NCBI RefSeq assembly: GCF_010509575.1
Contig: NZ_CP048437.1
Span: 372,001-436,000 of the forward strand
Origin: Faecalibacterium duncaniae
GTDB taxonomy: Bacteria; Bacillota; Clostridia; Oscillospirales; Ruminococcaceae
Reading direction: 5' to 3'
Length of the DNA stretch: 64,000 bases
Numbering within the stretch: position 1 is the first letter of the stretch; each line of letters starts with the position of its first letter. Of this stretch, positions 1 through 64,000 are shown piece after piece. The translations under genes were made by a program, and so were the position numbers. A model generated the notes under the pieces. That model saw nothing but the letters and a program-made list of their open reading frames with translations. It made no database searches and had not been told where the DNA came from.

Positions 1-1
1 G

Positions 2-394
2 CGCAAGTGGTATCTGCTCGACGCAACCGGCAAGAGCCTGGGTCACGTCGCTGCTGAGGCCGCTGTTCTGCTGCGCGGCAAGCAGAAGGTCAACTACACC
101 CCCAATGTCGATTGCGGCGATTACGTCGTTGTCGTCAACTGCGACAAGGCAGTTCTGACCGGCAAGAAGGCTGAGCAGAAGTTCCACATCACCCACAGCA
201 AGTACATTGGCGGCCTGAAGAAGGTCCAGTACAGCAAGCTGATGGCTGAGAACAGCGACCTGGCTATGACCTACGCTATCAAGGGCATGATCCCTTCCAA
301 CACCATCGGTGCTAAGGCTCTGACCCGTCTGCACTGCTACCAGGGTGCCGAGCACGCTCACGCAGCTCAGAAGCCCGAGAAGATCGAGTTCTAA
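2..394 (+). CDS. rplM: 50S ribosomal protein L13 (3' part)
   Basis: The open frame runs in from the window start and ends at TAA 392-394. The translation has L13 hallmarks: [12 protein letters not shown] near the start, then [16 protein letters not shown] and the C-terminal [16 protein letters not shown]. Only the first few residues are missing. L13 binds 23S rRNA early in 50S assembly. It lies 17 bases before rpsI, the usual bacterial rplM-rpsI pair, and is host chromosome rather than mobile DNA. Confidence 0.95.
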
Positions 395-411
395 GAAGGA
401 GGCAATCGAAC

Positions 412-810
412 ATGTACGAAACCAAACCTTATTTCTACGGCACTGGTCGTCGTAAGGATTCCGTTGCCCGCGTTCGCGTTTACACCGGCACCGGCAAGAT
501 CACCATCAACGATCGTGATATCGACAACTACTTCGGTCTGGAGACCCTGAAGCTGATCGTCCGTTCTCCGCTGGTCCTGCTGGGCCTGGAGGGCAAGTAC
601 GATGTCGTCGTCCGCGTTTCCGGCGGCGGTGTTTCCGGTCAGGCTGGCGCTATCCGCCACGGCCTGTCCCGCGCTCTGCTGCAGCAGAGCGATGAGAATC
701 GTTCTGTTCTGAAGAAGGCTGGCTTCCTGACCCGCGATCCTCGTATGAAGGAGCGTAAGAAGTACGGCCTCAAAGCCGCTCGTCGCGCACCGCAGTTCAG
801 CAAGCGATAA
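412..810 (+). CDS. rpsI: 30S ribosomal protein S9
   Basis: A 132-residue S9 protein with the [13 protein letters not shown] start, the [14 protein letters not shown] loop and the basic C-terminal tail ending QFSKR that reaches the ribosomal P site. An AGAAGGAGG ribosome binding site precedes the ATG. It is co-transcribed with rplM and followed by a strong terminator. The 3' end of rpsI is a known integration site for some ICEs and IMEs of Firmicutes, and mobile-element genes start 430 bp downstream, so this may be the attachment gene. No second copy of the rpsI end was seen in the window. Confidence 0.97.
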
Positions 811-830
811 TCTACAGCTTAATAATGCTA

Positions 831-866
831 AAAAAGCCCGGAAATACGCCATTTTCCGGGCTTTTT
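831..866 (+). terminator. Terminator of rplM-rpsI operon
   Basis: Inverted repeat AAAAAGCCCGGAAA (831-844) pairs with TTTTCCGGGCTTTTT (852-866) around a short loop; the A and T tracts let it work on both strands. It closes the ribosomal operon and separates it from the mobile element. Confidence 0.9.
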
Positions 867-1137
867 CTATGCCTGAAATCGCCTGATTCCGATGGTGAAA
901 TTTGAGGAAATTTGACTTCAAATTAACCCATTTTGATGGGTTTACCATGGGTTTACGGCCTATTTTTGAGCCTAATGGGTGGGAAAATGGGTTTACAGAA
1001 GGCCATTTTGGAGGGGAAATTAGCCCCATATCCTTGACAGATTTTCGGCAAAAATCCGGCTGAAACGGAATGAAAAACAGTGTCAGGTTCGTTTGGCGAG
1101 TTCTGACGAATTCTGCAAAAATTTAATATCAGGTATC
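867..1137. repeat. Left ICE end region with ATGGGTTTAC repeats
   Basis: No gene was seen here. ATGGGTTTAC occurs exactly three times (936-945, 947-956, 987-996), with a partial ATGGGT at 975-980. An inverted AACCCAT-tttg-ATGGGTT hairpin sits at 924-942. Clustered short direct repeats next to an element end resemble the arm-type sites bound by tyrosine integrases and excisionases; that function is inferred from position only. Confidence 0.45.
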
Positions 1138-1140
1138 CTG

Positions 1141-1199
1141 TTACATAGAGCCTTGGCTCATTCTTTGAAAACGAGAATGGGTCGAGGCTCTATTTTTTT
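1141..1199 (+). ncRNA. TTACATAG hairpin, copy A (terminator-like leader)
   Basis: TTACATAG (1141-1148) opens an almost fully paired stem: the arm from 1145 (ATAGAGCCT...CATTCT) pairs with AGAATGGG...AGGCTCTAT ending at 1192, using three G-U wobbles. A run of seven T follows. A small CAGG-tat-CCTG hairpin lies directly upstream. It sits about 45 bases before the BRO gene, so it may be an intrinsic terminator or attenuator. It is one of five places in the ICE where TTACATAG begins a hairpin. Confidence 0.55.
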
Positions 1200-1243
1200 C
1201 GCCCGAAATCCGGCGAGACAAATTTGAGCAGGAGGTAACAGGT

Positions 1244-2074
1244 ATGACGGATTTCAATCAGAAGACCCATGACACCGATGTGGGCAGTCATGGCGGACAG
1301 TCAAGGCAGATGATGGAGGTGTTTGAGAACCAGGAGTTTGGTTCGATCCGCGTGTTGCAAGAGGCGGGCAAGACCTTCTTCTGTGCAAGCGATGTGGCGA
1401 AAGCGTTGGGGTATGTGAATCCCTACGCCGCAGTGAAACGCCATTGCAGAGGCCCCCTAACGAAACGCGAGGGGGTCGTTCAGAAGGTGAATCAGTATGG
1501 AGATGCTGGAGAGCAGGTCGTTGAAATCTCCTTTATCACAGAAGGCGATGTTTACCGGCTGATCGTTCACAGCAAGCTGCCATCGGCAGAACGATTTGAA
1601 CACTGGGTGTTTGATGAAGTTCTCCCGTCCATTCGCAAGCATGGTGTGTATATGAGCGATTCCATTTTGGATCAGGTGATTCAGCATCCGGAGGTCATCT
1701 ACACACTGGCACAGGAGCTTGTAGCCGAGAGAGAGCAGCTTGAGGGTATCCGCAAACAGCTGGATGCGGCACAGCCCAAGGCAGACTACTTCGACACCTT
1801 TGTAAATTCGGAAGATTGCACCTGCATCCGGAATTTCTGTAAGGAAATCGGAATCCCAGAGAAGACGGCAGTAGCTCTCTTACTGGATCACCGCTATCTG
1901 TACCGCAGTCCAAGCGGCTGGCTGATGCCTTTTGCAGACAAATCTGCAAGGGGCTATTTTATTGTCCGGGATTGCTACGGCAGAAGTGGAAAACTGGTGC
2001 AGCAGACGAGAGTGACCTGCAAGGGAAAGAATCATCTCTTTAAGTTGTTTAAGAAATGGGGTGTGATCGAATGA
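1244..2074 (+). CDS. BRO-family phage-type antirepressor
   Basis: A 276-residue DNA-binding protein. Residues about 24-130 are a Bro-N domain (FGSIRV, FCASDVAKALGY, EHWVFDEVLPSIRKHG). A coiled stretch follows (about 150-175), then a KilA-C/ANT-like C-terminal domain. Phage relatives lift repression of lytic genes; here it is the first ICE gene and may act in the excision or replication switch, which is inference. AGGAGG at 1231-1236 supports the ATG. Its stop overlaps the next small gene (ATGA). Confidence 0.85.
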   Translation: MTDFNQKTHDTDVGSHGGQSRQMMEVFENQEFGSIRVLQEAGKTFFCASDVAKALGYVNPYAAVKRHCRGPLTKREGVVQKVNQYGDAGEQVVEISFITEGDVYRLIVHSKLPSAERFEHWVFDEVLPSIRKHGVYMSDSILDQVIQHPEVIYTLAQELVAEREQLEGIRKQLDAAQPKADYFDTFVNSEDCTCIRNFCKEIGIPEKTAVALLLDHRYLYRSPSGWLMPFADKSARGYFIVRDCYGRSGKLVQQTRVTCKGKNHLFKLFKKWGVIE

Positions 2075-2238
2075 CGCTTTTTACAGAGGGACGCCTTCAG
2101 GCGTTTGAACGCATGATGCAGGATACCGGCAAATACCATCGACGGGAGGACAGCGAAGATCGTCCGCGCAAATGTCCGAAGAAAAAAACGGAGCCTGCGA
2201 AAAAGGATGGTGAGCACCATGCCGGTATTCAGGGTTGA
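2071..2238 (+). CDS. Small basic protein, unknown
   Basis: A 55-residue, lysine/arginine-rich, hydrophilic protein whose ATG overlaps the BRO stop codon (ATGA), so translation is probably coupled; the in-frame ATG at 2056 lies inside the BRO gene and is less likely. No domain was recognised. It overlaps the start of the replication gene by about 20 bases. Confidence 0.5.
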   Translation: MTLFTEGRLQAFERMMQDTGKYHRREDSEDRPRKCPKKKTEPAKKDGEHHAGIQG

Positions 2239-2893
2239 GAAAAACAGCAATTACACAACGATGTGCAATTACCACCTGCGGGATCAGGGTCTCAGCCTGA
2301 AAGGAAAAGGACTTCTCTCCATGCTGCTTAGTTTACCGGACACATGGAACTATTCGGTACGGGGGTTATCTTCGATTACGCCGGATGGCGTAGATGGAGT
2401 GCTTACGGCTCTGAAGGAGCTGGAGCGTCTTGGGTATCTGGAAAGGAACCAGCAGCGTGAGAGTAACGGTCGGATGGGCAGAGCGGAGTATGTGATTTAT
2501 GAGATGCCAAGGAAAAAGCCGTGTTCGGAATCACCGTGTACGGAAAAGCCGTATGCGGTAAATCCGGATACGGACACACCGGTTACGGAAAATCCCGCGC
2601 AATTAAGTACTAATAGAACAAGTACTAAAACAATCAATAAAAGAGAGAAGAAGGAAATCCAACACCGGTATGGCTCATACGAAAATGTCCTTCTTTCTGA
2701 CACGGAATACGGCAAGCTCCGGCAGGAGTTCCCAGGAGATTATCAGATGCGAGTGGAACGGCTCTCTGAGTATATGGCTTCCACCGGCAGGAGCTACAAA
2801 AATCACCTTGCCACAATCCGGAGCTGGGCAAAGAGAGAAAAGCCGAAGTATAACCCGGCAGACTACACATTTGAGGAAGGAGACAGCCTATGA
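2219..2893 (+). CDS. Replication initiator-like winged-helix protein
   Basis: About 224 residues from ATG 2219 (MPVFRVEKNSNYT). The N-terminal half (NYHLRDQGLSLKGKG, LPDTWNYSVRGL, then a helix-turn-helix ending LERLGYLER) is the winged-helix fold common to rep/replisome-organizer proteins of Tn1549-like ICEs. Residues about 100-126 are five tandem P-x-T-E-x-type pentapeptides encoded by 15-bp DNA repeats, followed by an AT-rich stretch, suggesting the origin lies inside the gene. The C-terminal part resembles a helicase-loader interaction domain. It overlaps dnaC by four bases (ATGA). An upstream in-frame ATG at 2207 is possible. Confidence 0.75.
   Translation: MPVFRVEKNSNYTTMCNYHLRDQGLSLKGKGLLSMLLSLPDTWNYSVRGLSSITPDGVDGVLTALKELERLGYLERNQQRESNGRMGRAEYVIYEMPRKKPCSESPCTEKPYAVNPDTDTPVTENPAQLSTNRTSTKTINKREKKEIQHRYGSYENVLLSDTEYGKLRQEFPGDYQMRVERLSEYMASTGRSYKNHLATIRSWAKREKPKYNPADYTFEEGDSL
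2519..2640 (+). other. Candidate ICE replication origin (iterons plus AT-rich stretch)
   Basis: Five tandem 15-bp units start at 2519, 2534, 2549, 2564 and 2579, with consensus near CCGTGTACGGAAAAT, whose core CCGTGTACGG is almost palindromic. They are followed by AT-rich DNA (2600-2640) containing AAGTACTAA twice. Iterons next to an AT-rich unwinding region inside the initiator gene is the arrangement of many theta-replicating RepA_N-type replicons. Origin function is inferred. Confidence 0.5.
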
Positions 2894-3735
2894 GCGACAT
2901 GGTGCCTGAAGTATTGAATGCGGCGTTGGATTCGCTCTTTACGCCGAAAGAACCCGGAGAGCAGGAATACCAGGGCGTGGACGGACTGCTGTATTGCCGG
3001 AACTGTCATACTCCGGTGCAGTGCAGGGTAAAGCTCTGGGGCAGAGACAAGATTGTTCCCTGCCTTTGCAGATGCCAGCAGGAAGCGATGGCGGAAAAGA
3101 AACGCCAGGATGAACTGGTGGAGCGGCAGCGTAAAATCAGGCAGCTGAAAGCAACTGGGATTCAGGAAAAGCATCTTCTGGAATGGAATTTTGGCGTTGC
3201 AGAAGACAACAAGGACATCCAGATGGCAAAACGTTATGTGGAGCAGTGGAAAAAGGTCAAGGCTGAAAACCTTGGCCTTTTGTTATGGGGAGATGTCGGA
3301 ACCGGAAAGTCCTTTGTGGCGGCATGTATAGCAAATGCGCTGCTGGATCAGGGCATTCCGGTTTTGATGACGAACTTCTCCAAAATCCTGAACCAGATGG
3401 GTGCCATGTATTCGGAAGAACGATACCGGTATATCGCTTCGTTTTCCAACTATTCTTTGCTGATTCTGGATGATCTGGGAATTGAGCGCAGCACCGAATA
3501 TGCGCTGGAGCAGGTCTACGCTGTCATTGATGAGCGGTATAAGTCCGGGCTTCCGGTCATTATCACAACCAATCTGAAAATTGCAGAAATCCGCAATCCG
3601 CAGGATGTGGCATACGCCCGGATTTACAGCAGGATTCTGGAAATGTGTACGCCGGTGCGAATCAGCGGAGAGGACCGCAGAAAGAGCATTGGAAAAGAAA
3701 AACAGCAGGTCGTTAAGGAGGTACTTGATCTATGA
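2890..3735 (+). CDS. DnaC/IstB-like AAA+ helicase loader
   Basis: 281 residues. A Cys-rich N-terminal region (C36, C39, C58, C60, C62) probably binds zinc. An AAA+ ATPase core follows with Walker A GDVGTGKS (134-141) and Walker B LLILDDLG (190-197). It resembles DnaC/DnaI loaders that place the replicative helicase at an origin, and its position after the rep gene fits ICE replication. IstB of IS21 is related but no IstA is present. Confidence 0.88.
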   Translation: MSDMVPEVLNAALDSLFTPKEPGEQEYQGVDGLLYCRNCHTPVQCRVKLWGRDKIVPCLCRCQQEAMAEKKRQDELVERQRKIRQLKATGIQEKHLLEWNFGVAEDNKDIQMAKRYVEQWKKVKAENLGLLLWGDVGTGKSFVAACIANALLDQGIPVLMTNFSKILNQMGAMYSEERYRYIASFSNYSLLILDDLGIERSTEYALEQVYAVIDERYKSGLPVIITTNLKIAEIRNPQDVAYARIYSRILEMCTPVRISGEDRRKSIGKEKQQVVKEVLDL

Positions 3736-3878
3736 AGTGCAAGGCAAAAAAGGCGTTTTTCGCAGGTAAGAATGACATCTATCACCGCTGGAAGGAGGTT
3801 AAGAAGCTGAATGGCAAAAGCAAAAACCAGTATTACAACAGAAAACCGCAGTGGCTCAGCTGCCGACGCTGCGGCTAA
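3732..3878 (+). CDS. Small CxxC protein, unknown
   Basis: A 48-residue ORF whose ATG overlaps the dnaC stop and whose 3' half overlaps the start of parB in another frame. It is very basic (MKCKAKKAFF start, WKEVKKLNGKSKN) and ends in a CRRCG zinc-knuckle-like motif. Spacing and overlap fit a real coupled gene, but no family was recognised. Confidence 0.45.
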   Translation: MKCKAKKAFFAGKNDIYHRWKEVKKLNGKSKNQYYNRKPQWLSCRRCG

Positions 3879-4719
3879 GGAGAAGCGGACGGAGATGCCG
3901 CTTTCTGACCTGCATCCTTTTGAAGGGCATCCCTTTAAGGTGCTGGATGACGAGCTGATGGAACAGACCGTAGAGAGCATCAAGCAGATCGGTGTGGTAT
4001 CACCACTGATTGTCCGACCTGACCCGGAAGGCGGATTTGAAATTCTTTCAGGACACCGCAGACTTCATGCGGCGCAGCTGGCAGGTTTGGAGACTGTGCC
4101 GGTCATCGTCAAGGAAATGGACGATGATGCAGCAATCATCTTTATGGTGGACAGCAACTTGCAGCGGGAGAATATTCTTCCCAGCGAGAGAGCGTTTTCC
4201 TACAAGATGAAGTTGGAGGCGATGAAACATCAGGGTCAGAGAAAAGATTTGACTTCGGAGCAATTTGCACCGAAGTTGTCTACGGAGATTATTGGTGAAG
4301 CTGTTGGAATGAGTAAGGATACGGTTAAACGCTATATCCGCCTTACCAACCTGATTCCTGAAATTTTGGATATGGTGGATGAGAAGAAAATCGCCTTTAA
4401 TCCGGCGGTGGAGTTGTCTTACCTGAAACCGTCTGAACAGAAGGAATTTCTGGAGGCAATGGACTATGCACAGGCATCTCCATCCCTGTCGCAGGCACAG
4501 CGGCTGAAGAAGCTCTCACAGGAGGGCGGCTGCACGTTGGATGCCATGTGTGAAGTGATGAATGAAATCAAAAAGGATGAGCTTGACCATGTGACGATTA
4601 AAAACGAGGTTCTTCGGAAGTATTTCCCGAAATCCTATACGCCGAAGCAGATGCAGGACACGATTATCCGGCTGCTGGAAAAATGGCAGCGAAGTAAACA
4701 ACGAGATATGGAACGATGA
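3811..4719 (+). CDS. ParB/Noc-like partition protein
   Basis: 302 residues. The ParB/Srx CTPase domain has LSDLHPFEGHPF, GGFEILSGHRRLHAA (GHRR at 81-84) and NLQREN (117-121). A helix-turn-helix follows at about 150-178 (IIGEAVGMSKDTVKRYIRL). The C-terminal half is helical. No ParA was found nearby, so it may work with a host ParA or act as a regulator or Noc-like protein rather than in classical partition. An AAGGAGG site precedes the start. Confidence 0.88.
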   Translation: MAKAKTSITTENRSGSAADAAAKEKRTEMPLSDLHPFEGHPFKVLDDELMEQTVESIKQIGVVSPLIVRPDPEGGFEILSGHRRLHAAQLAGLETVPVIVKEMDDDAAIIFMVDSNLQRENILPSERAFSYKMKLEAMKHQGQRKDLTSEQFAPKLSTEIIGEAVGMSKDTVKRYIRLTNLIPEILDMVDEKKIAFNPAVELSYLKPSEQKEFLEAMDYAQASPSLSQAQRLKKLSQEGGCTLDAMCEVMNEIKKDELDHVTIKNEVLRKYFPKSYTPKQMQDTIIRLLEKWQRSKQRDMER

Positions 4720-4732
4720 GAAGGAGATTTTT

Positions 4733-5239
4733 ATGATGATGAACTTTAAGAAGAATCAGAACAACGCAGTGTGCAGCATGGATTGCAAGAACTGCCCGCA
4801 CGGTGCATCGCAGCCCAATCCGATGGATGATCCCATGTTTGAGAAGTCCATTGCGATGCTTCATAACTGGCTGATGCTGGAGGCAATCCGTGAAGATCAC
4901 CCGAAGGAGCGCATTGTGATGGTGATCCTGCCGGGGGCTGGCGGCGAACTCCTGACCGAGGATGGCAGTCGAGACATCTTTGAGGATGTTTACGATGAGA
5001 TGGAGGCTGATCTGGTGGCAGATGGGGAACTGCTTCTCCATTATGATAAGAGCGATGTGATCGAGACTGACAGAACCCGCTATCTGTTGGGAGCTGCGGA
5101 GGTTTCGGAAATCGACCAGAACGGCAACGAATGCAGCATCAATCTGTTTACGCTGGAACGCACCATCGACTATGTGAACGAGAACCTGACGGTGGTTTCC
5201 ATTGGCGGCGAGTTGGTTCCGGCACTGCGCCTGATCTAA
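4733..5239 (+). CDS. Conserved ICE protein, unknown
   Basis: 168 residues, acidic, with an N-terminal Cys cluster (CSMDCKNCPHG) that may bind metal. No catalytic motif was recognised. It sits between parB and the DUF3846 gene with short gaps and a GAAGGAG ribosome binding site, so it belongs to the same operon. Translation can begin at any of three consecutive ATG codons. Confidence 0.6.
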   Translation: MMMNFKKNQNNAVCSMDCKNCPHGASQPNPMDDPMFEKSIAMLHNWLMLEAIREDHPKERIVMVILPGAGGELLTEDGSRDIFEDVYDEMEADLVADGELLLHYDKSDVIETDRTRYLLGAAEVSEIDQNGNECSINLFTLERTIDYVNENLTVVSIGGELVPALRLI

Positions 5240-5249
5240 GGAGGTGCCT

Positions 5250-5885
5250 ATGAAGAAATTTGATGTGGAGATTACAGAGACTCTCCAGAGAAAGGTTTCC
5301 GTGGAAGCTGCCTCACAGGAAGATGCGGAACGCATGGTGACGCAGGCGTGGAACAATCAGGACTATGTTCTGGATTCCGGCGATTTCACCGGTGTGGATT
5401 TCAAGACCGTGGGAGAACATGAATTGGCAGAGACCAGGACAATGGATGTGCTGCTGGTACAGCCCAATGCCTATCCGAAGAAAATCAGTGTTGGCACGGA
5501 GCTGGAAGATTTGCAGGCCATGGTCGGCGGCGATATTGAAGTCACCTATCCATTTGAGGATGAAGTGGCCATTATTCTGAATGAATCCGGCAAAATCAAT
5601 GGTCTGCCGCTGAACCGTGCGATTTACACCGAAGACGGGGATATGCAGGACATTTATGCCGGTGATTTTCTGGTGGTAGGGCTGACAGAGGATGACTTTG
5701 GTTCTCTGACTTCGGAGCAGATGCAGAAATTTGAGGAGCAGTTCCATCAGCCCCAGATGTTCGTTCGTATGGGGCGCAGCATCATGGCGATTCCGGTTCC
5801 GGATGACATGGTGAAGAAGATGGAGGAAAAGGCTGCAAAGCCCCAAGAAAAGAGTAAACCGGCACCGGACCGGGACAGTTTGTAA
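5250..5885 (+). CDS. DpnD/PcfM-like and DUF3846 protein
   Basis: About 211 residues from ATG 5250, preceded by AAGGAGGTG. Residues 1-60 (KKFDVEITETLQRKVSVEA...) resemble the DpnD/PcfM-like domain. Residues about 65-150 match DUF3846 (LLVQPNAYPKKISVG, GLPLNRAIY, DIYAGDFLVVGL). Such proteins are common in conjugative elements; their biochemical role is unknown. An in-frame GTG at 5244 falls inside the ribosome binding site and is unlikely. Confidence 0.7.
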   Translation: MKKFDVEITETLQRKVSVEAASQEDAERMVTQAWNNQDYVLDSGDFTGVDFKTVGEHELAETRTMDVLLVQPNAYPKKISVGTELEDLQAMVGGDIEVTYPFEDEVAIILNESGKINGLPLNRAIYTEDGDMQDIYAGDFLVVGLTEDDFGSLTSEQMQKFEEQFHQPQMFVRMGRSIMAIPVPDDMVKKMEEKAAKPQEKSKPAPDRDSL

Positions 5886-5903
5886 GGAAGGAGGCGGAGA
5901 TTC

Positions 5904-6386
5904 ATGCAGGAAGAAGTTGAAAATCGTACCGTCAATCTGGCAATCAGTACCACGAAACTGACATTTCGCACTATCGTGAATGGCTATAATGCGTGGAAAC
6001 GGCACCATCAGGCAAAGGCGGCTCAGAAATCAGCGCAGATGCCGCTTGGAAAGCAGAGCATCAAAGAACTGATCGGTCAGAATCAGGGAGTCAGCAGTAT
6101 CCCCATTGAGAAAACGGATTTGAAAGGCTTTGAACAGGTGGCGCGGAAATACGGTGTGGATTATGCCATTACGAAAGACCAAAATGTGATTCCACCCAAG
6201 TACACGGTGTTCTTTAAGGCGAAGGATGCGGATGCACTGACTTCCGCTTTTGAGGAATTCACCAACCGCAAGCTGAAAGCAAAGGAAAAACCGAGTGTTC
6301 TGGAGCAGCTTAACAAGCTCAAAGAACTGGTGGCTGCAATTCTGCCGGATAAGGTTCGTCACAAAAGTCAGGAGCGTGATCTATGA
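5904..6386 (+). CDS. pcfB: PcfB/DUF3801 conjugation protein
   Basis: 160 residues. The PcfB family feature is the C-terminal half with YTVFFKAKDADALTSAFEEF; the N-terminal part has a long helix. PcfB works with the coupling protein and relaxase in pCF10-type conjugation. The stop overlaps the virD4 start (ATGA at 6383-6386), the usual pcfB-pcfC pairing. Confidence 0.82.
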   Translation: MQEEVENRTVNLAISTTKLTFRTIVNGYNAWKRHHQAKAAQKSAQMPLGKQSIKELIGQNQGVSSIPIEKTDLKGFEQVARKYGVDYAITKDQNVIPPKYTVFFKAKDADALTSAFEEFTNRKLKAKEKPSVLEQLNKLKELVAAILPDKVRHKSQERDL

Positions 6387-8140
6387 GTAATAAGACCAAG
6401 AAGCTGCTGATCCTGAACCTGCCGTACTTCATTGCCGGTCTTGTATGTACCAATCTGGGAGAAGCGTGGAGAATTGCCGAGGGCGCAGACATGTCTGAAA
6501 AGCTCCTCGGCTTTCTTTCTGCCCTGGGTGCAGCATTTTCCAACCCGATGCCAAGTCTGCATCCGCTGGATTTGCTGATTGGTGTGTGCTGCGGAGCGGG
6601 TCTGCGGCTTGCTGTGTATCTGAAAGGCAAAAATGCCAAGAAATATCGTCATGGTATGGAGTATGGCTCTGCCCGGTGGGGTACGCAGAAAGACATCGAA
6701 CCGTTTGAAGATCCAGTGTTTGCAAACAATGTGATTCTGACCCGGACGGAGCGGCTGATGATGGGCAATCGCCCGAAGAATCCGGCAAATGCCAGAAACA
6801 AAAATGTGCTTGTGGTCGGCGGTTCCGGCAGCGGTAAGACGAGATTTTGGCTTAAACCCAACCTTTTACAATGTCACAGTTCCTACGTGGTCACTGACCC
6901 GAAAGGTGATATCGTAATCGACTGCGGCCAAGCCCTTTTGAAGAACGGATACAGTATCCGGATTTTCAATACTATCAATTTCAGAAAGTCGATGCATTAT
7001 AATCCCTTCGCGTATATTCACAGCGAAAAGGATATTTTGAAGCTGACCACAACCCTCATTGCCAACACTAAAGGGGACGGCAAGGCCGGTGACGAATTCT
7101 GGACGAAGGCAGAGACCTTGCTGTATTGTGCTTTGATTGGTTATATCCATTATGAGGCACCGCTGGAAGAGCAGAACTTTGCAACGCTGATTGAATTTCT
7201 GAACGCGATGGAAGTGCGCGAGGATGATGAAACCTTTCAGAATCCAGTGGATCAGATGTTTGAAGCTCTGAAAAAGAAAAAACCGAACCACTTTGCTGTC
7301 CGCCAATATGCCAAGTTCAAGCTGGCGGCGGGCAAGACCTTAAAGTCGATTCTGGTGAGCTGCGGTGCACGTCTGGCTCCCTTCGATATTGAGGAAGTCC
7401 GCGATATCACCATGTACGATGAGCTGTCGCTGGATACGGTGGGAGATAAGAAAACGGCTCTGTTCCTCATTATGAGCGATACAGACCCGACTTTTAATTT
7501 CCTGATTTCGATGATCTATACACAGCTGTTTAACCTGCTGTGCGAGAAAGCGGATGATATTTACGGGGGCAGATTGCCGGTGCATGTGCGCTGCCTGATT
7601 GATGAGTGTGCGAACATTGGTCAGATTCCAAATCTGGAAAAGCTGGTAGCCACCATCCGATCAAGAGAAATCTCGGCATGTCTGGTACTTCAGGCACAGA
7701 GCCAGTTGAAGGCAATCTACAAGGACAATGCCGATACCATCATCGGCAATATGGATTCTCGTATTTTCCTTGGCGGTTCGGAGCCGACTACGCTGAAAGA
7801 GCTGAATCAGGCATTGGGAAAAGAAACGATTGATCTGTACAACACTTCCGATACCAGAGGCAACAGCCCATCTTACGGCACCAATTACCAAAAGGTTGGG
7901 CATGACCTGGCTTCGGTGGATGAACTGGCTGTGCTGGATGGCGGAAAGTGCATTTTGCAGCTGCGCGGTGTCAGACCGTTCAAGTCAGATAAATACGATC
8001 TGACCCAGCATCCGAACTACAAGCTCACTGCCGGTGCTGATAAGAAAAACACGTTCAGCATCGAGACGTTTCTCGATCATCGGCTGAAGCTCAAGCCCGG
8101 TGATAAGTACGAAGTAGTTGATGCAGATCATGCCAAATAA
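6383..8140 (+). CDS. VirD4/TraG-type coupling protein
   Basis: 585 residues. Two N-terminal membrane segments (about 8-25 and 62-80) precede the cytoplasmic ATPase. Walker A is GGSGSGKT (146-153); conserved VTDPKGDIV follows, and the Walker B region is LIDECANIG (near 412). The protein brings the relaxase-DNA complex to the secretion channel and powers transfer. It overlaps pcfB and precedes the maff2/trbL/virB4 block. It is intact, so the nested IME does not interrupt it. Confidence 0.93.
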   Translation: MSNKTKKLLILNLPYFIAGLVCTNLGEAWRIAEGADMSEKLLGFLSALGAAFSNPMPSLHPLDLLIGVCCGAGLRLAVYLKGKNAKKYRHGMEYGSARWGTQKDIEPFEDPVFANNVILTRTERLMMGNRPKNPANARNKNVLVVGGSGSGKTRFWLKPNLLQCHSSYVVTDPKGDIVIDCGQALLKNGYSIRIFNTINFRKSMHYNPFAYIHSEKDILKLTTTLIANTKGDGKAGDEFWTKAETLLYCALIGYIHYEAPLEEQNFATLIEFLNAMEVREDDETFQNPVDQMFEALKKKKPNHFAVRQYAKFKLAAGKTLKSILVSCGARLAPFDIEEVRDITMYDELSLDTVGDKKTALFLIMSDTDPTFNFLISMIYTQLFNLLCEKADDIYGGRLPVHVRCLIDECANIGQIPNLEKLVATIRSREISACLVLQAQSQLKAIYKDNADTIIGNMDSRIFLGGSEPTTLKELNQALGKETIDLYNTSDTRGNSPSYGTNYQKVGHDLASVDELAVLDGGKCILQLRGVRPFKSDKYDLTQHPNYKLTAGADKKNTFSIETFLDHRLKLKPGDKYEVVDADHAK

Positions 8141-8196
8141 GTTTGTTCCGGTGACGAAGATGTCATGGGTACGCTGCTGGTAACAGAATAAGATAA

Positions 8197-8293
8197 GGGG
8201 CGGCGAGCTGCCGCCTCTTTACATAGCCAGGTTTCTGATTGGGATTGGAGACCTGGCTATATGTTTGCCCATTTGCAGGTGCACATGCAGATG
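8197..8293 (+). ncRNA. TTACATAG RNA-like module, copy B (before maff2)
   Basis: Three successive hairpins. First GGGGCGGC-gagct-GCCGCCTC (8197-8217). Then TTTACATAG with a stem CATAGCCAGGTTTC / GAGACCTGGCTAT (8222-8260). Last CATTTGCA / TGCAGATG (8270-8293) with loop GGTGCACA, which contains the self-complementary GTGCAC. Copy C, 11.7 kb away beyond the IME, has the same order, the identical 13-mer GCAGGTGCACATG and nearly the same spacing (54 versus 52 bases from ACATAG). Helix conservation with G-U changes argues for a structured RNA. The function is unknown. Confidence 0.6.
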
Positions 8294-8348
8294 GAAAATC
8301 ACTATTCATTAGCCCGCAAGGGCGCATCGTACAAGGAGGTACACATTT

Positions 8349-8507
8349 ATGGCATTTTTCAACAGCGCAGTAACCGTTCTTCAGACTCTTGTCATCGCAC
8401 TGGGTGCCGGTCTCGGCATCTGGGGAGCCATCAACCTGCTGGAGGGCTACGGCAACGACAACCCCGGTGCCAAATCCCAGGGTATGAAACAGTTTATGGC
8501 TAATTAA
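8349..8507 (+). pseudogene. maff2 small membrane protein, 5' part cut by IME
   Basis: The ATG follows AAGGAGG. The product begins MAFFNSAVTVLQTL and has a hydrophobic segment (residues 10-33) then EGYGNDNPGAKSQG, as in Maff2-family proteins placed between virD4 and trbL in these ICEs. After codon 48 the reading runs into IME DNA, which supplies FMAN and a stop, giving 52 residues. The remaining 23 codons lie at 19788-19859. Joined, the gene would encode 71 residues with two membrane segments. The truncated form may be made but lacks the second segment. Confidence 0.88.
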
Positions 8508-8570
8508 AGGGAACAAAAAGAAAGGAAAAGCACAATCCAGACGGTATCAGCGGCAGGATACAAGAATAAA

Positions 8571-8599
8571 TTGTGATTACACAAGATTGGTGTTATAAT
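8571..8599 (+). promoter_or_regulatory. Promoter at IME left end
   Basis: TTGTGA (8571-8576), a 17-base spacer, then TATAAT (8594-8599). It points at the XRE-tnpV pair. The leader holds a perfect CCGGGGC-agcc-GCCCCGG hairpin (8616-8633) without a T run, which may influence translation of the first gene. Confidence 0.7.
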
Positions 8600-8662
8600 A
8601 AGAGAAAAGTTCCTGCCGGGGCAGCCGCCCCGGTGGTATGGGTAGAAAGGCAGGAAAACAAT

Positions 8663-8935
8663 ATGCACATCAGCTATAAACCACTCTGGCACACACTGTT
8701 AGAGCGTGATATGAGAAAAGAAGATTTAAGGCTTGCCGCTGGTATGACAACGAATATGATTGCCAACATGAGCAAAGAGGGAAAGCACATCAGCATGGAC
8801 ACATTAGCCCGTATCTGTGAAACGCTGAATTGTGAGATTACCGATGTGATTGAGTTAGTACCAGACGAGCCTGCTTCCACAGGAGGTAAGGAACATGAGC
8901 GAATTGAAACCAAGAATAACGGAAAACGGAATTGA
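8663..8935 (+). CDS. Small XRE (Cro/CI) regulator
   Basis: 90 residues from ATG 8663. A single helix-turn-helix domain: MRKEDLRLAAGMTTNMIANMSKEG, then MDTLARICETLNCEITDVIEL. This is the HTH_26-type regulator common in Clostridia mobile elements. The C-terminal 20 residues are hydrophilic and overlap tnpV by 41 bases. It is the first IME gene after the promoter and probably autoregulates. Confidence 0.8.
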   Translation: MHISYKPLWHTLLERDMRKEDLRLAAGMTTNMIANMSKEGKHISMDTLARICETLNCEITDVIELVPDEPASTGGKEHERIETKNNGKRN

Positions 8936-9272
8936 TTATATCCTTGTCGGAGATTACTACATCCCGGACTTGAAACTGTCGGAAGAACGCCGCCCCATCG
9001 GAAAGTATGGACGGATGCACCGGGAATATTTAAGAGAAGTCCACCCAGCCAGATTGAACACATTGATACTGACCGGAGAATTGTGGACATATCTTGCAGA
9101 CCTGAACGAACAGGCACAGGAACGGTTAGACACTATCATGGAGCAGATGAAAGCTGCCGAGGGCGTGACCGAGGACTTGAAGCGTACCCGTCAAATGGAA
9201 TGGGTGCAGCGGTGCAATAATATCCACAACCGGGCAGAAGAAATTGTTTTGCATGAGATGATTTATTCATAA
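8895..9272 (+). CDS. tnpV: TnpV transposon-encoded protein
   Basis: 125 residues, TnpV family known from Tn4451-type elements; role unproven. Conserved blocks: GDYYIPDLKL, PIGKYGRMHREYLRE, a helical middle, and QMEWVQRCNNIHNRAEEIVLHEMI. A second tnpV homologue lies out of frame inside the ICE helicase gene (35902-36249), so the window holds two versions. The start ATG follows AGGAGGTAAGGAAC and overlaps the preceding regulator. Confidence 0.82.
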   Translation: MSELKPRITENGIDYILVGDYYIPDLKLSEERRPIGKYGRMHREYLREVHPARLNTLILTGELWTYLADLNEQAQERLDTIMEQMKAAEGVTEDLKRTRQMEWVQRCNNIHNRAEEIVLHEMIYS

Positions 9273-9357
9273 CGGTATGATAGAATGATTATGACAAATC
9301 GAAATTTGTAGGAATAGGTATTCAGGAAAATATACAGAAAATCACGCATTTGTGGGG

Positions 9358-9376
9358 ATGATACGAATCGTGTCAT
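9358..9376 (+). promoter_or_regulatory. Operator-like dyad before PAP2 gene
   Basis: ATGATACGA-A-TCGTGTCAT, a 19-bp inverted repeat with one mismatch, about 90 bases upstream of the PAP2 start and just after a possible -10 (TATACA 9331-9336). Base composition turns AT-rich here, marking the start of the cargo segment. The binding protein is not known; the XRE gene downstream is a candidate. Confidence 0.4.
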
Positions 9377-9465
9377 ACATGTGAAAGAGCGATTCTTGCG
9401 TCATTTTACGCTTTTTGATAAGGTGAAATCGTCGAAAAGACAAACCAATATAGAAAGGACGTATA

Positions 9466-10125
9466 ATGATGAAAAAGAATGGAAAACAAGTTTTATTTTT
9501 AGGAGGTATATTTATTATAGCGTTTGCAATATGGACAGCTTTGATCCAGATGGTAGACGTGCAGCCACTGGGGCAGAATGCAACGAATATTGGATTTGCA
9601 ACATTCAATTGCTGGTTTCATCGTTTAACAAATGTTAATATGACAATTTATACGATTACCGATTGGATGGGTCTGATTCCTTTAGTTGTATGCCTGATTT
9701 TTGCAGGTATTGGACTGGTTCAGTTAATAAAGAGAAGAAGTCTCTTCAAAGTGGATCCCGATATCATTATCCTGGGAGTTTATTATGTTATAGTGATACT
9801 GGCATACTTCATTTTTGAGATCATCCCAATCAATTACAGACCAATTTTAATCAATGGAATTATGGAGGCTTCTTATCCTTCTTCAACGACTCTACTGGTA
9901 TTGTGCGTGATGCCGACTTTGGTTGAACAGATCCAGCGAAGAATGTCATGTTCTACATTGAAAAGAATCATAACGATTCTAGCAATCGCTTTTTCTGCAT
10001 TCATGGTTATCGGCAGATTGATTTCCGGAGTACATTGGTTTACGGATATTGTGGGTGGTGTATTGTTAAGTGCCGGATTATTTACTGTTTATAAGGCAGT
10101 AGTTATGCTAACAATAAAAAAGTGA
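9466..10125 (+). CDS. PAP2-family membrane phosphatase (cargo)
   Basis: 219 residues with about six hydrophobic segments. PAP2 signatures: YRP (124-126) for motif 1, YPSST (137-141) for motif 2, and GRLISGVHWFTD (183-194; H190, D194) for motif 3. Motif 2 normally reads PSGH; the His is replaced by Thr while the motif 3 nucleophile His is kept. Relatives dephosphorylate undecaprenyl pyrophosphate or lipid phosphates at the membrane, and some give bacitracin tolerance; the substrate here is not known. It is low-GC, unlike its neighbours, and paired with a membrane-bound XRE gene. Confidence 0.75.
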   Translation: MMKKNGKQVLFLGGIFIIAFAIWTALIQMVDVQPLGQNATNIGFATFNCWFHRLTNVNMTIYTITDWMGLIPLVVCLIFAGIGLVQLIKRRSLFKVDPDIIILGVYYVIVILAYFIFEIIPINYRPILINGIMEASYPSSTTLLVLCVMPTLVEQIQRRMSCSTLKRIITILAIAFSAFMVIGRLISGVHWFTDIVGGVLLSAGLFTVYKAVVMLTIKK

Positions 10126-10147
10126 AATAAAAAAGGAGGTGAAGGAG

Positions 10148-10765
10148 GTGGAATTCCATGAAAAGCTTCAGGAATTAAGAAAGAGCCGAGGTTTGACACA
10201 AGAAGAACTAGCCGAGGCATTATTTGTTTCAAGAACTGCAATTTCAAAATGGGAATCCGGAAGAGGATATCCGAGCATAGATTCATTAAAGGAAATATCC
10301 AGATATTTCTCTGTGTCCATTGATGAGCTGTTATCCGGAGATCAGTTGGTTTTGATTGCTGAAAAAGAAAACAAGTCAAATCTCAATGGTCTATGTGACT
10401 TGTTATTTGGATTTACCGATTTGCTCTCTTTGATGCTTATTTTTCTTCCATTGTATTCCAAACCGGTTGATGGATATATCTATTCAGTAAGTCTTATTGA
10501 GTATGTAGATAATGAAATTTGGATTCGTATGACATACTGGGGTCTTTTTATCGCATTAACGATTATTGGAATTGTGAATATTTTAATGGTCAATTTCAAA
10601 TTTGAAAAGGGAAAAAAGGTGATTACTTTTTTGTCTGTAGGGCTTAGTATTATTACTGTTTTGTATCTGGCGATTGCGAGAGAACCATATGCAGTAACAG
10701 TGGCTTTTCTGTTGTTACTTATAAAAGGAGGTCTACTTTATAAACGAGCTATGGCCGGTCGATAA
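10148..10765 (+). CDS. XRE regulator with membrane domain
   Basis: About 205 residues. Residues 1-65 are a classic XRE helix-turn-helix (LRKSRGLTQEELAEALFVSRTAISKWESGRGYPS). The C-terminal 130 residues hold about four membrane segments. GTG 10148 is chosen because AGGAGG (10134-10139) is eight bases upstream; GTG 10139 also opens the frame. Membrane-tethered XRE regulators of this kind sense envelope stress in Firmicutes, and the neighbour is a lipid phosphatase, so it may regulate that gene. AT-rich cargo. Confidence 0.78.
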   Translation: MEFHEKLQELRKSRGLTQEELAEALFVSRTAISKWESGRGYPSIDSLKEISRYFSVSIDELLSGDQLVLIAEKENKSNLNGLCDLLFGFTDLLSLMLIFLPLYSKPVDGYIYSVSLIEYVDNEIWIRMTYWGLFIALTIIGIVNILMVNFKFEKGKKVITFLSVGLSIITVLYLAIAREPYAVTVAFLLLLIKGGLLYKRAMAGR

Positions 10766-10825
10766 GGAGTTGAGCCATACAAATTCAAGTTTGTCGTTCT
10801 GAAAATTTAACTGAATAACCACAGT

Positions 10826-10875
10826 AAAAACCGCTGCTACATGGAAGCTAACAAACCATGCAACAGCGGTTTTTC
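10826..10875. terminator. Bidirectional terminator
   Basis: AAAAACCGCTG (10826-10836) pairs with CAGCGGTTTTT (10864-10874); inside it CATGG pairs with CCATG. It lies between two convergent genes and can end transcription on both strands. Confidence 0.88.
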
Positions 10876-10876
10876 T

Positions 10877-11683
10877 TTACCGTTTTTTCCTTTGGCTGAT
10901 AGGCGTGCTCATTTTCTTTGACTTTTTGAGAATCCGAATAAGCCAGCGAAATTCTTCATCTGACAGATTTTTATAGTTGATACCGAGCTGCTTGCAGTAA
11001 AGCACTGCCAGTTTTTCCAAACGGCTGCCCTTGAAATTTTCGACCGCTTCCAGATTTTCTTTCAGTTCATTGGCAACAGTGGTCTGGGGCGCACTCTCAC
11101 TATCCTTTTTATGGGTTTCCCGAATATCCCGGATAATCAGGTTTAGGTCATCCAGAACCATGTGGCTGAAATATTCATCATCACTGATATGGGCGGCTTG
11201 CAGCACTTTCAAATGTGGGTCATCTTCGCCAGGGCGATACCGTTCTATGATTTCATGTCGGACAGTATCGACAAGGGTGTTGAGGTTTTGAATCTGCATG
11301 GTGGCAATCCCATCCACATAAATCTCAATGTCCGCAAGAAACTTGATAAAGTCCTTATGGGTGGCAAGTTCGCAGAGCAGACGGTTGTTAATCCGACCGC
11401 TTTTCAGAAGTGCTACCATCTCATCACTCAAATGCAGCTCCCTTAATGGCGTATTGATCTCCGCTCGGTTCTCTGTCCGGCACAGCAGATAATCGACGGA
11501 AACCCCATAGAAGTCTGCCAGCGTGATAAGGTTGCCATGATTGATTTCCTTAAAATCTTCTTTTTCATAACTGCCAAGGGCTGATTTAGAAATACCCGTT
11601 AGTTTTGATAGTTCTTCCAGATTTAAGCCTTTGTCCTTGCGGAGTTCCCAAAGGCGTTCCTGTATGCTTGTTGCTCCTTTCAT
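10877..11683 (-). CDS. XRE-family repressor of the IME
   Basis: About 268 residues from the ATG at 11683 (minus strand), preceded by AAAGGAG; an upstream in-frame GTG at 11689 is weaker. Residues 5-72 are an XRE domain (LWELRKDKGLNLEELSKLTGISKSALGSYE, then LADFYGVSVDYLL). The long C-terminal part is helical with no recognised domain and ends in lysine-rich sequence. It is the only reverse-strand gene of the IME, divergent from the replication/mobilisation genes, the layout of an element master repressor; that role is inferred. Confidence 0.8.
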   Translation of the reverse strand: MKGATSIQERLWELRKDKGLNLEELSKLTGISKSALGSYEKEDFKEINHGNLITLADFYGVSVDYLLCRTENRAEINTPLRELHLSDEMVALLKSGRINNRLLCELATHKDFIKFLADIEIYVDGIATMQIQNLNTLVDTVRHEIIERYRPGEDDPHLKVLQAAHISDDEYFSHMVLDDLNLIIRDIRETHKKDSESAPQTTVANELKENLEAVENFKGSRLEKLAVLYCKQLGINYKNLSDEEFRWLIRILKKSKKMSTPISQRKKR

Positions 11684-11729
11684 GGGCACACGCTCCTTTC
11701 CAACGGTTTCATTGCTGCCGCTTATCTGG

Positions 11730-11759
11730 ATTATATCACACTTTCCGTAATCGTGGAAA
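11730..11759 (-). promoter_or_regulatory. Promoter/operator of the IME XRE gene
   Basis: Read on the minus strand: TTTCCA (11754-11759), 18-base spacer, TATAAT (11730-11735). An inverted repeat TTTCC-n8-GGAAA (11742-11759) covers the -35 region and may be the operator for autoregulation. Confidence 0.55.
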
Positions 11760-12166
11760 TTTCTGATTTTTACCCTTAATTCCTACTTTGTGGACATACG
11801 GCACAGGGCACAAAAATGTTCTATGATACAGGTAGTTCATCGATGGATTATTCCAATCGAATGACCAGCCTGTGTGGGATATGCTTCCCCGGCGATGTAG
11901 CGCCATGAATTTTGGCAGGGATATGGAGGAACCCTGACCAAAACGAGCGTACCAAAGGGAGCGATACGCCGCTGTGAGATTCAGGGGAGGAACGACACCG
12001 GGGAGAACTGGCGAACTGACACCGAAATGATACCGAAACACAACAATCTGATAGGGGGACAGTCTACCCTATCGCTGATACTTCGGGAGATTTTAAGCGG
12101 CTCTATGGCTGTAATTTTACCGAAAATCGCCCCGAAACCATACACTAAAACGGGAGGAAGCGCAAT
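11760..12166. other. Intergenic region between divergent IME genes
   Basis: About 400 bases without a convincing gene on either strand; ORFs here lack ribosome binding sites and family resemblance. The sequence contains short repeats (GACACCG at about 11992 and 12019, GATACCG at 12030) and ends with CGGGAGG before the next start. It may hold the forward promoter; no clear -35/-10 pair was found. Confidence 0.4.
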
Positions 12167-12355
12167 ATGCCGAGAATGAGCAAAAAGAGGAAGCATGAGC
12201 TTTCCTTTTACCTCAATGACCGGGGGCGTGTCACTTACAACGAATTATGCCGGAAATGCCAGCATGGGTGCAAGCAGAGCTTCCGGGCGGTTGTGATTGA
12301 CTGCCCCCGTTATTTATCCAAACGAGCAAAGAAAAAGGAGAAACACACCGAATGA
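12167..12355 (+). CDS. Cysteine-rich VLP protein
   Basis: 62 residues, strongly basic. It matches the small cysteine-rich VLP proteins that accompany TnpX-type IMEs: VTYNELCRKCQHGCKQSF gives three Cys in a CxxCxxxC pattern, with a fourth in VIDCPRYL, a likely zinc site. The role is unknown; it opens the IME replication/mobilisation operon and overlaps the next gene by four bases. Confidence 0.75.
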   Translation: MPRMSKKRKHELSFYLNDRGRVTYNELCRKCQHGCKQSFRAVVIDCPRYLSKRAKKKEKHTE

Positions 12356-12693
12356 ATTTTGAATTTATGACGATAGACACACCATTGCCACCCTGTATGC
12401 CATTTCCCAAAGCGTTGACAGGATTTCCAGTCAGCAGCACCGCAAAGGTCATGTACTGCCGGATGCTGGACGCTATGTTATCCAAAGGGCAGGAGGACGA
12501 GAACGGAATCCTCTTTGTCTGCTTCCCTGTCACAGCCATTGCCGCAGTCCTGTCCCGCAGCTCCATGACGGTCAAGCGTTCTCTGAATGAACTGGAAACT
12601 GCCGGACTTATCATGCGGGTGCGTCAGGGCATTGGAGAACCAAACCGGATTTATGTGCTGATACCGGGAAAGGAGGACGCTGCCCTTGCCTGA
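12352..12693 (+). CDS. RepA_N-like helix-turn-helix protein
   Basis: 113 residues. It resembles the N-terminal DNA-binding domain of RepA_N initiators: MPFPKALTGFPVSSTAKVMYCRMLD, GILFVCFPVTAIA, then the recognition helix region SSMTVKRSLNELETAGLI. It is shorter than full RepA_N initiators (about 300 residues or more), so it may be an accessory initiator or regulator working with the IME primase and VapE proteins. Confidence 0.72.
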   Translation: MNFEFMTIDTPLPPCMPFPKALTGFPVSSTAKVMYCRMLDAMLSKGQEDENGILFVCFPVTAIAAVLSRSSMTVKRSLNELETAGLIMRVRQGIGEPNRIYVLIPGKEDAALA

Positions 12694-12982
12694 TACCTCA
12701 AAGCTGGAAAAACTCAATCGGGAGTTGGAAAAAAGCGAAAAGAAACTGCGGAAAGCCATCAATGATGAAAAGGCATTGCAGCACCAGTTGAAACAGCTTA
12801 CCCGAAAGGAACGGACGCACCGGCTCTGTACCCGTGGCGGTATGCTGGAAAGTTTTCTGCAAGAGCCGGAACGCCTGACAGATGATGATGTCATGCTGTT
12901 GTTGAAACTCATTTTTCACAGGCAGGACACGCAGGAACTATTGAAAAAACTGCTGGAACGGGAGAAGGCGGAAACCCCTTAG
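12686..12982 (+). CDS. DUF3847 protein
   Basis: 98 residues, mostly coiled-coil (KLEKLNRELEKSEKKLRKAINDEKALQHQLKQL), then RTHRLCTRGGMLES, the DUF3847 signature. The likely start is TTG 12686 after AGGAGG, overlapping the preceding gene. These proteins sit just before the relaxase/oriT region in many MOBQ mobilizable elements and may be relaxosome accessories. Confidence 0.75.
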   Translation: MPDTSKLEKLNRELEKSEKKLRKAINDEKALQHQLKQLTRKERTHRLCTRGGMLESFLQEPERLTDDDVMLLLKLIFHRQDTQELLKKLLEREKAETP

Positions 12983-13062
12983 TTTACTAAGGGCGCAATT
13001 ATACACCACCCAGAGGTTGGTGCATTGCGTTCTCCGAAGGCTCCTTGCCGGAGGGCTGTGAT
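12975..13062 (-). other. Candidate oriT of the IME (MOBQ type)
   Basis: Read on the minus strand the segment around 12984-12998 is AATTGCGCCCTTAGT, containing the GCGCCCTTA core typical of RSF1010-type (MOBQ) nick regions. Beside it lies an inverted repeat CACCACCC-aga-GGTTGGTG (13003-13021), then CTCCG...CGGAG (13032-13053). Position upstream of a MOBQ relaxase fits an origin of transfer. The exact nick site is inferred. Confidence 0.55.
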
Positions 13063-13209
13063 TTTCCGCAGTCATGGTCTGCTCCAAATCAAACAGGGGA
13101 CGCTACGCTTCCCCTGCGCTGGCTGCCGCCAGCTACCCTTTTGTGGACTTGCCATCTGGGGACACCTTGCGTTGCAAGCTGTTCCCAGCCGACAAGTTTC
13201 ATAAAATAT

Positions 13210-13240
13210 GCTATCTTTTCGATAGCCAATGAAGTATAAT
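13210..13240 (+). promoter_or_regulatory. Promoter with GCTATC dyad
   Basis: TATAAT at 13235-13240, with an inverted repeat GCTATC-ttttc-GATAGC (13210-13226) covering the -35 region. It lies just before the cargo gene and overlaps its apparent ATG at 13239, which argues that translation starts further down at GTG 13284. Confidence 0.5.
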
Positions 13241-13283
13241 GAAGATGACAACAAATCGGAAGTTGACAAGGAGTTTTGATAGC

Positions 13284-13808
13284 GTGAAAAAAATATTTCT
13301 TAAAATTGTGATAGGGGTTGTTCTTGCTTGTATTTTATTTGTTTGTTTTCTTTATACGAACAATGAGATCGGCGTGACTTCATCTAAGCTGGAGGCAGAT
13401 ATTCGTTCGTCGCAGAAGATTAAGGATGATTGGACGGTCGATGGAAGCGTTTCCAGCACGATGGCTGCATATATTTCTTACCCTCAGGATTTGAGTGACC
13501 ATTCTTTTTCCGTCTATGTCAACCGTCCTGGTCTTTCCTTTGGATACTTTTTCCGTGGGGGTGGAAACCTTTCGGGGGTTCAAAGAGGAATTGCCGAGTA
13601 CACCGTAGAAGGATATAATGAGCGAGCATTTATTTCTATGAATCAGCAACAGGTAACACAGCTTGAAATAGATGACGGCAACACAATTCAAGTGCTTGAC
13701 ATTGACAGCAATAAACCTTTTGCGATTGTTTTGCCTATAAGTGCGGGAACCATTACATTCTATGATGTGAATGGCAATACTGTGGAATACTGGAACAATT
13801 CTCTTTGA
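13284..13808 (+). CDS. Membrane-anchored protein, unknown (cargo)
   Basis: About 174 residues from GTG 13284 (AAGGAG upstream); an ATG at 13239 gives 189 residues but overlaps the promoter -10. One N-terminal membrane anchor (IFLKIVIGVVLACILFVCFL) is followed by an extracellular region with beta-rich sequence (YISYPQDLSDHSFSVYVNRPG). No family was recognised. It is AT-rich compared with the surrounding mobilisation genes, so it is probably a recently gained cargo gene. Confidence 0.6.
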   Translation: MKKIFLKIVIGVVLACILFVCFLYTNNEIGVTSSKLEADIRSSQKIKDDWTVDGSVSSTMAAYISYPQDLSDHSFSVYVNRPGLSFGYFFRGGGNLSGVQRGIAEYTVEGYNERAFISMNQQQVTQLEIDDGNTIQVLDIDSNKPFAIVLPISAGTITFYDVNGNTVEYWNNSL

Positions 13809-13880
13809 CAACTTCACATCGGGTCAGCTTGCCCCGAACTTTTACAACTAAATACCCGCCGCCAACACAGCGGCGCACCG

Positions 13881-13915
13881 AGCAGGAAATCTGAAAAAGG
13901 TCTCCTGCTTTTTTT
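13881..13915 (+). terminator. Terminator before the relaxase gene
   Basis: AGCAGGA (13881-13887) pairs with TCCTGCT (13903-13909), followed by TTTTTT. It ends the cargo transcript. A second small hairpin, GGTGG-taaaacg-CCACC, lies closer to the relaxase start (about 13930-13946). Confidence 0.8.
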
Positions 13916-13978
13916 CTGCCCAAAATGAGGTGGTAAAACGCCACCCCATCCACCAATTAGCGAAAGGAGGGATACGAA

Positions 13979-15559
13979 ATGCCCTGTCCACACAACGAAA
14001 TCACGATTGTTCAGCGCAGTCAACGGCAGTCTGCTGTTGCCGCCGCTGCTTACCAGAGTGGCGAAAAACTGTTCTGTGAATATGACCAGCAAGTGAAGCA
14101 CTACCCGGAAAAGCGTGGTATCGTCCACAATGAAATCCTGCTTCCGGCAAACGCCCCGCCGGAGTATGCAGACCGCAATACCTTATGGAACGCCGCCGAA
14201 GCGGTGGAGAAGCAATGGAACTCCCAGCTTGCAAGGAGGTGGGTGCTTACTATCCCCAGAGAGATACCGCCCGACCAGTACGCTGTCCTTGTCCGGGAGT
14301 TTTGCCAGAAGCAGTTTGTTTCCAAAGGCATGATTGCTGATTTTGCTATCCATGACCCCCATCCGCCGGGACACAATCCCCACGCCCATGTCTTGCTCAC
14401 TATGAGGGCAATAGACGAACATGGGAAATGGCTTCCCAAGAGCCGCAAGGTTTATGACCTTGATGAAAGCGGAGAACGGATAAAACTTCCGTCCGGCAGG
14501 TGGAAAAGCCACAAGGAGGATACGGTGGACTGGAACGACCAGAAGTATTGTGAAATCTGGCGGCATGAATGGGAGGTCATCCAGAACCGCTATCTGGAAG
14601 CCAATGACCGCCCGGAGCGTGTGGACTTGCGTTCCTATGCCAGACAGGGGCTTGATATAGTTCCCACTGTCCATGAGGGGGCTGCTGTCCGGCAGATGGA
14701 AAAGCGTGGTATCCAGACGAATATCGGCAACCTGAACCGGGAAATCAGAGCCGCCAACCGCCTGATGAAGTCCATCCGGCAGCTTATCCAAAACCTCAAA
14801 GGCTGGATTACCGAGCTGGGTGAAAAACGGAAAGAGCTGCTTGCACAAAAAGCGGCGGAGGAAGCAACGCTTCTTCCCAATCTGCTGATGAAGTATATGG
14901 AGATACGAAAGGAAGAACGGAAGGACTGGACAAGGGCTGGACAAAACCGGGGAACTTCACAGGACTTAAAGGCAGTCAGCGAAGCCCTGTCCTATCTCCG
15001 GCAAAAGGGGCTTTCCACTGTGGAGGACTTGGAAGCATTTCTGGAATCTTCCGGGAAATCAGCCGCAGATTACCGCAATCAGATGAAGCCAAAGGAAGCC
15101 CGAAGCAAAGTGATTGACGGGATTCTTGCCAGCCGGACAGACTGCAAGGAATGTGAGCCTGTCTATGAGAAGTACCAGAAGATATTTTTTAAGAAAACAA
15201 AGGAGAAATTCAAACAGGAACACCCGGAGGTCGCCCGGTATGAGAAAGCCGCCGCCTACCTTGCCAAGCACCCGGACGATAAGGACAGCACCCAAAAGGA
15301 GCTGAAAGAGGAGCAGGAAAAACTTGTCGGCGAAATCGCAGAGCTGAAAGAACCTTTGACCGAGGTACAGGCTGATTTGAAGAAACTGCGGGACATCCGC
15401 TACTGGGTACGGAAAGCCACACCCGGCACAGAGGAAAGCAAAGAGCCGCCCAAGAAACAGCCTATCAAAGAAGTCTTGCAGGATAAGGCGGACGAGAAAA
15501 AAGCACAAAGGACTGCCCCGGCGCAGACAAAACACAGACAACAGGATATGGAACTTTAA
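13979..15559 (+). CDS. MobA/MobL relaxase (MOBQ)
   Basis: 526 residues. The N-terminal relaxase domain (1-210) has the catalytic Tyr in AYQSG (Y25) and the metal-binding His motif HDPHPPGHNPHAH (H125, H132, H135, H137). The C-terminal half is a long charged coiled coil. It nicks one strand at oriT and pilots it through a coupling protein. AAAGGAGGG precedes the ATG. The candidate oriT lies about 0.95 kb upstream, separated by the cargo gene. Confidence 0.9.
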   Translation: MPCPHNEITIVQRSQRQSAVAAAAYQSGEKLFCEYDQQVKHYPEKRGIVHNEILLPANAPPEYADRNTLWNAAEAVEKQWNSQLARRWVLTIPREIPPDQYAVLVREFCQKQFVSKGMIADFAIHDPHPPGHNPHAHVLLTMRAIDEHGKWLPKSRKVYDLDESGERIKLPSGRWKSHKEDTVDWNDQKYCEIWRHEWEVIQNRYLEANDRPERVDLRSYARQGLDIVPTVHEGAAVRQMEKRGIQTNIGNLNREIRAANRLMKSIRQLIQNLKGWITELGEKRKELLAQKAAEEATLLPNLLMKYMEIRKEERKDWTRAGQNRGTSQDLKAVSEALSYLRQKGLSTVEDLEAFLESSGKSAADYRNQMKPKEARSKVIDGILASRTDCKECEPVYEKYQKIFFKKTKEKFKQEHPEVARYEKAAAYLAKHPDDKDSTQKELKEEQEKLVGEIAELKEPLTEVQADLKKLRDIRYWVRKATPGTEESKEPPKKQPIKEVLQDKADEKKAQRTAPAQTKHRQQDMEL

Positions 15560-15624
15560 CAGGCACTTGCCATTTTCAATCAGAGAATGTCAGGTGCTTT
15601 TCTTATTTTCAAGGAGGGATAGAT

Positions 15625-16269
15625 TTGAATGTATTTGAAGCTGTGAAGCAGTCTGTTACAACAAGACAGGCTGCGGAGCATTATGGAATCCATGTAGGTC
15701 GGAACGGGATGGCTTGCTGCCCGTTCCATCACGATAAGACCCCAAGCATGAAGCTGGATCGGCGTTACCATTGCTTCGGCTGCGGTGCTGATGGGGATGT
15801 GATTGATTTTACCGCCGCCCTGTATGGGCTGGGAAAGAAAGAAGCCGCCGTACAACTGGCACAGGACTTCGGGCTTTCCTATGAGGACTGGAAACCGCCG
15901 GGAAAGGTAAAAAAGCCCAAGCCCCGGCAGAAATCCCCGGAGGAACAGTTTCAGGAAGCAAAGAACCGCTGCTTCCGTATCCTTGCCGATTATCTCCACC
16001 TGCTTAGGGCATGGAGAAAGGATTATGTCCCGCACTCCCCGGAGGAAACCGTTCATCCCCGGTTTGTGGAAGCCTTACAGAAGCAAGCCCAAGTGGAATA
16101 TCTGCTGGATGTGCTGCTCTTTGGGGAAACGGAGGAAAAAGCGGCTTTGATTACGGACTACGGAAAGGATGTGATACAGCTTGAACAGCGAATGGCAGAG
16201 CTTGCAGCCGCAGACGCAGCAAGAACTAAAAAACACCATGAACGCCATGCAGCCACCCCAGAGCGTTGA
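15625..16269 (+). CDS. CHC2 zinc-finger primase-like protein
   Basis: 214 residues, starting at TTG 15625 after AAGGAGGG. Residues 10-75 are a DnaG-type CHC2 zinc finger (CCPFH at 31-35, CFGCG at 50-54). There is no TOPRIM catalytic domain; the C-terminal half is helical. With the VapE helicase next door it probably forms the IME replication initiation pair. Its 3' end overlaps vapE by 89 bases in a different frame. Confidence 0.82.
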   Translation: MNVFEAVKQSVTTRQAAEHYGIHVGRNGMACCPFHHDKTPSMKLDRRYHCFGCGADGDVIDFTAALYGLGKKEAAVQLAQDFGLSYEDWKPPGKVKKPKPRQKSPEEQFQEAKNRCFRILADYLHLLRAWRKDYVPHSPEETVHPRFVEALQKQAQVEYLLDVLLFGETEEKAALITDYGKDVIQLEQRMAELAAADAARTKKHHERHAATPER

Positions 16270-17575
16270 GGAAATCAAGGCGGGGCTGGAAACTACCGAG
16301 AAAGGCGGTGTCCGTCAGAGCATACGGAACTGCCTGACCGTATTCCAGCGTGACCCGCTGCTTTCCGGGGCTATCGCATACAACATTCTGACCGACCGCA
16401 AGGACATCATAAAGCCCATCGGTTTTCACAGGGAAAGCACCGCCCTGAACGATACGGACATGAAGTATCTGCTTCTTTATCTGGAAGAAACCTATGGGCT
16501 TACCAATGAGAAAAAGATTGATAACGCCATCGGGATTGTGGCGAATGAAAACAAGTACCATCCCATCCGGGACTATCTCAATACCCTTGTGTGGGACGGG
16601 ACAGAACGAATCCGTTTCTGCCTGCGGCACTTTCTGGGGGCTGACGCAGACGATTACACCTATGAAGCGTTGAAGCTGTTCCTGCTGGGTGCAATCTCAC
16701 GAGCCTTTCAGCCGGGGTGCAAGTTTGAAATCATGCTCTGTCTGGTAGGTGGTCAGGGGGCTGGCAAGTCCACCTTCTTCCGTCTGCTGGCAGTCCGGGA
16801 CGAGTGGTTCTCCGATGATTTGCGGAAGCTGGACGATGACAATGTGTATCGCAAGCTGCAAGGTCACTGGATTATCGAAATGTCGGAAATGATGGCAACC
16901 GCAAACGCCAAGAGCATTGAGGAAATCAAGTCATTTTTAAGCCGGCAGAAAGAGGTTTACAAGATACCCTATGAAACCCACCCGGCAGACCGCCCCCGTC
17001 AGTGCGTGTTTGGCGGCACTTCCAATGCCCTTGACTTCCTGCCCCTTGACCGTTCCGGCAACCGCCGCTTTATCCCCGTCATGGTGTACCCGGAGCAAGC
17101 CGAGGTTCACATTTTGGAGGATGAAGCTGCTTCCAGAGCCTATATCGAGCAGATGTGGGCAGAAGCTATGGAGATTTACCGAAGCGGCAGGTTCAAGCTG
17201 GCTTTCAGCCCCGCCATGCAGCGGTATCTCAAAGAACACCAGCGGGATTTTATGCCGGAGGACACCAAAGCCGGGATGATACAGGCGTATCTTGATAAGT
17301 ACACCGGGAGCATGGTCTGCTCCAAGCAGCTCTACAAGGAAGCCTTGAACCATGCCTTTGACGAGCCGAAACAATGGGAAATCCGGGAAATCAACGAGAT
17401 TATGAACCAGTGCATTGACCGCTGGCGGTACTTCCCGAACCCAAGAATGTTTTCAGAATATGGCAGACAAAAGGGCTGGGAGCGTGAAAACCCGGCAACG
17501 GACTCCGGCAACCCGTCTGAAAAAACGATGGATGGTTTTGTGGAGGTCACAGAACAGATGGAGCTTCCATTCTGA
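16181..17575 (+). CDS. VapE-like P-loop replication helicase
   Basis: 464 residues from TTG 16181 (ATG 16238 is an alternative). Virulence-associated E family: Walker A GGQGAGKS (190-197), then DDNVYRKLQGHWIIEMSEM and SNALDFLPLDRSGNRRF with the arginine-finger type ending. Superfamily 3-like hexameric helicases of this kind drive replication of phage satellites and IMEs. It overlaps the primase gene and is followed by GTTGCC repeats that may be the origin. Confidence 0.87.
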   Translation: MNSEWQSLQPQTQQELKNTMNAMQPPQSVEEIKAGLETTEKGGVRQSIRNCLTVFQRDPLLSGAIAYNILTDRKDIIKPIGFHRESTALNDTDMKYLLLYLEETYGLTNEKKIDNAIGIVANENKYHPIRDYLNTLVWDGTERIRFCLRHFLGADADDYTYEALKLFLLGAISRAFQPGCKFEIMLCLVGGQGAGKSTFFRLLAVRDEWFSDDLRKLDDDNVYRKLQGHWIIEMSEMMATANAKSIEEIKSFLSRQKEVYKIPYETHPADRPRQCVFGGTSNALDFLPLDRSGNRRFIPVMVYPEQAEVHILEDEAASRAYIEQMWAEAMEIYRSGRFKLAFSPAMQRYLKEHQRDFMPEDTKAGMIQAYLDKYTGSMVCSKQLYKEALNHAFDEPKQWEIREINEIMNQCIDRWRYFPNPRMFSEYGRQKGWERENPATDSGNPSEKTMDGFVEVTEQMELPF

Positions 17576-17773
17576 AAATGACAGCCCGTTGCACCCCCTG
17601 TTGCTATCCCGTTGCCGAGCCGGTTGCCGGGGAAAATCCCGAAACTATCGGCTTTTCTCCCCTATGACAACCAAAACAACAGAAAAATAAAAGAAAAGTA
17701 TAAATAGTAACCATCGCCAGATTGAGATTGTTTGCAAGGTCTTTTGAAGCCCGTTGCCGGACTTCGTTGCCGA
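17492..17773 (+). repeat. GTTGCC repeats, candidate IME origin
   Basis: GTTGCCG-type units occur at about 17611, 17623, 17753 and 17766 on the plus strand and, inverted as CCGGCAAC, at 17492 and 17505; shorter GTTGC copies lie at 17589 and 17600. Between the groups (17660-17710) is an AT-rich stretch. Repeats plus AT-rich DNA right after the primase/VapE genes suggest an iteron origin. The units could instead be operator sites. Confidence 0.45.
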
Positions 17774-17816
17774 CACCCTCTGTCTGGCTATTTTCATGTA
17801 TGGAGGATAACTGCCT

Positions 17817-18014
17817 ATGGCAAAAAACAAAACAGAGATTCATGTTACAACGGTGTTTGACGGGGAGCTGGACGCAACCGATGTGTTCGTCAGCCTGATT
17901 TCCCAGAAATACGGTAAGACAAATACGAAAGAATATCTTGCTAAAAGGAAAGATATGAGCTATAATGAAGATGAGGTTCAAAAGAGCCAGATACCGTCTG
18001 GATTGTGTGGGTAA
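17817..18014 (+). CDS. tnpW: TnpW-family small protein
   Basis: 65 residues, matching TnpW-like proteins that precede the large serine recombinase in TnpX-type elements: VFDGELDATDVFVSLISQKYG, then YNEDEVQKSQIPSGLCG. Role unproven. It ends two bases into the spacing before the recombinase start, so the two are co-translated. Confidence 0.72.
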   Translation: MAKNKTEIHVTTVFDGELDATDVFVSLISQKYGKTNTKEYLAKRKDMSYNEDEVQKSQIPSGLCG

Positions 18015-19685
18015 ATGGCTATGATGAACGAAATGGAATACAGAACAATCGGTTCGGCACTTGCCGGAGGGTATCGTGCAGCGGTCTATTGCAGGCTGTC
18101 AAAGGACGATGACCTGCAAGGCGAAAGTGCCAGTATCGCAAACCAGCGTGATATGCTGGAAAAATACTGCGAAAAGCAGGGATGGGAGGTTGTGGCAGTC
18201 TATCAGGACGATGGCTTCACAGGTCTTAATATGGAGCGTCCTGATTTACAGAGAATGTTGAGAGCCATTGAGCGCAGGCAAATCAACCTTGTCATCACGA
18301 AAGACCTCAGCCGACTGGGGCGTAACTATCTGCAAACCGGGCATTTGATTGAGGACTTTTTCCCAAGAAACGGTGTCCGCTATATCGCCATGAATGACGG
18401 TATCGACACCCTGCGTGATAACAACGATATTGCCCCGTTCAAGAATATCCTGAACGAGATGTACAGCAAGGATATTTCCAAGAAAGTCCATTCCTCTTAT
18501 CTTCTGAAAGCGCAGAAAGGACAGTTTACCGGGTGTCTTGCCCCGTTTGGGTATCGGAAAGACCCGGAGGACAAAAACCATCTGCTCATTGACGAGGAAA
18601 CCGCCCCGATTGTGCGGCTGATTTTCGGTTATGCCCTAAACGGTCATGGTCCGAACTATATCCGCAGACGTCTGGAGGAAGAAAAAATCCCCTGCCCCAC
18701 ATGGTGGAACCGGGAACGGGGGCTTCGCAATACCCGAACCAAATGGGAAAAGAAAGACCCGGAAAACGGACGGTATATGTGGGACTTCTCCGTTATCAAA
18801 GACCTTTTGATGAATCCCGTCTACACCGGGGCGATTGCTTCCCAGAAAAAAGACTACCGTTTCAAAATCGGCACGATTGGGGAAAAGAAGCCGGAGGACT
18901 GGATTGTGGTGGAGGGACAGCATGAACCGCTGATTGACCGCATGAGCTTTGACATTGTGCAGAACAAGCTGAAATCCCGCCAGCGTCCGGGGCAGACCAA
19001 TGAAATCAGCCTGTTTGCCGGACTGATAAAATGCGGCGAGTGTGGGAAGTCGCTGACGATACGCTACACAAACGCAAAACATCCCCAGCAGATTTATTCC
19101 TGCAAGACCTACAATGCCTTTGGAAAGAATCACTGCACCCAGCACCGGATTGACTATGACACCCTTTACAGCCATGTGCTGCGGAAAATCCGGGAATGTG
19201 CCAGAGCTGCCCTGATGGACGGGGAAGCGGTTGCCGACCGCCTGACCAACACTTGTGAAGCCGAGAAGCGGGAACAGCGGGAAGCAATGGAACGCTCCCT
19301 TACAAGGGACGAGGAACGGATTGAGGTTCTGAACAAAATGGTCATGCGGCTTTATGAGGATATGATTGCAGGGCGTATCAGTGAGCAGAATTTCAACACC
19401 ATGCTGGAAAAGACACAGACCGAGCAGACGGAGCTTAAAACAAAAGTGTCAGATGGCAGAAAGCGGCTGTCCGATGAAGTCCAGCTTGCCAATGACGCAA
19501 AACAATGGGTGGAAGCCATTCAGGAATACGCCAATATCACAGAGCTGGACGCAGCCACCCTCAACCGCTTAATCAAAGAAATCGTCGTGCATGAGCGCAT
19601 TGACGAAGATAAAACAAGACACATTTCTATCGAAATTCATTTTAATCTCAAACCCATCCCAGAGGTGGAACAGGTCACTGCCTGA
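18015..19685 (+). CDS. TnpX-like large serine recombinase
   Basis: 556 residues. The catalytic domain (20-160) has YCRLSKDD with nucleophile S29, and DLSRLGRNYL. A recombinase domain follows (about 175-290), then a zinc ribbon with C340, C343, C363 and C374, and a C-terminal coiled coil with the DUF4368-like end. Such enzymes integrate and excise circular elements at short target cores; here the element sits in maff2 and the shared core is about AAACAG. The gene ends 100 bases before the right junction. Confidence 0.93.
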   Translation: MAMMNEMEYRTIGSALAGGYRAAVYCRLSKDDDLQGESASIANQRDMLEKYCEKQGWEVVAVYQDDGFTGLNMERPDLQRMLRAIERRQINLVITKDLSRLGRNYLQTGHLIEDFFPRNGVRYIAMNDGIDTLRDNNDIAPFKNILNEMYSKDISKKVHSSYLLKAQKGQFTGCLAPFGYRKDPEDKNHLLIDEETAPIVRLIFGYALNGHGPNYIRRRLEEEKIPCPTWWNRERGLRNTRTKWEKKDPENGRYMWDFSVIKDLLMNPVYTGAIASQKKDYRFKIGTIGEKKPEDWIVVEGQHEPLIDRMSFDIVQNKLKSRQRPGQTNEISLFAGLIKCGECGKSLTIRYTNAKHPQQIYSCKTYNAFGKNHCTQHRIDYDTLYSHVLRKIRECARAALMDGEAVADRLTNTCEAEKREQREAMERSLTRDEERIEVLNKMVMRLYEDMIAGRISEQNFNTMLEKTQTEQTELKTKVSDGRKRLSDEVQLANDAKQWVEAIQEYANITELDAATLNRLIKEIVVHERIDEDKTRHISIEIHFNLKPIPEVEQVTA

Positions 19686-19787
19686 CCTGTCCCGCCGGGA
19701 CGGTTCTCTTAAAAACACCATATAGATTTTTTGTACGCCGCCGCCCGCCATCGAGCAGAGTTTTACACCTAATTGGGTATAAAACAG

Positions 19788-19859
19788 CTGATGGCTGGCG
19801 GCGGCGTGGCACTGATCGGTACGACTCTGGTGCCGCTGCTTTCCGGTCTGTTCGGTTAA
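19788..19859 (+). pseudogene. maff2, 3' part beyond the IME
   Basis: Continues the reading frame of the 5' part: LMAGGGVALIGTTLVPLL ... FG then TAA 19857-19859. It supplies the second membrane segment of the 71-residue protein and has no start of its own with a ribosome binding site. Precise excision of the IME would restore the gene. Confidence 0.85.
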
Positions 19860-19889
19860 GCAAAAGCTGTCGGAGCGAAGATTCCGGCC

Positions 19890-19980
19890 GGGCGGCGAAA
19901 GCTGCCTGTTACATAGTCAGGTGCAGGCAATCTCCGCAGCTGGCTATTTTCTGCGCTCTCTGGCAGGTGCACATGTTGGA
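19890..19980 (+). ncRNA. TTACATAG RNA-like module, copy C
   Basis: GGCGGC-gaaa-GCTGCC (19891-19906), then TTACATAG with a stem ATAGTCAGGTGC / GCAGCTGGCTAT (19913 to about 19947), then CTGGCA / TGTTGG (19960-19979, wobble-paired) around loop GGTGCACA. The 13-mer GCAGGTGCACATG (19963-19975) is identical to copy B. It lies 70 bases before the 32-residue gene. Without the IME, copies B and C would be only about 400 bases apart, flanking maff2. Confidence 0.6.
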
Positions 19981-20051
19981 AGTATGGCGCAGAACCGCAG
20001 TTTAGAATCGCACCGGCGGATAGGCCGGACAAGTTACAGGAGGACAAATCT

Positions 20052-20150
20052 ATGGCGTTTCTTACTACAACTGCATCGGCACTGTCTCTTTTCTCTCAGC
20101 TGTTCATGCTTCTGTCCCGGATGGCGAAGCTGTTCGGCGTGTTTGCGTAA
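20052..20150 (+). CDS. Small hydrophobic protein between maff2 and trbL
   Basis: 32 residues after a strong ACAGGAGG site: starts MAFLTTTASALSLF and has one hydrophobic segment. The MAF start and location resemble a shortened Maff2 paralogue. It is preceded by RNA-like module C exactly as maff2 is preceded by module B. Function unknown, probably part of the conjugation membrane complex. Confidence 0.6.
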   Translation: MAFLTTTASALSLFSQLFMLLSRMAKLFGVFA

Positions 20151-20165
20151 GGAAGGAGGCGGCTC

Positions 20166-21032
20166 ATGCAGAGTATCCTTGAACAGATCACAGATTGGCT
20201 CAAGAGCATGATCATCAGCGGTATCATGGGAAATCTTTCAGGGATGTTCGATTCGGTCAACCAGCAGGTTGGACAGATCGCAGGCGATGTGGGAACCACA
20301 CCGGCGAACTTTTCACCTGCTGTTTTTTCTATGATCCGCAACATCTCGGAATCCGTGATCCTGCCCATTGCCGGAATGGTGCTGACTTTCATCGCCTGTT
20401 ATGAGCTGATCCAGATGCTCATTGAGCATAACAATCTGGCAAATTTCGAGACATGGACATTTTTCAAATGGGTCTTTAAGACCTTTCTGGCAGTGACCCT
20501 GATCTCGAACACATTCAATATCACGATGGCTGTCTTTGATGTGGCGCAGCAAGTGATCTCCCGAAGCGGCGGGCTGATTTCCGGCAGTACGTCCGTCAGC
20601 GATGCGACCCTGACAGCAATGCAGGCCACGCTGGAAGGCATGGACTTAGGACCGCTGCTGGGACTGTATTTGCAGACCTTTGTGGTTCAGGTCACGATGC
20701 TGGCGTTGTCGGCTATCATCTTTGTCATCGTGTATGGCCGAATGGTGGAAATATATCTCATGGTGAGCCTTGCGCCGATTCCGTTCGCAACCTTTGGAAA
20801 CCATGAGCAGAGCCATACCGGTCAAAACTATCTGCGCTCCCTGTTTGCACTGGGATTCCAGGGCTTTCTTATCATGATCTGTGTAGGCATCTATGCAGTT
20901 CTGATTCAGAACCTGTCCTTTTCGGATAACATCATCAGCAGCATTTGGGGCGTTTTGGGCTATACGGTTTTGCTGGCATTTACGCTGTTTAAGACGGGAA
21001 GCCTCGCGAAATCCGTGTTTGCAGCGCACTAA
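20166..21032 (+). CDS. TrbL/VirB6-like channel protein
   Basis: 288 residues with about six membrane segments (first near 55-80, then about 90-115, 165-200 and 230-280). It fits the TrbL-like inner-membrane component of Tn1549-type secretion systems. A helical soluble N-terminus carries SMIISGIMGNLSGMFDSVN. AAGGAGGCGG precedes the ATG. It lies between the small hydrophobic gene and prgI in the normal order. Confidence 0.85.
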   Translation: MQSILEQITDWLKSMIISGIMGNLSGMFDSVNQQVGQIAGDVGTTPANFSPAVFSMIRNISESVILPIAGMVLTFIACYELIQMLIEHNNLANFETWTFFKWVFKTFLAVTLISNTFNITMAVFDVAQQVISRSGGLISGSTSVSDATLTAMQATLEGMDLGPLLGLYLQTFVVQVTMLALSAIIFVIVYGRMVEIYLMVSLAPIPFATFGNHEQSHTGQNYLRSLFALGFQGFLIMICVGIYAVLIQNLSFSDNIISSIWGVLGYTVLLAFTLFKTGSLAKSVFAAH

Positions 21033-21049
21033 GAGAGGAGGAATGATTC

Positions 21050-21442
21050 ATGGCATCTTATATTTCTGTGCCGCGAGACCTTTCAAAGGTCAAGACCAAG
21101 GTCTTTATGAACCTGACCAAACGGCAGATTCTCTGCTTCGGAGCCGGTGCGCTGATTGGCGTTCCGGTTTTCTTTTTGCTCAAATCCAGCGGAAATCTGA
21201 GCCTTGCTGCACTTGGCATGATGGCAGTGATGCTGCCGCTCTTCTTTCTTGCCATGTACGAGAAAGACGGTCAGCCGCTGGAAGTGGTGGCAAAGCATTT
21301 CTATGAGGCGAAGTTCAAGAGGCCGAAAACGCGGCCTTACAAAACGAAAAATTACTATGCACTGCTGGTTCAGCAGGCAGACGTGGAAATGGAGGTAAAT
21401 CGCATTGTTCAAAATTCTCGAAAAGCTGACAGCGAAGAATAA
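21050..21442 (+). CDS. PrgI-family conjugation membrane protein
   Basis: 130 residues. SYISVPRDLSKVKTKVFMNLTKRQ is typical of PrgI/TcpE-like proteins, followed by two membrane segments (about 27-45 and 50-68) and a conserved cytoplasmic tail (FYEAKFKRPKTRPYKTKN). It partners VirB4 at the channel base. Its 3' end overlaps virB4 by 38 bases. Confidence 0.88.
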   Translation: MASYISVPRDLSKVKTKVFMNLTKRQILCFGAGALIGVPVFFLLKSSGNLSLAALGMMAVMLPLFFLAMYEKDGQPLEVVAKHFYEAKFKRPKTRPYKTKNYYALLVQQADVEMEVNRIVQNSRKADSEE

Positions 21443-23849
21443 AAAGCAGGATGACATCCGAATGCCGTCTCATCTGTCAGCCGCAGAGCAAAAACAGGTG
21501 CAGACGGTGATTGATCGTGCAAGGGGTGACCGCACGGTTCCGCATTCGGCACAGGAGAGCATTCCTTTTCAGCGGATGTTCCCGGACGGTATTTGCCGTG
21601 TGACGGACAATTACTACACCAAAACCATTCAGTTTCAGGACATCAATTACCAGCTGGCGCAGCAGGAAGATCAGACGGCTATCTTTGAGGAATGGTGCAG
21701 CTTCCTGAACTTCTTTGATTCCAGCATCCGCTTTGAGCTTTCTTTTATGAATATGGCTACGGATGCCTCGAATTTTGAGAAGATGGTGCGCATCCCGTAC
21801 CAGAAGGATCATTTTAATCCGGTACGCACAGAGTACAGCACCATGCTCCGCCGTCAACTTGCCCAGGGCAACAACGGCCTGACCAAGACGAAGTACCTGA
21901 CGTTTGGCATTGAGGCGGAATCCATGAAGCAGGCAAAGCCGAGGCTCATTCACATCGAGATCGACCTGATGAACAACTTCAAACGCTTGGGTGTCCGGGC
22001 AAAATTGCTTAACGGCAAGGAACGGCTTCATTTGATGCACGATATGTTCCACATGGGTGACCATGACCGATTCAATTTCGATTGGAAGTGGCTGCCGGAG
22101 AGCGGGCTGTCGGTAAAGGACTTTATTGCACCGACCGGTTTTGCCTTTCCGAAGAACCGTGTTTTTCAGATGGGTGGGATGTATGGTTCCATGTCCTATC
22201 TCCAGATTACGGCTTCCGACCTGTCGGATCAGCTGCTGAAGGACTTTCTGGATATGGAATCCAGCCAGATTGTAACCATGCACATTCAGTCGGTAGACCA
22301 GAACAAAGCAATCAAGTCTATTAAGCACACCATCACGGAGCTGGATCGTTCCAAGATTGAGGAACAGAAGAAAGCTGTACGTTCCGGATACGATATGGAC
22401 ATCATTCCGTCCGATTTGGCAACTTACGGTAAGGACGCAAAGGCACTGCTGAAGGAATTGCAGAGCCAGAATGAGCGTATGTTCCTGCTGACCTTTCTGG
22501 TGATGAACACCGGCGAAACGGAGCAGGAGCTGGAAACCAATGTGTTTCAGGCTTCCAGCATTGCACAAAAGTACAACTGCAACCTGCGCCGTCTGGACTT
22601 CCAGCAGGAGCAGGGGCTGATGAGCTGCCTGCCGCTGGCACAGAACCTGATTGAGATTCAGCGCAGCATGACTACCAGCAGCACGGCAATTTTCGTGCCG
22701 TTTACCACCCAGGAACTGTTTCAGACCGGGAAAGAGGCTCTGTACTATGGGCTGAATGCTTTGTCCAACAACCTGATTATGGTTGACCGGAAAAAGCTCA
22801 AAAACCCCAACGGGCTGATTCTGGGTACCCCCGGTTCCGGTAAATCCTTCTCTGCCAAGAGAGAAATCGCCAATGCGTTCCTGGTGACGGATGACGATGT
22901 AATCGTGTGCGATCCCGAAGCTGAGTACACAGCACTGGTGCAGAAATTTGAGGGGCAGGTCATTAAAATCAGCCCTTCCAGCACGCAGTATATCAACCCA
23001 ATGGACATCAATGCGAACTATTCGGAAGAGGATAATCCGATTGCCCTGAAAGCAGATTTCATCCTGTCCCTGTGTGAGCTGATCGTGGGCGGAAAAGAAG
23101 GCTTGCAGCCGGTAGAAAAGACGGTCATCGACCGCTGTGTTCATCAGATTTACCAGACCTATTTTGAACACCCGGTGCCGGAGAACATGCCCGTTTTGCA
23201 GGATTTGTACGAAGCTCTGCTCCGGCAGGATGAAAAGGAGGCACACCATGTGGCAACGGCACTGGAAATCTATGTAACCGGTTCTCTGAACCTGTTCAAC
23301 CACCGCACCAACGTAGATATCAATAACCGGCTGGTCTGCTATGACATCAAGGAGCTGGGCAAGCAGCTGAAAAAGATCGGGATGCTGGTGGTGCAGGATC
23401 AGGTCTGGGGGCGTGTGACCGCCAACCGTAATGCCGGTAAAGCCACCCGCTACTATATGGACGAGTTCCATCTGCTTTTGAAAGAAGAGCAGACAGCGGC
23501 CTACAGCGTGGAAATCTGGAAGCGATTCCGTAAATGGGGCGGTATTCCCACCGGCATCACCCAGAATGTGAAAGACCTGCTTTCTTCCCGCGAAGTGACG
23601 AACATTTTTGAAAACAGCGACTTCATTTATATGCTGAATCAAGCAGCCGGTGATCGTCAGATTCTGGCGGATCAGCTGAATATCAGCCCACATCAGCTGT
23701 CCTATGTGACCCACTCCGGTGAAGGCGAAGGACTGCTGTTCTACGGAAATGTGATTTTGCCGTTCGTTGATCGTTTCCCGACCGATCTGGAACTGTACCG
23801 GATTATGACGACAAAATTAACCGAAGTGCAGGAAGCGAAGGAGGCGTAA
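21405..23849 (+). CDS. VirB4/TraE secretion ATPase
   Basis: 814 residues from TTG 21405 (GGAGG nine bases upstream). Walker A GTPGSGKS lies near 474-481; the Walker B region is YYMDEFHLLL (near 685), then the conserved GIPTGITQNVKDLL. It is the central ATPase of the type IV secretion channel. The rare TTG start together with the overlap with prgI suggests controlled stoichiometry. Intact. Confidence 0.93.
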   Translation: MFKILEKLTAKNKKQDDIRMPSHLSAAEQKQVQTVIDRARGDRTVPHSAQESIPFQRMFPDGICRVTDNYYTKTIQFQDINYQLAQQEDQTAIFEEWCSFLNFFDSSIRFELSFMNMATDASNFEKMVRIPYQKDHFNPVRTEYSTMLRRQLAQGNNGLTKTKYLTFGIEAESMKQAKPRLIHIEIDLMNNFKRLGVRAKLLNGKERLHLMHDMFHMGDHDRFNFDWKWLPESGLSVKDFIAPTGFAFPKNRVFQMGGMYGSMSYLQITASDLSDQLLKDFLDMESSQIVTMHIQSVDQNKAIKSIKHTITELDRSKIEEQKKAVRSGYDMDIIPSDLATYGKDAKALLKELQSQNERMFLLTFLVMNTGETEQELETNVFQASSIAQKYNCNLRRLDFQQEQGLMSCLPLAQNLIEIQRSMTTSSTAIFVPFTTQELFQTGKEALYYGLNALSNNLIMVDRKKLKNPNGLILGTPGSGKSFSAKREIANAFLVTDDDVIVCDPEAEYTALVQKFEGQVIKISPSSTQYINPMDINANYSEEDNPIALKADFILSLCELIVGGKEGLQPVEKTVIDRCVHQIYQTYFEHPVPENMPVLQDLYEALLRQDEKEAHHVATALEIYVTGSLNLFNHRTNVDINNRLVCYDIKELGKQLKKIGMLVVQDQVWGRVTANRNAGKATRYYMDEFHLLLKEEQTAAYSVEIWKRFRKWGGIPTGITQNVKDLLSSREVTNIFENSDFIYMLNQAAGDRQILADQLNISPHQLSYVTHSGEGEGLLFYGNVILPFVDRFPTDLELYRIMTTKLTEVQEAKEA

Positions 23850-23852
23850 GCG

Positions 23853-25622
23853 ATGGCTGGCAAGAAAAATCCGAATCTCGGAGACAAGCTGCGGCAGGAG
23901 CGCGAGGGTGCGGAGAACACCCTTCGCGATTCCAGAAGCAAAACCGCAGATAGCAGTACGGGAGACGGCGGCAAGAAAAAAGCGGAACACCGAAGGCAGA
24001 TTCGTCACGAGGCCGATCTTGCTAAGATGCGCAGTAAGAAGCTGAAATCAGATCAGGAAGTAAAAGCGAAAAAGAATGCAGCAGCTTCCGGGAAAAAAGG
24101 CGGAAAGCCAAAGAAGCCGGGAAATCTTGCGGCAGATGCACTTTCAGCCAAGGCACATCAGAGTGTGCGCAATGCCGACCAGGATAATAATTCTGGTGTG
24201 GAGGCAGCGCATTTTACCGAAGGCTCAGCGGAAGGTGCAGCCCGTGCTGGTTCCCGGTTCCAATATGGTCGAAAGCTGCGGCAGTACAAAAAGCTGGAGC
24301 GGTTGGAGAAAAAGGGAAATAAAGATGCCGTAGATTCCATCTTTGCGGAACGCATGAAGTCTGATCCGCAGGCTGGTTCCAATCTCTTTTCCCGATGGCG
24401 GCAGAAGCAGGCCATCAAAAAAGAGTATGCCGCTGCGAAGGCAGGTGCGGCCGCTGCGGAGAACACAGCATCTGGCACAGCCAAAGCTGCACAGGGTACT
24501 GTCAGTATAACGGAAAAGGCATTTCAGTTTGTGCAGAGCCACTCGCATATCATCATCGGTATCGCAGCCGTGGGACTGCTTGTTTTGGTGATTGCCGGGT
24601 CGGTTTCGTCATGCTCCGTCTTGATCAATGGCGGCGGCAATGTGGTGCTGGGGACTTCCTACACGGCAGAAGATGAAGATTTGAAAGGCGTGGAGACGGA
24701 TTATACCAGGCTGGAAGATAAACTTCGCAAACAAATCGACCGCATTGAAACCGACCATCCGGGCTATGACGAGTATCGCTACAATCTGGCAGAGATTGGT
24801 CACAATCCCTATGAGCTTGCATCTCTGCTGACCGTAGAATTTGAAAACTATACGAGAAGCCAGGTGCAGGCGCGGCTCCAGAGTATTTTTGAAGCGCAGT
24901 ATGAGCTGAAGTTGGAGGAAAAGGTGGAAATCCGGACAAGGAAGGAAACCCGTGTGGGCTATCGCTACAATCCAATCACCGGAACCGGACACACCTACAC
25001 CTATCAGGTGACGGTACAGTATGAGTATAAAATCCTCAATGTAACACGGCTCAATCGGGGCGTTGACTATGTTGCAAGAAATTCCGGCTTTACAGATGAC
25101 CAGCTGCAACGATACGAAGTCACACTGGAGTGCCGGGGCAATCGAGATGACCTGTTTGCAGGCATAGCCTTTGCAACGCCGGATGGCGCGGGTTCCAGCG
25201 GAGAATACCAGGATTACGACATTCCGGGCGAAGCTCTGACGGATGAAAAATTCCGGAAGATGATTACCGAAGCAGAGAAATATCTCGGTTATCCCTATGT
25301 TTGGGGCGGCAGCTCGCCGAGTACCAGTTTTGACTGCTCCGGTTTTGTAAGCTGGGTCATCAACCACTGCGGCAATGGCTGGAATGTAGGCAGGCAGACG
25401 GCCAACGGTCTGATGGGAAAATGCGACATTATCCCGAAGAGTGAGGCAAAGCCCGGAGACCTGATCTTCTTCCAGAAAACCTACAACACCAGTGGCGCAT
25501 CCCATGTGGGCATTTATGTCGGCAACGGGATGATGATCCACTGTGGCTCACCAATTTCCTATGCTTCCATTGAGACGAGCTACTGGCGGCAGCACTACTA
25601 CTGCATGGGAAGAATTCGATAA
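23853..25622 (+). CDS. NlpC/P60 cell-wall peptidase of the transfer system
   Basis: 589 residues. A long basic, low-complexity cytoplasmic N-terminus (1-225) is followed by a membrane segment (about 230-250), an extracellular linker domain, and a C-terminal NlpC/P60 domain with SFDCSGFVSW (Cys near 495), SHVGIYVGNG and IHCG. It opens peptidoglycan for the transfer channel. Many relatives also carry a lytic transglycosylase domain; none was recognised here. Starts four bases after virB4. Confidence 0.87.
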   Translation: MAGKKNPNLGDKLRQEREGAENTLRDSRSKTADSSTGDGGKKKAEHRRQIRHEADLAKMRSKKLKSDQEVKAKKNAAASGKKGGKPKKPGNLAADALSAKAHQSVRNADQDNNSGVEAAHFTEGSAEGAARAGSRFQYGRKLRQYKKLERLEKKGNKDAVDSIFAERMKSDPQAGSNLFSRWRQKQAIKKEYAAAKAGAAAAENTASGTAKAAQGTVSITEKAFQFVQSHSHIIIGIAAVGLLVLVIAGSVSSCSVLINGGGNVVLGTSYTAEDEDLKGVETDYTRLEDKLRKQIDRIETDHPGYDEYRYNLAEIGHNPYELASLLTVEFENYTRSQVQARLQSIFEAQYELKLEEKVEIRTRKETRVGYRYNPITGTGHTYTYQVTVQYEYKILNVTRLNRGVDYVARNSGFTDDQLQRYEVTLECRGNRDDLFAGIAFATPDGAGSSGEYQDYDIPGEALTDEKFRKMITEAEKYLGYPYVWGGSSPSTSFDCSGFVSWVINHCGNGWNVGRQTANGLMGKCDIIPKSEAKPGDLIFFQKTYNTSGASHVGIYVGNGMMIHCGSPISYASIETSYWRQHYYCMGRIR

Positions 25623-25657
25623 AAATAGGGCGTTTATTCGCCCGGAAAGGATACGAT

Positions 25658-25909
25658 ATGAGCTTGAAACTGGAAAAGATTGCTGCGGAGCGCGAGAAAG
25701 CCCGCAGGAAACGCGATGAATGGGAGGAGCGCAGAAAGGAATGGGACAGAAAGTACCACGAGCAGGAAAACAGCGAAATCTGTGAAATGGTACATGCCCA
25801 GAGCCTGACCCCGGAACAGCTGGCAGTCATCATTCAGCTGGCGCAGGCTGCGGTTCCCAACCCGGAGAACCTGAAACTGGATGAGAAAGAAACGGAGGAT
25901 ATGGAATGA
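25658..25909 (+). CDS. DUF4315 protein
   Basis: 83 residues, highly charged helix (KLEKIAAEREKARRKRDEWEERRKEWDRK), then LTPEQLAVIIQLAQ. It matches DUF4315, always found between the NlpC/P60 and DUF4366 genes in CTn-type ICEs. Function unknown. Overlaps the next gene by four bases (ATGA). Confidence 0.8.
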   Translation: MSLKLEKIAAEREKARRKRDEWEERRKEWDRKYHEQENSEICEMVHAQSLTPEQLAVIIQLAQAAVPNPENLKLDEKETEDME

Positions 25910-27069
25910 AAAAGATGATGGCAATGCTGCTTGCCAGCGTGATGGCGGCAGGAACCTTTACGACCACTGCATTTGCCTATACGGGCGATGATGTGCAGAA
26001 GAACACGCCTGTCAGTACCGCTGCACAGGAGACGGATGCAGCAGAAAGCACAAATGCGGGGAAAACGGACAATACCGACAGCATCGAAATCGACCCGGAC
26101 ATGCAGGTTCTGCCGGATGGCTATGAGGTCTCTACGGATGCGGATGGGAACCTGATCGTTACGGTGGGCGGCAAAGAATACAATATCGGCAGCGAAAAGT
26201 CCCAAAAGCAGACTGGTACGGTGGTGCCGGGGATCACCAGTCTGCATTTTCGTTCCGGTCCCGGCATGGATCAGGAGATTATCGGATATCTGCATTCCGG
26301 CGATACGGTGGAGATTGTCGAAAAATGCGGTGACTGGTATAAGGTAAACTTCAACGGCAAAACCGGGTATGCACATGGAAAGTACCTGAATGTCACGGAT
26401 TCTGCAAAAGACAGCAGCATGTTCAGTGAAGATGCGCTGAAGCTGTTTCTGGATCTGATGCAGAGTGGAATGTCATACGAGGATGAGACGAAATCCAGTG
26501 CAGCTTTGACTCCGGAAGGAAATATGACGCTGGTGGACGATATCGGTGAGGAAGAAGATAAATCCAGCCAGCAGTTCATTACGCTGGTGACAAAGGCGGG
26601 CAACACCTTTTATCTGATCATCGACCGCGATAAAGACGGCAACCAGAATGTGCATTTCCTGAACATGGTGGACGAGGCCGATCTGCTTGCGCTGATGGAT
26701 GAAGAGGAAGCTGCCAAGTATCGGGAGAAGGAGCCGGAAGTCACGGAACCTGCGGAAACCGAAAAGCCGCAGGAGACGGAACCGGCACCGGAAGAGCAGA
26801 AAACAGAGAGCGAGCAGAAGAAATCGTCTCCGCTTCCGATGATTATGCTGCTTCTGTTTGTGATCGGTGCAGCCGGTGTCGGCGGTTATCTCTATATCAA
26901 GATGAAGGGCGTAAAGCCTGCGTCCAAGAAAAATCAGCCGGACCCGGATGCGGATTATCACGATGAGGATGAAGATACGCTCCAGCTGCCGGAGGATGAT
27001 GGTGACGAGGACGAAGAAGTGGATGTCAACGAGGATTATGAAGCGGAATCGGACGATGAACCTGTCTGA
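25906..27069 (+). CDS. Secreted SH3 and DUF4366 membrane protein
   Basis: 387 residues. Signal peptide 1-24 (MKKMMAMLLASVMAAGTFTT), an SH3b domain at about 105-165 (SLHFRSGPGMDQEIIGYLHSG, GKTGYAHGKYL), a DUF4366 region at about 200-275 (FITLVTKAGNTFYLIIDRDKDG), a Pro/Glu-rich linker, a membrane segment near 308-328 and a very acidic tail. It probably binds the cell wall around the transfer channel. The SH3b insertion is an addition to the basic DUF4366 plan. Confidence 0.82.
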   Translation: MKKMMAMLLASVMAAGTFTTTAFAYTGDDVQKNTPVSTAAQETDAAESTNAGKTDNTDSIEIDPDMQVLPDGYEVSTDADGNLIVTVGGKEYNIGSEKSQKQTGTVVPGITSLHFRSGPGMDQEIIGYLHSGDTVEIVEKCGDWYKVNFNGKTGYAHGKYLNVTDSAKDSSMFSEDALKLFLDLMQSGMSYEDETKSSAALTPEGNMTLVDDIGEEEDKSSQQFITLVTKAGNTFYLIIDRDKDGNQNVHFLNMVDEADLLALMDEEEAAKYREKEPEVTEPAETEKPQETEPAPEEQKTESEQKKSSPLPMIMLLLFVIGAAGVGGYLYIKMKGVKPASKKNQPDPDADYHDEDEDTLQLPEDDGDEDEEVDVNEDYEAESDDEPV

Positions 27070-27089
27070 TTAACGCAGCGTTGACCGGT

Positions 27090-27156
27090 GGGGCGGCTGA
27101 AAAGCCGTCCCCTTTACATAGCCAAATGGTTGGTGGGTGAACTGTTTTGAGCTATG
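27090..27156 (+). ncRNA. TTACATAG RNA-like module, copy D
   Basis: GGGGCGGC / GCCGTCCCC (27090-27112), then TTTACATAG, with CATAGC (27117-27122) pairing GCTATG (27151-27156). Same GC-hairpin plus ACATAG order as copies B and C, but no GCAGGTGCACATG loop is present. The first hairpin may also terminate the transfer operon. Foreign DNA begins some 50-100 bases later. Confidence 0.5.
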
Positions 27157-27248
27157 AAGCTATGGACTCTGTAGGCGATATCTGATAAAATAGAAAGTAA
27201 GAACAGCTCAACAACTCGGAATTTTACCATTCAGATTTCCGTGCTCTG

Positions 27249-27364
27249 CCACTTTTATGAGCGTTCTTTTCAGTATTTTGCCACTTTCATGAGGGAATAA
27301 TCCGTGCTTCATTACACTTTCATGAGCGAATTTATGCTGTAATATGACATTTTCATGAGGGAAT
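27249..27364 (+). repeat. Four 33-bp imperfect repeats
   Basis: Units built on CACTTTCATGAGSGAAT begin at about 27249, 27281, 27314 and 27347, each with TTYATGAGSG. Multi-unit repeats of this length are seen at ends of IS21- and Tn7-like transposons, where the transposase binds. No matching inverted set and no such transposase were seen on the far side, so it may be one remnant end. The 230 bases that follow (to the glycosyltransferase start) are G-rich and show no gene with a ribosome binding site. Confidence 0.5.
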
Positions 27365-27596
27365 TGGTGCTTCGATGCGACGTGAGGAGGTAGTGGGCGG
27401 AGGCATGGGCGCGATAAAGGCAACGAGTGCGAATGGGTGGACGCGACGTGAGAAGGTGGAGGGTGCGGACGCGTGGGCGCGGAGTGAGCAGGCGGAGGGC
27501 CGAGACATTGGCCCGGGAAAAGTGAGCAGAAATATACGAGTGTCAACGGGAGGGTTTTATGGTACAACTAGAAGTAGTTTTTTGATGGAGGTGCCT

Positions 27597-29093
27597 ATGG
27601 AGCCGAAGGTCAGTATCATCGTGCCGGTGTATAACGCGGAGAAGAGTCTCGCGCGCTGTGTGGACAGTATTCTGAATCAGGAGTTTCGGGATTTCGAGCT
27701 GATCCTCATGGATGATGGAAGTAAGGATCGGTCCGGGGAGATCTGCGACGGATATGCGCGGGCGGATGCGCGCGTGGTGGTCGTGCATAAGGAGAATACG
27801 GGGGTGTCGGATACGCGAAACCAGGCGATCGCGCGGGCGCGGGGTACGTTTCTGCAGTTCGTGGACAGTGATGACTGGCTGACGGCGGATGCGACGAAGC
27901 TGATGGTGCGGGCGGCCGAGGAGACGGGCTGCGACATGGTGATCGCGGATTTCTATCGTGTCGTCGGAGAGATGGTGTCGCAGAAGGGGGATATCGACGC
28001 GGACCAGGTGATCGGGCGTGAAGCGTTCGTTGGCTTCATGATGGAGAACCCGGCGGACTACTACTATGGGGTGCTGTGGAATAAGCTGTACCGGCGCTCG
28101 CTTGTGGAGGCGCACGGGATCCGGATGGATGCGAAGCTCAGCTGGTGCGAGGATTTTCTGTTTAATCTCGAGTATGTGCGCTATGCGACGACGTTCTATG
28201 CGCTGCGGACGCCGGTCTACTATTATGTGAAGACGAAGGGTTCGCTGGTGAATCAGAAGATCAGCTTCGCGCGGACGGTGGAGATGAAACTCGCGATGTT
28301 CGAGTGCTACAACGACTTCTTCAAGCATGTGCTGGATGAGGATGCGTATGAGCGGAAGCGGCTGCAGGTCTATCATTTTCTAGTGGATGCGGCGAAGGAT
28401 GGTTTCGTGTTCCCGGCGACGATTCCGGGGACGCAGAAGCTCGGTGAGGAGCGGAGCCAGGCGCTGCAGGAGGTGATTTCGGAGGATGGGATCATCGTGG
28501 AGAAGTACCGCGACCGGAAGCTGCTCGAGCGCTATCTCGAGTCGGTGGCGCTGAAGTATGATATGACGCTGGCGGAGCTGTCGCTGCTGCTGTATCGGAA
28601 GGACGCGGGAAAGGCGCTCACTCGAGGGGCTGAAGCGCAGATGCCTGCGCGGGAAGATGCCGTGGAGGCGACTGATCGAAAGGATGCCGGAAAGGCGCTG
28701 AGCCGGAAGGATCTCGCGGAGCTGATGCATATGAGCCGCGGGGATCTGCGCGCCGCGCTGCAGAAGCTGGTCTCACGCGGGATGCTCGAAGTGGTCGACG
28801 TGCCGAGGAAACGACGTGAAGCGGCGGAAATAGCCGAGGCGACCGGTCTTTTCGGAAAGCGTGGCGAGGCACAGGATGCAGACGCGAACGGAATGACGAA
28901 GAAAAAACGCGAGCCGCGGAAGATTCGTCTCGAGCTGCTGCCGGCGTCGGATGCGGTGCTGCAGGATATCGCGGCCGCGGAGCGTGACTACGAGCAGGCG
29001 AAGTTCCGGGGATTTACCGAGGACGAGCTCCGGCAGTATACAGCGCTCGAGCGGCGTGTGCAGGAGAACGAAAAGCAGATACTGCAGAAGTGA
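27597..29093 (+). CDS. GT2 glycosyltransferase fused to MarR-like domain
   Basis: 498 residues from ATG 27597 (GGAGG five bases upstream); the frame is open further up but without a better start. Residues 1-230 are a GT-A family 2 transferase (VSIIVPVYNAEKSLARCVDS, LMDDGSKDRSG, and the DxD-type VDSDDW), likely adding sugars to a surface polymer or teichoic acid. Residues about 355-498 look like a MarR winged helix (SRKDLAELMHMSRGDLRAAL, QKLVSRGMLEVVDV, a charged wing, IRLELLPASDAVLQDI and a C-terminal helix). High GC and codon use unlike the ICE show separate origin. Confidence 0.75.
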   Translation: MEPKVSIIVPVYNAEKSLARCVDSILNQEFRDFELILMDDGSKDRSGEICDGYARADARVVVVHKENTGVSDTRNQAIARARGTFLQFVDSDDWLTADATKLMVRAAEETGCDMVIADFYRVVGEMVSQKGDIDADQVIGREAFVGFMMENPADYYYGVLWNKLYRRSLVEAHGIRMDAKLSWCEDFLFNLEYVRYATTFYALRTPVYYYVKTKGSLVNQKISFARTVEMKLAMFECYNDFFKHVLDEDAYERKRLQVYHFLVDAAKDGFVFPATIPGTQKLGEERSQALQEVISEDGIIVEKYRDRKLLERYLESVALKYDMTLAELSLLLYRKDAGKALTRGAEAQMPAREDAVEATDRKDAGKALSRKDLAELMHMSRGDLRAALQKLVSRGMLEVVDVPRKRREAAEIAEATGLFGKRGEAQDADANGMTKKKREPRKIRLELLPASDAVLQDIAAAERDYEQAKFRGFTEDELRQYTALERRVQENEKQILQK

Positions 29094-29264
29094 GGATGGG
29101 CAGACGAACACCATCAGCGATGCCTGGCGATGAGTCAGCGAGGGGCAGAATGCGTTGCGGCGAGGCACAACGCATGCGCGGAGTGATGATGTGGAGGGCC
29201 GAAACATGGGCACAAGCGAGTAGGAGGCGGTGACTAGCCGCCGTCCTCTCACACCACCGTGCGT

Positions 29265-30874
29265 CAGACTGTCTAACAAAACCCTTTTGAGGTGGTAAAA
29301 TCGACAGTCTGATAAACGGATTCTCATATTTTTCTTCATTCTATTGAATAGAGGGCTACTCCAAAAGCTATTTCTGATATCCTGTTTTGTTTTTCTTTGT
29401 AACTATTCAAATTTTTTAATCAATTCCTGTGTCGAGAACAAACTTAATAATCGCTTAAAATTATAAGCGATAAACATGGATGCTGCTTCAGCATCAACAT
29501 TTTCCTTTTTACGCCTAAGAAAGAAACTATACCCCAAAGAGCGTTTGACCGTTCCAAATGGATGTTCTACGATGCATCGTCTCTGTCTATAAACGTTGTT
29601 GTTTTCCAATGTTGATTTATGAACATCAGCAAGGATATTTTCATATTCCCAACGTTGAAGCGTCCTTCCAGTTTTAGATGATGTACAACTATTATGGTAT
29701 TTACACGTAGAACAGGATGTACACTTATATTTTTTATATCTCAATCCATTCTTTGACGTGTTTTCAAAAAATAATAATCGTTCACCTGCTGGGCAAGTGT
29801 ATGTATCATTTTCCGAGTTATAGGTGAATTTTTCTTTACGAAATTCATTGTTCTTTGTACTATTATTGGCTTTTGATTTTTTGATATATACAGTCATACC
29901 ATCATCAATACAGTTTTTAATTTCAGTCGCATTATAATAGCCGGTATCAGCGATGACAGTACATTCCTCGATATCTAAAAGCTTTTTTGCGTTCTTAGCC
30001 ATGACATGAAGCTGATTTTGGTCATTGATATCATTTGTTGTAGATATATCTACGACAAAATGATTTTGTGAATCAACTACAGACTGTACATTGTAACAAA
30101 TATCCAAAGACCCGTTATTTTTCATTCGCCTGGAATCAGGATCGGTAAGACTTTTTTGTTCTAACCCTTTTTCTGAAAGTTCCTTCTTTTGGCACAAGTA
30201 TTCTTCTTTTAGCTTCTGATAGGTTTCCAACTTATCTTTATATTCAGAATCAACAGGAGTTTCTTTTTCGATAGCCATAAGATACGAATTTATTCTCTCA
30301 TCAGCATAAGCAATTTTTTTATCCAAACCGCTTTGGGTGATACAATTGTGCTTGCTGTTTTGCGCACGAATTTTAGTGCCGTCAATTGCCATTAGCTTTC
30401 CATCGATCAATCCCCATCCTTTAAGGATAAGTGTCAATTGCTGCAATGTGTTATGAAACGCTTTTCTATTCTCTTTTACAAAGCCAGCGATAGTTCCATG
30501 ATCTGGTGTTATTGCGTTGATCAACCACATGAGTTCAAGGTTTCGTTTACACTCTATTTCCAGAGCTCTGCTCGATCTGATTTTATTTAAATATCCGTAA
30601 ATGTGCAGTTTCAACAAATCGGAACGACGATATGGAGATTGTCCTCTATTAGTCCCATTGTATTCTGTAAAACCCAGTTCGAGTAAATTTAATGAATTAA
30701 CATAGGCATCAATTGCGCGAACCGAATTATCTTTATCAATTAGATCATCTAACGATGCAGTAATCATTCTGGATTGATTTCTGTCTGTTCCAACAATATA
30801 TGCCATAATTAAGCCCCCAATCTCTATATCTTGTAACTTAATTATATCATGAATACCAATCGTTAGACAGTCTG
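29265..30874 (-). mobile_element. IS1182-like insertion sequence
   Basis: 1610 bp bounded by perfect 13-bp terminal inverted repeats CAGACTGTCTAAC (29265-29277) and GTTAGACAGTCTG (30862-30874), flanked by a 4-bp target duplication GCGT (29261-29264 and 30875-30878). It contains one transposase gene on the minus strand. Target: the domain V region of the intron remnant. Clean repeats and duplication suggest a fairly recent insertion. Confidence 0.92.
29403..30806 (-). CDS. IS1182-family transposase
   Basis: 467 residues. N-terminal DUF772-like region (SLDDLIDKDNSVRAIDAYV, SPYRRSDLLKLHIYGYLN), then a DDE catalytic domain: MAIDGTKIRAQNS carries the first Asp, ECTVIADTGYYN the second, and VEHPFGTVKRSLGY the Glu. 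A Cys-rich insertion (CPAGERLLF, CTSCSTCKYHNSC) lies before the last motif. Intact, so probably active. Confidence 0.9.
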   Translation of the reverse strand: MAYIVGTDRNQSRMITASLDDLIDKDNSVRAIDAYVNSLNLLELGFTEYNGTNRGQSPYRRSDLLKLHIYGYLNKIRSSRALEIECKRNLELMWLINAITPDHGTIAGFVKENRKAFHNTLQQLTLILKGWGLIDGKLMAIDGTKIRAQNSKHNCITQSGLDKKIAYADERINSYLMAIEKETPVDSEYKDKLETYQKLKEEYLCQKKELSEKGLEQKSLTDPDSRRMKNNGSLDICYNVQSVVDSQNHFVVDISTTNDINDQNQLHVMAKNAKKLLDIEECTVIADTGYYNATEIKNCIDDGMTVYIKKSKANNSTKNNEFRKEKFTYNSENDTYTCPAGERLLFFENTSKNGLRYKKYKCTSCSTCKYHNSCTSSKTGRTLQRWEYENILADVHKSTLENNNVYRQRRCIVEHPFGTVKRSLGYSFFLRRKKENVDAEAASMFIAYNFKRLLSLFSTQELIKKFE

Positions 30875-30983
30875 GCGTACCGTTCGGTACACGGCGGTTT
30901 CAACAGTTGACGTGCATAGACTGATAAGCTGTGGCAAGATCATAAAAGCCCCAGTTTGTAGACCTAAAACAGAATACCGTTCC

Positions 30984-31028
30984 TTACATAGCAGTCATGC
31001 GCTTCGGTGCCTGGCTGCTAATTTTTTT
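30984..31028 (+). ncRNA. TTACATAG hairpin, copy E (before topB)
   Basis: TTACATAG (30984-30991) starts a stem TAGCAGTCA...GCGC closed by a cTTCGg tetraloop and ending TGGCTGCTA (31012-31020), followed by seven T. This is a good intrinsic terminator, only 20 bases before the topB start, so attenuation is plausible. The upstream GC-rich hairpin seen in B, C and D is absent, probably because the foreign insertion joins here. Confidence 0.55.
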
Positions 31029-31047
31029 GCGAAAGGAGCAGTATCGA

Positions 31048-33126
31048 ATGAAGCTTGTATTAGCGGAAAAGCCCTCGGTTGCCATGAGTCTCTCGAAAGT
31101 GATCGGGGCAGATCAGCGCGGGGACGGTTATATGGAGGGCAATGGCTACCTTGTCAGTTGGTGTGTGGGGCATCTGGTGGAACTTTCCCAGCCGGAAGCC
31201 TATGATGAAAAGTATGCAAAGTGGAAGTATGATGATCTTCCGATTTTGCCGGAACATTGGCAGTATCAGGTGTCCGCCAGCACGAAAAAGCAGTTCGGAA
31301 TCCTGAAAAAGCTCATGCAGCGGAAAGATGTGGAGAGTCTGATCTGTGCAACCGATGCAGGGCGTGAGGGCGAACTGATTTTCCGACTGGTTTACCATCA
31401 GTGCGGCTGCAAAAAGCCGGTGGAACGGCTTTGGATTTCATCAATGGAGGACAGTGCTATCCGGGAAGGCTTTCAGAAGCTCAGACCGGGAACAGAATAT
31501 GATGCCTTATATGAGGCGGCTTTATGCCGGGAGCGAGCCGACTGGATTGTCGGAATCAACGCCACCCGGCTTTTTTCATGTCTGTATGGGCAGACCCTGA
31601 ATGTGGGGCGCGTGATGACACCAACGCTTGCGATGGTGGTTATGCGAGATGCAGCAATCCGGGCGTTCAAGCCGGAGCCGTTCTACTCGGCAGAATTAAA
31701 ATTTCGGGATTTTCAAGCGGGCGGTGAGCGAATGAAAGAAAAAGCAGAAGCAGAAAAACTGGTGGCAGAGTGTTGCCAGGCAGGAAGTGCCATCATTACC
31801 AAGGTAGAGCAGAAAGAAAAATCAGAGAAGCCCCCGGCCTTGTTTGATCTGACATCGCTTCAGAGAGAAGCAAACCGGCAGCTGGGATTCACTGCCCAGC
31901 AGACCTTGGATTACACGCAGGCTCTGTACGAGAAGAAACTCGTGACCTATCCCCGTACCGACAGCCGGTATCTGACGGATGATATGGCACCGCTTGTGCC
32001 GGAACTTGTTTCCGTGATTCAGCAGAGCTTTCAGATTCAGCCGGATGCACCGGCACCGGTGAATACAGCACAGGTCATCAATACCAAGAAAGTTACCGAT
32101 CACCATGCTATTATCCCTACAAAAACAGCGGCGGGTTATGACATTTCCTCTCTTCCCAGTGGAGAACAGGCGATTCTTACCATGCTGACGGTGCGGCTGA
32201 TTTGCGCGGTAGGCACTCCCTGCCGCTATGCAGAGACCATAGTAGAAGCCGAGTGCGCCGGTCAGAAGTTCCGCACGAAAGGCAAAACAGTCACGGATAT
32301 GGGCTGGAGGCAATATGCAGGAAAGGCAGTTGAAGATGCTGAGAAGAATGCAGAGGCAGGTGAACTTCCGATACTTTCGGAAGGCATGACACTGGAACTT
32401 GCCGGTGTCGATCTGAAAGAGGGCAAGACCAGCCCGCCTAAGAGATTTACCGAAGATCTTCTGCTTTCAGCGATGGAGAGTGCCAGCTCGGATGAATTTC
32501 CGGCTGGTGTAGAGCGAAAAGGCATCGGCACACCAGCTACACGCGCTGCCATCATCGAAAAACTGGTGCAGAAAGGCTTTATCGAGCGTAGGGGTGATAA
32601 GAAAACGAAATACCTTTGCTCTACGGACAAGGGAAATGCGCTGGTGACGGTGGTGCCGGAACAGATTCAGTCTCCATCCATGACGGCAGACTGGGAGGAA
32701 AAACTGCTGAAAATAGAACACGGCGAGTATGACAGCGATGCCTTTATGGGCGAAATCAGCAGCATGGTCAGCGGACTTGTTAAAACCTACGAGGCTGTAA
32801 AAGGAGCCGATGTGCTGATGCAGCCGGAATGCAAAGTCATTGGTTCCTGTCCCGCCTGCGGCAGTGATGTCTGCGAAACGGCAAAAGGATGGTTTTGCAG
32901 GGATAAGAGCTGTAAATTTGCGCTCTGGAAGGAAAACAGGTTTTTTCAGACACTGGGAAAGCAGATGACAGAGGAACTGGCAAAGCAACTGGTAAATCGT
33001 GGAAAAGCACGGCTTACCCATTGCTATTCCAGGAAGTCCAATCGTTACTATGACACAACCGTTCATGTAGAGACCGGCGAGGACGGTGCAGCAGCATTTA
33101 AGCTGGAGTTTGGAGGTAAAAAATGA
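31048..33126 (+). CDS. topB: DNA topoisomerase III
   Basis: 692 residues from ATG 31048 after GAAAGGAG; in-frame upstream starts lack a site. Type IA topoisomerase: TOPRIM (KLVLAEKPSVAMSLSKVIGA; CATDAGREGELIF), active-site Tyr in LVTYPRTDSRYL (Y301), and a C-terminal zinc motif CPACG...CRDKSCKF. Conjugative elements carry it to resolve transfer intermediates. It overlaps the next gene by four bases. Confidence 0.92.
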   Translation: MKLVLAEKPSVAMSLSKVIGADQRGDGYMEGNGYLVSWCVGHLVELSQPEAYDEKYAKWKYDDLPILPEHWQYQVSASTKKQFGILKKLMQRKDVESLICATDAGREGELIFRLVYHQCGCKKPVERLWISSMEDSAIREGFQKLRPGTEYDALYEAALCRERADWIVGINATRLFSCLYGQTLNVGRVMTPTLAMVVMRDAAIRAFKPEPFYSAELKFRDFQAGGERMKEKAEAEKLVAECCQAGSAIITKVEQKEKSEKPPALFDLTSLQREANRQLGFTAQQTLDYTQALYEKKLVTYPRTDSRYLTDDMAPLVPELVSVIQQSFQIQPDAPAPVNTAQVINTKKVTDHHAIIPTKTAAGYDISSLPSGEQAILTMLTVRLICAVGTPCRYAETIVEAECAGQKFRTKGKTVTDMGWRQYAGKAVEDAEKNAEAGELPILSEGMTLELAGVDLKEGKTSPPKRFTEDLLLSAMESASSDEFPAGVERKGIGTPATRAAIIEKLVQKGFIERRGDKKTKYLCSTDKGNALVTVVPEQIQSPSMTADWEEKLLKIEHGEYDSDAFMGEISSMVSGLVKTYEAVKGADVLMQPECKVIGSCPACGSDVCETAKGWFCRDKSCKFALWKENRFFQTLGKQMTEELAKQLVNRGKARLTHCYSRKSNRYYDTTVHVETGEDGAAAFKLEFGGKK

Positions 33127-34010
33127 GCATGAAAATGATGAATGCAGCTTATCTGGTGGATAATGTCGCTCTGCTTTCCTTGCAGGAAAAGCAGGACGGC
33201 GTGGAATTCCATTGTTTTGATATGGACAGCAAGGTGCAGATTGCCGAGGGACACATTGGCTGGGATGTGTTGGATAAACAGCCGTTTTCTACGCTGGAAG
33301 AAAGCGCGAGGGTGGCAGCACTCAAGGAGATTCCCCAGCTGGACGGTCTTACCGTTGCGCCGGTAGCCCCGGAGATGCTGGAGCAGATGCGCGGCGGCAG
33401 AAAGGTTCTTTGGCAGATGAAAAAGGCTGATCCTGAACTGGAGAATGCTAAAAATATCCGGTTTATCACCAGCAGCTACGAGGATCGTTTCAAAATTCCG
33501 GATGGCAGTGCAGTGGAGATCGAGTATCCGAACCGGAAGTTCTCAGCTCGCTGCGAATATATGGACGAATATCATTTGCGCCTGGGGTATGATGTTTTGC
33601 ACATCTGTCAGCTGGCAGAAATGCTGGAACGCGGCGGTGGTACATGCCGCCCGGAGCCGCTGATTACGGAAGAACGCAGTGCATGGGATTTGGGAAGCAA
33701 GGGCTTTCTTGCCATTCAGACCTGTGAGGACGGTTACGACTATACCTTATATCATAAGGACTTTACGGAAATTGACGGTGGACAGATCGACAACCCGGAA
33801 ATCAGCATGAATGCAGCCAGAGACCAGATTCTTTCGGATTATGGGTTCGGTGGCCGCACCATGACGCGGATTGACTATGATGAACTTTGTGATCGTGCAG
33901 AGGAAGCGGAAATCAGCAGACGGGAATCTGTGCTGGGTAAACTCTCGGATTTGTCTTCCAGAACGGATACGCCGGTGAAAGCTGCCAAGGCGAAGGAGGC
34001 AGAGCGATGA
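33123..34010 (+). CDS. Conserved ICE protein, unknown
   Basis: 295 residues, acidic. Sections: a beta-rich N-terminus (YLVDNVALLSLQEKQDGVEFHCFDMD), a middle block (RKFSARCEYMDEYHLRLG, HICQLAEMLER), and a C-terminal GFLAIQTCEDGYDYTLYHKDF segment. This combination occurs between topB and the YodL gene in related ICEs. No catalytic motif was recognised. Overlaps both neighbours by four bases (ATGA), so it is translationally coupled. Confidence 0.65.
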   Translation: MSMKMMNAAYLVDNVALLSLQEKQDGVEFHCFDMDSKVQIAEGHIGWDVLDKQPFSTLEESARVAALKEIPQLDGLTVAPVAPEMLEQMRGGRKVLWQMKKADPELENAKNIRFITSSYEDRFKIPDGSAVEIEYPNRKFSARCEYMDEYHLRLGYDVLHICQLAEMLERGGGTCRPEPLITEERSAWDLGSKGFLAIQTCEDGYDYTLYHKDFTEIDGGQIDNPEISMNAARDQILSDYGFGGRTMTRIDYDELCDRAEEAEISRRESVLGKLSDLSSRTDTPVKAAKAKEAER

Positions 34011-34315
34011 AATACAAGCTTACGAAGGCAGAGCAGGAAACCGTCATCAATTTTGATAATGAACTGGATAACGCCAGCATTTATACCCATGACAGCCGCC
34101 TGATTAAGAAGCTTCGGGAACTGCGAAAACAGTATCCGGAGCAGTTTATTTTGGAGCACCGGGAGCATGGGTCGGTCACTTATACGATTCCGAAACGCTG
34201 CGTTGGTATCCGACCGCCTTATAGTGAAAAGCGGCGGGAACAGCAGCGGAAGGAAGCAAAGGAAAACGGCCTGCCGTTTATGGAGAAGGGAGAAATGAAC
34301 GATGGCAAGAATTGA
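34007..34315 (+). CDS. Conserved small ICE protein, unknown
   Basis: 102 residues, basic. The pattern LTKAEQETVINFDNELDNASIYTHDSRLIKKLRE...GSVTYTIPKRCVGIRPPYSEKRR is repeated in many CTn-type elements at this position. It may bind nucleic acid (basic tail), but no known domain was recognised. Overlaps the following gene by 14 bases. Confidence 0.65.
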   Translation: MKYKLTKAEQETVINFDNELDNASIYTHDSRLIKKLRELRKQYPEQFILEHREHGSVTYTIPKRCVGIRPPYSEKRREQQRKEAKENGLPFMEKGEMNDGKN

Positions 34316-34895
34316 AAAATGGGATGAAGTGCATGGAACGCAGGCACCGGACGAAAGAATGATGGCATTTCTCGACAGTACTACCGACCAGTATGCGATT
34401 TTGCAGCTTCGCCGCAGCGAGGATACGGTATATGAACGCTTTTCGTCTATGCGCGAACTGGAACGGATGGGGCTGGAACCGGATATTGACCATTATGAGG
34501 TGGTTTATACGGCTCCGCTTCTTCCCTACAAGGATCAGAATACGATGTTGGAGGAACTGTATGCGAAATTCAATGTTTCCCGCCCTGATGATTTTACTGG
34601 TCATAGTCTTTCTGTGTCTGACATCGTGGCTTTACGGCAGAATGGTGTTGTAAGCTGTCACTATGTGGATTCCATCGGCTTCCAGGAACTGCCCGGATTT
34701 TTGAAACCGGAGAAATACCTGAAAGCCGCAGAAATGGCGATGGAGGACGATTACGGCATGATTGACGGCGTAATCAATAACGGAAAGAAGGAAGAACCGG
34801 TGGAGAAAGCATCGGTTCTGGATCAGCTGAAGGAAAAGCAGGAGGCTGTGCCGCCTGCGCCGCCTCGCAGGTGCTGCGAAGAAAAGGAGTTATAA
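34302..34895 (+). CDS. YodL and DUF4316 protein
   Basis: 197 residues. Residues about 25-140 match the YodL domain (QYAILQLRRSEDTVYERF, LERMGLEPDIDHYEVVY, FTGHSLSVSDIVALRQNG, YVDSIGFQELPGF). Residues about 145-185 are DUF4316 (AAEMAMEDDYGMIDGVINNG). Widespread in conjugative transposons; role unknown. Sits between DNA-processing genes. Confidence 0.78.
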   Translation: MARIEKWDEVHGTQAPDERMMAFLDSTTDQYAILQLRRSEDTVYERFSSMRELERMGLEPDIDHYEVVYTAPLLPYKDQNTMLEELYAKFNVSRPDDFTGHSLSVSDIVALRQNGVVSCHYVDSIGFQELPGFLKPEKYLKAAEMAMEDDYGMIDGVINNGKKEEPVEKASVLDQLKEKQEAVPPAPPRRCCEEKEL

Positions 34896-35102
34896 ATGCG
34901 TTTTACGGATGACGAATGGATGCTCATGATGCTTTACAGCCCTGGCACACGGACAGGGCTGATCGAAGAGCTTCAAAAGATGCAAAAAAGTCTGACGGGC
35001 AGAGACAGAAACCTGCGCAGGTGGACGGCCTCGCTGCTTGCAAAACTGGCAGAGATGACGGATGCAGAATATGAGGCACTGGATTTGTATCCGGACGAAT
35101 AA
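34896..35102 (+). CDS. Transposon-transfer assisting family small protein
   Basis: 68 residues starting directly after the preceding stop, with AAAAGGAG upstream. MRFTDDEWMLMMLYSPGTRT, helical centre, and KLAEMTDAEYEALDLYPDE match the small family named for assisting transposon transfer. Mechanism not established. Confidence 0.72.
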   Translation: MRFTDDEWMLMMLYSPGTRTGLIEELQKMQKSLTGRDRNLRRWTASLLAKLAEMTDAEYEALDLYPDE

Positions 35103-35123
35103 AGGAGAGGAGGAAAAAGACAG

Positions 35124-38100
35124 ATGATGACGAAAACGGCTTATTATATGCAGATGGCGCAGGAAGCTGCGGCACAGATCACTGGCAGCAAAGAACAGTG
35201 GACAGCGTTTCTGACCACATCCGCGCGGCTTTATAAGTATCCCTTTGCGGAGCAGCTGATGATCTATAAGCAGAGGCCAGAAGCGACGGCCTGTGCAGAG
35301 TACGATCTCTGGAATGATCGGATGAACCGCTATGTGAAGCGTGGCTCCAAGGGCATTGCTCTTTTGGACATGCGCGGCGAGCAGCCGAAACTGCGGTATG
35401 TATTTGATGTGGCAGATACCGGAGAACGGAAGAATTCCCGACCGGTACAGCTCTGGAAAATGAATGCGGAGCATGAGCAGCCAATCATTCGCGCACTGGA
35501 TGTAGCATTTGATGTTCCTGCCGGTGCTGGGTCTCTGGAAAATCATATCATGGAAGCGGCAGAACGCCTTGCAAGGGATTACTGGGAGGAAAATCGCAGG
35601 CAGATCAGTGACATCGTTGCAGATTCCTATCTGGAAGGATATGATGAACTCAACATCGGAGCTTCCTTTAAGAGAGCTGCCGCTGTCAGCATCGCATATT
35701 CCGTCTTTACCCGGACGGTGGGCAATGCAGATGACTATTTTGAGCACGAGGATTTTCTGGACATTTTTGATTTTAATACGCAGGCTGCCGCCAATGTGCT
35801 GGGAACTGCGGTCAGCGAAATGTCCAGCCAGATCTTCCGGGAAATTGAACGCACGATCCGAACCTATGAAAAAGACAAGCAGGCAGAAAGGAGCCAAAAC
35901 TATGATGGAGCTGAATTACACGAAGAACGGCGATTACCTGATTCCGGATATCCAGTTGTCGGTGCAGGAACAGAAGCCTCTGGGCAAGTACGGGAGGATG
36001 CGCAGAGCGTTCCTGCAGGAGAACAACACGCTGCTGTACAATCACCTTATCCTGACCGAGAAGCTGTATCCGCACCTGTGGGAGATTCAGGAGACCGCGA
36101 CCGCACGGATGGAGCAGATGATGGCGGAGCTTCTGAAAGCGAATCCGGCACCGGACAAGAAATCGAACCAAATGGCCTGGGTGCAGCACATGAACATGCT
36201 GAAAGCGCAGGCAGAGGAAGTCATTCTGACGGAACTTATCAACAGCTAAACTTTATGAGCCTGTTTCAGTCCGAGGCAGAGCAGATTCAGAAAATTGATG
36301 CGGCGGCAGAAAATGCAGCCAGAGAAGCGGAGAGCGAAAAGCCCTCCGCTTTTGTCATTTCTGAGGATGAAATCGACCGGATGTTGCGAGCAGGTTCTAA
36401 TTTTGAGGGCGGAAAAATCCGTATTTATGCGCTGTATCAGCAGCAAGGGGACGCGAAAGAACGAGCTGCATTCTTGAAAGCGGAATACGGTCTCGGTGGC
36501 CACAGCTATACCTTTATGGATGGCAGTCGCGGTTTTGCCGATTATAACGGAAGAGGTATTCTGCTTCGCAATTATGACCATGACCGGGAAGTGCGACTCA
36601 CATGGTCGGCGGTGGATAAGCGGTTAGACCGGCTTGTGGAAAATGATCAGTACCTGACCGCGCTGGAAATGGAAGAGTATCGGAAGCTGGAGCAGGAATA
36701 CGGCGCGCCGCTTCCTATGCCGACTGCCGCCCATGTGTTTCCGCCAACGCCACCGGAACGCTACGATACCGGAAATGAGCATGTGGACAACATGCTGAAT
36801 ACGGCTGCGGATGTATATGCCCGGAGTGAACTGGCGGCACCACAGCGGTTTACCGTGATGGAGACAGACGATGGTTATGCGGTCTGGGATGATATTCAGG
36901 ACGGCATTCATGTGGAGCCGGATGGCGTCAGCGAAGAGTTTACCAGCGAATGGGAGGCAGAGACCTACCGCCAGCAGTTGATTGAAAAAGTTCAGGAACG
37001 GGAAGCAAAAGACTGGCTCTATGTTGAACAGAGCAAGCAGAATTTGCAGCAGGACATTCCATTCCCAGATGTGGAATCCGAAGAAGTACAGGAATCGGCT
37101 CACGCAGAGACAGATCCTCTGGTACTGGAAATGCAGGAACACGCCAGCGAACTTTCCAGAGAGTCTGGCTATGCACCGGATGAACGGTTTGTGGTCACAA
37201 TGACCGGCGAGAACTTTCCGGATTCTAAAGATGCGTTTGCCATCTGGGATTATGTCAAAGAAGAGTATTACGGATATTCGGACGGAAAAGTGCAGACATT
37301 TGCCGATTATGTGAGTGCATCAGAGGCGTTGCAGGAGATTCGCGGCAGGAACATGGAGGCTGAAAAAGAGCCTGCAACTGTGCAGCCAGAACCCGCAGCT
37401 CCGGTGCAGCCGGATTATCGCGTTGGCGATACGCTGTATCTGGACGGAAAGGCATTTACGATTGAAAAAGTCGGGCTTTTCGATGTGGAACTTCGGGACC
37501 CGGATTCCGTGTATCCGATCTTCCGCTCGGAAAGCAAGGAAAATCTGGCAAGAATTTTGGGGCATGAGGAAAATGTTCACCTGCACAATCTGGTGGTTGA
37601 TCTGAATTCTGGAAAAAAAGAAGCGTTCCGGGCAGGGCATGAAGCAAAACATGCGGAGAACTACCGCATCAACAGCTTTCACCTCGGCGAAGGCAGTCCT
37701 AAGCAGAAATTCCGTGCCAACATGGATGCCATCTACACGCTGAAAGCCTTAGAAAATCAGCATAGGGATGCGACACCGGAGGAACAGGAAACGCTGGCCA
37801 ATTATGTCGGCTGGGGTGGGCTGGCAGATGCCTTTGACGCAGAGAAAACTGCCTGGACAGGCGAATATAAGGAGCTGAAAGCAGCTCTTACGGAAGAAGA
37901 ATATGCCGCAGCCAGGGCTTCGACTCTGAATGCGCATTACACCAGCCCTACCGTGATCCGTGCAATCTATGAGGCATTGGACGGTATGGGATTTGAGAAA
38001 GGCAATATTCTGGAACCGTCGATGGGTGTCGGCAACTTCTTCGGTATGCTGCCGGATTCCATGCTGGGAAGCAGACTGTATGGTGTGGAACTGGATTCCA

Positions 38101-41100
38101 TCACCGGGCGCATTGCGCAGAAATTGTATCCGCAGGCAGAAATCAAGGTGGCAGGCTTTGAAACCACCGACCGGCGCGACTTCTATGATCTGGCCGTGGG
38201 CAATGTGCCCTTTGGCAACTACCGTGTCAGCGATAAGCCCTATGATAAACTCGGATTTTCTATCCACAACTATTTCTTTGCCAAGGCATTGGATCAGGTT
38301 CGTCCCGGTGGCATCGTGGCCTTTGTTACCAGCCGCTACACGATGGATTCCAAGAATCCGGACGCGCGAAAGTATCTGGCGCAACGGGCAGAACTCCTGG
38401 GAGCCATTCGACTTCCTAACAACGCATTCCGTGCCAATGCCGGTACAGATGTAGTGTCGGATATCATTTTTCTGCAAAAGAGAGACCATCCAATTGATAT
38501 CGAACCGGATTGGGTGCATCTGGGGCTGACATCGGAGGGTATTACCCTCAACAGCTATTTTGTTGACCACCCGGAAATGGTGCTGGGTGAGATTACAACG
38601 GAAAGTACCCAGTACGGCAAGGAAGAATGTACGGTCATTCCGATTCCGGATGAGGATCTGGGAGACCAGCTGCATGAGGCTGTGCAGCATATCGGCGGTC
38701 ACTATGAAGCGCAGGAGCTGGCACCGGAGGAAGAACTGTCCTTGCAGGGCGAAACCATTCCGGCAGACCCCAATGTAAAGAACTTCTCCTATGCGGTGGT
38801 GGATGGGGATGTCTACTTCCGTGAGAACAGCATCATGCGAAAGGCTGACCTTTCTGCGACAGCCACCGGCAGGATCAAGGGCATGGTGGAGCTTCGTACC
38901 ATTGTGCAGGAACTGATCGACTATCAGCTGAACGATTATCCGGAGGACGCGATTGCCCAGAAACAGCGGGAACTGAATGTAGCCTATGACCGATTCGCCG
39001 ATCAGTATGGGCTTATCAACTCCCGTGCAAATGCGCAGGCTTTTTCAGAAGATTCGTCTTATTATCTGCTCTGCTCTCTGGAAAATGTAGATGAAAACGG
39101 CAGGCTGGAATCCAAGGCGGATATGTTCACCAAACGGACGATTCGACCGGAACGGGCTGTTACCAGCGTAGATACTCCGGCAGAGGCTCTGGCAATCTCC
39201 ATCGGAGAGCGCGGCAAAGTGGATTTGCCCTATATGTCGGAGCTTTTAGGTACACCGGGAGAATTTGAAAAAATCCAGCAGGAACTGCATGGTGTCATTT
39301 TCAAAGACCCGATGACGCAAGGCGGCGAGGAAACCGGCTGGGTGGCGGCTGATGAATATCTGTCCGGCAATGTCCGGGAAAAACTCCGCGTGGCAGAACT
39401 GGCTGCGGCTTCTGACCCTGCCTTTGCGGTAAACACGGAATATTTGAAGAAAGCACAGCCGAAAGACCTGGATGCGTCGGAGATTGATGTGCGCCTTGGT
39501 GCCACATGGGTCAATCGGGATTATATCCAGCAGTTTATGGAAGAAACCTTTGAACCGCCGTTCTATCTGCGCAGAAATATTGAAGTGAAATTCTCTCCCA
39601 TGACGGCAGAATGGCAAATTACCGGCAAGAGTACACCGAGCCGGAATGATGTTCATGCCTATATGACCTACGGCACCAGCCGTGCCAATGCCTACCGAAT
39701 TCTGGAGGATACGCTGAATCTGCGGGATATTCGTATTTACGATACCGTGGAGGATGCAGACGGCAAGCAGAAGCGGGTTCTGAATAAAAAGGAGACCACC
39801 CTCGCCCAGCAGAAACAGCAGGCCATTAAGGATGCGTTCCAGAACTGGGTGTGGAAAGACCCTTATCGCCGCGCGGAACTTGTGGAAAAGTATAACGAGC
39901 TGTTCAACAGCACTCGTCCCCGTGAGTATGATGGTTCTCATATCCGCTTTGGCGGCATGAATCCGGAAATCCGGCTGCGGGAACACCAGCAGAATGCCAT
40001 TGCTCATGTGCTGTACGGCGGCAATACGCTGCTGGCCCACGAAGTGGGTGCCGGTAAGACTTTCGAGATGGCCGCTTCTGCTATGGAGGCAAAACGGCTG
40101 GGACTGTGCCAGAAATCCATGTTTGTCGTTCCGAATCATTTGACCCTTCAGTGGGCAAACGAGTTTCTGCGTCTGTATCCGAGTGCAAAATTGCTGGTGG
40201 CAAGCAAAAAGGACTTTGAAACTGCCCGCAGAAAGAAGTTCTGCGCACGAATTGCTACTGGTGATTACGATGCAGTCATCATCGGGCATTCCCAGTTTGA
40301 GAAAATTCCGGTGTCCGCAGAACGGCAGGAGCGGATTTTGACTGTCCAGATTGATGAAATCGAAAACGCCATTGCTGAGATGAAATCCCAGAATGGCGAA
40401 CGTTTCTCCATCAAACAGATGGAAAAGACCCGGAAAGGATTGGAGGCGAGATTGGAGAAACTTCGGGCAACCGACCGAAAAGACGATGTGATTACCTTTG
40501 AGCAGCTGGGCGTAGACCGACTGTTTGTAGACGAAGCACATGCCTTTAAGAATCTGTTCCTCTACACAAAAATGCGCAATGTTGCAGGCTTGTCCACATC
40601 GGAAGCGCAGAAATCTTCGGATATGTTTATGAAGTGCCAATATATGGACGAGTTGACAGGCGGGCGCGGCATCATTTTTGCGACCGGCACCCCGGTTAGC
40701 AACAGCATGACGGAGCTTTACACCATGATGCGGTATCTCCAGTACGGCACGTTGCAGCAGAAAGGGCTGACCCATTTCGACAGCTGGGCTTCAACCTTTG
40801 GTGAGACCACCACGGCCATTGAACTGGCACCGGAAGGAACCGGATACCGGGCAAGAACAAGATTTGCAAAGTTCTTCAACCTGCCGGAGCTGATGAACAT
40901 GTTCAAGGAAGTGGCGGATATCAAGACCTCCGATCAGCTGCATCTGCCGGTGCCGGAGGCAAAGTTTGAAACCGTGGTGGTGCAGCCATCGGAGCATCAG
41001 CAGGCGATGGTGGCGGAGCTTTCGGAACGGGCGGCGGCTGTGCATTCCGGTGTGGTAGACCCGTCGGTCGATAACATGCTGAAAATCACATCGGACGGCA

Positions 41101-42488
41101 GAAAACTGGGATTGGATCAGCGGCTGATGAATCCGCTCCTGCCGGATGACCCAAATAGCAAGCTCAACGCCTGTGTGCGGAATGTGCTTCGGATTTATGA
41201 GGAAGGACAGTCGGATAAGCTGACCCAGTTGCTGTTCTGCGACCTCAGCACGCCGAAGAACGATGGAACCTTCAATGTCTATGAGGATATCCGCGCCAAA
41301 CTAATTCAGTCCGGTGTGCCGGAAGAAGAAATCGCATTTATTCATGATGCCGATACTGAGGCAAAAAAGAAAGATTTGTTTGCCAAAGTGCGTACCGGAC
41401 AGGTACGGGTATTGTTAGGTTCGACACAGAAGATGGGTGCAGGCACGAACGTGCAGGACAGGCTGGTGGCCGTGCATCATCTGGATGTGGGCTGGCGGCC
41501 TGCGGACATGACCCAGCGAAATGGTCGTATCATCCGTCAGGGAAACCGAAACAAAGAAGTGCAGGTTTATCAGTATGTGACGGAAGGAACTTTTGATGCC
41601 TACCTCTATCAGACACTGGAGAATAAGCAGAAATTTATCAGCCAGATCATGACCAGCAAATCTCCGGTACGTTCCTGTGATGATGTAGATGAGCAGGCTC
41701 TTTCCTATGCAGAGATCAAGGCACTTTGTGCCGGAGACCCGCAAATCAAGGAGAAAATGGACTTGGATGTAGATGTTGCAAGGCTGAAAGTATTGAAGGC
41801 GGATCATCAGAGCCAGCAGTACCGATTGGAAGATAAATTGATGAAATATTTCCCTGCGGAGATTGAGAAAACGCAAGGGTTCATCAAGGGCTTTCAGTCG
41901 GATATTCGGACGGTGGCGGCACATCCGCTGCCGGAAGAGGGGTTCTGCGGTATGGAGGTGAATGGCACACAATTTACTGAAAAAGCCGAGGCCGGTGAAG
42001 CAATTCTTGCGGTCTGTAAAGCCAATCAGAGTTTGGAGCCGGTGCCGCTTGGCAGCTATCGTGGTTTCAAGATGGAGTTGTCATATGACAGCTTCCAGAA
42101 AGAGTATCAGGTGCTGCTGAAAGGCGAGATGACCCACCGGGTGCCCATCGGCACCAGTGCTGCGGGCAATATCCAGCGTTTGGATAATGCTCTTGCCGGG
42201 ATTCCTGCAAGGCTGGAGAAGGCGGAACAGCAGCTGGACAATCTTAGGAGCCAGCAGGAAGCTGCGCAGGCCGAGCTTGGAAAGCCGTTCCCCCAGGAGG
42301 CAGAACTGGCGGAAAAGAGTGCAAGACTGGCAGAACTGGACGCACTGCTGAATATGGATGACCGTGAAAATGATGATCCAGACCGTGAGAGAACAACGGA
42401 AAAGCCGTCTGTCCTGGCAGAGCTGCGTGACCGTGCAGGGCGCATTCCGCCGATGACACATCGAAATGATGAGGAGGTGGCACTATGA
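35124..42488 (+). CDS. Giant methylase-like/SNF2 helicase
   Basis: 2454 residues. N-terminal ArdC-like/LPD region (1-110), a hydrophilic linker (about 260-375) that also encodes tnpV in another frame, small accessory domains, a class I methylase-like fold (PSMGVGNF near 964; GNVPFG near 1026 instead of NPPY, so catalysis is doubtful), then an SF2/SNF2 helicase (GAGKT near 1643, DEAH near 1803, QRNGRIIRQGNRN near 2130), and a coiled coil tail. Such proteins are a hallmark of Tn1549-type ICEs and may protect or remodel incoming DNA; not proven. Overlaps mobC (ATGA). Confidence 0.87.
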   Translation: MMTKTAYYMQMAQEAAAQITGSKEQWTAFLTTSARLYKYPFAEQLMIYKQRPEATACAEYDLWNDRMNRYVKRGSKGIALLDMRGEQPKLRYVFDVADTGERKNSRPVQLWKMNAEHEQPIIRALDVAFDVPAGAGSLENHIMEAAERLARDYWEENRRQISDIVADSYLEGYDELNIGASFKRAAAVSIAYSVFTRTVGNADDYFEHEDFLDIFDFNTQAAANVLGTAVSEMSSQIFREIERTIRTYEKDKQAERSQNYDGAELHEERRLPDSGYPVVGAGTEASGQVREDAQSVPAGEQHAAVQSPYPDREAVSAPVGDSGDRDRTDGADDGGASESESGTGQEIEPNGLGAAHEHAESAGRGSHSDGTYQQLNFMSLFQSEAEQIQKIDAAAENAAREAESEKPSAFVISEDEIDRMLRAGSNFEGGKIRIYALYQQQGDAKERAAFLKAEYGLGGHSYTFMDGSRGFADYNGRGILLRNYDHDREVRLTWSAVDKRLDRLVENDQYLTALEMEEYRKLEQEYGAPLPMPTAAHVFPPTPPERYDTGNEHVDNMLNTAADVYARSELAAPQRFTVMETDDGYAVWDDIQDGIHVEPDGVSEEFTSEWEAETYRQQLIEKVQEREAKDWLYVEQSKQNLQQDIPFPDVESEEVQESAHAETDPLVLEMQEHASELSRESGYAPDERFVVTMTGENFPDSKDAFAIWDYVKEEYYGYSDGKVQTFADYVSASEALQEIRGRNMEAEKEPATVQPEPAAPVQPDYRVGDTLYLDGKAFTIEKVGLFDVELRDPDSVYPIFRSESKENLARILGHEENVHLHNLVVDLNSGKKEAFRAGHEAKHAENYRINSFHLGEGSPKQKFRANMDAIYTLKALENQHRDATPEEQETLANYVGWGGLADAFDAEKTAWTGEYKELKAALTEEEYAAARASTLNAHYTSPTVIRAIYEALDGMGFEKGNILEPSMGVGNFFGMLPDSMLGSRLYGVELDSITGRIAQKLYPQAEIKVAGFETTDRRDFYDLAVGNVPFGNYRVSDKPYDKLGFSIHNYFFAKALDQVRPGGIVAFVTSRYTMDSKNPDARKYLAQRAELLGAIRLPNNAFRANAGTDVVSDIIFLQKRDHPIDIEPDWVHLGLTSEGITLNSYFVDHPEMVLGEITTESTQYGKEECTVIPIPDEDLGDQLHEAVQHIGGHYEAQELAPEEELSLQGETIPADPNVKNFSYAVVDGDVYFRENSIMRKADLSATATGRIKGMVELRTIVQELIDYQLNDYPEDAIAQKQRELNVAYDRFADQYGLINSRANAQAFSEDSSYYLLCSLENVDENGRLESKADMFTKRTIRPERAVTSVDTPAEALAISIGERGKVDLPYMSELLGTPGEFEKIQQELHGVIFKDPMTQGGEETGWVAADEYLSGNVREKLRVAELAAASDPAFAVNTEYLKKAQPKDLDASEIDVRLGATWVNRDYIQQFMEETFEPPFYLRRNIEVKFSPMTAEWQITGKSTPSRNDVHAYMTYGTSRANAYRILEDTLNLRDIRIYDTVEDADGKQKRVLNKKETTLAQQKQQAIKDAFQNWVWKDPYRRAELVEKYNELFNSTRPREYDGSHIRFGGMNPEIRLREHQQNAIAHVLYGGNTLLAHEVGAGKTFEMAASAMEAKRLGLCQKSMFVVPNHLTLQWANEFLRLYPSAKLLVASKKDFETARRKKFCARIATGDYDAVIIGHSQFEKIPVSAERQERILTVQIDEIENAIAEMKSQNGERFSIKQMEKTRKGLEARLEKLRATDRKDDVITFEQLGVDRLFVDEAHAFKNLFLYTKMRNVAGLSTSEAQKSSDMFMKCQYMDELTGGRGIIFATGTPVSNSMTELYTMMRYLQYGTLQQKGLTHFDSWASTFGETTTAIELAPEGTGYRARTRFAKFFNLPELMNMFKEVADIKTSDQLHLPVPEAKFETVVVQPSEHQQAMVAELSERAAAVHSGVVDPSVDNMLKITSDGRKLGLDQRLMNPLLPDDPNSKLNACVRNVLRIYEEGQSDKLTQLLFCDLSTPKNDGTFNVYEDIRAKLIQSGVPEEEIAFIHDADTEAKKKDLFAKVRTGQVRVLLGSTQKMGAGTNVQDRLVAVHHLDVGWRPADMTQRNGRIIRQGNRNKEVQVYQYVTEGTFDAYLYQTLENKQKFISQIMTSKSPVRSCDDVDEQALSYAEIKALCAGDPQIKEKMDLDVDVARLKVLKADHQSQQYRLEDKLMKYFPAEIEKTQGFIKGFQSDIRTVAAHPLPEEGFCGMEVNGTQFTEKAEAGEAILAVCKANQSLEPVPLGSYRGFKMELSYDSFQKEYQVLLKGEMTHRVPIGTSAAGNIQRLDNALAGIPARLEKAEQQLDNLRSQQEAAQAELGKPFPQEAELAEKSARLAELDALLNMDDRENDDPDRERTTEKPSVLAELRDRAGRIPPMTHRNDEEVAL
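35902..36249 (+). CDS. tnpV: TnpV encoded inside the helicase gene (other frame)
   Basis: 115 residues from ATG 35902, eight bases after AAAGGAG, in a different frame from the surrounding helicase. It aligns along its whole length with the IME TnpV: DYLIPDIQL, PLGKYGRMRRAFLQE versus PIGKYGRMHREYLRE, HLILTEKLYPHLWEIQ, and QMAWVQHMNMLKAQAEEVILTELI versus QMEWVQRCNNIHNRAEEIVLHEMI. The helicase frame here (residues about 260-375) is low-complexity, rich in Gly, Glu, Ser and Asp, as expected for a linker created by overprinting. Confidence 0.82.
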   Translation: MMELNYTKNGDYLIPDIQLSVQEQKPLGKYGRMRRAFLQENNTLLYNHLILTEKLYPHLWEIQETATARMEQMMAELLKANPAPDKKSNQMAWVQHMNMLKAQAEEVILTELINS

Positions 42489-42817
42489 GTGTTCGGGAAC
42501 ACTGGATCAATGTCCGGGTAAACCCGGAAGAGCTGGCGAGGATTCGTGAAAAGCAGAAAGAATTGGGGATTCGGAATACCGGTGCCTATATGAGAAAAAT
42601 GGCGATGGACGGGTACTGCGTAAATCTTGATTTGTCGGATGTGGCGCAGGTATCCACACTTCTTCGCCGATGCAGCAACAACCTGAACCAGTACGCAAAA
42701 CGCGCCAATGAATCTGGAAGCATCTATGCGGAGGATATCCGGGATTTGCAGAAGCGACTGGATGAACTCTGGGAGATGCAAAAGCTGATCTTAAAGAGGC
42801 TTTCTGGTATTCGATGA
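42485..42817 (+). CDS. mobC: MobC-like relaxosome protein
   Basis: 110 residues. Ribbon-helix-helix N-terminus (INVRVNPEELARIREKQKELGI, TGAYMRKMAMDG), then the conserved LRRCSNNLNQYAKRANESGSIYAEDI, which is the MobC motif, and a helical tail. It would bind oriT and help the MOBP relaxase open DNA. ATG overlaps the helicase stop. The following 145 bases may hold oriT. Confidence 0.87.
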   Translation: MSVREHWINVRVNPEELARIREKQKELGIRNTGAYMRKMAMDGYCVNLDLSDVAQVSTLLRRCSNNLNQYAKRANESGSIYAEDIRDLQKRLDELWEMQKLILKRLSGIR

Positions 42818-42971
42818 CGGCGCAAACGTGCGGAATTTCTATTGCACATGGCACAGATGAAACAGTCTGTGTCATTACATATTTTTTGCAGGTCTTCCTG
42901 TTGACATCGTGGTGTTTGACAAGCGGGTACGATAAAATGAAGATGAAAAGAAAAACGAAGGGGTGAAATCC
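42818..42971 (+). promoter_or_regulatory. Intergenic hairpins and TTGACA boxes after mobC
   Basis: An inverted repeat CACAGA-tgaaacag-TCTGTG lies at about 42852-42871, followed by ATTACATATTTTTT, so it may terminate transcription. TTGACA occurs twice (42901-42906 and 42916-42921) before TAAAAT (42933-42938), at spacings too long and too short for a clean promoter. Location beside mobC also makes it a candidate oriT. Confidence 0.35.
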
Positions 42972-43277
42972 ATGAAGGTCGTATGTTTTTTGTTGAAGCT
43001 GGTGCTGAAAATCCTGTTGCTGCCGGTTGCGTTTCTGCTGCGATTTCTGTGCTTTATCTGGAATCTGCTGATGCAGCTATCCCTGTGGGTACTTTCGCCG
43101 GTTATGCTTTTCGTTCTTGGCTGCGGTATCTATTCGGTGGTTCGGGCGAGCTGGACGGATGTGTTCCTGCTGACCCTGATTGAGATGGGACTGTTCGCAG
43201 CTGCGGTTGGAGCGGGCGGCATCATGGAACTGATGGAACGGCTGTGCGAGTGTATAGAGGATGTTTTGACAATTTGA
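42972..43277 (+). CDS. Small membrane protein, unknown
   Basis: 101 residues from ATG 42972 (GAAGGGGTG upstream; a GTG at 42963 is in frame). About three membrane segments fill most of the length (VVCFLLKLVLKILLLPVAFL, LWVLSPVMLFVLGCGIYSVV, FLLTLIEMGLFAAAVGAGG). A common companion of the relaxase gene in these ICEs. No function known. Confidence 0.7.
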   Translation: MKVVCFLLKLVLKILLLPVAFLLRFLCFIWNLLMQLSLWVLSPVMLFVLGCGIYSVVRASWTDVFLLTLIEMGLFAAAVGAGGIMELMERLCECIEDVLTI

Positions 43278-43293
43278 GTTCAGGAGGGATTGG

Positions 43294-43563
43294 ATGGATA
43301 TTCAGTTTATGAAAGATTATTATGATTTGCGGTACGAGGAAACGGATGGAGAAAATCATTTTGTGGATGAGACTGCTTATCAGGAAAAACAGTCTGAGCA
43401 ATCGAAGATGGAAGACCAGCTGATGGAGATGGTGGGAGGCAGCGAATCTAATGTGTGGAAGCTGTACGAAAGCATCATGTGTGTCTATTTCGATATGGAA
43501 GAGATCATCAAGCAGGCCGTTTATTTGCAGGGAGCTTATGACCGGGAACGGATGTTAAAATGA
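43294..43563 (+). CDS. Small acidic protein, unknown
   Basis: 89 residues, acidic, helical (MEDQLMEMVGGSESNVWKL, then DMEEIIKQAVYLQGAYDRERML). AGGAGGG precedes the ATG. Frequent between mobC and relaxase genes of CTn-type elements; role unknown. Followed by a terminator-like hairpin. Confidence 0.65.
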   Translation: MDIQFMKDYYDLRYEETDGENHFVDETAYQEKQSEQSKMEDQLMEMVGGSESNVWKLYESIMCVYFDMEEIIKQAVYLQGAYDRERMLK

Positions 43564-43578
43564 GAATAGTAGATTGGT

Positions 43579-43605
43579 AAGAGCTGCCTTCGGGTAGCTC
43601 TTTTT
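43579..43605 (+). terminator. Terminator/attenuator before relaxase
   Basis: AGAGCTGCC-ttcg-GGTAGCTCT followed by TTTTT, only 13 bases before the relaxase start. Such a tight position suggests attenuation of relaxase expression. Confidence 0.75.
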
Positions 43606-43617
43606 AGATGGAGGAAT

Positions 43618-45090
43618 ATGAAAATGGCGGCTACAAGACTAATTGCGCTGCATATCAATAAAGGAAAGACGGTAGCGCAGTGTCTGGCTGACCGTACTGA
43701 TTATTCTGAGAATGCAGCAAAGACGGAAGATGGAAAATATATCAGCGCGTATGCCTGTGATGCAAAGACCTGTGATGAAGAATTTCTGCTTTCCAAACGG
43801 CAGTATGAGCATATTACCGGTAGAACACAGGCGCATGATGTGATTGCATATCAGATTCGACAATCCTTTAAGCCCGGAGAAATCACGCCGGAGGAGGCGA
43901 ACAAGGTTGGGTATGAGACAGCCATGCGATTCACCAAGGGAAAACACGCATTTATCGTGGCTACCCATGTTGATCGCGCGCACATTCATAACCACATTAT
44001 TTTTAATTCGACTACATTAGACTGCACCAGAAAATTCCGAGATTTTCGCTTATCCGGTCTTGCGCTGGCAAGGCTCAGTGATATCGTCTGCCTGGAACAT
44101 CGGTTGTCGGTCATTGTCCGAAAGCCCTACGGGGAGCGGAAGAAGAGAACGGAATACCCGGAGAAAAAGTCGCAGCGGGATGAAATCTGTGAGGCCATTG
44201 ATGCAGCATTGGAAAGAAAGCCAAAAGACTTCCAGGAACTGATTGGAATTTTGCAGGAAGCAGGGTACGAGTATAAAGAGGGAAAACAGCCTGCCCTGCG
44301 GGGGAAAGGCCACGCCAGATTTGCTCGTTTCCGTTCTCTTGGTAAAGGATATTCGGTTGAAGAACTCTGCGAAGTGATTGCCGGGAATGCGGTTCATAAA
44401 AGTAAATTTGCAGAGAAAAACCGCACAAGCGCACGGTCGGCGCAGGTGCATCAGAAGGCGGAGTTGTCGTTCCTTATTGATGTCCGTGCCAAAATGCAGG
44501 CGGGCAAAGGCGCAGGGTATGCGCGCTGGGCGAAAGTCTTTAATCTGAAGCAAATGGCAAAAGCCATGATGTTCATGGAAGAGCATGGAATCAAGAGCTA
44601 TGCAGAGCTGAAAGAACAGGCAGATGGAATTTCTGAAAAATGTGATGCGCTGCTGGAATCTGTAAAGGCAGATGAGGCACGGATGTCGGAAGTGTCGGTG
44701 CTGCGAAAGCATCTAATCAATTATGCCAAGACAAAAGATGTTTTTGCCGCGTATAAAGCATCCGGCTACAATCGGGAGTTCTATGAAGCCCATCGGGATA
44801 CGCTGGCCTTGCGCAGCGCAGCGAAAAAGGCGTTCGATGCCTATAAGAAAGAGAACGGTTCTGACAAAAAGCTTCCACGCATCAGCGAGCTGAACGCAGA
44901 GTATGCGATGCTTCTGGAACGAAAGAAAAGCTCCTATGCAGAGTACCGCAGGACCAAATCGGAAATGCAGGATTGGCTTGTGGCACAGAAGATTGTGCAG
45001 GAAATTCTGAAAGAGGACGAACAGAAGAAAGAGCAGCTGCATGAGCAGGAAGTACGGCAGGAAGAAGAAAATAGACAAAGCAGTCGATGA
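43618..45090 (+). CDS. MOBP-type relaxase of the ICE
   Basis: 490 residues (ATG 43624 is an alternative start, MAATRLIALHINKGKT). Relaxase domain 1-180 with a candidate catalytic Tyr in RTDYSENAAKT and the His triad HIHNH (H122, H124, H126). The C-terminal part has helical regions with a long Lys/Glu coiled coil ending the protein. It nicks ICE oriT and leads the strand to VirD4. Distinct in family from the IME's MOBQ relaxase, so both can act on their own origins. Confidence 0.9.
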   Translation: MKMAATRLIALHINKGKTVAQCLADRTDYSENAAKTEDGKYISAYACDAKTCDEEFLLSKRQYEHITGRTQAHDVIAYQIRQSFKPGEITPEEANKVGYETAMRFTKGKHAFIVATHVDRAHIHNHIIFNSTTLDCTRKFRDFRLSGLALARLSDIVCLEHRLSVIVRKPYGERKKRTEYPEKKSQRDEICEAIDAALERKPKDFQELIGILQEAGYEYKEGKQPALRGKGHARFARFRSLGKGYSVEELCEVIAGNAVHKSKFAEKNRTSARSAQVHQKAELSFLIDVRAKMQAGKGAGYARWAKVFNLKQMAKAMMFMEEHGIKSYAELKEQADGISEKCDALLESVKADEARMSEVSVLRKHLINYAKTKDVFAAYKASGYNREFYEAHRDTLALRSAAKKAFDAYKKENGSDKKLPRISELNAEYAMLLERKKSSYAEYRRTKSEMQDWLVAQKIVQEILKEDEQKKEQLHEQEVRQEEENRQSSR

Positions 45091-45098
45091 TGGAAAGT

Positions 45099-45143
45099 CC
45101 GGTGCAGTGTGGGCGTAATGCTCATGCTGCACCGGGCCTTTTT
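45099..45143 (+). terminator. Terminator after the relaxase gene
   Basis: CCGGTGCAG (45099-45107) pairs perfectly with CTGCACCGG (45127-45135), followed by GCC and six T. It ends the mobilisation operon. Confidence 0.85.
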
Positions 45144-45218
45144 TCTTTGGCAGGAACTGCCGTTAAAGCATCCGGAACGGATGCGCAGCCCGATGCCGCA
45201 GGCAGCGTTCTATGGGGA

Positions 45219-45275
45219 TTGGGGAGTTTCCCCAACAAGCAGAAAATCGCTTTCGTGTCACGAAAGCCCTGCTTG
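45219..45275. other. Tandem perfect hairpins between relaxase and BREX
   Basis: TTGGGGA-gtt-TCCCCAA (45219-45235) is followed without gap by a nested hairpin: CAAGCAG / CTGCTTG outside (45236-45275) and GCTTTCGTG-t-CACGAAAGC inside (45249-45267). No T run follows. Strong paired elements next to a relaxase gene suggest oriT or a single-strand origin; this also marks the junction with the BREX cargo. Function inferred. Confidence 0.45.
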
Positions 45276-45325
45276 CAGAAGAGTGGGTTCTAAAAAAATC
45301 GTTCAAAATTTGGAAGAACTTTCGA

Positions 45326-45354
45326 TTGATTTTGTTCGTTTCTTGGAGTAGAAT
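45326..45354 (+). promoter_or_regulatory. Promoter of HTH-BREX operon
   Basis: TTGATT (45326-45331), exactly 17 bases, TAGAAT (45349-45354). The expected start site is about 45361, leaving a 50-base leader to the HTH gene. All BREX genes follow on the same strand with gaps of 25 bases or less or overlaps, so this may drive the whole 13.8-kb operon. Confidence 0.65.
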
Positions 45355-45413
45355 ATAAATGAGAAATTTTAACTTGCTGCGAGTGACTTTAGACATCGAA
45401 AAAGAGGTTCCGT

Positions 45414-45641
45414 ATGGATTTCATGACGATTAAGCAGGCTTCTGAAAAATGGGGCATCTGCACAAGGAGAGTACAGACATTATGCACGGAAGGGCGAATT
45501 GATGGTGCCGAGCGTTTAGGCCATCAGTGGGTCATTCCTATTAACGCCGAAAAGCCGAAGGATGCCAGAATCAAAAGCGGCAAATACATTAAAACAAAAT
45601 CCGGAAATGGAGAGAACGAAGATGGAAAGAAAACCGTATAG
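45414..45641 (+). CDS. Small excisionase-like HTH protein
   Basis: 75 residues. MerR/excisionase-type winged helix: MTIKQASEKWGICTRRVQTL, CTEGRIDGAERLGHQWVIP, then AEKPKDARIKSGKYI. Proteins of this type often precede defence or restriction cargo in Clostridia mobile elements. It is not the WYL-domain BrxR regulator known from some BREX loci. It overlaps brxA by 20 bases, so it is co-expressed and probably regulates the operon (inference). Confidence 0.72.
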   Translation: MDFMTIKQASEKWGICTRRVQTLCTEGRIDGAERLGHQWVIPINAEKPKDARIKSGKYIKTKSGNGENEDGKKTV

Positions 45642-46230
45642 TGCCGGAGCAGTGAAATTTTCGTTCTGGTTCATGGAATTTCGGAAAACCGTGCAGCTTT
45701 TGAGCGAGGGTAAGAGCTTTGCGGATATTAAAAAGTTGAATGAAGAGACAAACATCTATGGTGCACCGACAAAACTACGAGCGCAGCAGATTTATTCTAC
45801 CGTAACAGCCCGTATCAAGACATTAGATGAAAGCTTTTATCCAATCTTTTTGAGCAGTGATCTTGCTACACAAAAACTATTTGTGCTGACTGCGGCTCTT
45901 TTGCATGACACGCTGTTCTTTGATTTTGTGTATGAAGTAGTGCGGGAAAAAATGATTCTTGGTTCCGATGAGCTGACGGATGCAGATATCCGGATATTTT
46001 TCAAAAATAAGCAGGAACAGAGTGAGAAAGTGGCTTCTCTTCAAGACTATACGCTGCGCCGCCTCGGTTCCTGCTATAAAACGCAGCTTTATGAAGCGGG
46101 GCTTTTAGAAAGCAACCGGGCAAACAGCACAAGAAAAATACTGAAGCCAATTCTTGATATTGCATTTGAGCATTGGCTTTATGACCATGATCTTGGCATC
46201 ATGGTAAAAACACTGACGGGGGTAAGATGA
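45622..46230 (+). CDS. brxA: BREX protein BrxA (DUF1819)
   Basis: 202 residues from ATG 45622, seven bases after GGAGAG; an in-frame ATG at 45562 lies inside the HTH gene. DUF1819 features: YSAGAVKFSFWFMEFRKTVQLL, IYGAPTKLRAQQIYSTV, and FLSSDLATQKLFVLTAALLHD. BrxA is a small DNA-binding BREX component of two winged-helix-like domains. First core gene of a type 1 BREX operon. Confidence 0.9.
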   Translation: MERKPYSAGAVKFSFWFMEFRKTVQLLSEGKSFADIKKLNEETNIYGAPTKLRAQQIYSTVTARIKTLDESFYPIFLSSDLATQKLFVLTAALLHDTLFFDFVYEVVREKMILGSDELTDADIRIFFKNKQEQSEKVASLQDYTLRRLGSCYKTQLYEAGLLESNRANSTRKILKPILDIAFEHWLYDHDLGIMVKTLTGVR

Positions 46231-46231
46231 A

Positions 46232-46807
46232 ATGGATTTAAGCCAAAGACTGGACGAGATGGAGCTTGCAATCCATAAGCCATCTTTCCGAAAAGGAACA
46301 GGCCGCGCAAATGAGGTCAACTATTGGGTGTTTGATTATCCACCGGAAAAGGAACTGGAAGTTCGGGAGCGTGTAGAGTATCTGAAAAATAAGAATGACC
46401 GGGGCGATGATGATTTTGAGCTTGTGGTCTTTGACCTGTATGATATCATCATTGACTTTTTGGAAAAGAAAAACTTTATGGAAAAGTGCTATGACTTTGA
46501 AAAAAAGCGAGGAATCGAGCGTATCGTCAAGGCAGTGACCAACTCCATGAAGGTGAATGACGATGACAGCCTGATCGTGCAATATATCAAAGAACATACG
46601 CCGGAGAATGCAGTCGTGTTCTTAACCGGTATCGGCAAGTGCTATCCGATTTTGCGCTCCCACAAGGTGCTTAACAACTTGCATCAGGCATTTGTGCGCT
46701 GCCCGGTCGTGATGTTCTTTCCGGGAACCTATAATGAACAGGAGCTGATTCTGTTCAATGAGATTAAAGACGATAACTATTACCGTGCATTCCGACTGGT
46801 AAAGTAA
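46232..46807 (+). CDS. brxB: BREX protein BrxB (DUF1788)
   Basis: 191 residues. DUF1788 features: YWVFDYPPEKELEVRERVEYL, LVVFDLYDIIIDFLE, FLTGIGKCYPILRSHKVLNNL, VVMFFPGTYNEQEL. BrxB is a core BREX protein, proposed to link BrxC with PglX/PglZ. Begins one base after brxA ends. Confidence 0.9.
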   Translation: MDLSQRLDEMELAIHKPSFRKGTGRANEVNYWVFDYPPEKELEVRERVEYLKNKNDRGDDDFELVVFDLYDIIIDFLEKKNFMEKCYDFEKKRGIERIVKAVTNSMKVNDDDSLIVQYIKEHTPENAVVFLTGIGKCYPILRSHKVLNNLHQAFVRCPVVMFFPGTYNEQELILFNEIKDDNYYRAFRLVK

Positions 46808-46825
46808 TGGATGGAGGAAACTGTT

Positions 46826-49800
46826 ATGCAGATCAAGGACATGTTCCGAAAGAAAATTGACCGTGAGATACAGGGCGTTATCATTGTCGGTCAGGGTGAA
46901 GAAACAAATGTAGCGCAGGAGCTGGAAGAGTACGTTGTGACCCGTGAGCTTCAGCGTCATTTTGCGGATTTCTTTGCAGCATATAAAAAAGGTATTCAGG
47001 GAACCACACCGAAAATGGGTGTCTGGATTTCCGGCTTCTTTGGAAGTGGTAAATCTCATTTCCTGAAAATCCTGTCCTATCTGCTTCAGAATAAACAGGT
47101 CGGAGACAAACATGCCATCGACTACTTTATCGAGGATCAGAAGATTACCAATCAGATGGTGCTGGCAGATATGCAGCTGGCAGCAAACACCCCATCGGAC
47201 GTAATTCTTTTCAATATTGATTCCAAAAGCGATTCTAATGGCAAAGAAAATAAAGATGCCATTGTGAACGTATTCCTGAAGGTTTTCAATGAGATGCAGG
47301 GCTTCTGCGGTTCCATGCCGCACCTTGCTGACCTGGAGCGCAGGCTTTCCGAGGAAGGACGTTTTGAAGAGTTTAAGGAAAAGTTTGAAGAAGAGTATGG
47401 CGATCCGTGGGAAAGCTCTCGTCAGGACTTCGATTTCATTCAGGATTCCGTTGTCGATGTTCTTTCTGACATGGATTTCATGAGCGAATCAGCTGCCCGT
47501 AACTGGTGCGAGAAAGCAACCGAGAGCTACCAGATCAGCATTGAGGATTTCGCCAAGCGTGTAAAGTCCTATATTGATAAAAAAGGGAACAACCATCATG
47601 TTGTCTTCCTTGTGGATGAGATCGGCCAGTACATTGGTGATGATTCTAAGCTGATGCTGAACCTTCAGACAGTGACGGAAGAACTGGGCAAGGAATGCAT
47701 GGGCAAGGCTTGGGTAATCGTAACGAGCCAGCAGGATATCGACTCCATTACCAAGGTGAAGGGTAACGACTTCTCCAAGATTCAGGGACGTTTCGATACA
47801 CGTCTTTCTTTGTCCTCTGCCAATGTGGACGCTGTTATCAAAAAGCGTATTCTGGATAAGACAGAGACCGCAGCACAGAGCCTGCGTCTGCTTTATGACC
47901 AGAAAGCAACCATCATCAAAAATCTGATTGTCTTCAACGACGGCGTGGAGAAAAAACTGTACGCCAACGCAGAAGATTTTGCAGAGGTTTATCCTTTTGT
48001 TCCATACCAGTTTAATTTGCTTGCCAGTGTGCTGACCAGCATCCGTACCCACGGTGCATCCGGTAAGCACCTGTCCGAAGGTGAACGTTCCATGCTGGCT
48101 CTGTTCAAAGAGTCTGCCATGCAGCTGATGGACGATGAGATGGGAGCAATCGTGCCGTTCTATCGATTCTATGATGCATTGGAGAATTTTCTCGACCACA
48201 GCCACAGCAGCGTGATCATCCGCGCCTATGACAACAGCTATATCAACCCGGAAAAGAAGGAAAAAGATGTCTTTGCGATCAATGTGTTGAAGACCCTTTT
48301 CCTGATTAAATATGTTCTGGAGATCGAAGCCAATGTAGACAACATCGTCAGCCTGATGATTACCAGCATTGACGATGATCGCATCTCTTTGAAAGCACAG
48401 GTGGAGGATGCACTGAAAGTGTTGATGCGCCAGATGCTGATCCAGAAGAATGGCTCCATCTATGTATTCCTGACCGATGAGGAACAGGAAATCAACAACG
48501 AAATCGAAAAAGAAAATGTGGAGATGCCGGAGGTCATCACGAAGATTGCGGAGATGATCTATGAGGACATTTTCTCCAGTAAGAAGTATCAGTACCCCAG
48601 CTTTGGTGGGCGGTATGCATTCTCCTTCAATCAGACAGTGGATGACCGCCCCTATAAGGCAAACCAGAATTACGATATCGGCCTCCGTGTGCTGACCCCG
48701 TGGTATGAGGGCGGCACCGATGATGGTACGCTGCGCCTGCTCTCCGGCCAGGGCAAGGAAGTCCTTGTGGTTCTGCCGAATGATGATGCGTTCCTGACGG
48801 AAATGCGGGCATACTTGAAAATTGAGCGGTTCCTGCGCAAGAATACCTCTGTGCAGCTTGCCAAGTATGAGACCATTAAGGAAGCAAAGCGCGTGGAGAT
48901 GCGGGAACGCAACGGTAACGCCAAGCTTTATCTGACGGAAGCTCTGAAAGAGGCTACCATCTATGTCAATGGCGATGTGCTGCACACCTCCGGCAAGGAA
49001 GTGACCAGCCGCATCAACGAGGCTATCGGACGACTGGTGCAGACGGTTTACCACAAGCTGTCCTATATTGATGCAGCGATGGGTGAAGCAGACATCCGGA
49101 AGATGTTCAAGACCAGCAACCAGCTGTCGCTGGCACTGGGAGATACCGGAGAATCCAATGTTCACGCACTGGATGATGTGCTGCAATTTGTGGCAGGCAA
49201 TTCCCGGATGCACATGAAAACTTCTATGAAAACCATCAAGGATCGCTTTATGAAAGCACCCTATGGCTTTGTGGAAGATGACATCCATTGGCTGGTGGCA
49301 CGTCTCTTTAAGCGTGGAGATCTGTCCTTTACGGTCAACGGTGAGAGCGTCAATCTGAACAACCGCTCCGAAGAAGAAATCATCGGCTACATCACGAAGA
49401 AGCAGTTCGTGGATAAACTGCTGACGGAAGTGCGCGTCCGTGTGCCGGAAAACCAGAAAAAGGCCGTCCGCACCGTGATGAAAGAGCTGTTCAAGGTGGC
49501 ACCGCCTGCCGATGACGAAGATACCATCATGAAGAACTTCCAGCATTACTGCGAGAATCGAATCACCGAGATCGAGCGGCTGGAACCAAAATATGAGAAT
49601 TACGCCTATCCCGGAAAAGAACTTCTGGAAAAGGGCAAGAAGCGGCTTTCCGCACTGGTGCAGATTCAGGCACCGCTTGAATTCTTTAAGACCGTATTTG
49701 ACGAGCAGGATGATCTGATGGATTTTGGCGAGGACTATGAGCCTATCCGTGATTTCTTTGGCGGTGAGCAGCTGACCATCTTCACCCGTGCGCTGGATAT

Positions 49801-50479
49801 GCTGAATATCTACGAGGACAGTAAGACCTACATCGTGGATGCAGAACTGGAAGACGTGGTGGCCAAGATGCGCACCATCGTCCGGATGCCGAAGCCCTAC
49901 AAGGAGATTCCGAAGCTGCCAGAGCTGCGCGAGAAGTTTATGAACTGCTATATGCGCATTCTGGAAGAGCAGGCAGAGCCGGTCAAAGATTCCATCAATC
50001 AGGATCGGAACCGTGTCTTTGAAGTGCTGAACACCAAGCCCTATAAGGATGCGAAGTTCAACCGTTATCTGGAACTCTTTAAGGAGATCATGGACGGTGC
50101 GGAGCACTGCAACAATGTTTCCACTCTGCGCAGTTATGCAGATAAGGCGGAGGCACTGAAGCTGCGCCTGCTCAACGAGATGAACGCAGAGGACATTCGC
50201 CTTGCGAAGGAGGCAGCGGCAAAGGCCGAGGCAGAGCGTAAGCGTCAGGAAGAAGAGGCGGAAAAGCGCGGCGAGACCGTGAAACCGGCAGAAAAGTTGG
50301 CAGAACCGCAGCCGGTATATAAGGTGCGCACCACGAAGAATGTTTCCATCAAGACGGTTGCCAAGACTGCATCGTGGCGGCTGGAAAGTAAGGATGATGT
50401 TGATAAATACCTTGCTGCATTGCGTGAAAACCTGCTGAAAGAGATGGACGAAGATACAATCGTCAACATTGAACTATAA
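46826..50479 (+). CDS. brxC: BREX protein BrxC (ATPase)
   Basis: 1217 residues from ATG 46826; the frame opens at 46811 but GGAGG lies between the two ATGs and favours the second. Starts MQIKDMFRKKIDREIQGVI, typical of BrxC. P-loop GFFGSGKSH (about 70-78), and FLVDEIGQYIGDD as a Walker B-like block near 265. Large AAA-type ATPase needed for defence and methylation in BREX-1. The C-terminal 130 residues are a charged coiled coil. Full length for the family. Confidence 0.92.
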   Translation: MQIKDMFRKKIDREIQGVIIVGQGEETNVAQELEEYVVTRELQRHFADFFAAYKKGIQGTTPKMGVWISGFFGSGKSHFLKILSYLLQNKQVGDKHAIDYFIEDQKITNQMVLADMQLAANTPSDVILFNIDSKSDSNGKENKDAIVNVFLKVFNEMQGFCGSMPHLADLERRLSEEGRFEEFKEKFEEEYGDPWESSRQDFDFIQDSVVDVLSDMDFMSESAARNWCEKATESYQISIEDFAKRVKSYIDKKGNNHHVVFLVDEIGQYIGDDSKLMLNLQTVTEELGKECMGKAWVIVTSQQDIDSITKVKGNDFSKIQGRFDTRLSLSSANVDAVIKKRILDKTETAAQSLRLLYDQKATIIKNLIVFNDGVEKKLYANAEDFAEVYPFVPYQFNLLASVLTSIRTHGASGKHLSEGERSMLALFKESAMQLMDDEMGAIVPFYRFYDALENFLDHSHSSVIIRAYDNSYINPEKKEKDVFAINVLKTLFLIKYVLEIEANVDNIVSLMITSIDDDRISLKAQVEDALKVLMRQMLIQKNGSIYVFLTDEEQEINNEIEKENVEMPEVITKIAEMIYEDIFSSKKYQYPSFGGRYAFSFNQTVDDRPYKANQNYDIGLRVLTPWYEGGTDDGTLRLLSGQGKEVLVVLPNDDAFLTEMRAYLKIERFLRKNTSVQLAKYETIKEAKRVEMRERNGNAKLYLTEALKEATIYVNGDVLHTSGKEVTSRINEAIGRLVQTVYHKLSYIDAAMGEADIRKMFKTSNQLSLALGDTGESNVHALDDVLQFVAGNSRMHMKTSMKTIKDRFMKAPYGFVEDDIHWLVARLFKRGDLSFTVNGESVNLNNRSEEEIIGYITKKQFVDKLLTEVRVRVPENQKKAVRTVMKELFKVAPPADDEDTIMKNFQHYCENRITEIERLEPKYENYAYPGKELLEKGKKRLSALVQIQAPLEFFKTVFDEQDDLMDFGEDYEPIRDFFGGEQLTIFTRALDMLNIYEDSKTYIVDAELEDVVAKMRTIVRMPKPYKEIPKLPELREKFMNCYMRILEEQAEPVKDSINQDRNRVFEVLNTKPYKDAKFNRYLELFKEIMDGAEHCNNVSTLRSYADKAEALKLRLLNEMNAEDIRLAKEAAAKAEAERKRQEEEAEKRGETVKPAEKLAEPQPVYKVRTTKNVSIKTVAKTASWRLESKDDVDKYLAALRENLLKEMDEDTIVNIEL

Positions 50480-50499
50480 ATGACAGGAGGATTGGCTCC

Positions 50500-53400
50500 A
50501 TGAACAAAGCAGCCATAAAGAATTTTGCGATCTGGGCGCGGAATAAGCTGATTGCAGATGTCAGCTATGATGCCCGCCTGATCGGTATTACGGAGGACGG
50601 CATTGCAAAGCCGTTGCCGCAGAGCTTCGGCGGCACTCAGTTCTTCGATATCGGCACTGCAGAACCGTATTCGATTTCCGGCGAGGCCGTGCGCCAGCGT
50701 GACAAGCTGATAGAGGTCATCCAGCAGAAGGAAAAGGATACCGACTACAAAACCGCATATCAGTATGTGATCGAGGAGGTTGCCTATACATGGTTTAACC
50801 GCCTGATCGCCATCCGTTTCATGGAGGTCAATGACTATCTGCCTTCCCATATTCGAGTGCTTTCTTCCGAGAGCGGAAAGTTGGAGCCAGATCTGGTCAC
50901 GACACCGTTTGACGCAGAGCTTCCCTTCACTGCGGAGGAAGAAGCTCAGATTTTCCAGCTGAAGCAGGACAATAAGCTGGACGAAGTGTTCCGCATCCTG
51001 TTCCTGAAACAGTGCAACGCCCTGAACGAGATTTTGCCAGCGCTGTTTGAAAAGACAAAGAACTACACCGAGCTGCTGCTCAGCTTGTCCGTTATTGACC
51101 AGGATGGTGTAGTCTATCACCTGATTCACGATATCCCGGAGGATGACTTCAACATCGAGCGCGGCGGTCAGGTGGAGATCATCGGCTGGCTGTACCAGTA
51201 TTACAACACTGAGCCGAAGGCCGCTGCCTTTGCCAAAAGCGGCAAGATCACCAAAGAGGAAATCCCTGCCGTGACCCAGCTGTTTACCCCGGACTGGATC
51301 GTTCGTTACATGGTGGAAAACAGCCTTGGCCGTCTGTGGGTGGAAGGACACCCGGAATGCGACCTGAAAGAAAACTGGAAATACTATCTGGAAGAAGCAC
51401 AGCAGGAGCCGGAGGTGCAGGTAAAACTGGCAGAAATTCGCAAAGAGTACGCTGCCCTGAACCCAGAAGATATCAAGCTCATTGACCCCTGCATGGGTTC
51501 CGGTCATATCCTGGTATATGCTTTTGATGTGCTGATGCAGATTTACGAGAGTGCCGGCTACAGCCAGCGTGATGCTGCAAAGAGCATTCTGGAACATAAC
51601 ATCTACGGTCTGGATATTGATGATCGTGCCTATCAGTTGGCGTACTTTGCCGTGATGATGAAAGCACGGCAGTACAACCGCCGTATCTTAAACGGTGAGA
51701 ACACCTGCCATGTCTATGCCATTCAGGAGAGCAACAGCATCAACCGTGCACACCTGAAATATTTCGGCGCAGGAATGGACGATATCGAGAAGAACGCGGC
51801 CAAAATGCAGCTGGAAGGTTTGCTGGACACCCTGACCGATGCCAAGGAATACGGCTCTATCCTGAATGTGGAGAGCTATAACTGGGATTTGCTGCGTCGG
51901 TTTGTGGCAGCGGAAGATACCGACGGTCAGATCAGCATGGACAGCGTGGGCGTGGAAGATACCGCCGAGCAGCTGAACCGACTCATTGATATCGGTGAGA
52001 CGATGGCACGGAAGTATTGGGTTACCTGCACGAATCCGCCCTATGCTGGAACCAGCAAATTGGATAAAAGAGTAAATGCTTTTCTGAAAGACAATTATGT
52101 GGACAGCAAAGCTGACCTATACGCTGTTTTTATTGAACATTGCAAGGAAATGATCGTAGCCAATGGATTTCAAGCAATGATAACACAACATTCTTGGATG
52201 TTCCTAGCAACATTTGAGAAATTGCGCAAGAAGATGCTTCAGATGGATATAGTTAATATGGCGCATTTGGGAGCTCGTGCGTTTGAAGAAATTGGTGGTG
52301 AAGTTGTTCAGACTGTGGCATTTGTACAGAGAGAAAGTTATGTGCCAGAGTATAATGGTAGTTATTGTCGGTTAATCAGTGCAACTACACCAAAAGGAAA
52401 AGAAGAATTATTTATAAAAAAAGATACGCTGTATACTGCTAACCAAGCAGATTTCAAAAATATCGCTGGAAGCCCTATTGCATACTGGACAAGTTCTCAC
52501 GTGTTCAAATTGTTTTCAGAGGATTGCTTGAGAAGCCATATTGATGCGCGAAATGGTATGTCTACTACAGATAATAATAGGTTTCTACGATTTTGGCCGG
52601 AATGCAGCTTTGAAAAGAATGGATTCTCGTCTAAATCGGCTGAGCAGGCAAAAGTAAGTCAAAAGAAATGGTTTCCTTATAATAAAGGTGGAGAGTTTAG
52701 AAGATGGTATGGTAACAATTCGTATGTTGTTAATTGGTTTAACGACGGCGAGGAAATGAAGAAATGCGTAACGGAAAATTATGGAAGCTACAGCAAGGAA
52801 CTGAGAAGTGAAGATAAATATTTTGCAGAGGGAATTTCTTGGTCTGCATTAAGCTCTGGTAACATATCAATGCGTTATTCGGAACCGGGATACATTTTTG
52901 ATAGTAAGGGCTCTAAAGCATTTATGCGTGATGAAACGAATGTTTTTTTGATTCTATCATATTTGAATTCTTGCGTAGCACAACATTTTTTGGGAATTTT
53001 ATCCCCAACCTTAGACTACAATAACGGGAACATTGAAAAACTTCCATATATTTCCACTAAAAACGATGATGTTATTATTGACTTGGGAATTGATGCAGAA
53101 GAGCAAAGCAAAGCCGATTGGGATTCTTTTGAAGTCTCTTGGGACTTTAAGAAGCACCCATTACTCCGCAACGTTTCCACGATTTACGAAGCCTTTACCC
53201 TGTGGCAGTCAGAATGTGAAGACCGCTTTAACCAGCTAAAAACCAACGAGGAAGAGCTGAACCGCATTTTTATTGACATTTACGGCTTACAGGACGAGCT
53301 GACCCCGGAAGTGGAAGATAAAGATGTGACGGTGCGTAAGGCCGACTTGCAGCGGGATATCAAGAGTCTGCTCAGCTACGCCGTGGGCTGCATGTTTGGC

Positions 53401-54126
53401 CGCTACTCGCTGGATGTAGAAGGATTGGCCTATGCAGGCGGCGAGTGGGATAGCAGCAAATACCAGAGCTATATTCCGGACGAAGATAATGTTATCCCTA
53501 TCACCGATGAAGAATATCTGGACGATGATATCGTATCGCGCCTGTGTGCATGGCTGAAAGCGGTGTATGGTGCAGATACGCTGGAAGAAAACCTCGATTA
53601 TATCGCAAAAGCCCTTGGCAATAAGGGCAGCACCAGCCGGGAGATTATCCGTAACTACTTCCTGAACGATTTCTTCAAGGATCACTGCCAGACCTATTCT
53701 GTTACCGGTTCCGGCAAGCGTCCGATCTACTGGCTGTTTGACAGTGGCAAGCAGAACGGCTTTAAGGCACTGGTTTACCTGCACCGCTATACGCCGGATA
53801 CCATCGGCAACCTGCGTATCGACTACCTGCACAAAATGCAGCGCGTGTACGAATCTGAGATTAACCGGATGCAGGATATGATGGATCACAGCGGGAATGC
53901 CCGCGAGGTGGCAGCAGCCTCCAAGCGCAAGGATAAACTTGCCAAGCAGCTGAAGGAATGCCGGGAATACGATGAGAAGATCAGCCATCTGGCACTTTCC
54001 CGTATCGAGCTTGACCTTGATGACGGCGTAAAGGTCAACTACCGTAAGCTCCAGACCGCCCAGGACGGCAAGTTCTATGAGGTGCTGGCAGACAGTAAGA
54101 ATATCATGGTGAAAGAAAAGAAATAA
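50500..54126 (+). CDS. pglX: BREX-1 adenine-specific methyltransferase PglX
   Basis: 1208 residues. Methylase motif I DPCMGSGHIL (from about 329) and motif IV NPPY (512-515). It methylates one adenine in a short asymmetric site, marking host DNA, and is also required for phage restriction. AGGAGG precedes ATG. The central part from just after NPPY to about residue 877 (52040-53130) is clearly AT-richer than both flanks and covers the expected target recognition domain. The frame is intact throughout. Confidence 0.93.
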   Translation: MNKAAIKNFAIWARNKLIADVSYDARLIGITEDGIAKPLPQSFGGTQFFDIGTAEPYSISGEAVRQRDKLIEVIQQKEKDTDYKTAYQYVIEEVAYTWFNRLIAIRFMEVNDYLPSHIRVLSSESGKLEPDLVTTPFDAELPFTAEEEAQIFQLKQDNKLDEVFRILFLKQCNALNEILPALFEKTKNYTELLLSLSVIDQDGVVYHLIHDIPEDDFNIERGGQVEIIGWLYQYYNTEPKAAAFAKSGKITKEEIPAVTQLFTPDWIVRYMVENSLGRLWVEGHPECDLKENWKYYLEEAQQEPEVQVKLAEIRKEYAALNPEDIKLIDPCMGSGHILVYAFDVLMQIYESAGYSQRDAAKSILEHNIYGLDIDDRAYQLAYFAVMMKARQYNRRILNGENTCHVYAIQESNSINRAHLKYFGAGMDDIEKNAAKMQLEGLLDTLTDAKEYGSILNVESYNWDLLRRFVAAEDTDGQISMDSVGVEDTAEQLNRLIDIGETMARKYWVTCTNPPYAGTSKLDKRVNAFLKDNYVDSKADLYAVFIEHCKEMIVANGFQAMITQHSWMFLATFEKLRKKMLQMDIVNMAHLGARAFEEIGGEVVQTVAFVQRESYVPEYNGSYCRLISATTPKGKEELFIKKDTLYTANQADFKNIAGSPIAYWTSSHVFKLFSEDCLRSHIDARNGMSTTDNNRFLRFWPECSFEKNGFSSKSAEQAKVSQKKWFPYNKGGEFRRWYGNNSYVVNWFNDGEEMKKCVTENYGSYSKELRSEDKYFAEGISWSALSSGNISMRYSEPGYIFDSKGSKAFMRDETNVFLILSYLNSCVAQHFLGILSPTLDYNNGNIEKLPYISTKNDDVIIDLGIDAEEQSKADWDSFEVSWDFKKHPLLRNVSTIYEAFTLWQSECEDRFNQLKTNEEELNRIFIDIYGLQDELTPEVEDKDVTVRKADLQRDIKSLLSYAVGCMFGRYSLDVEGLAYAGGEWDSSKYQSYIPDEDNVIPITDEEYLDDDIVSRLCAWLKAVYGADTLEENLDYIAKALGNKGSTSREIIRNYFLNDFFKDHCQTYSVTGSGKRPIYWLFDSGKQNGFKALVYLHRYTPDTIGNLRIDYLHKMQRVYESEINRMQDMMDHSGNAREVAAASKRKDKLAKQLKECREYDEKISHLALSRIELDLDDGVKVNYRKLQTAQDGKFYEVLADSKNIMVKEKK
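52040..53130 (+). other. AT-rich specificity region within pglX
   Basis: Composition changes sharply inside the gene: bases 52681-52740 have 19 of 60 G/C (32%), while 53341-53400 have 36 of 60 (60%). The codons shift to A/T endings with no frame break. This is the region expected to hold the target recognition domain, so it looks like a domain swap by recombination. Boundaries are approximate. Confidence 0.6.
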
Positions 54127-54152
54127 GAAAAATGACCGGAGGGAGTGGGAAA

Positions 54153-54524
54153 ATGCAAAATCACTGGACAAAGGATGATGTCGCGGCGGCATGGCAGCGT
54201 TTTGAACGTACATATGCCCATGATCCGGTGGCATACCGCTTCCTCTGCGGTCATTGTATTCAAGATGAAACCGATGAAGATGCGTTGGATTACAATATCA
54301 TTGGTGTCTGGCTTGTCTGTCATAGAAAATATCGTGACTGGTCAACCGAGAAATCCTATGATCTGGCATGGATACTGGAATTTATGCAGGCGTATCACAT
54401 GACGATTCCACGGTACATCAAAAGAACAAAGTTCTACCGGAAAAAGATGAAGCTATTGCTGAGTTCTCTTGTAAGAGATAAAGACCAATCACAGGAAAAA
54501 AGGACAATGATATGGCAGAATTGA
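54153..54524 (+). CDS. Small unassigned gene inside the BREX operon
   Basis: 123 residues from ATG 54153 (GGAGGGAG seven bases upstream; an ATG at 54132 precedes this site and is unlikely). Begins MQNHWTKDDVAAAWQRFERTY, has a CGHC motif, then YNIIGVWLVCHRKYRDWSTEKS, and a basic end (RYIKRTKFYRKKMKLLL). No family was recognised and it is not one of the six BREX-1 core genes. It lies between pglX and pglZ, overlapping pglZ by 13 bases, so it is co-translated with the core. Confidence 0.7.
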   Translation: MQNHWTKDDVAAAWQRFERTYAHDPVAYRFLCGHCIQDETDEDALDYNIIGVWLVCHRKYRDWSTEKSYDLAWILEFMQAYHMTIPRYIKRTKFYRKKMKLLLSSLVRDKDQSQEKRTMIWQN

Positions 54525-57034
54525 ACCTGAAACAAATTATAGACCGCCTGAATGCGGAATTTACCGGGGAGACCCGGAAACTGGTTTTCTGGTACGATGA
54601 CAAGGCGGAATTTGCCGAGGATATGGAGACGGTGGAGCTTCAGAATGCGAAGATCTACCATCTCCAGCCGGATAACCAGTTCTATACAAAGTATTTTCTT
54701 GAGCGTGTGGATAAGACCACGAATTATCTGATCTATGCACCGTTTCCTAAACCGGATGTAAGGGACAACCATCTGGAAGACACAATGCTGTATTCCAGAC
54801 GGTTCTTTGCTGACCGAGCCTCCTTGCTGTCGGTTGACCTGGGTATTGAGGAAAAGTACAAGCCGGTTATTGAGAAGCACATCAAGTTTTTCGCCAACAA
54901 AGAGCGCACTCAGCGGTTCTATGATTTGGAAATCGAAAACTTCAATGAAGAAAATATCCTTGTCGGTCTGCTAAGTGCAGTCTGCAAGGCGCGTACCTGC
55001 TCTTTTGAGGAAGTCGTGCGCATCGTGTTGACAGATGGCGAGCTGGTGGACAATGCTTTCTTGCAGGAGTTTGAAAAATACGACCTGCTGTCTGCATTCT
55101 GGCAGCTCTGTGAGCAGCATTTCGGATACACCGATACAAAACCGAGTTTGGAACGGCTGCTGGTAACATTGTTCGTTACTTATACTGGGCGATATGTGCA
55201 GGCAGAGCTTCCGGCAGCATGGAAGAGCTTTGTCTCCTACAAGTCCGGCAATATCATCGCATTTCTCGATAGCCTGATGAACAGCGTCCTGTACCGGGAC
55301 AAATACGACGCTCTGTCGACGCACGTTGCCAAAGGGCTGAATGTTCTTTCGGCATTTGCAGGAATGCGAGTGGACGATTTGGTGGAGTGCGACACTTTCC
55401 TTGCCGTGGATCAGGTGCTGGTAAAGTGGCTCATTGGCAGACTTGTTTCGGAAGATATCGGTGCAATCGTAAACGGATTTACCATTCCGGAACTCTGTGA
55501 AAAACGGGCTAAAATGCACTTTGGCAGAAAGACCGGGAAAACCTATCAGATGCTTTCCAGTGCATACAGCATGGTGAAGGAAGCGGATTACCATGCCGCA
55601 GATGGCTTAAAGCCAATCATCGACCGATATCTTGCTGCGGATTACAATATGGATCAGCAGTATCGGAAATTCTACTATTATTACGACCAGCTGGAGAGCA
55701 CGGAAAGCTTTGAGTCGCTTCGGGAGCTGGTGGAAAATATCTACACGAACGAATATCTGGCTTGTCTGCTCCCAGCATGGAATGCTGGAATCCAGCAGGA
55801 TGCCGCATTTTCGGCAATTCCGTTGCAGCGGGAGTTTTACAATGCCAACCTGCGCTATACCAAGGAACGCACCGTGGTCATCATTTCGGATGCCATGCGT
55901 TACGAGGTCGGACAGGAATTGTTTGCCCGAATGCAGGATGACCCGAAATGCACGGCAAAACTTTCCGTACAACTAAGTGTCCTGCCGTCTTATACAAGGC
56001 TCGGTATGGCAGCACTTTTACCGCATAAAACACTGGAGATGACGGATGACTTCCAGGTGCTGGTAGATGGTATCCTTTGCGATAATCTGGCAGGTCGGCA
56101 GCAGGTGCTGCAAAGCTATAACCCGGATAGTGTCTGTGTACAGTTCGATGATATCAAAAATCTGAAAGTGGCAGAGCTGCGAGATGTGCTGACAAAACGT
56201 CAGATCATCTATGTATACCATAATCAGATCGACGCGCGTGGAGACAAGGCAAATACCGAGGATGAGGTGTTTCATGCGTGTGAGGAAGCCGTTCAGGAAA
56301 TTGTGGATTTGATTCATCGAATCTCCGTCAGCGGCAACACCTATCATTTTATCGTCACTGCCGATCATGGCTTTATTTACAAGCGTGATAAGCTGACAGA
56401 AAGTGACAAGATTTCCGGGAAAAGTGCGGACAAAGCATTTGTCAATCGCAGATTTATTGTGTCCAAGGCGACACTGGAAGATGATGGCATCGACCATATG
56501 AGCATGGGACGCATTCTGGGGAACGAGGACAGCAAGGTGGTGTCCTATCCTGTCAGCAGCAATGTCTTTAAGGTGGCCGGAGGCGGTGCTAACTATGTGC
56601 ATGGCGGTTCCTCACCGCAGGAAATGCTGGTGCCGGTGCTGGAGTTTAAGATGGAGCGCGGTCACATGGAAACAAAGAATGCAGAGATTGCTCTGGTCAG
56701 CATTGTCCATAAGATTACGAACCTGATCACGTCCATGGACTTTATTCAGTCGGATGCCGTTAGCGATACTGTAAAAGCTGCAAAATACCGCATTTTCTTC
56801 CTCTCGGAAGACAATGAGAAAATCTCGAACGAAAACAGTTATGTGGCGGACAGTCGTGAGGAAAATGCGCAGAAGCGTATCTTCCGGATGCGGTTCACAT
56901 TCAAGAATAAGAAATATGACAAGGACAAGCAGTATTACCTTGTGGTTTACGACGAAGAAAGCGGTCTGGAGCAGTGGAGGCAGCCTGTCATCATGGACAT
57001 TGCCTTTGCAGATGACTTTGGATTCGGATTCTGA
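54512..57034 (+). CDS. pglZ: BREX-1 PglZ phosphatase-like protein
   Basis: 840 residues. The alkaline-phosphatase-superfamily core has VVIISDAMRYEVGQEL (Asp near 460) and FIVTADHGFIYKRD (Asp near 618), the metal-binding signatures of the PglZ domain. N-terminal half helical, as in the BREX-1 form. PglZ is essential for BREX function; its substrate is still unclear. Overlaps the small upstream gene. Confidence 0.92.
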   Translation: MAELNLKQIIDRLNAEFTGETRKLVFWYDDKAEFAEDMETVELQNAKIYHLQPDNQFYTKYFLERVDKTTNYLIYAPFPKPDVRDNHLEDTMLYSRRFFADRASLLSVDLGIEEKYKPVIEKHIKFFANKERTQRFYDLEIENFNEENILVGLLSAVCKARTCSFEEVVRIVLTDGELVDNAFLQEFEKYDLLSAFWQLCEQHFGYTDTKPSLERLLVTLFVTYTGRYVQAELPAAWKSFVSYKSGNIIAFLDSLMNSVLYRDKYDALSTHVAKGLNVLSAFAGMRVDDLVECDTFLAVDQVLVKWLIGRLVSEDIGAIVNGFTIPELCEKRAKMHFGRKTGKTYQMLSSAYSMVKEADYHAADGLKPIIDRYLAADYNMDQQYRKFYYYYDQLESTESFESLRELVENIYTNEYLACLLPAWNAGIQQDAAFSAIPLQREFYNANLRYTKERTVVIISDAMRYEVGQELFARMQDDPKCTAKLSVQLSVLPSYTRLGMAALLPHKTLEMTDDFQVLVDGILCDNLAGRQQVLQSYNPDSVCVQFDDIKNLKVAELRDVLTKRQIIYVYHNQIDARGDKANTEDEVFHACEEAVQEIVDLIHRISVSGNTYHFIVTADHGFIYKRDKLTESDKISGKSADKAFVNRRFIVSKATLEDDGIDHMSMGRILGNEDSKVVSYPVSSNVFKVAGGGANYVHGGSSPQEMLVPVLEFKMERGHMETKNAEIALVSIVHKITNLITSMDFIQSDAVSDTVKAAKYRIFFLSEDNEKISNENSYVADSREENAQKRIFRMRFTFKNKKYDKDKQYYLVVYDEESGLEQWRQPVIMDIAFADDFGFGF

Positions 57035-57057
57035 TATAGAGGAGGCAGGAATTCCGT

Positions 57058-59178
57058 ATGGAAATGATGGATATGGCGGCAGATGATACCCGTGAAGAAC
57101 TGCGCCGGAAGCTGCGCAGCAACTTTGACGGTCGGATCGTCCGCAAAGACCTGACAAAGAAAATAAAAGAAGGAGCGAATGTTCCGGTCTATGTGCTGGA
57201 GTTCCTGCTGGGTCAGTATTGTAGTTCAGACGATGAGACAATCATTGAGCAGGGCGTTCAGAATGTAAAACGAATTCTGGCAGATAATTTTGTCCGCCCG
57301 GATGAGGCTCAGAAAATTCTCTCACAACTGCGCAAGAACGGTCACCATACCATTATTGATATGGTGACCGTGCATCTGGACATCAAAAAGGATTGCTTTT
57401 TTGCAGAGTTCTCTAACCTTGGTCTCACCAATGTGCCGATTACGGATGATTATCCGGAAAAATATGACCGGCTGCTTTGCGGCGGTATCTGGTGCATCGT
57501 GCAGCTGGAATATGAGTCTGAGGGAGACAGCAACTTTGGAATCACGGATATAGATGGACAGCCGATTTCCTCTAAACAGAAAAAGCAGAAGGACATCTCT
57601 CCCATCAGCATCCATAAGCTGACTCCGATTCAGATGCCCCATGTCGACATTGAAGAAGTTCGAGAGGGACGCAAGGCATTCACACAGGAAGAGTGGATGG
57701 ATGTTATGCTGCGTTCCTGCGGATATGAGCCAGAACAGTTGAACAATCGGGAAAAGTGGCTGCTGCTTGCGCGTATGCTGCCGTTGGTGGAGAACAACTT
57801 CAATCTCTGTGAATTGGGGCCGCGCAGCACAGGCAAGTCCCATATCTATAAAGAAATCAGCCCGAACAGTATCCTGGTATCCGGTGGTCAGACGACCGTT
57901 GCAAATTTGTTTTACAATATGGGGCGCAAAACCGTAGGTTTGGTAGGCTTATGGGACTGCGTTGCCTTTGATGAGGTTGCCGGAATCAAGTTTAAGGACA
58001 AAGACGGCATTCAAATTATGAAAGACTATATGGCTTCCGGCTCCTTTGCCCGCGGCAAAGAGGAAAAGGCAGCATCGGCTTCTATGGTCTTTGTAGGAAA
58101 CATCAATCAGAGCGTGGATGTGTTGCTTAAGACTTCCTCTCTGTTTGACCCGTTCCCGCCGGAGATGGGAACGGACACCGCCTTTCTTGACCGTCTGCAT
58201 TGCTACATTCCAGGCTGGGAGATTCCGAAGTTCCGTCCGGAGCATTTTACCAATGATTACGGCTTTATCACGGATTACTTGGCAGAGTTTATCCGAGAAC
58301 TGCGGAAAGAACAGTATGGTGATGCGTTGGATAAGTATTTCCGCCTTGGAAAGAACCTGAACCAGCGCGATACGATTGCTGTCCGCAAGATCGTAGGCGG
58401 CTATGTGAAATTGCTATATCCGGATGGGGAGTTCACGAAGGAACAGATTGAAGAAATTCTTGTATTTGCGCTGGAAATGCGCCGTCGCGTCAAGGAGCAG
58501 CTGAAAAAACTGGGTGGAATGGAATTCTATGATGTGAACTTCAGCTATATTGATCTTGATACCTTTGAAGAAAAATTTGTTTCCGTGCCAGAGCAGGGCG
58601 GCGGCAAACTCATTCCTGATGGTATCTGCAATCCTGGACAGGTATATACCGTAAGTCAGGGTAAGTCCGGTATGATCGGTGTATTCCGCCTCGAAAGCCA
58701 GATGCTGCCCGGCAACGGAAAATTTGAACGTACTGGCCTTGGCAGCGATCGTGACTGCAAGGAATCCACGAATACGGCGTTCAATTTCCTGAAAGCTAAC
58801 GGAAATCGCATCAGTGGCAGCATCAGTACTACGATGCGGGATTACATCATCAACTATCAGGATTTACAAGGCATTGGCATGACTGGAAAGCTGGCATTGC
58901 CTACATTGATTGCACTATGCAGCATCGCTCTTGGACGGCCTACAGTCAGTACACTTGCCGTGCTGGGAGAAATCAGCATCAGCGGCACGATTCTGAAAGT
59001 GGACGAGCTTGCCAATAGTTTGCAGGTGTGCCTCGATAGCGGAGCAAAGAAAGTGCTGCTTCCGATTACCAGTGCAGCAGACCTTGGCACTGTGCCGCCG
59101 GAGCTGGTGGGGAGTTTTAATCTGATTTTCTACAGCAGTGCGGAAGATGCGGTGTTTAAGGCGTTGGGGGTAGAGTAA
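57058..59178 (+). CDS. brxL: BREX protein BrxL (Lon-like)
   Basis: 706 residues. AAA+ region with Walker A GPRSTGKSH (from 254) and GLWDCVAFDEVAGIKF as the Walker B block; C-terminal Lon-protease-like domain (about 530-700: NTAFNFLKANGNRISGSIS, GEISISGTILKVDELANSL, AKKVLLPI). BrxL is a ring-forming DNA-binding AAA+ protein required for BREX-1 phage exclusion. Alternative ATGs lie at 57064 and 57067. Last gene of the BREX operon; composition falls to AT-rich right after. Confidence 0.92.
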   Translation: MEMMDMAADDTREELRRKLRSNFDGRIVRKDLTKKIKEGANVPVYVLEFLLGQYCSSDDETIIEQGVQNVKRILADNFVRPDEAQKILSQLRKNGHHTIIDMVTVHLDIKKDCFFAEFSNLGLTNVPITDDYPEKYDRLLCGGIWCIVQLEYESEGDSNFGITDIDGQPISSKQKKQKDISPISIHKLTPIQMPHVDIEEVREGRKAFTQEEWMDVMLRSCGYEPEQLNNREKWLLLARMLPLVENNFNLCELGPRSTGKSHIYKEISPNSILVSGGQTTVANLFYNMGRKTVGLVGLWDCVAFDEVAGIKFKDKDGIQIMKDYMASGSFARGKEEKAASASMVFVGNINQSVDVLLKTSSLFDPFPPEMGTDTAFLDRLHCYIPGWEIPKFRPEHFTNDYGFITDYLAEFIRELRKEQYGDALDKYFRLGKNLNQRDTIAVRKIVGGYVKLLYPDGEFTKEQIEEILVFALEMRRRVKEQLKKLGGMEFYDVNFSYIDLDTFEEKFVSVPEQGGGKLIPDGICNPGQVYTVSQGKSGMIGVFRLESQMLPGNGKFERTGLGSDRDCKESTNTAFNFLKANGNRISGSISTTMRDYIINYQDLQGIGMTGKLALPTLIALCSIALGRPTVSTLAVLGEISISGTILKVDELANSLQVCLDSGAKKVLLPITSAADLGTVPPELVGSFNLIFYSSAEDAVFKALGVE

Positions 59179-59236
59179 CAGGTCTCTGAATGAAAGAATG
59201 TTTTGAAATCAGGAATGAGGTAGAAAGGAAAGTTCC

Positions 59237-59917
59237 ATGACAAAAGATGAAGTAAAAAAACTCAGGATGGACAGTCCGGAATCACTACAGTTTTTAAATA
59301 ATGCTACAAAATTTTATAATTTAATGATGATGTATCGTTGTGCTATTCGGGAGATACAAACTAAACTTGAGGTTTTGGATGATGAATTTTCAGCTGAGAA
59401 CAATCGAAATCCTATTTCTTTTATAAAAACAAGAATTAAGAAGCCCAATAGTATTTATAATAAACTGCAGAAAATGGGACATGATTTTACAACAGAGAAT
59501 ATACAAACATATCTAAATGATGTAGCGGGTGTTCGAATAGTTTGTGCGTTTATTGATGATATTTATATGATATCTGATTTGATCACACAACAAGATGATA
59601 TCAAAGTTATTGAAGTAAAGGATTATATAAAAAATCCCAAACCAAATGGCTATCGAAGCTATCACATGATTGTTGAGATTCCTGTATTTTTTGCTAAGGG
59701 TAAAACACCTATGCGTGTAGAACTTCAAATACGAACTAATGGGATGGATTTTTGGGCAACGTTGGAACATCAGCTTCGTTATAAAAAAGGCATTGAAGAA
59801 ATGCCTGGATATGAAGAGATAAGTGAAGAATTACTTCATTCTGCAAGAGCTATCATTGATGCAGATAATGAAATGCAGAGAATAAAAGACAAAATTGGTA
59901 TGTTCCACGAAATTTAA
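59237..59917 (+). CDS. Small alarmone synthetase (RelA/SpoT domain)
   Basis: 226 residues, a single synthetase domain: IKKPNSIYNKL (67-77), DVAGVRIVC (95-103), KDYIKNPKPNGYRSYH (128-143), VELQIRT (161-167) and EHQLRYK (177-183). All catalytic motifs are kept, so it should make (p)ppGpp from GTP/GDP and ATP; no hydrolase domain. RelQ/YjbM-like by length. Low GC. It lies 58 bases after brxL and 36 before a cardiolipin synthase. Could be a stress enzyme or a toxic synthetase; no antitoxin candidate is adjacent. Confidence 0.85.
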   Translation: MTKDEVKKLRMDSPESLQFLNNATKFYNLMMMYRCAIREIQTKLEVLDDEFSAENNRNPISFIKTRIKKPNSIYNKLQKMGHDFTTENIQTYLNDVAGVRIVCAFIDDIYMISDLITQQDDIKVIEVKDYIKNPKPNGYRSYHMIVEIPVFFAKGKTPMRVELQIRTNGMDFWATLEHQLRYKKGIEEMPGYEEISEELLHSARAIIDADNEMQRIKDKIGMFHEI

Positions 59918-59953
59918 GCAGAAATTTGATCGAGTAGAAAGGTTGGAATATAT

Positions 59954-61513
59954 ATGAAACAAGATACTTTAGAAGGAAAAGCGAAAACAAAAAACGGAGT
60001 AAAACGATTGTGTTTTTCCATAGTCTGCATTCTTCTAGAAGTAGTTTTTATTATTACTATTGTAACACGCTTAAATGAATATGCAGAAATCATAAATCTA
60101 TTTACAAGGATTTTAAGTGGAATTTTAGTTTTGGGATTGTATGCATCAGATAAGACATCCTCTATGAAAATGCCTTGGGTCATCTTAATTCTAATTTTCC
60201 CAATTATGGGTGTAGGCCTGTATTTGTTGATTGGTTTGAATGGCGGCACACATAAAATGCGTGAGCGATATGCAGAAATTGATAGCAAATTGTTACCAAT
60301 GCTTTCCGATAATCAGGAGTGCTTAAACAGAATAAACGAAACGATTCCGAAGGCAGGAAATATTGCAAGTTATATACAAAGAAATTCGCAGTATCCAATC
60401 TATCAGAATACGGATATTGTGTATTTTGATGAAGCAGTGAAAGGATTAGAGGCACAGCTTAAGGATTTGGAGAAAGCACAAAAGTTTATCTTTATGGAAT
60501 ATCATGCGATAGAAGACGCTGAAGCATGGCATAAGATTCAAGATGTTCTGGAAGAGCGAGTAAAAGCAGGTGTGGAAGTTAGAGTATTCTACGATGATAT
60601 GGGTTCTATAGGCTTTATTAACACAGATTTTGTGAAAAAAATGGAGGCAATAGGAATTCATTGCCGTGTATTCAATCCGTTTATGCCAGGTTTAAATCTG
60701 TTTTTGAACAATCGTGATCATAGAAAAATAACAGTTATTGATGGAAAAGTCGGATTTACAGGTGGATATAATCTAGCAAACGAATATTTTAATTACACAC
60801 ACCCGTATGGACAGTGGAAAGATACAGGTATTCGTTTAGAAGGAGATGCTGTTCAGTCGCTTACAGTGACATTTTTAGAAATGTGGAATGCTGTTAGTGA
60901 AAAAGCTACGAATGATACTGATTTTAGTAAATACATTATTCATTACGATTATAAAGCACAGCAAACAGGTTTTGTTCAGCCTTATGCAGACAGTCCTATG
61001 GATAATGAGCAGGTCGGAGAAGAAGTTTATATCAGTATGATAAATAAAGCTGAAAAATATTGTTGGTTTATGACTCCATATCTAATCATAACAGATGAAA
61101 TGACGCATGCGTTATGTCTGGCTGCTAAGCGAGGGGTAGACGTAAGAATTATCACACCTGGTATCCCTGATAAAAAATTCATTTATAATGTAACTCGTTC
61201 TTTTTATCATGGATTAGTTAAACATGGTGTTCGTGTTTATGAGTGGACTCCTGGTTTCTGTCATGCAAAAATGAGTGTGGCAGATGACTGTATGGCAACT
61301 TGTGGAACAATTAATTTGGATTATCGAAGTTTATATCACCATTTTGAAAACGGCTGTTTTATGGCAGATTGTCAGGCAGTTGTGGAAATAAAAAATGATC
61401 TGATAAGAACGATGGGAGAATGTCGTGATGTGACAGACCAATATCAAACCGGACGAAGTGCATATTTGCGACTGGGACAATTATTTATGAGATTATTTGC
61501 TGGATTGCTATAA
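59954..61513 (+). CDS. cls: Cardiolipin synthase (PLD superfamily)
   Basis: 519 residues. About three N-terminal membrane segments (20-40, 48-66, 72-95), then two HKD motifs: HRKITVIDG (H256, K258, D263) with FTGGYNLANEY, and HAKMSVADD (H437, K439, D444) with GTINLDYRS. Joins phosphatidylglycerol molecules to cardiolipin. Follows the alarmone synthetase gene closely, so the two are probably co-transcribed, and ends at a strong terminator. Confidence 0.9.
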   Translation: MKQDTLEGKAKTKNGVKRLCFSIVCILLEVVFIITIVTRLNEYAEIINLFTRILSGILVLGLYASDKTSSMKMPWVILILIFPIMGVGLYLLIGLNGGTHKMRERYAEIDSKLLPMLSDNQECLNRINETIPKAGNIASYIQRNSQYPIYQNTDIVYFDEAVKGLEAQLKDLEKAQKFIFMEYHAIEDAEAWHKIQDVLEERVKAGVEVRVFYDDMGSIGFINTDFVKKMEAIGIHCRVFNPFMPGLNLFLNNRDHRKITVIDGKVGFTGGYNLANEYFNYTHPYGQWKDTGIRLEGDAVQSLTVTFLEMWNAVSEKATNDTDFSKYIIHYDYKAQQTGFVQPYADSPMDNEQVGEEVYISMINKAEKYCWFMTPYLIITDEMTHALCLAAKRGVDVRIITPGIPDKKFIYNVTRSFYHGLVKHGVRVYEWTPGFCHAKMSVADDCMATCGTINLDYRSLYHHFENGCFMADCQAVVEIKNDLIRTMGECRDVTDQYQTGRSAYLRLGQLFMRLFAGLL

Positions 61514-61526
61514 GAATCTGATGAAA

Positions 61527-61581
61527 CGACCTTTCAAAAAACAGTTGATTTAGAAGTTAACTGTTTTTGAAAGGCCGTTTT
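61527..61581 (+). terminator. Terminator after cls
   Basis: ACGACCTTTCAAAAAACAGTT pairs with AACTGTTTTTGAAAGGCCGT around a 12-base loop, followed by TTTT. Long stem; closes the alarmone synthetase-cls unit. Confidence 0.9.
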
Positions 61582-61711
61582 TGCTATATCTAACAGTCTG
61601 TTGTACAAAGAAGATTTTGCATGGATGAAAAAAACAAACCTTGTTGAGGTTAAATTGAGGCTGACTTTGTATTGTATAGACATAAGATGAAAAAAAGTCA
61701 GGTGATGTGCG

Positions 61712-63145
61712 ATGGGAAAACGTAAGATATTTAAAATTGTTTTTGTTATACTGTCAATTTTTTTATGTGTGGTTTTTTATGAATTGCTCGGAATCTGCGT
61801 TGCATATAAAAAGCAGCCGGAAGTGTCCAATACAACCAAAAAAGAAACAAAAAATGGGTCATGGAACGAATGCAGTGAAAATACAGAACGGGCAGTAATC
61901 ATAGAAAGGAATCCAGAAGCGCTTTTACAAAGAGTGCGTTTGATCAAGAATGCAAAAAAGGAAATTATTCTTTCTACTTTTGCATTTCAATCCGATGAAA
62001 GTGGAAAATTGATCTTAGGAGCACTGCATGATGCGGCAGACAGAGGTGTACATATTCGTCTGTTAGTAGATGGAATGGAGAGCTGGATTGATATGGAAGG
62101 AAATCCGTATTTCTATGGATTATCTTCCCATGAGAATGTTGAAATTAAACTGTATAATAAGGCCAATCCGTTGAAACCATGGAAGATGATGGGGAGAATG
62201 CATGATAAATATTTGATTGCAGATGGTAAGACATATATTCTTGGTGGAAGAAATACATACAATTATTTCCTGGGTGATTTTCCGGGACATAAGAACTATG
62301 ACAGAGATGTGTTAGTGGTTTGCGATGAACCTGAGAAAGAAAATTCAGTTAATCAGTTGTTAGAGTATTTTGAAACGATATGGGAACAAGAAGACAGTGG
62401 TTATTTTCATGACAATAAAAAACTGGCAAATAGAAAATCTGTAAAGAACGCAGTTTTAGAGCTGCAGAACGGCTATCAGAAATATTTTGAAGAGAATAAG
62501 GAAAGAATCTGCGATACCGATTACACGGACGAAACTTTTGAGACAGAAAAGATTGCATTAGTGTCAAATCCTATCCACACAGGTCCCAAGGAACCAGTAG
62601 TCTGGTATCAACTGGGAGAACTAATGAAAAATGCAAAAGAGCGCGTGAAAATTCATACACCATATATTATCTGCAATGATATGATGTCTAATACATGGAA
62701 AGAGATTGCGGAGAGAGTTCCGGATTTTTCTATCATGACCAATTCGGTTGCCAACAATGGAAATCCATTTGGAGCTGCCGATTATGCGAAAAACAGAAAT
62801 AGAATCTTAAGTACAGGAATTAATATCTGGGAATATGAAGGCGGTTATTCATACCACGGAAAAAGTATTCTGATTGACGATGATCTGTCTGTAATCGGTT
62901 CCTTTAATATGGACATGAGAAGTGCATATCTGGATACGGAACTGATGCTTGTAATTCGCAGTAAAGATATTAATAAACAGTTGGAAGAGGGCATGATGGA
63001 ATATGAAAGAGTGTCCCGCCAGGTATTGGAAGATGGAACCTATCGTGATCCATATCATGTAGAGCCAATCGAATTAACAAAGAAACGTCAGAGAAAAATA
63101 TTTTTGGTACAGCATCTGCTTGGATGGGCAAGGTATCTGTTTTAA
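61712..63145 (+). CDS. Membrane-anchored PLD-family protein
   Basis: 477 residues. One N-terminal anchor (IFKIVFVILSIFLCVVFYELL, about 5-25), then two PLD domains: MHDKYLIADGK (H164, K166, D171) with LGGRN, and YHGKSILIDD (H382, K384, D389) with GSFNMDMRS. A cardiolipin synthase-like or phospholipase D-like enzyme facing outside; exact reaction unknown. GTCAGGTGATG supplies the ribosome site. A two-component system follows 17 bases later. Confidence 0.85.
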   Translation: MGKRKIFKIVFVILSIFLCVVFYELLGICVAYKKQPEVSNTTKKETKNGSWNECSENTERAVIIERNPEALLQRVRLIKNAKKEIILSTFAFQSDESGKLILGALHDAADRGVHIRLLVDGMESWIDMEGNPYFYGLSSHENVEIKLYNKANPLKPWKMMGRMHDKYLIADGKTYILGGRNTYNYFLGDFPGHKNYDRDVLVVCDEPEKENSVNQLLEYFETIWEQEDSGYFHDNKKLANRKSVKNAVLELQNGYQKYFEENKERICDTDYTDETFETEKIALVSNPIHTGPKEPVVWYQLGELMKNAKERVKIHTPYIICNDMMSNTWKEIAERVPDFSIMTNSVANNGNPFGAADYAKNRNRILSTGINIWEYEGGYSYHGKSILIDDDLSVIGSFNMDMRSAYLDTELMLVIRSKDINKQLEEGMMEYERVSRQVLEDGTYRDPYHVEPIELTKKRQRKIFLVQHLLGWARYLF

Positions 63146-63162
63146 TAAGGAGGAAGGAAAAC

Positions 63163-63834
63163 GTGTTTCAAATATTGATTGTAGAAGATGATAAAGAATT
63201 AAGCCAGCTATTCCAAAAAGTGCTTGAGAAGAATGGATATCAAGTCAAAAGTGCATCGGATGGAGCAGAGGCATTAGAAGTATTGGTTAAGGAATATATT
63301 GATCTGATCATTTCTGATATTATGATGCCGGTTATGGATGGCTATGAACTGGTGTCAGAACTTCGCTCAGCAGGATATCAGATACCAGTGCTTATGATCA
63401 CTGCGAAAGGTTCCTTTGATGATATGCGCCAGGGATTTCTTTCGGGAAGTGACGATTATATGGTAAAACCGGTAAATGTGAATGAAATGGTTTTAAGAGT
63501 CGGAGCACTGCTTCGCCGTGCACAGATACTGAATGAACACAAAATTGTGATCGGTTCAACAGAGTTTGATTATGATGCAATGACGGTTACAACTGATAAG
63601 GAAAGTCTTGTTTTGCCTAAAAAAGAATTCCTGCTTTTATATAAGCTTGCAGCTTCGCCAGGCAGAATATTTACAAAACAACAGTTGATGGATGAAGTAT
63701 GGGGATACGAGACGGAGGCAGACCCACATACGATAGAGGTACATATAGGAAGAATCAGAGAGCGTTTTAAAGATAACCCTGATTTTGAAATCGTAACAAT
63801 GCGTGGAATTGGATACAAGGTGGTGAAAAAATAA
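63163..63834 (+). CDS. OmpR/PhoB-type response regulator
   Basis: 223 residues from GTG 63163 (AAGGAGGAA seven bases upstream); an ATG at 63124 lies inside the PLD gene. Receiver 1-118 with phospho-acceptor D52 in DLIISDIMMP; C-terminal winged helix with RIFTKQQLMDEVWGYE and IEVHIGRIRERF...MRGIGYKVVK. Overlaps the kinase start by one base (TAATG). May control the upstream PLD gene. Confidence 0.92.
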   Translation: MFQILIVEDDKELSQLFQKVLEKNGYQVKSASDGAEALEVLVKEYIDLIISDIMMPVMDGYELVSELRSAGYQIPVLMITAKGSFDDMRQGFLSGSDDYMVKPVNVNEMVLRVGALLRRAQILNEHKIVIGSTEFDYDAMTVTTDKESLVLPKKEFLLLYKLAASPGRIFTKQQLMDEVWGYETEADPHTIEVHIGRIRERFKDNPDFEIVTMRGIGYKVVKK

Positions 63835-64000
63835 TGGAACAAAAGAAAGAAAAAGGATTGCGGATCCGATCCTGTCTGACTGGTGCAATCTGGCTGGCAC
63901 TTGTATTTTCAACAGTCATATCTGCTTTATTATTTGCTTTTTTGAATCATTTTTTTAATCTGCCTGGTAGCATACCTGTGCTTGGCTGGCTTTTGATTTT
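63834..64000 (+). CDS. Sensor histidine kinase (5' part, cut by window end)
   Basis: Starts at ATG 63834, overlapping the regulator stop. The visible 55 residues have a basic start (MEQKKEKGLRIRS) and a first membrane segment (AIWLALVFSTVISALLFAFL). Position after an OmpR-type regulator identifies it as the partner kinase; catalytic domains lie beyond the window. Confidence 0.8.
   Translation, partial: MEQKKEKGLRIRSCLTGAIWLALVFSTVISALLFAFLNHFFNLPGSIPVLGWLLI

What the first reader, a model, noticed from the sequence alone, without database searches (positions are those of the whole stretch)
8197..19980. Two copies of a structured RNA-like module share a GCAGGTGCACATG loop
Copies B (8197-8293) and C (19890-19980) each show three hairpins in the same order: GGCGGC-type stem, TTACATAG stem, and a stem capped by GGTGCACA. 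The 13-mer is identical and the ACATAG-to-13-mer spacing is 54 and 52 bases. Stem sequences differ but pairing is kept, partly by G-U. GTGCAC in the loop is self-complementary and could form kissing dimers. Each copy precedes a small MAF-starting hydrophobic protein gene. I do not recognise it as a named riboswitch.
Basis: partly seen in the sequence, partly recalled or inferred. Interest (0 to 1): 0.8.

Follow-up and report, generated by a model that had tools for sequence, protein, structure and literature searches.

The report
Conserved leader RNA of conjugative elements
A three-hairpin RNA element with an almost unchanging eight-base loop sits directly in front of a small conjugation-locus gene (maff2) in some mobile elements of gut bacteria; no described RNA family matches it, and it probably controls that gene's expression.

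Summary
Modules B (8195-8294) and C (19890-19994) both fold into three hairpins whose last apical loop is exactly GGUGCACA. I found 14 distinct members, all 58-102 nt before maff2 (whole, cut short or decayed) or, for C, a 32-aa MAFL ORF. Thirteen of 14 keep AGGUGCACAU. Stems differ while pairing is kept: 88.2% of 287 cells in 12 members, 52 two-sided changes against 17.1 in shuffles. The maff2-sense strand folds better than its complement in 14 of 14. Rfam has no match. It is a minority leader type: 5 of 80 nearest maff2 loci, in one trbL group and scattered there. Best reading: a cis-acting leader RNA, with a terminator-like hairpin followed by a sequence-specific recognition loop, that gates maff2 and downstream transfer genes. 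The RNA-level reading is well supported; the mode of action (factor-dependent readthrough, kissing dimer, mRNA processing) is inferred and untested.

The parts
6383..8140 (+). VirD4-type coupling protein gene upstream of module B
   Evidence: PF02534 E 3.7e-55
8195..8219 (+). Module B hairpin 1 (GGCGGC type; not clear in every member)
   Evidence: fold
8220..8260 (+). Module B: TACATA box and hairpin 2
   Evidence: fold; CM match 8198-8315, 94.5 bits
8269..8294 (+). Module B hairpin 3, apical loop GGTGCACA at 8278-8285
8349..8507 (+). maff2, 5' part, cut off by the inserted IME
   Evidence: PF12750 positions 1-51 of 70; site without insert in L170
8481..19774 (+). IME inserted in maff2 (MobA/MobL relaxase, VapE-like protein, large serine recombinase); ends approximate
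19776..19859 (+). maff2, 3' tail
   Evidence: PF12750 positions 45-70 at genome 391776-391853 = window 19776-19853; stop at 19857-19859 read
19890..19907 (+). Module C hairpin 1
   Evidence: fold
19910..19947 (+). Module C: TACATA box and hairpin 2
   Evidence: fold; CM match 19890-20003, 84.3 bits
19949..19994 (+). Module C hairpin 3, apical loop GGTGCACA at 19966-19973
20052..20150 (+). 32-aa MAFL hydrophobic ORF in front of trbL, the place that a further maff2 copy takes in L025 and L028
   Evidence: no Pfam or NCBIfam match
20166..21032 (+). TrbL/VirB6-like gene downstream
   Evidence: PF19478 E 6.6e-68

Best explanation
The module is a cis-acting 5' leader RNA of maff2 in one lineage of Tn1549/Tn5252-like integrative conjugative elements. 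Shown by comparison: a TACATA box, a terminator-like hairpin 2 and a hairpin 3 whose 8-nt loop GGUGCACA hardly changes while its stem does; the strand that carries the maff2 message is the better folded one. Inferred: hairpin 2 stops or slows RNA polymerase coming from virD4 or cargo genes, and hairpin 3 is the recognition site through which a trans factor (element or host protein, or a second RNA with the same self-complementary loop) decides whether transcription goes on into maff2, trbL and the rest of the transfer genes, or protects that message.
For: 14 distinct members, all 58-102 nt upstream of maff2 (whole, cut short or decayed) or of the MAFL ORF. In the R3 search all 10 places at E <= 0.001 in 7 of 396 family genomes are of this kind, although the model holds no maff2 sequence. 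Two of them were not used to build R3: L225, 69 bits, with different stems, and L222, 96 bits. Pair counts on 12 members: 88.2% of 287 cells paired against 71.2% in shuffles, 52 two-sided changes against 17.1, 0 of 500 shuffles as high; slid controls pair 32-46%. Alignment-free: 10 of 12 members present the motif as an apical loop with closing-pair probability 0.79-0.98, against means of 0.01-0.06 with shuffled flanks. Sense strand more stable than antisense in 14 of 14; 26 G-U against 12 A-C cells. At least 4 T in a row after hairpin 2 in 11 of 14. No promoter-like site around B and C by the strict scan. Maff2 leaders as a group are structured (mean z about -2.9, 60 loci) and maff2 coding starts are not (about +1.1).
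Against: The terminator scan finds no sense-strand terminator around B or C, and B has no U-run after hairpin 2; L162 and L179 have no run of 4 T either. A looser promoter scan gives 10 hits in 8 of 14 members against about 6.6 expected from shuffles, so a promoter inside the leader is not excluded. L162 and L163 form the loop weakly (P 0.25 and 0.06; L163 reached by 6 of 100 shuffles). No trans factor was identified; no LoaP above cut-off in the host genome. Only 5 of 80 nearest maff2 loci carry the module within the fetched flank, so it is not essential to this gene. RNAalifold on the plain MAFFT alignment finds only 9 pairs, so the pair counts rest on structure-fitted alignments. No expression data.
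Confidence: 0.5

Rival explanations
1. Kissing-loop RNA: the self-complementary GUGCAC in the 8-nt loop pairs with the same loop on another transcript (or B with C on one transcript), and the dimer state sets stability or translation of the maff2 message.
For: 13 of 14 loops keep GUGCAC; the loop duplex is computed at -10.7 kcal/mol. A second leader type in the same trbL group (L031, L039, L051) has a conserved loop with another 6-nt palindrome, GUCGAC.
Against: Palindromic 8-nt loops are not clearly enriched once members are set aside: 7 of 135 hairpins in 116 leaders against 2.1 expected, but 4 of the 7 are members. 8 of 11 module-bearing genomes searched whole have one copy. The bases around the palindrome (AG before, AU after in the 10-mer) are as fixed as the palindrome, which a protein site would also explain. 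L163 has lost the palindrome.
Confidence: 0.2
2. Intercistronic processing element: hairpin 1, the UUACAUA box and hairpin 2 mark an endonuclease cut that separates the maff2 message from the gene before it and protects both new ends.
For: TTACATA is preceded directly by a GC-rich hairpin in 16 of 46 distinct places, against 6 of 470 for nine anagrams, in several cases just after a gene's stop codon.
Against: Does not explain the fixed GGUGCACA loop; hairpin 1 is missing or unclear in several members.
Confidence: 0.15
3. Ordinary tandem intrinsic terminators that insulate cargo genes; loop identity is shared ancestry only.
For: T-runs after hairpin 2 in 11 of 14 and after hairpin 3 in some, such as L034, L161 and L179.
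Against: 18 of 26 pairs show a change on both sides while the 10-nt loop motif is the same in 13 of 14; terminator loops are not expected to be kept. B has no U-run.
Confidence: 0.1
4. DNA-level site: a single-strand hairpin recombination or insertion site (TTAC at the left, TCAA at the right, as recalled for IS200/IS605 ends) used when cargo enters the element next to maff2.
For: Cargo upstream of the module differs between members; in L020 cargo lies between hairpin1-TTACATA and TACATAG-hairpin 2.
Against: Strand bias towards the maff2 sense; the members found lie beside maff2, not scattered; TCAA is absent at that place in 4 of 14 (B, C, L161, L179; read). No search for a Y1 transposase was made.
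Confidence: 0.05

Closest known systems
LoaP-dependent dfn leader hairpin and terminator (Bacillus velezensis; PMC12691694, passages seen)
   Same: A small hairpin with a specific loop next to an intrinsic terminator in the 5' leader of a long operon of a Gram-positive bacterium
   Different: dfn uses a UNCG-type loop and lies at the start of the operon; here an 8-nt GGUGCACA loop follows the terminator-like hairpin, in mid-operon; no LoaP above cut-off in the host genome
put RNA of phage HK022 and the EAR element (recalled, not tested apart from Rfam)
   Same: Hairpins with conserved loops or bulges in operons with internal terminators
   Different: No match in the Rfam searches; no readthrough data
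Retroviral dimer-initiation-type kissing loops (recalled)
   Same: Palindromic 6-mer flanked by purines in a hairpin loop
   Different: No evidence of dimer formation; different kind of genome
IMEs inserted in maff2 (IME_Rho_tet, PMC12904643; streptococcal IMEs, PMC5357655 and PMC5704250; passages seen)
   Same: Explains why B and C are 11.7 kb apart
   Different: Concerns the insertion, not the RNA; whether this IME belongs to one of those families was not tested

Membership tests
Any Rfam 15 family | Score at or above the gathering cut-off | tested here: not met
   0 matches in the window; at E <= 5 eight weak hits in 12.2 kb, all far below cut-off, one of them (P5, 23.3 bits, cut-off 60) touching hairpin 1 of C
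LoaP antitermination leader | UNCG-type hairpin loop | tested here: not met
   Loop of hairpin 3 is GGUGCACA in 13 of 14 members
LoaP antitermination leader | LoaP encoded in the genome | tested here: not met
   One NusG-like hit, 86.7 bits, cut-off 125; the same model rings below cut-off in 13 of 14 control genomes
Cis-regulatory leader RNA (general kind) | Conserved structure with compensatory changes upstream of homologous genes | tested here: met
Cis-regulatory leader RNA (general kind) | Is transcribed and alters downstream expression | not testable with these tools
   No transcript data
Intrinsic terminator | GC-rich hairpin followed by a U-run | tested here: inconclusive
   Hairpin 2: at least 4 T in 11 of 14; the consensus scan finds none on the sense strand around B or C
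Kissing-loop RNA | Self-complementary loop kept across members | tested here: inconclusive
   13 of 14 keep GUGCAC, but so are the letters around it kept; no independent enrichment

The most novel reading that the evidence does not exclude
Maff2 leaders of these elements carry lineage-specific loop codes (GUGCAC here, GUCGAC in a sister type) that pair in trans, so that copies of an element, or co-resident elements of the same type, sense each other through RNA and set the expression of their own transfer genes.
Probability: 0.1. Interest if true: 0.8.

Novelty: new variant of a known kind. Interest (0 to 1): 0.55.

Why it matters
IMEs that sit in maff2 of such conjugative elements spread tetracycline resistance genes in gut bacteria (PMC12904643, passages), and my searches turned up no account of how the transfer genes around maff2 are switched. 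A compact, testable RNA switch in front of maff2, a conserved gene of unknown function in the transfer region, gives a handle on that. It also shows that maff2 leaders as a class are strongly structured, of which this is one type among several.

Tried and rejected
Rfam searches of the window and of 12.2 kb around the modules gave nothing. Pattern scans of viral contigs gave 0, 21 and 2 stretches; run through the models, 1 of the 21 is a member (L156, the same contig as L179), and of the 2 one is L156 again and the other (L213) is not. A pattern scan of 391 class genomes gave matches in 8 genomes; the seven loci from the other genomes are not members, nor are the two further exact 13-mers of the host genome, L003 and L004. 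Of 37 maff2 loci in viral contigs 1 is a member (L179). Blastn of B with maff2 matched 20 plasmid and 9 phage records, through maff2 only as far as listed; of the 8 regions fetched none holds a module.

Loop ATG as a leader-peptide start: AUG follows in 13 of 14 (AUA in L162), but the reading frames differ in length and frame, so set aside. Palindromic-loop enrichment: not convincing.

Rows dropped: L173 and L175 (one type, upstream of a gene that I take for DAHP synthase from recall, loop AAGTGCACAT) fitted R1 and R2 but have no maff2, and R2 had been trained on L173; L173 is in alignment A3 but not in A5, R3 or any member count. L164 (G079, 29 bits, matching both strands) dropped as a plain hairpin. 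L106/L159 dropped as the same as L022; the G566 and G813 pairs as the same as B and C. L222 and L225 came too late for the pair counts and. In the trbL tree (86 loci tried, 65 with a match, 63 used) the members L034, L162, L163, L172, L179, L222 and L225 are not placed. RNAalifold on the MAFFT alignment found 9 pairs only. Maff2 has no solved relative by sequence (one hit, E 0.72).

Papers: Maff2 searches, structured-RNA and Tn1549 searches and a LoaP search seen as listings; passages of PMC12904643, PMC5704250, PMC5357655 and PMC12691694 seen; a word search of the main texts of PMC8040213 and PMC11109978 finds no maff2 or conjug* (supplements not open, and PMC8040213 predicts thousands of RNAs that may be listed there). 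On these searches I found no description of this RNA in print.
Full report
What is there. Module B (8195-8294) lies between the virD4-type gene and maff2, module C (19890-19994) between the end of maff2 and a 32-aa MAFL ORF followed by trbL. Each folds on the + strand into hairpin 1, a TACATA box with hairpin 2, and hairpin 3 with the exact apical loop GGUGCACA. The exact 13-mer occurs nowhere else in the window; in the 3.1 Mb host genome it is exact at four places, and at the two others the models find no module.

Why the copies are far apart. Maff2 (PF12750) breaks off at profile position 51, and its tail lies at 19776-19859. Between them are a MobA/MobL relaxase, a VapE-like protein and a large serine recombinase: an IME. 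Locus L170, from the genome of Roseburia inulinivorans DSM 16841, aligns to the two sides at 99.8 and 99.9% with no insert. IME insertion in maff2 is known (PMC12904643, PMC5357655, PMC5704250; passages).

Relatives. Of the 80 nearest maff2 loci, five carry the module within the fetched flank: L020 (Oscillibacter valericigenes, before its second maff2), L022 (Fournierella massiliensis), L025 (Mordavella massiliensis), L028 (Butyricicoccus pullicaecorum) and L034 (a Parasporobacterium MAG). L179 came from a viral-contig scan, L222 and L225 from model R3 (7 of 396 family genomes). In 391 class genomes R2 hit two: G000, and one copy of the set-aside L173 type. Large scans used strict filters, so these are lower bounds. 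The 14 distinct members are B, C, L020 (=L168), L022, L025, L028, L034, L161, L162, L163, L172, L179, L222 and L225. Thirteen keep AGGUGCACAU; L163, before a decayed maff2, has AGGUGUAUAU. All are followed by maff2 (cut short in B, L172 and L225, decayed in L162 and L163) or, for C, by the MAFL ORF, 58-102 nt after the start of the 10-nt loop motif.

Is it RNA structure? On 12 members 88.2% of 287 cells pair, with 52 two-sided changes in 18 of 26 pairs; shuffles give 71.2% and 17.1, none of 500 as high; sliding the partners drops pairing to 32-46%. That alignment was fitted to the structure, and the unfitted MAFFT alignment gives only 9 consensus pairs, so I add an alignment-free test: with the 10-mer held in place and the flanks shuffled, the loop-closing pair has mean probability 0.001-0.06, against 0.98 in eight members, 0.79 in two, 0.25 in L162 and 0.06 in L163; of 100 shuffles each, none reaches the observed value in nine members, 1 in L028, 2 in C and 6 in L163. 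The maff2-sense strand is more stable than its complement in 14 of 14 (by only 0.1 kcal/mol in L020), and G-U cells outnumber A-C cells 26 to 12. Both point to the transcript, not to strand-symmetric DNA. Members are related, so none of these counts is a probability.

What varies. Hairpin 1 is clear in some members only, but the unit hairpin-TTACATA recurs in these elements: 16 of 46 distinct TTACATA places against 6 of 470 for nine anagrams. L056 and L094 have TACATA-hairpin 2 with another hairpin 3. L031, L039 and L051 carry a different hairpin with loop AGUCGACG. On a trbL tree of 63 rows the six module-bearing rows all lie in one 28-row group (support 99), scattered (5 changes; shuffles 5.8, 96 of 500 as low), and none in the other 35 rows; seven members could not be placed. 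Maff2 leaders are structured in both groups (mean z -2.91 and -2.98; coding starts +1.1 and +1.05; 25 and 35 loci). The Enterococcus plasmid pMG2200 has a short maff2 leader, and R2 finds no module in the fetched 2.6 kb.

How it may work. A terminator-like hairpin in mid-operon (at least 4 T after hairpin 2 in 11 of 14), no promoter-like site by the strict scan around B or C, then a hairpin with a fixed loop: the simplest reading is conditional entry of polymerase or ribosomes into maff2 and the genes behind it, with the loop as the site of recognition. Against this, B has no U-run, the consensus scan finds no sense-strand terminator around B or C, and a looser promoter scan gives 10 hits in 8 of 14 members where shuffles give about 6.6. 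A kissing dimer through GUGCAC remains open. LoaP-type control is the nearest described logic (PMC12691694, passages), but its loop is UNCG and no LoaP passes cut-off in the host.

Standing. A new RNA family of a known general kind (structured leader), well supported as RNA, function inferred.

Noticed in passing
L031:1390-1503, L039:490-560, L051:1250-1320: A second conserved hairpin type in maff2 leaders: TCAGTCGACGG loop (palindrome GTCGAC) on differing stems, preceded by a TGCGC-type palindrome. No Rfam match in L031 or L051; in L039 only a tRNA elsewhere.
   Followed up: partly
window 27091-27160, 42848-42885, 1137-1195; L020:1759, L025:621, L028:979, L030:1405 and 1726: Recurring unit of GC-rich hairpin followed by TTACATA, or (1137-1195) a TTACATAG hairpin with a T-run, several of them just after a stop codon or before a gene.
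   Followed up: partly
L025:381-2601, L028:744-2604, L222:523-1856: Two or three maff2 copies in a row with different cargo genes between them.
   Followed up: no
G000 (host genome): 13 Maff2 matches, among them four head-and-tail pairs some 9-22 kb apart, so maff2 is hit repeatedly by insertions.
   Followed up: no
L225:1846-2046: Group II intron (RF02004, 178 bits) just downstream of a maff2 that is cut short after GYGNDN.
   Followed up: partly
window 45562-46807: BrxA and BrxB, proteins of BREX defence systems, next to the relaxase gene of the conjugative element.
   Followed up: no
window 29403-30806 (-): IS1182-family transposase inside the conjugative element.
   Followed up: no
L173:1501-1602 (-), L175:1501-1602: A hairpin with loop AAGTGCACAT upstream of a gene that looks like DAHP synthase (recalled); chance or distant kin.
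   Followed up: partly
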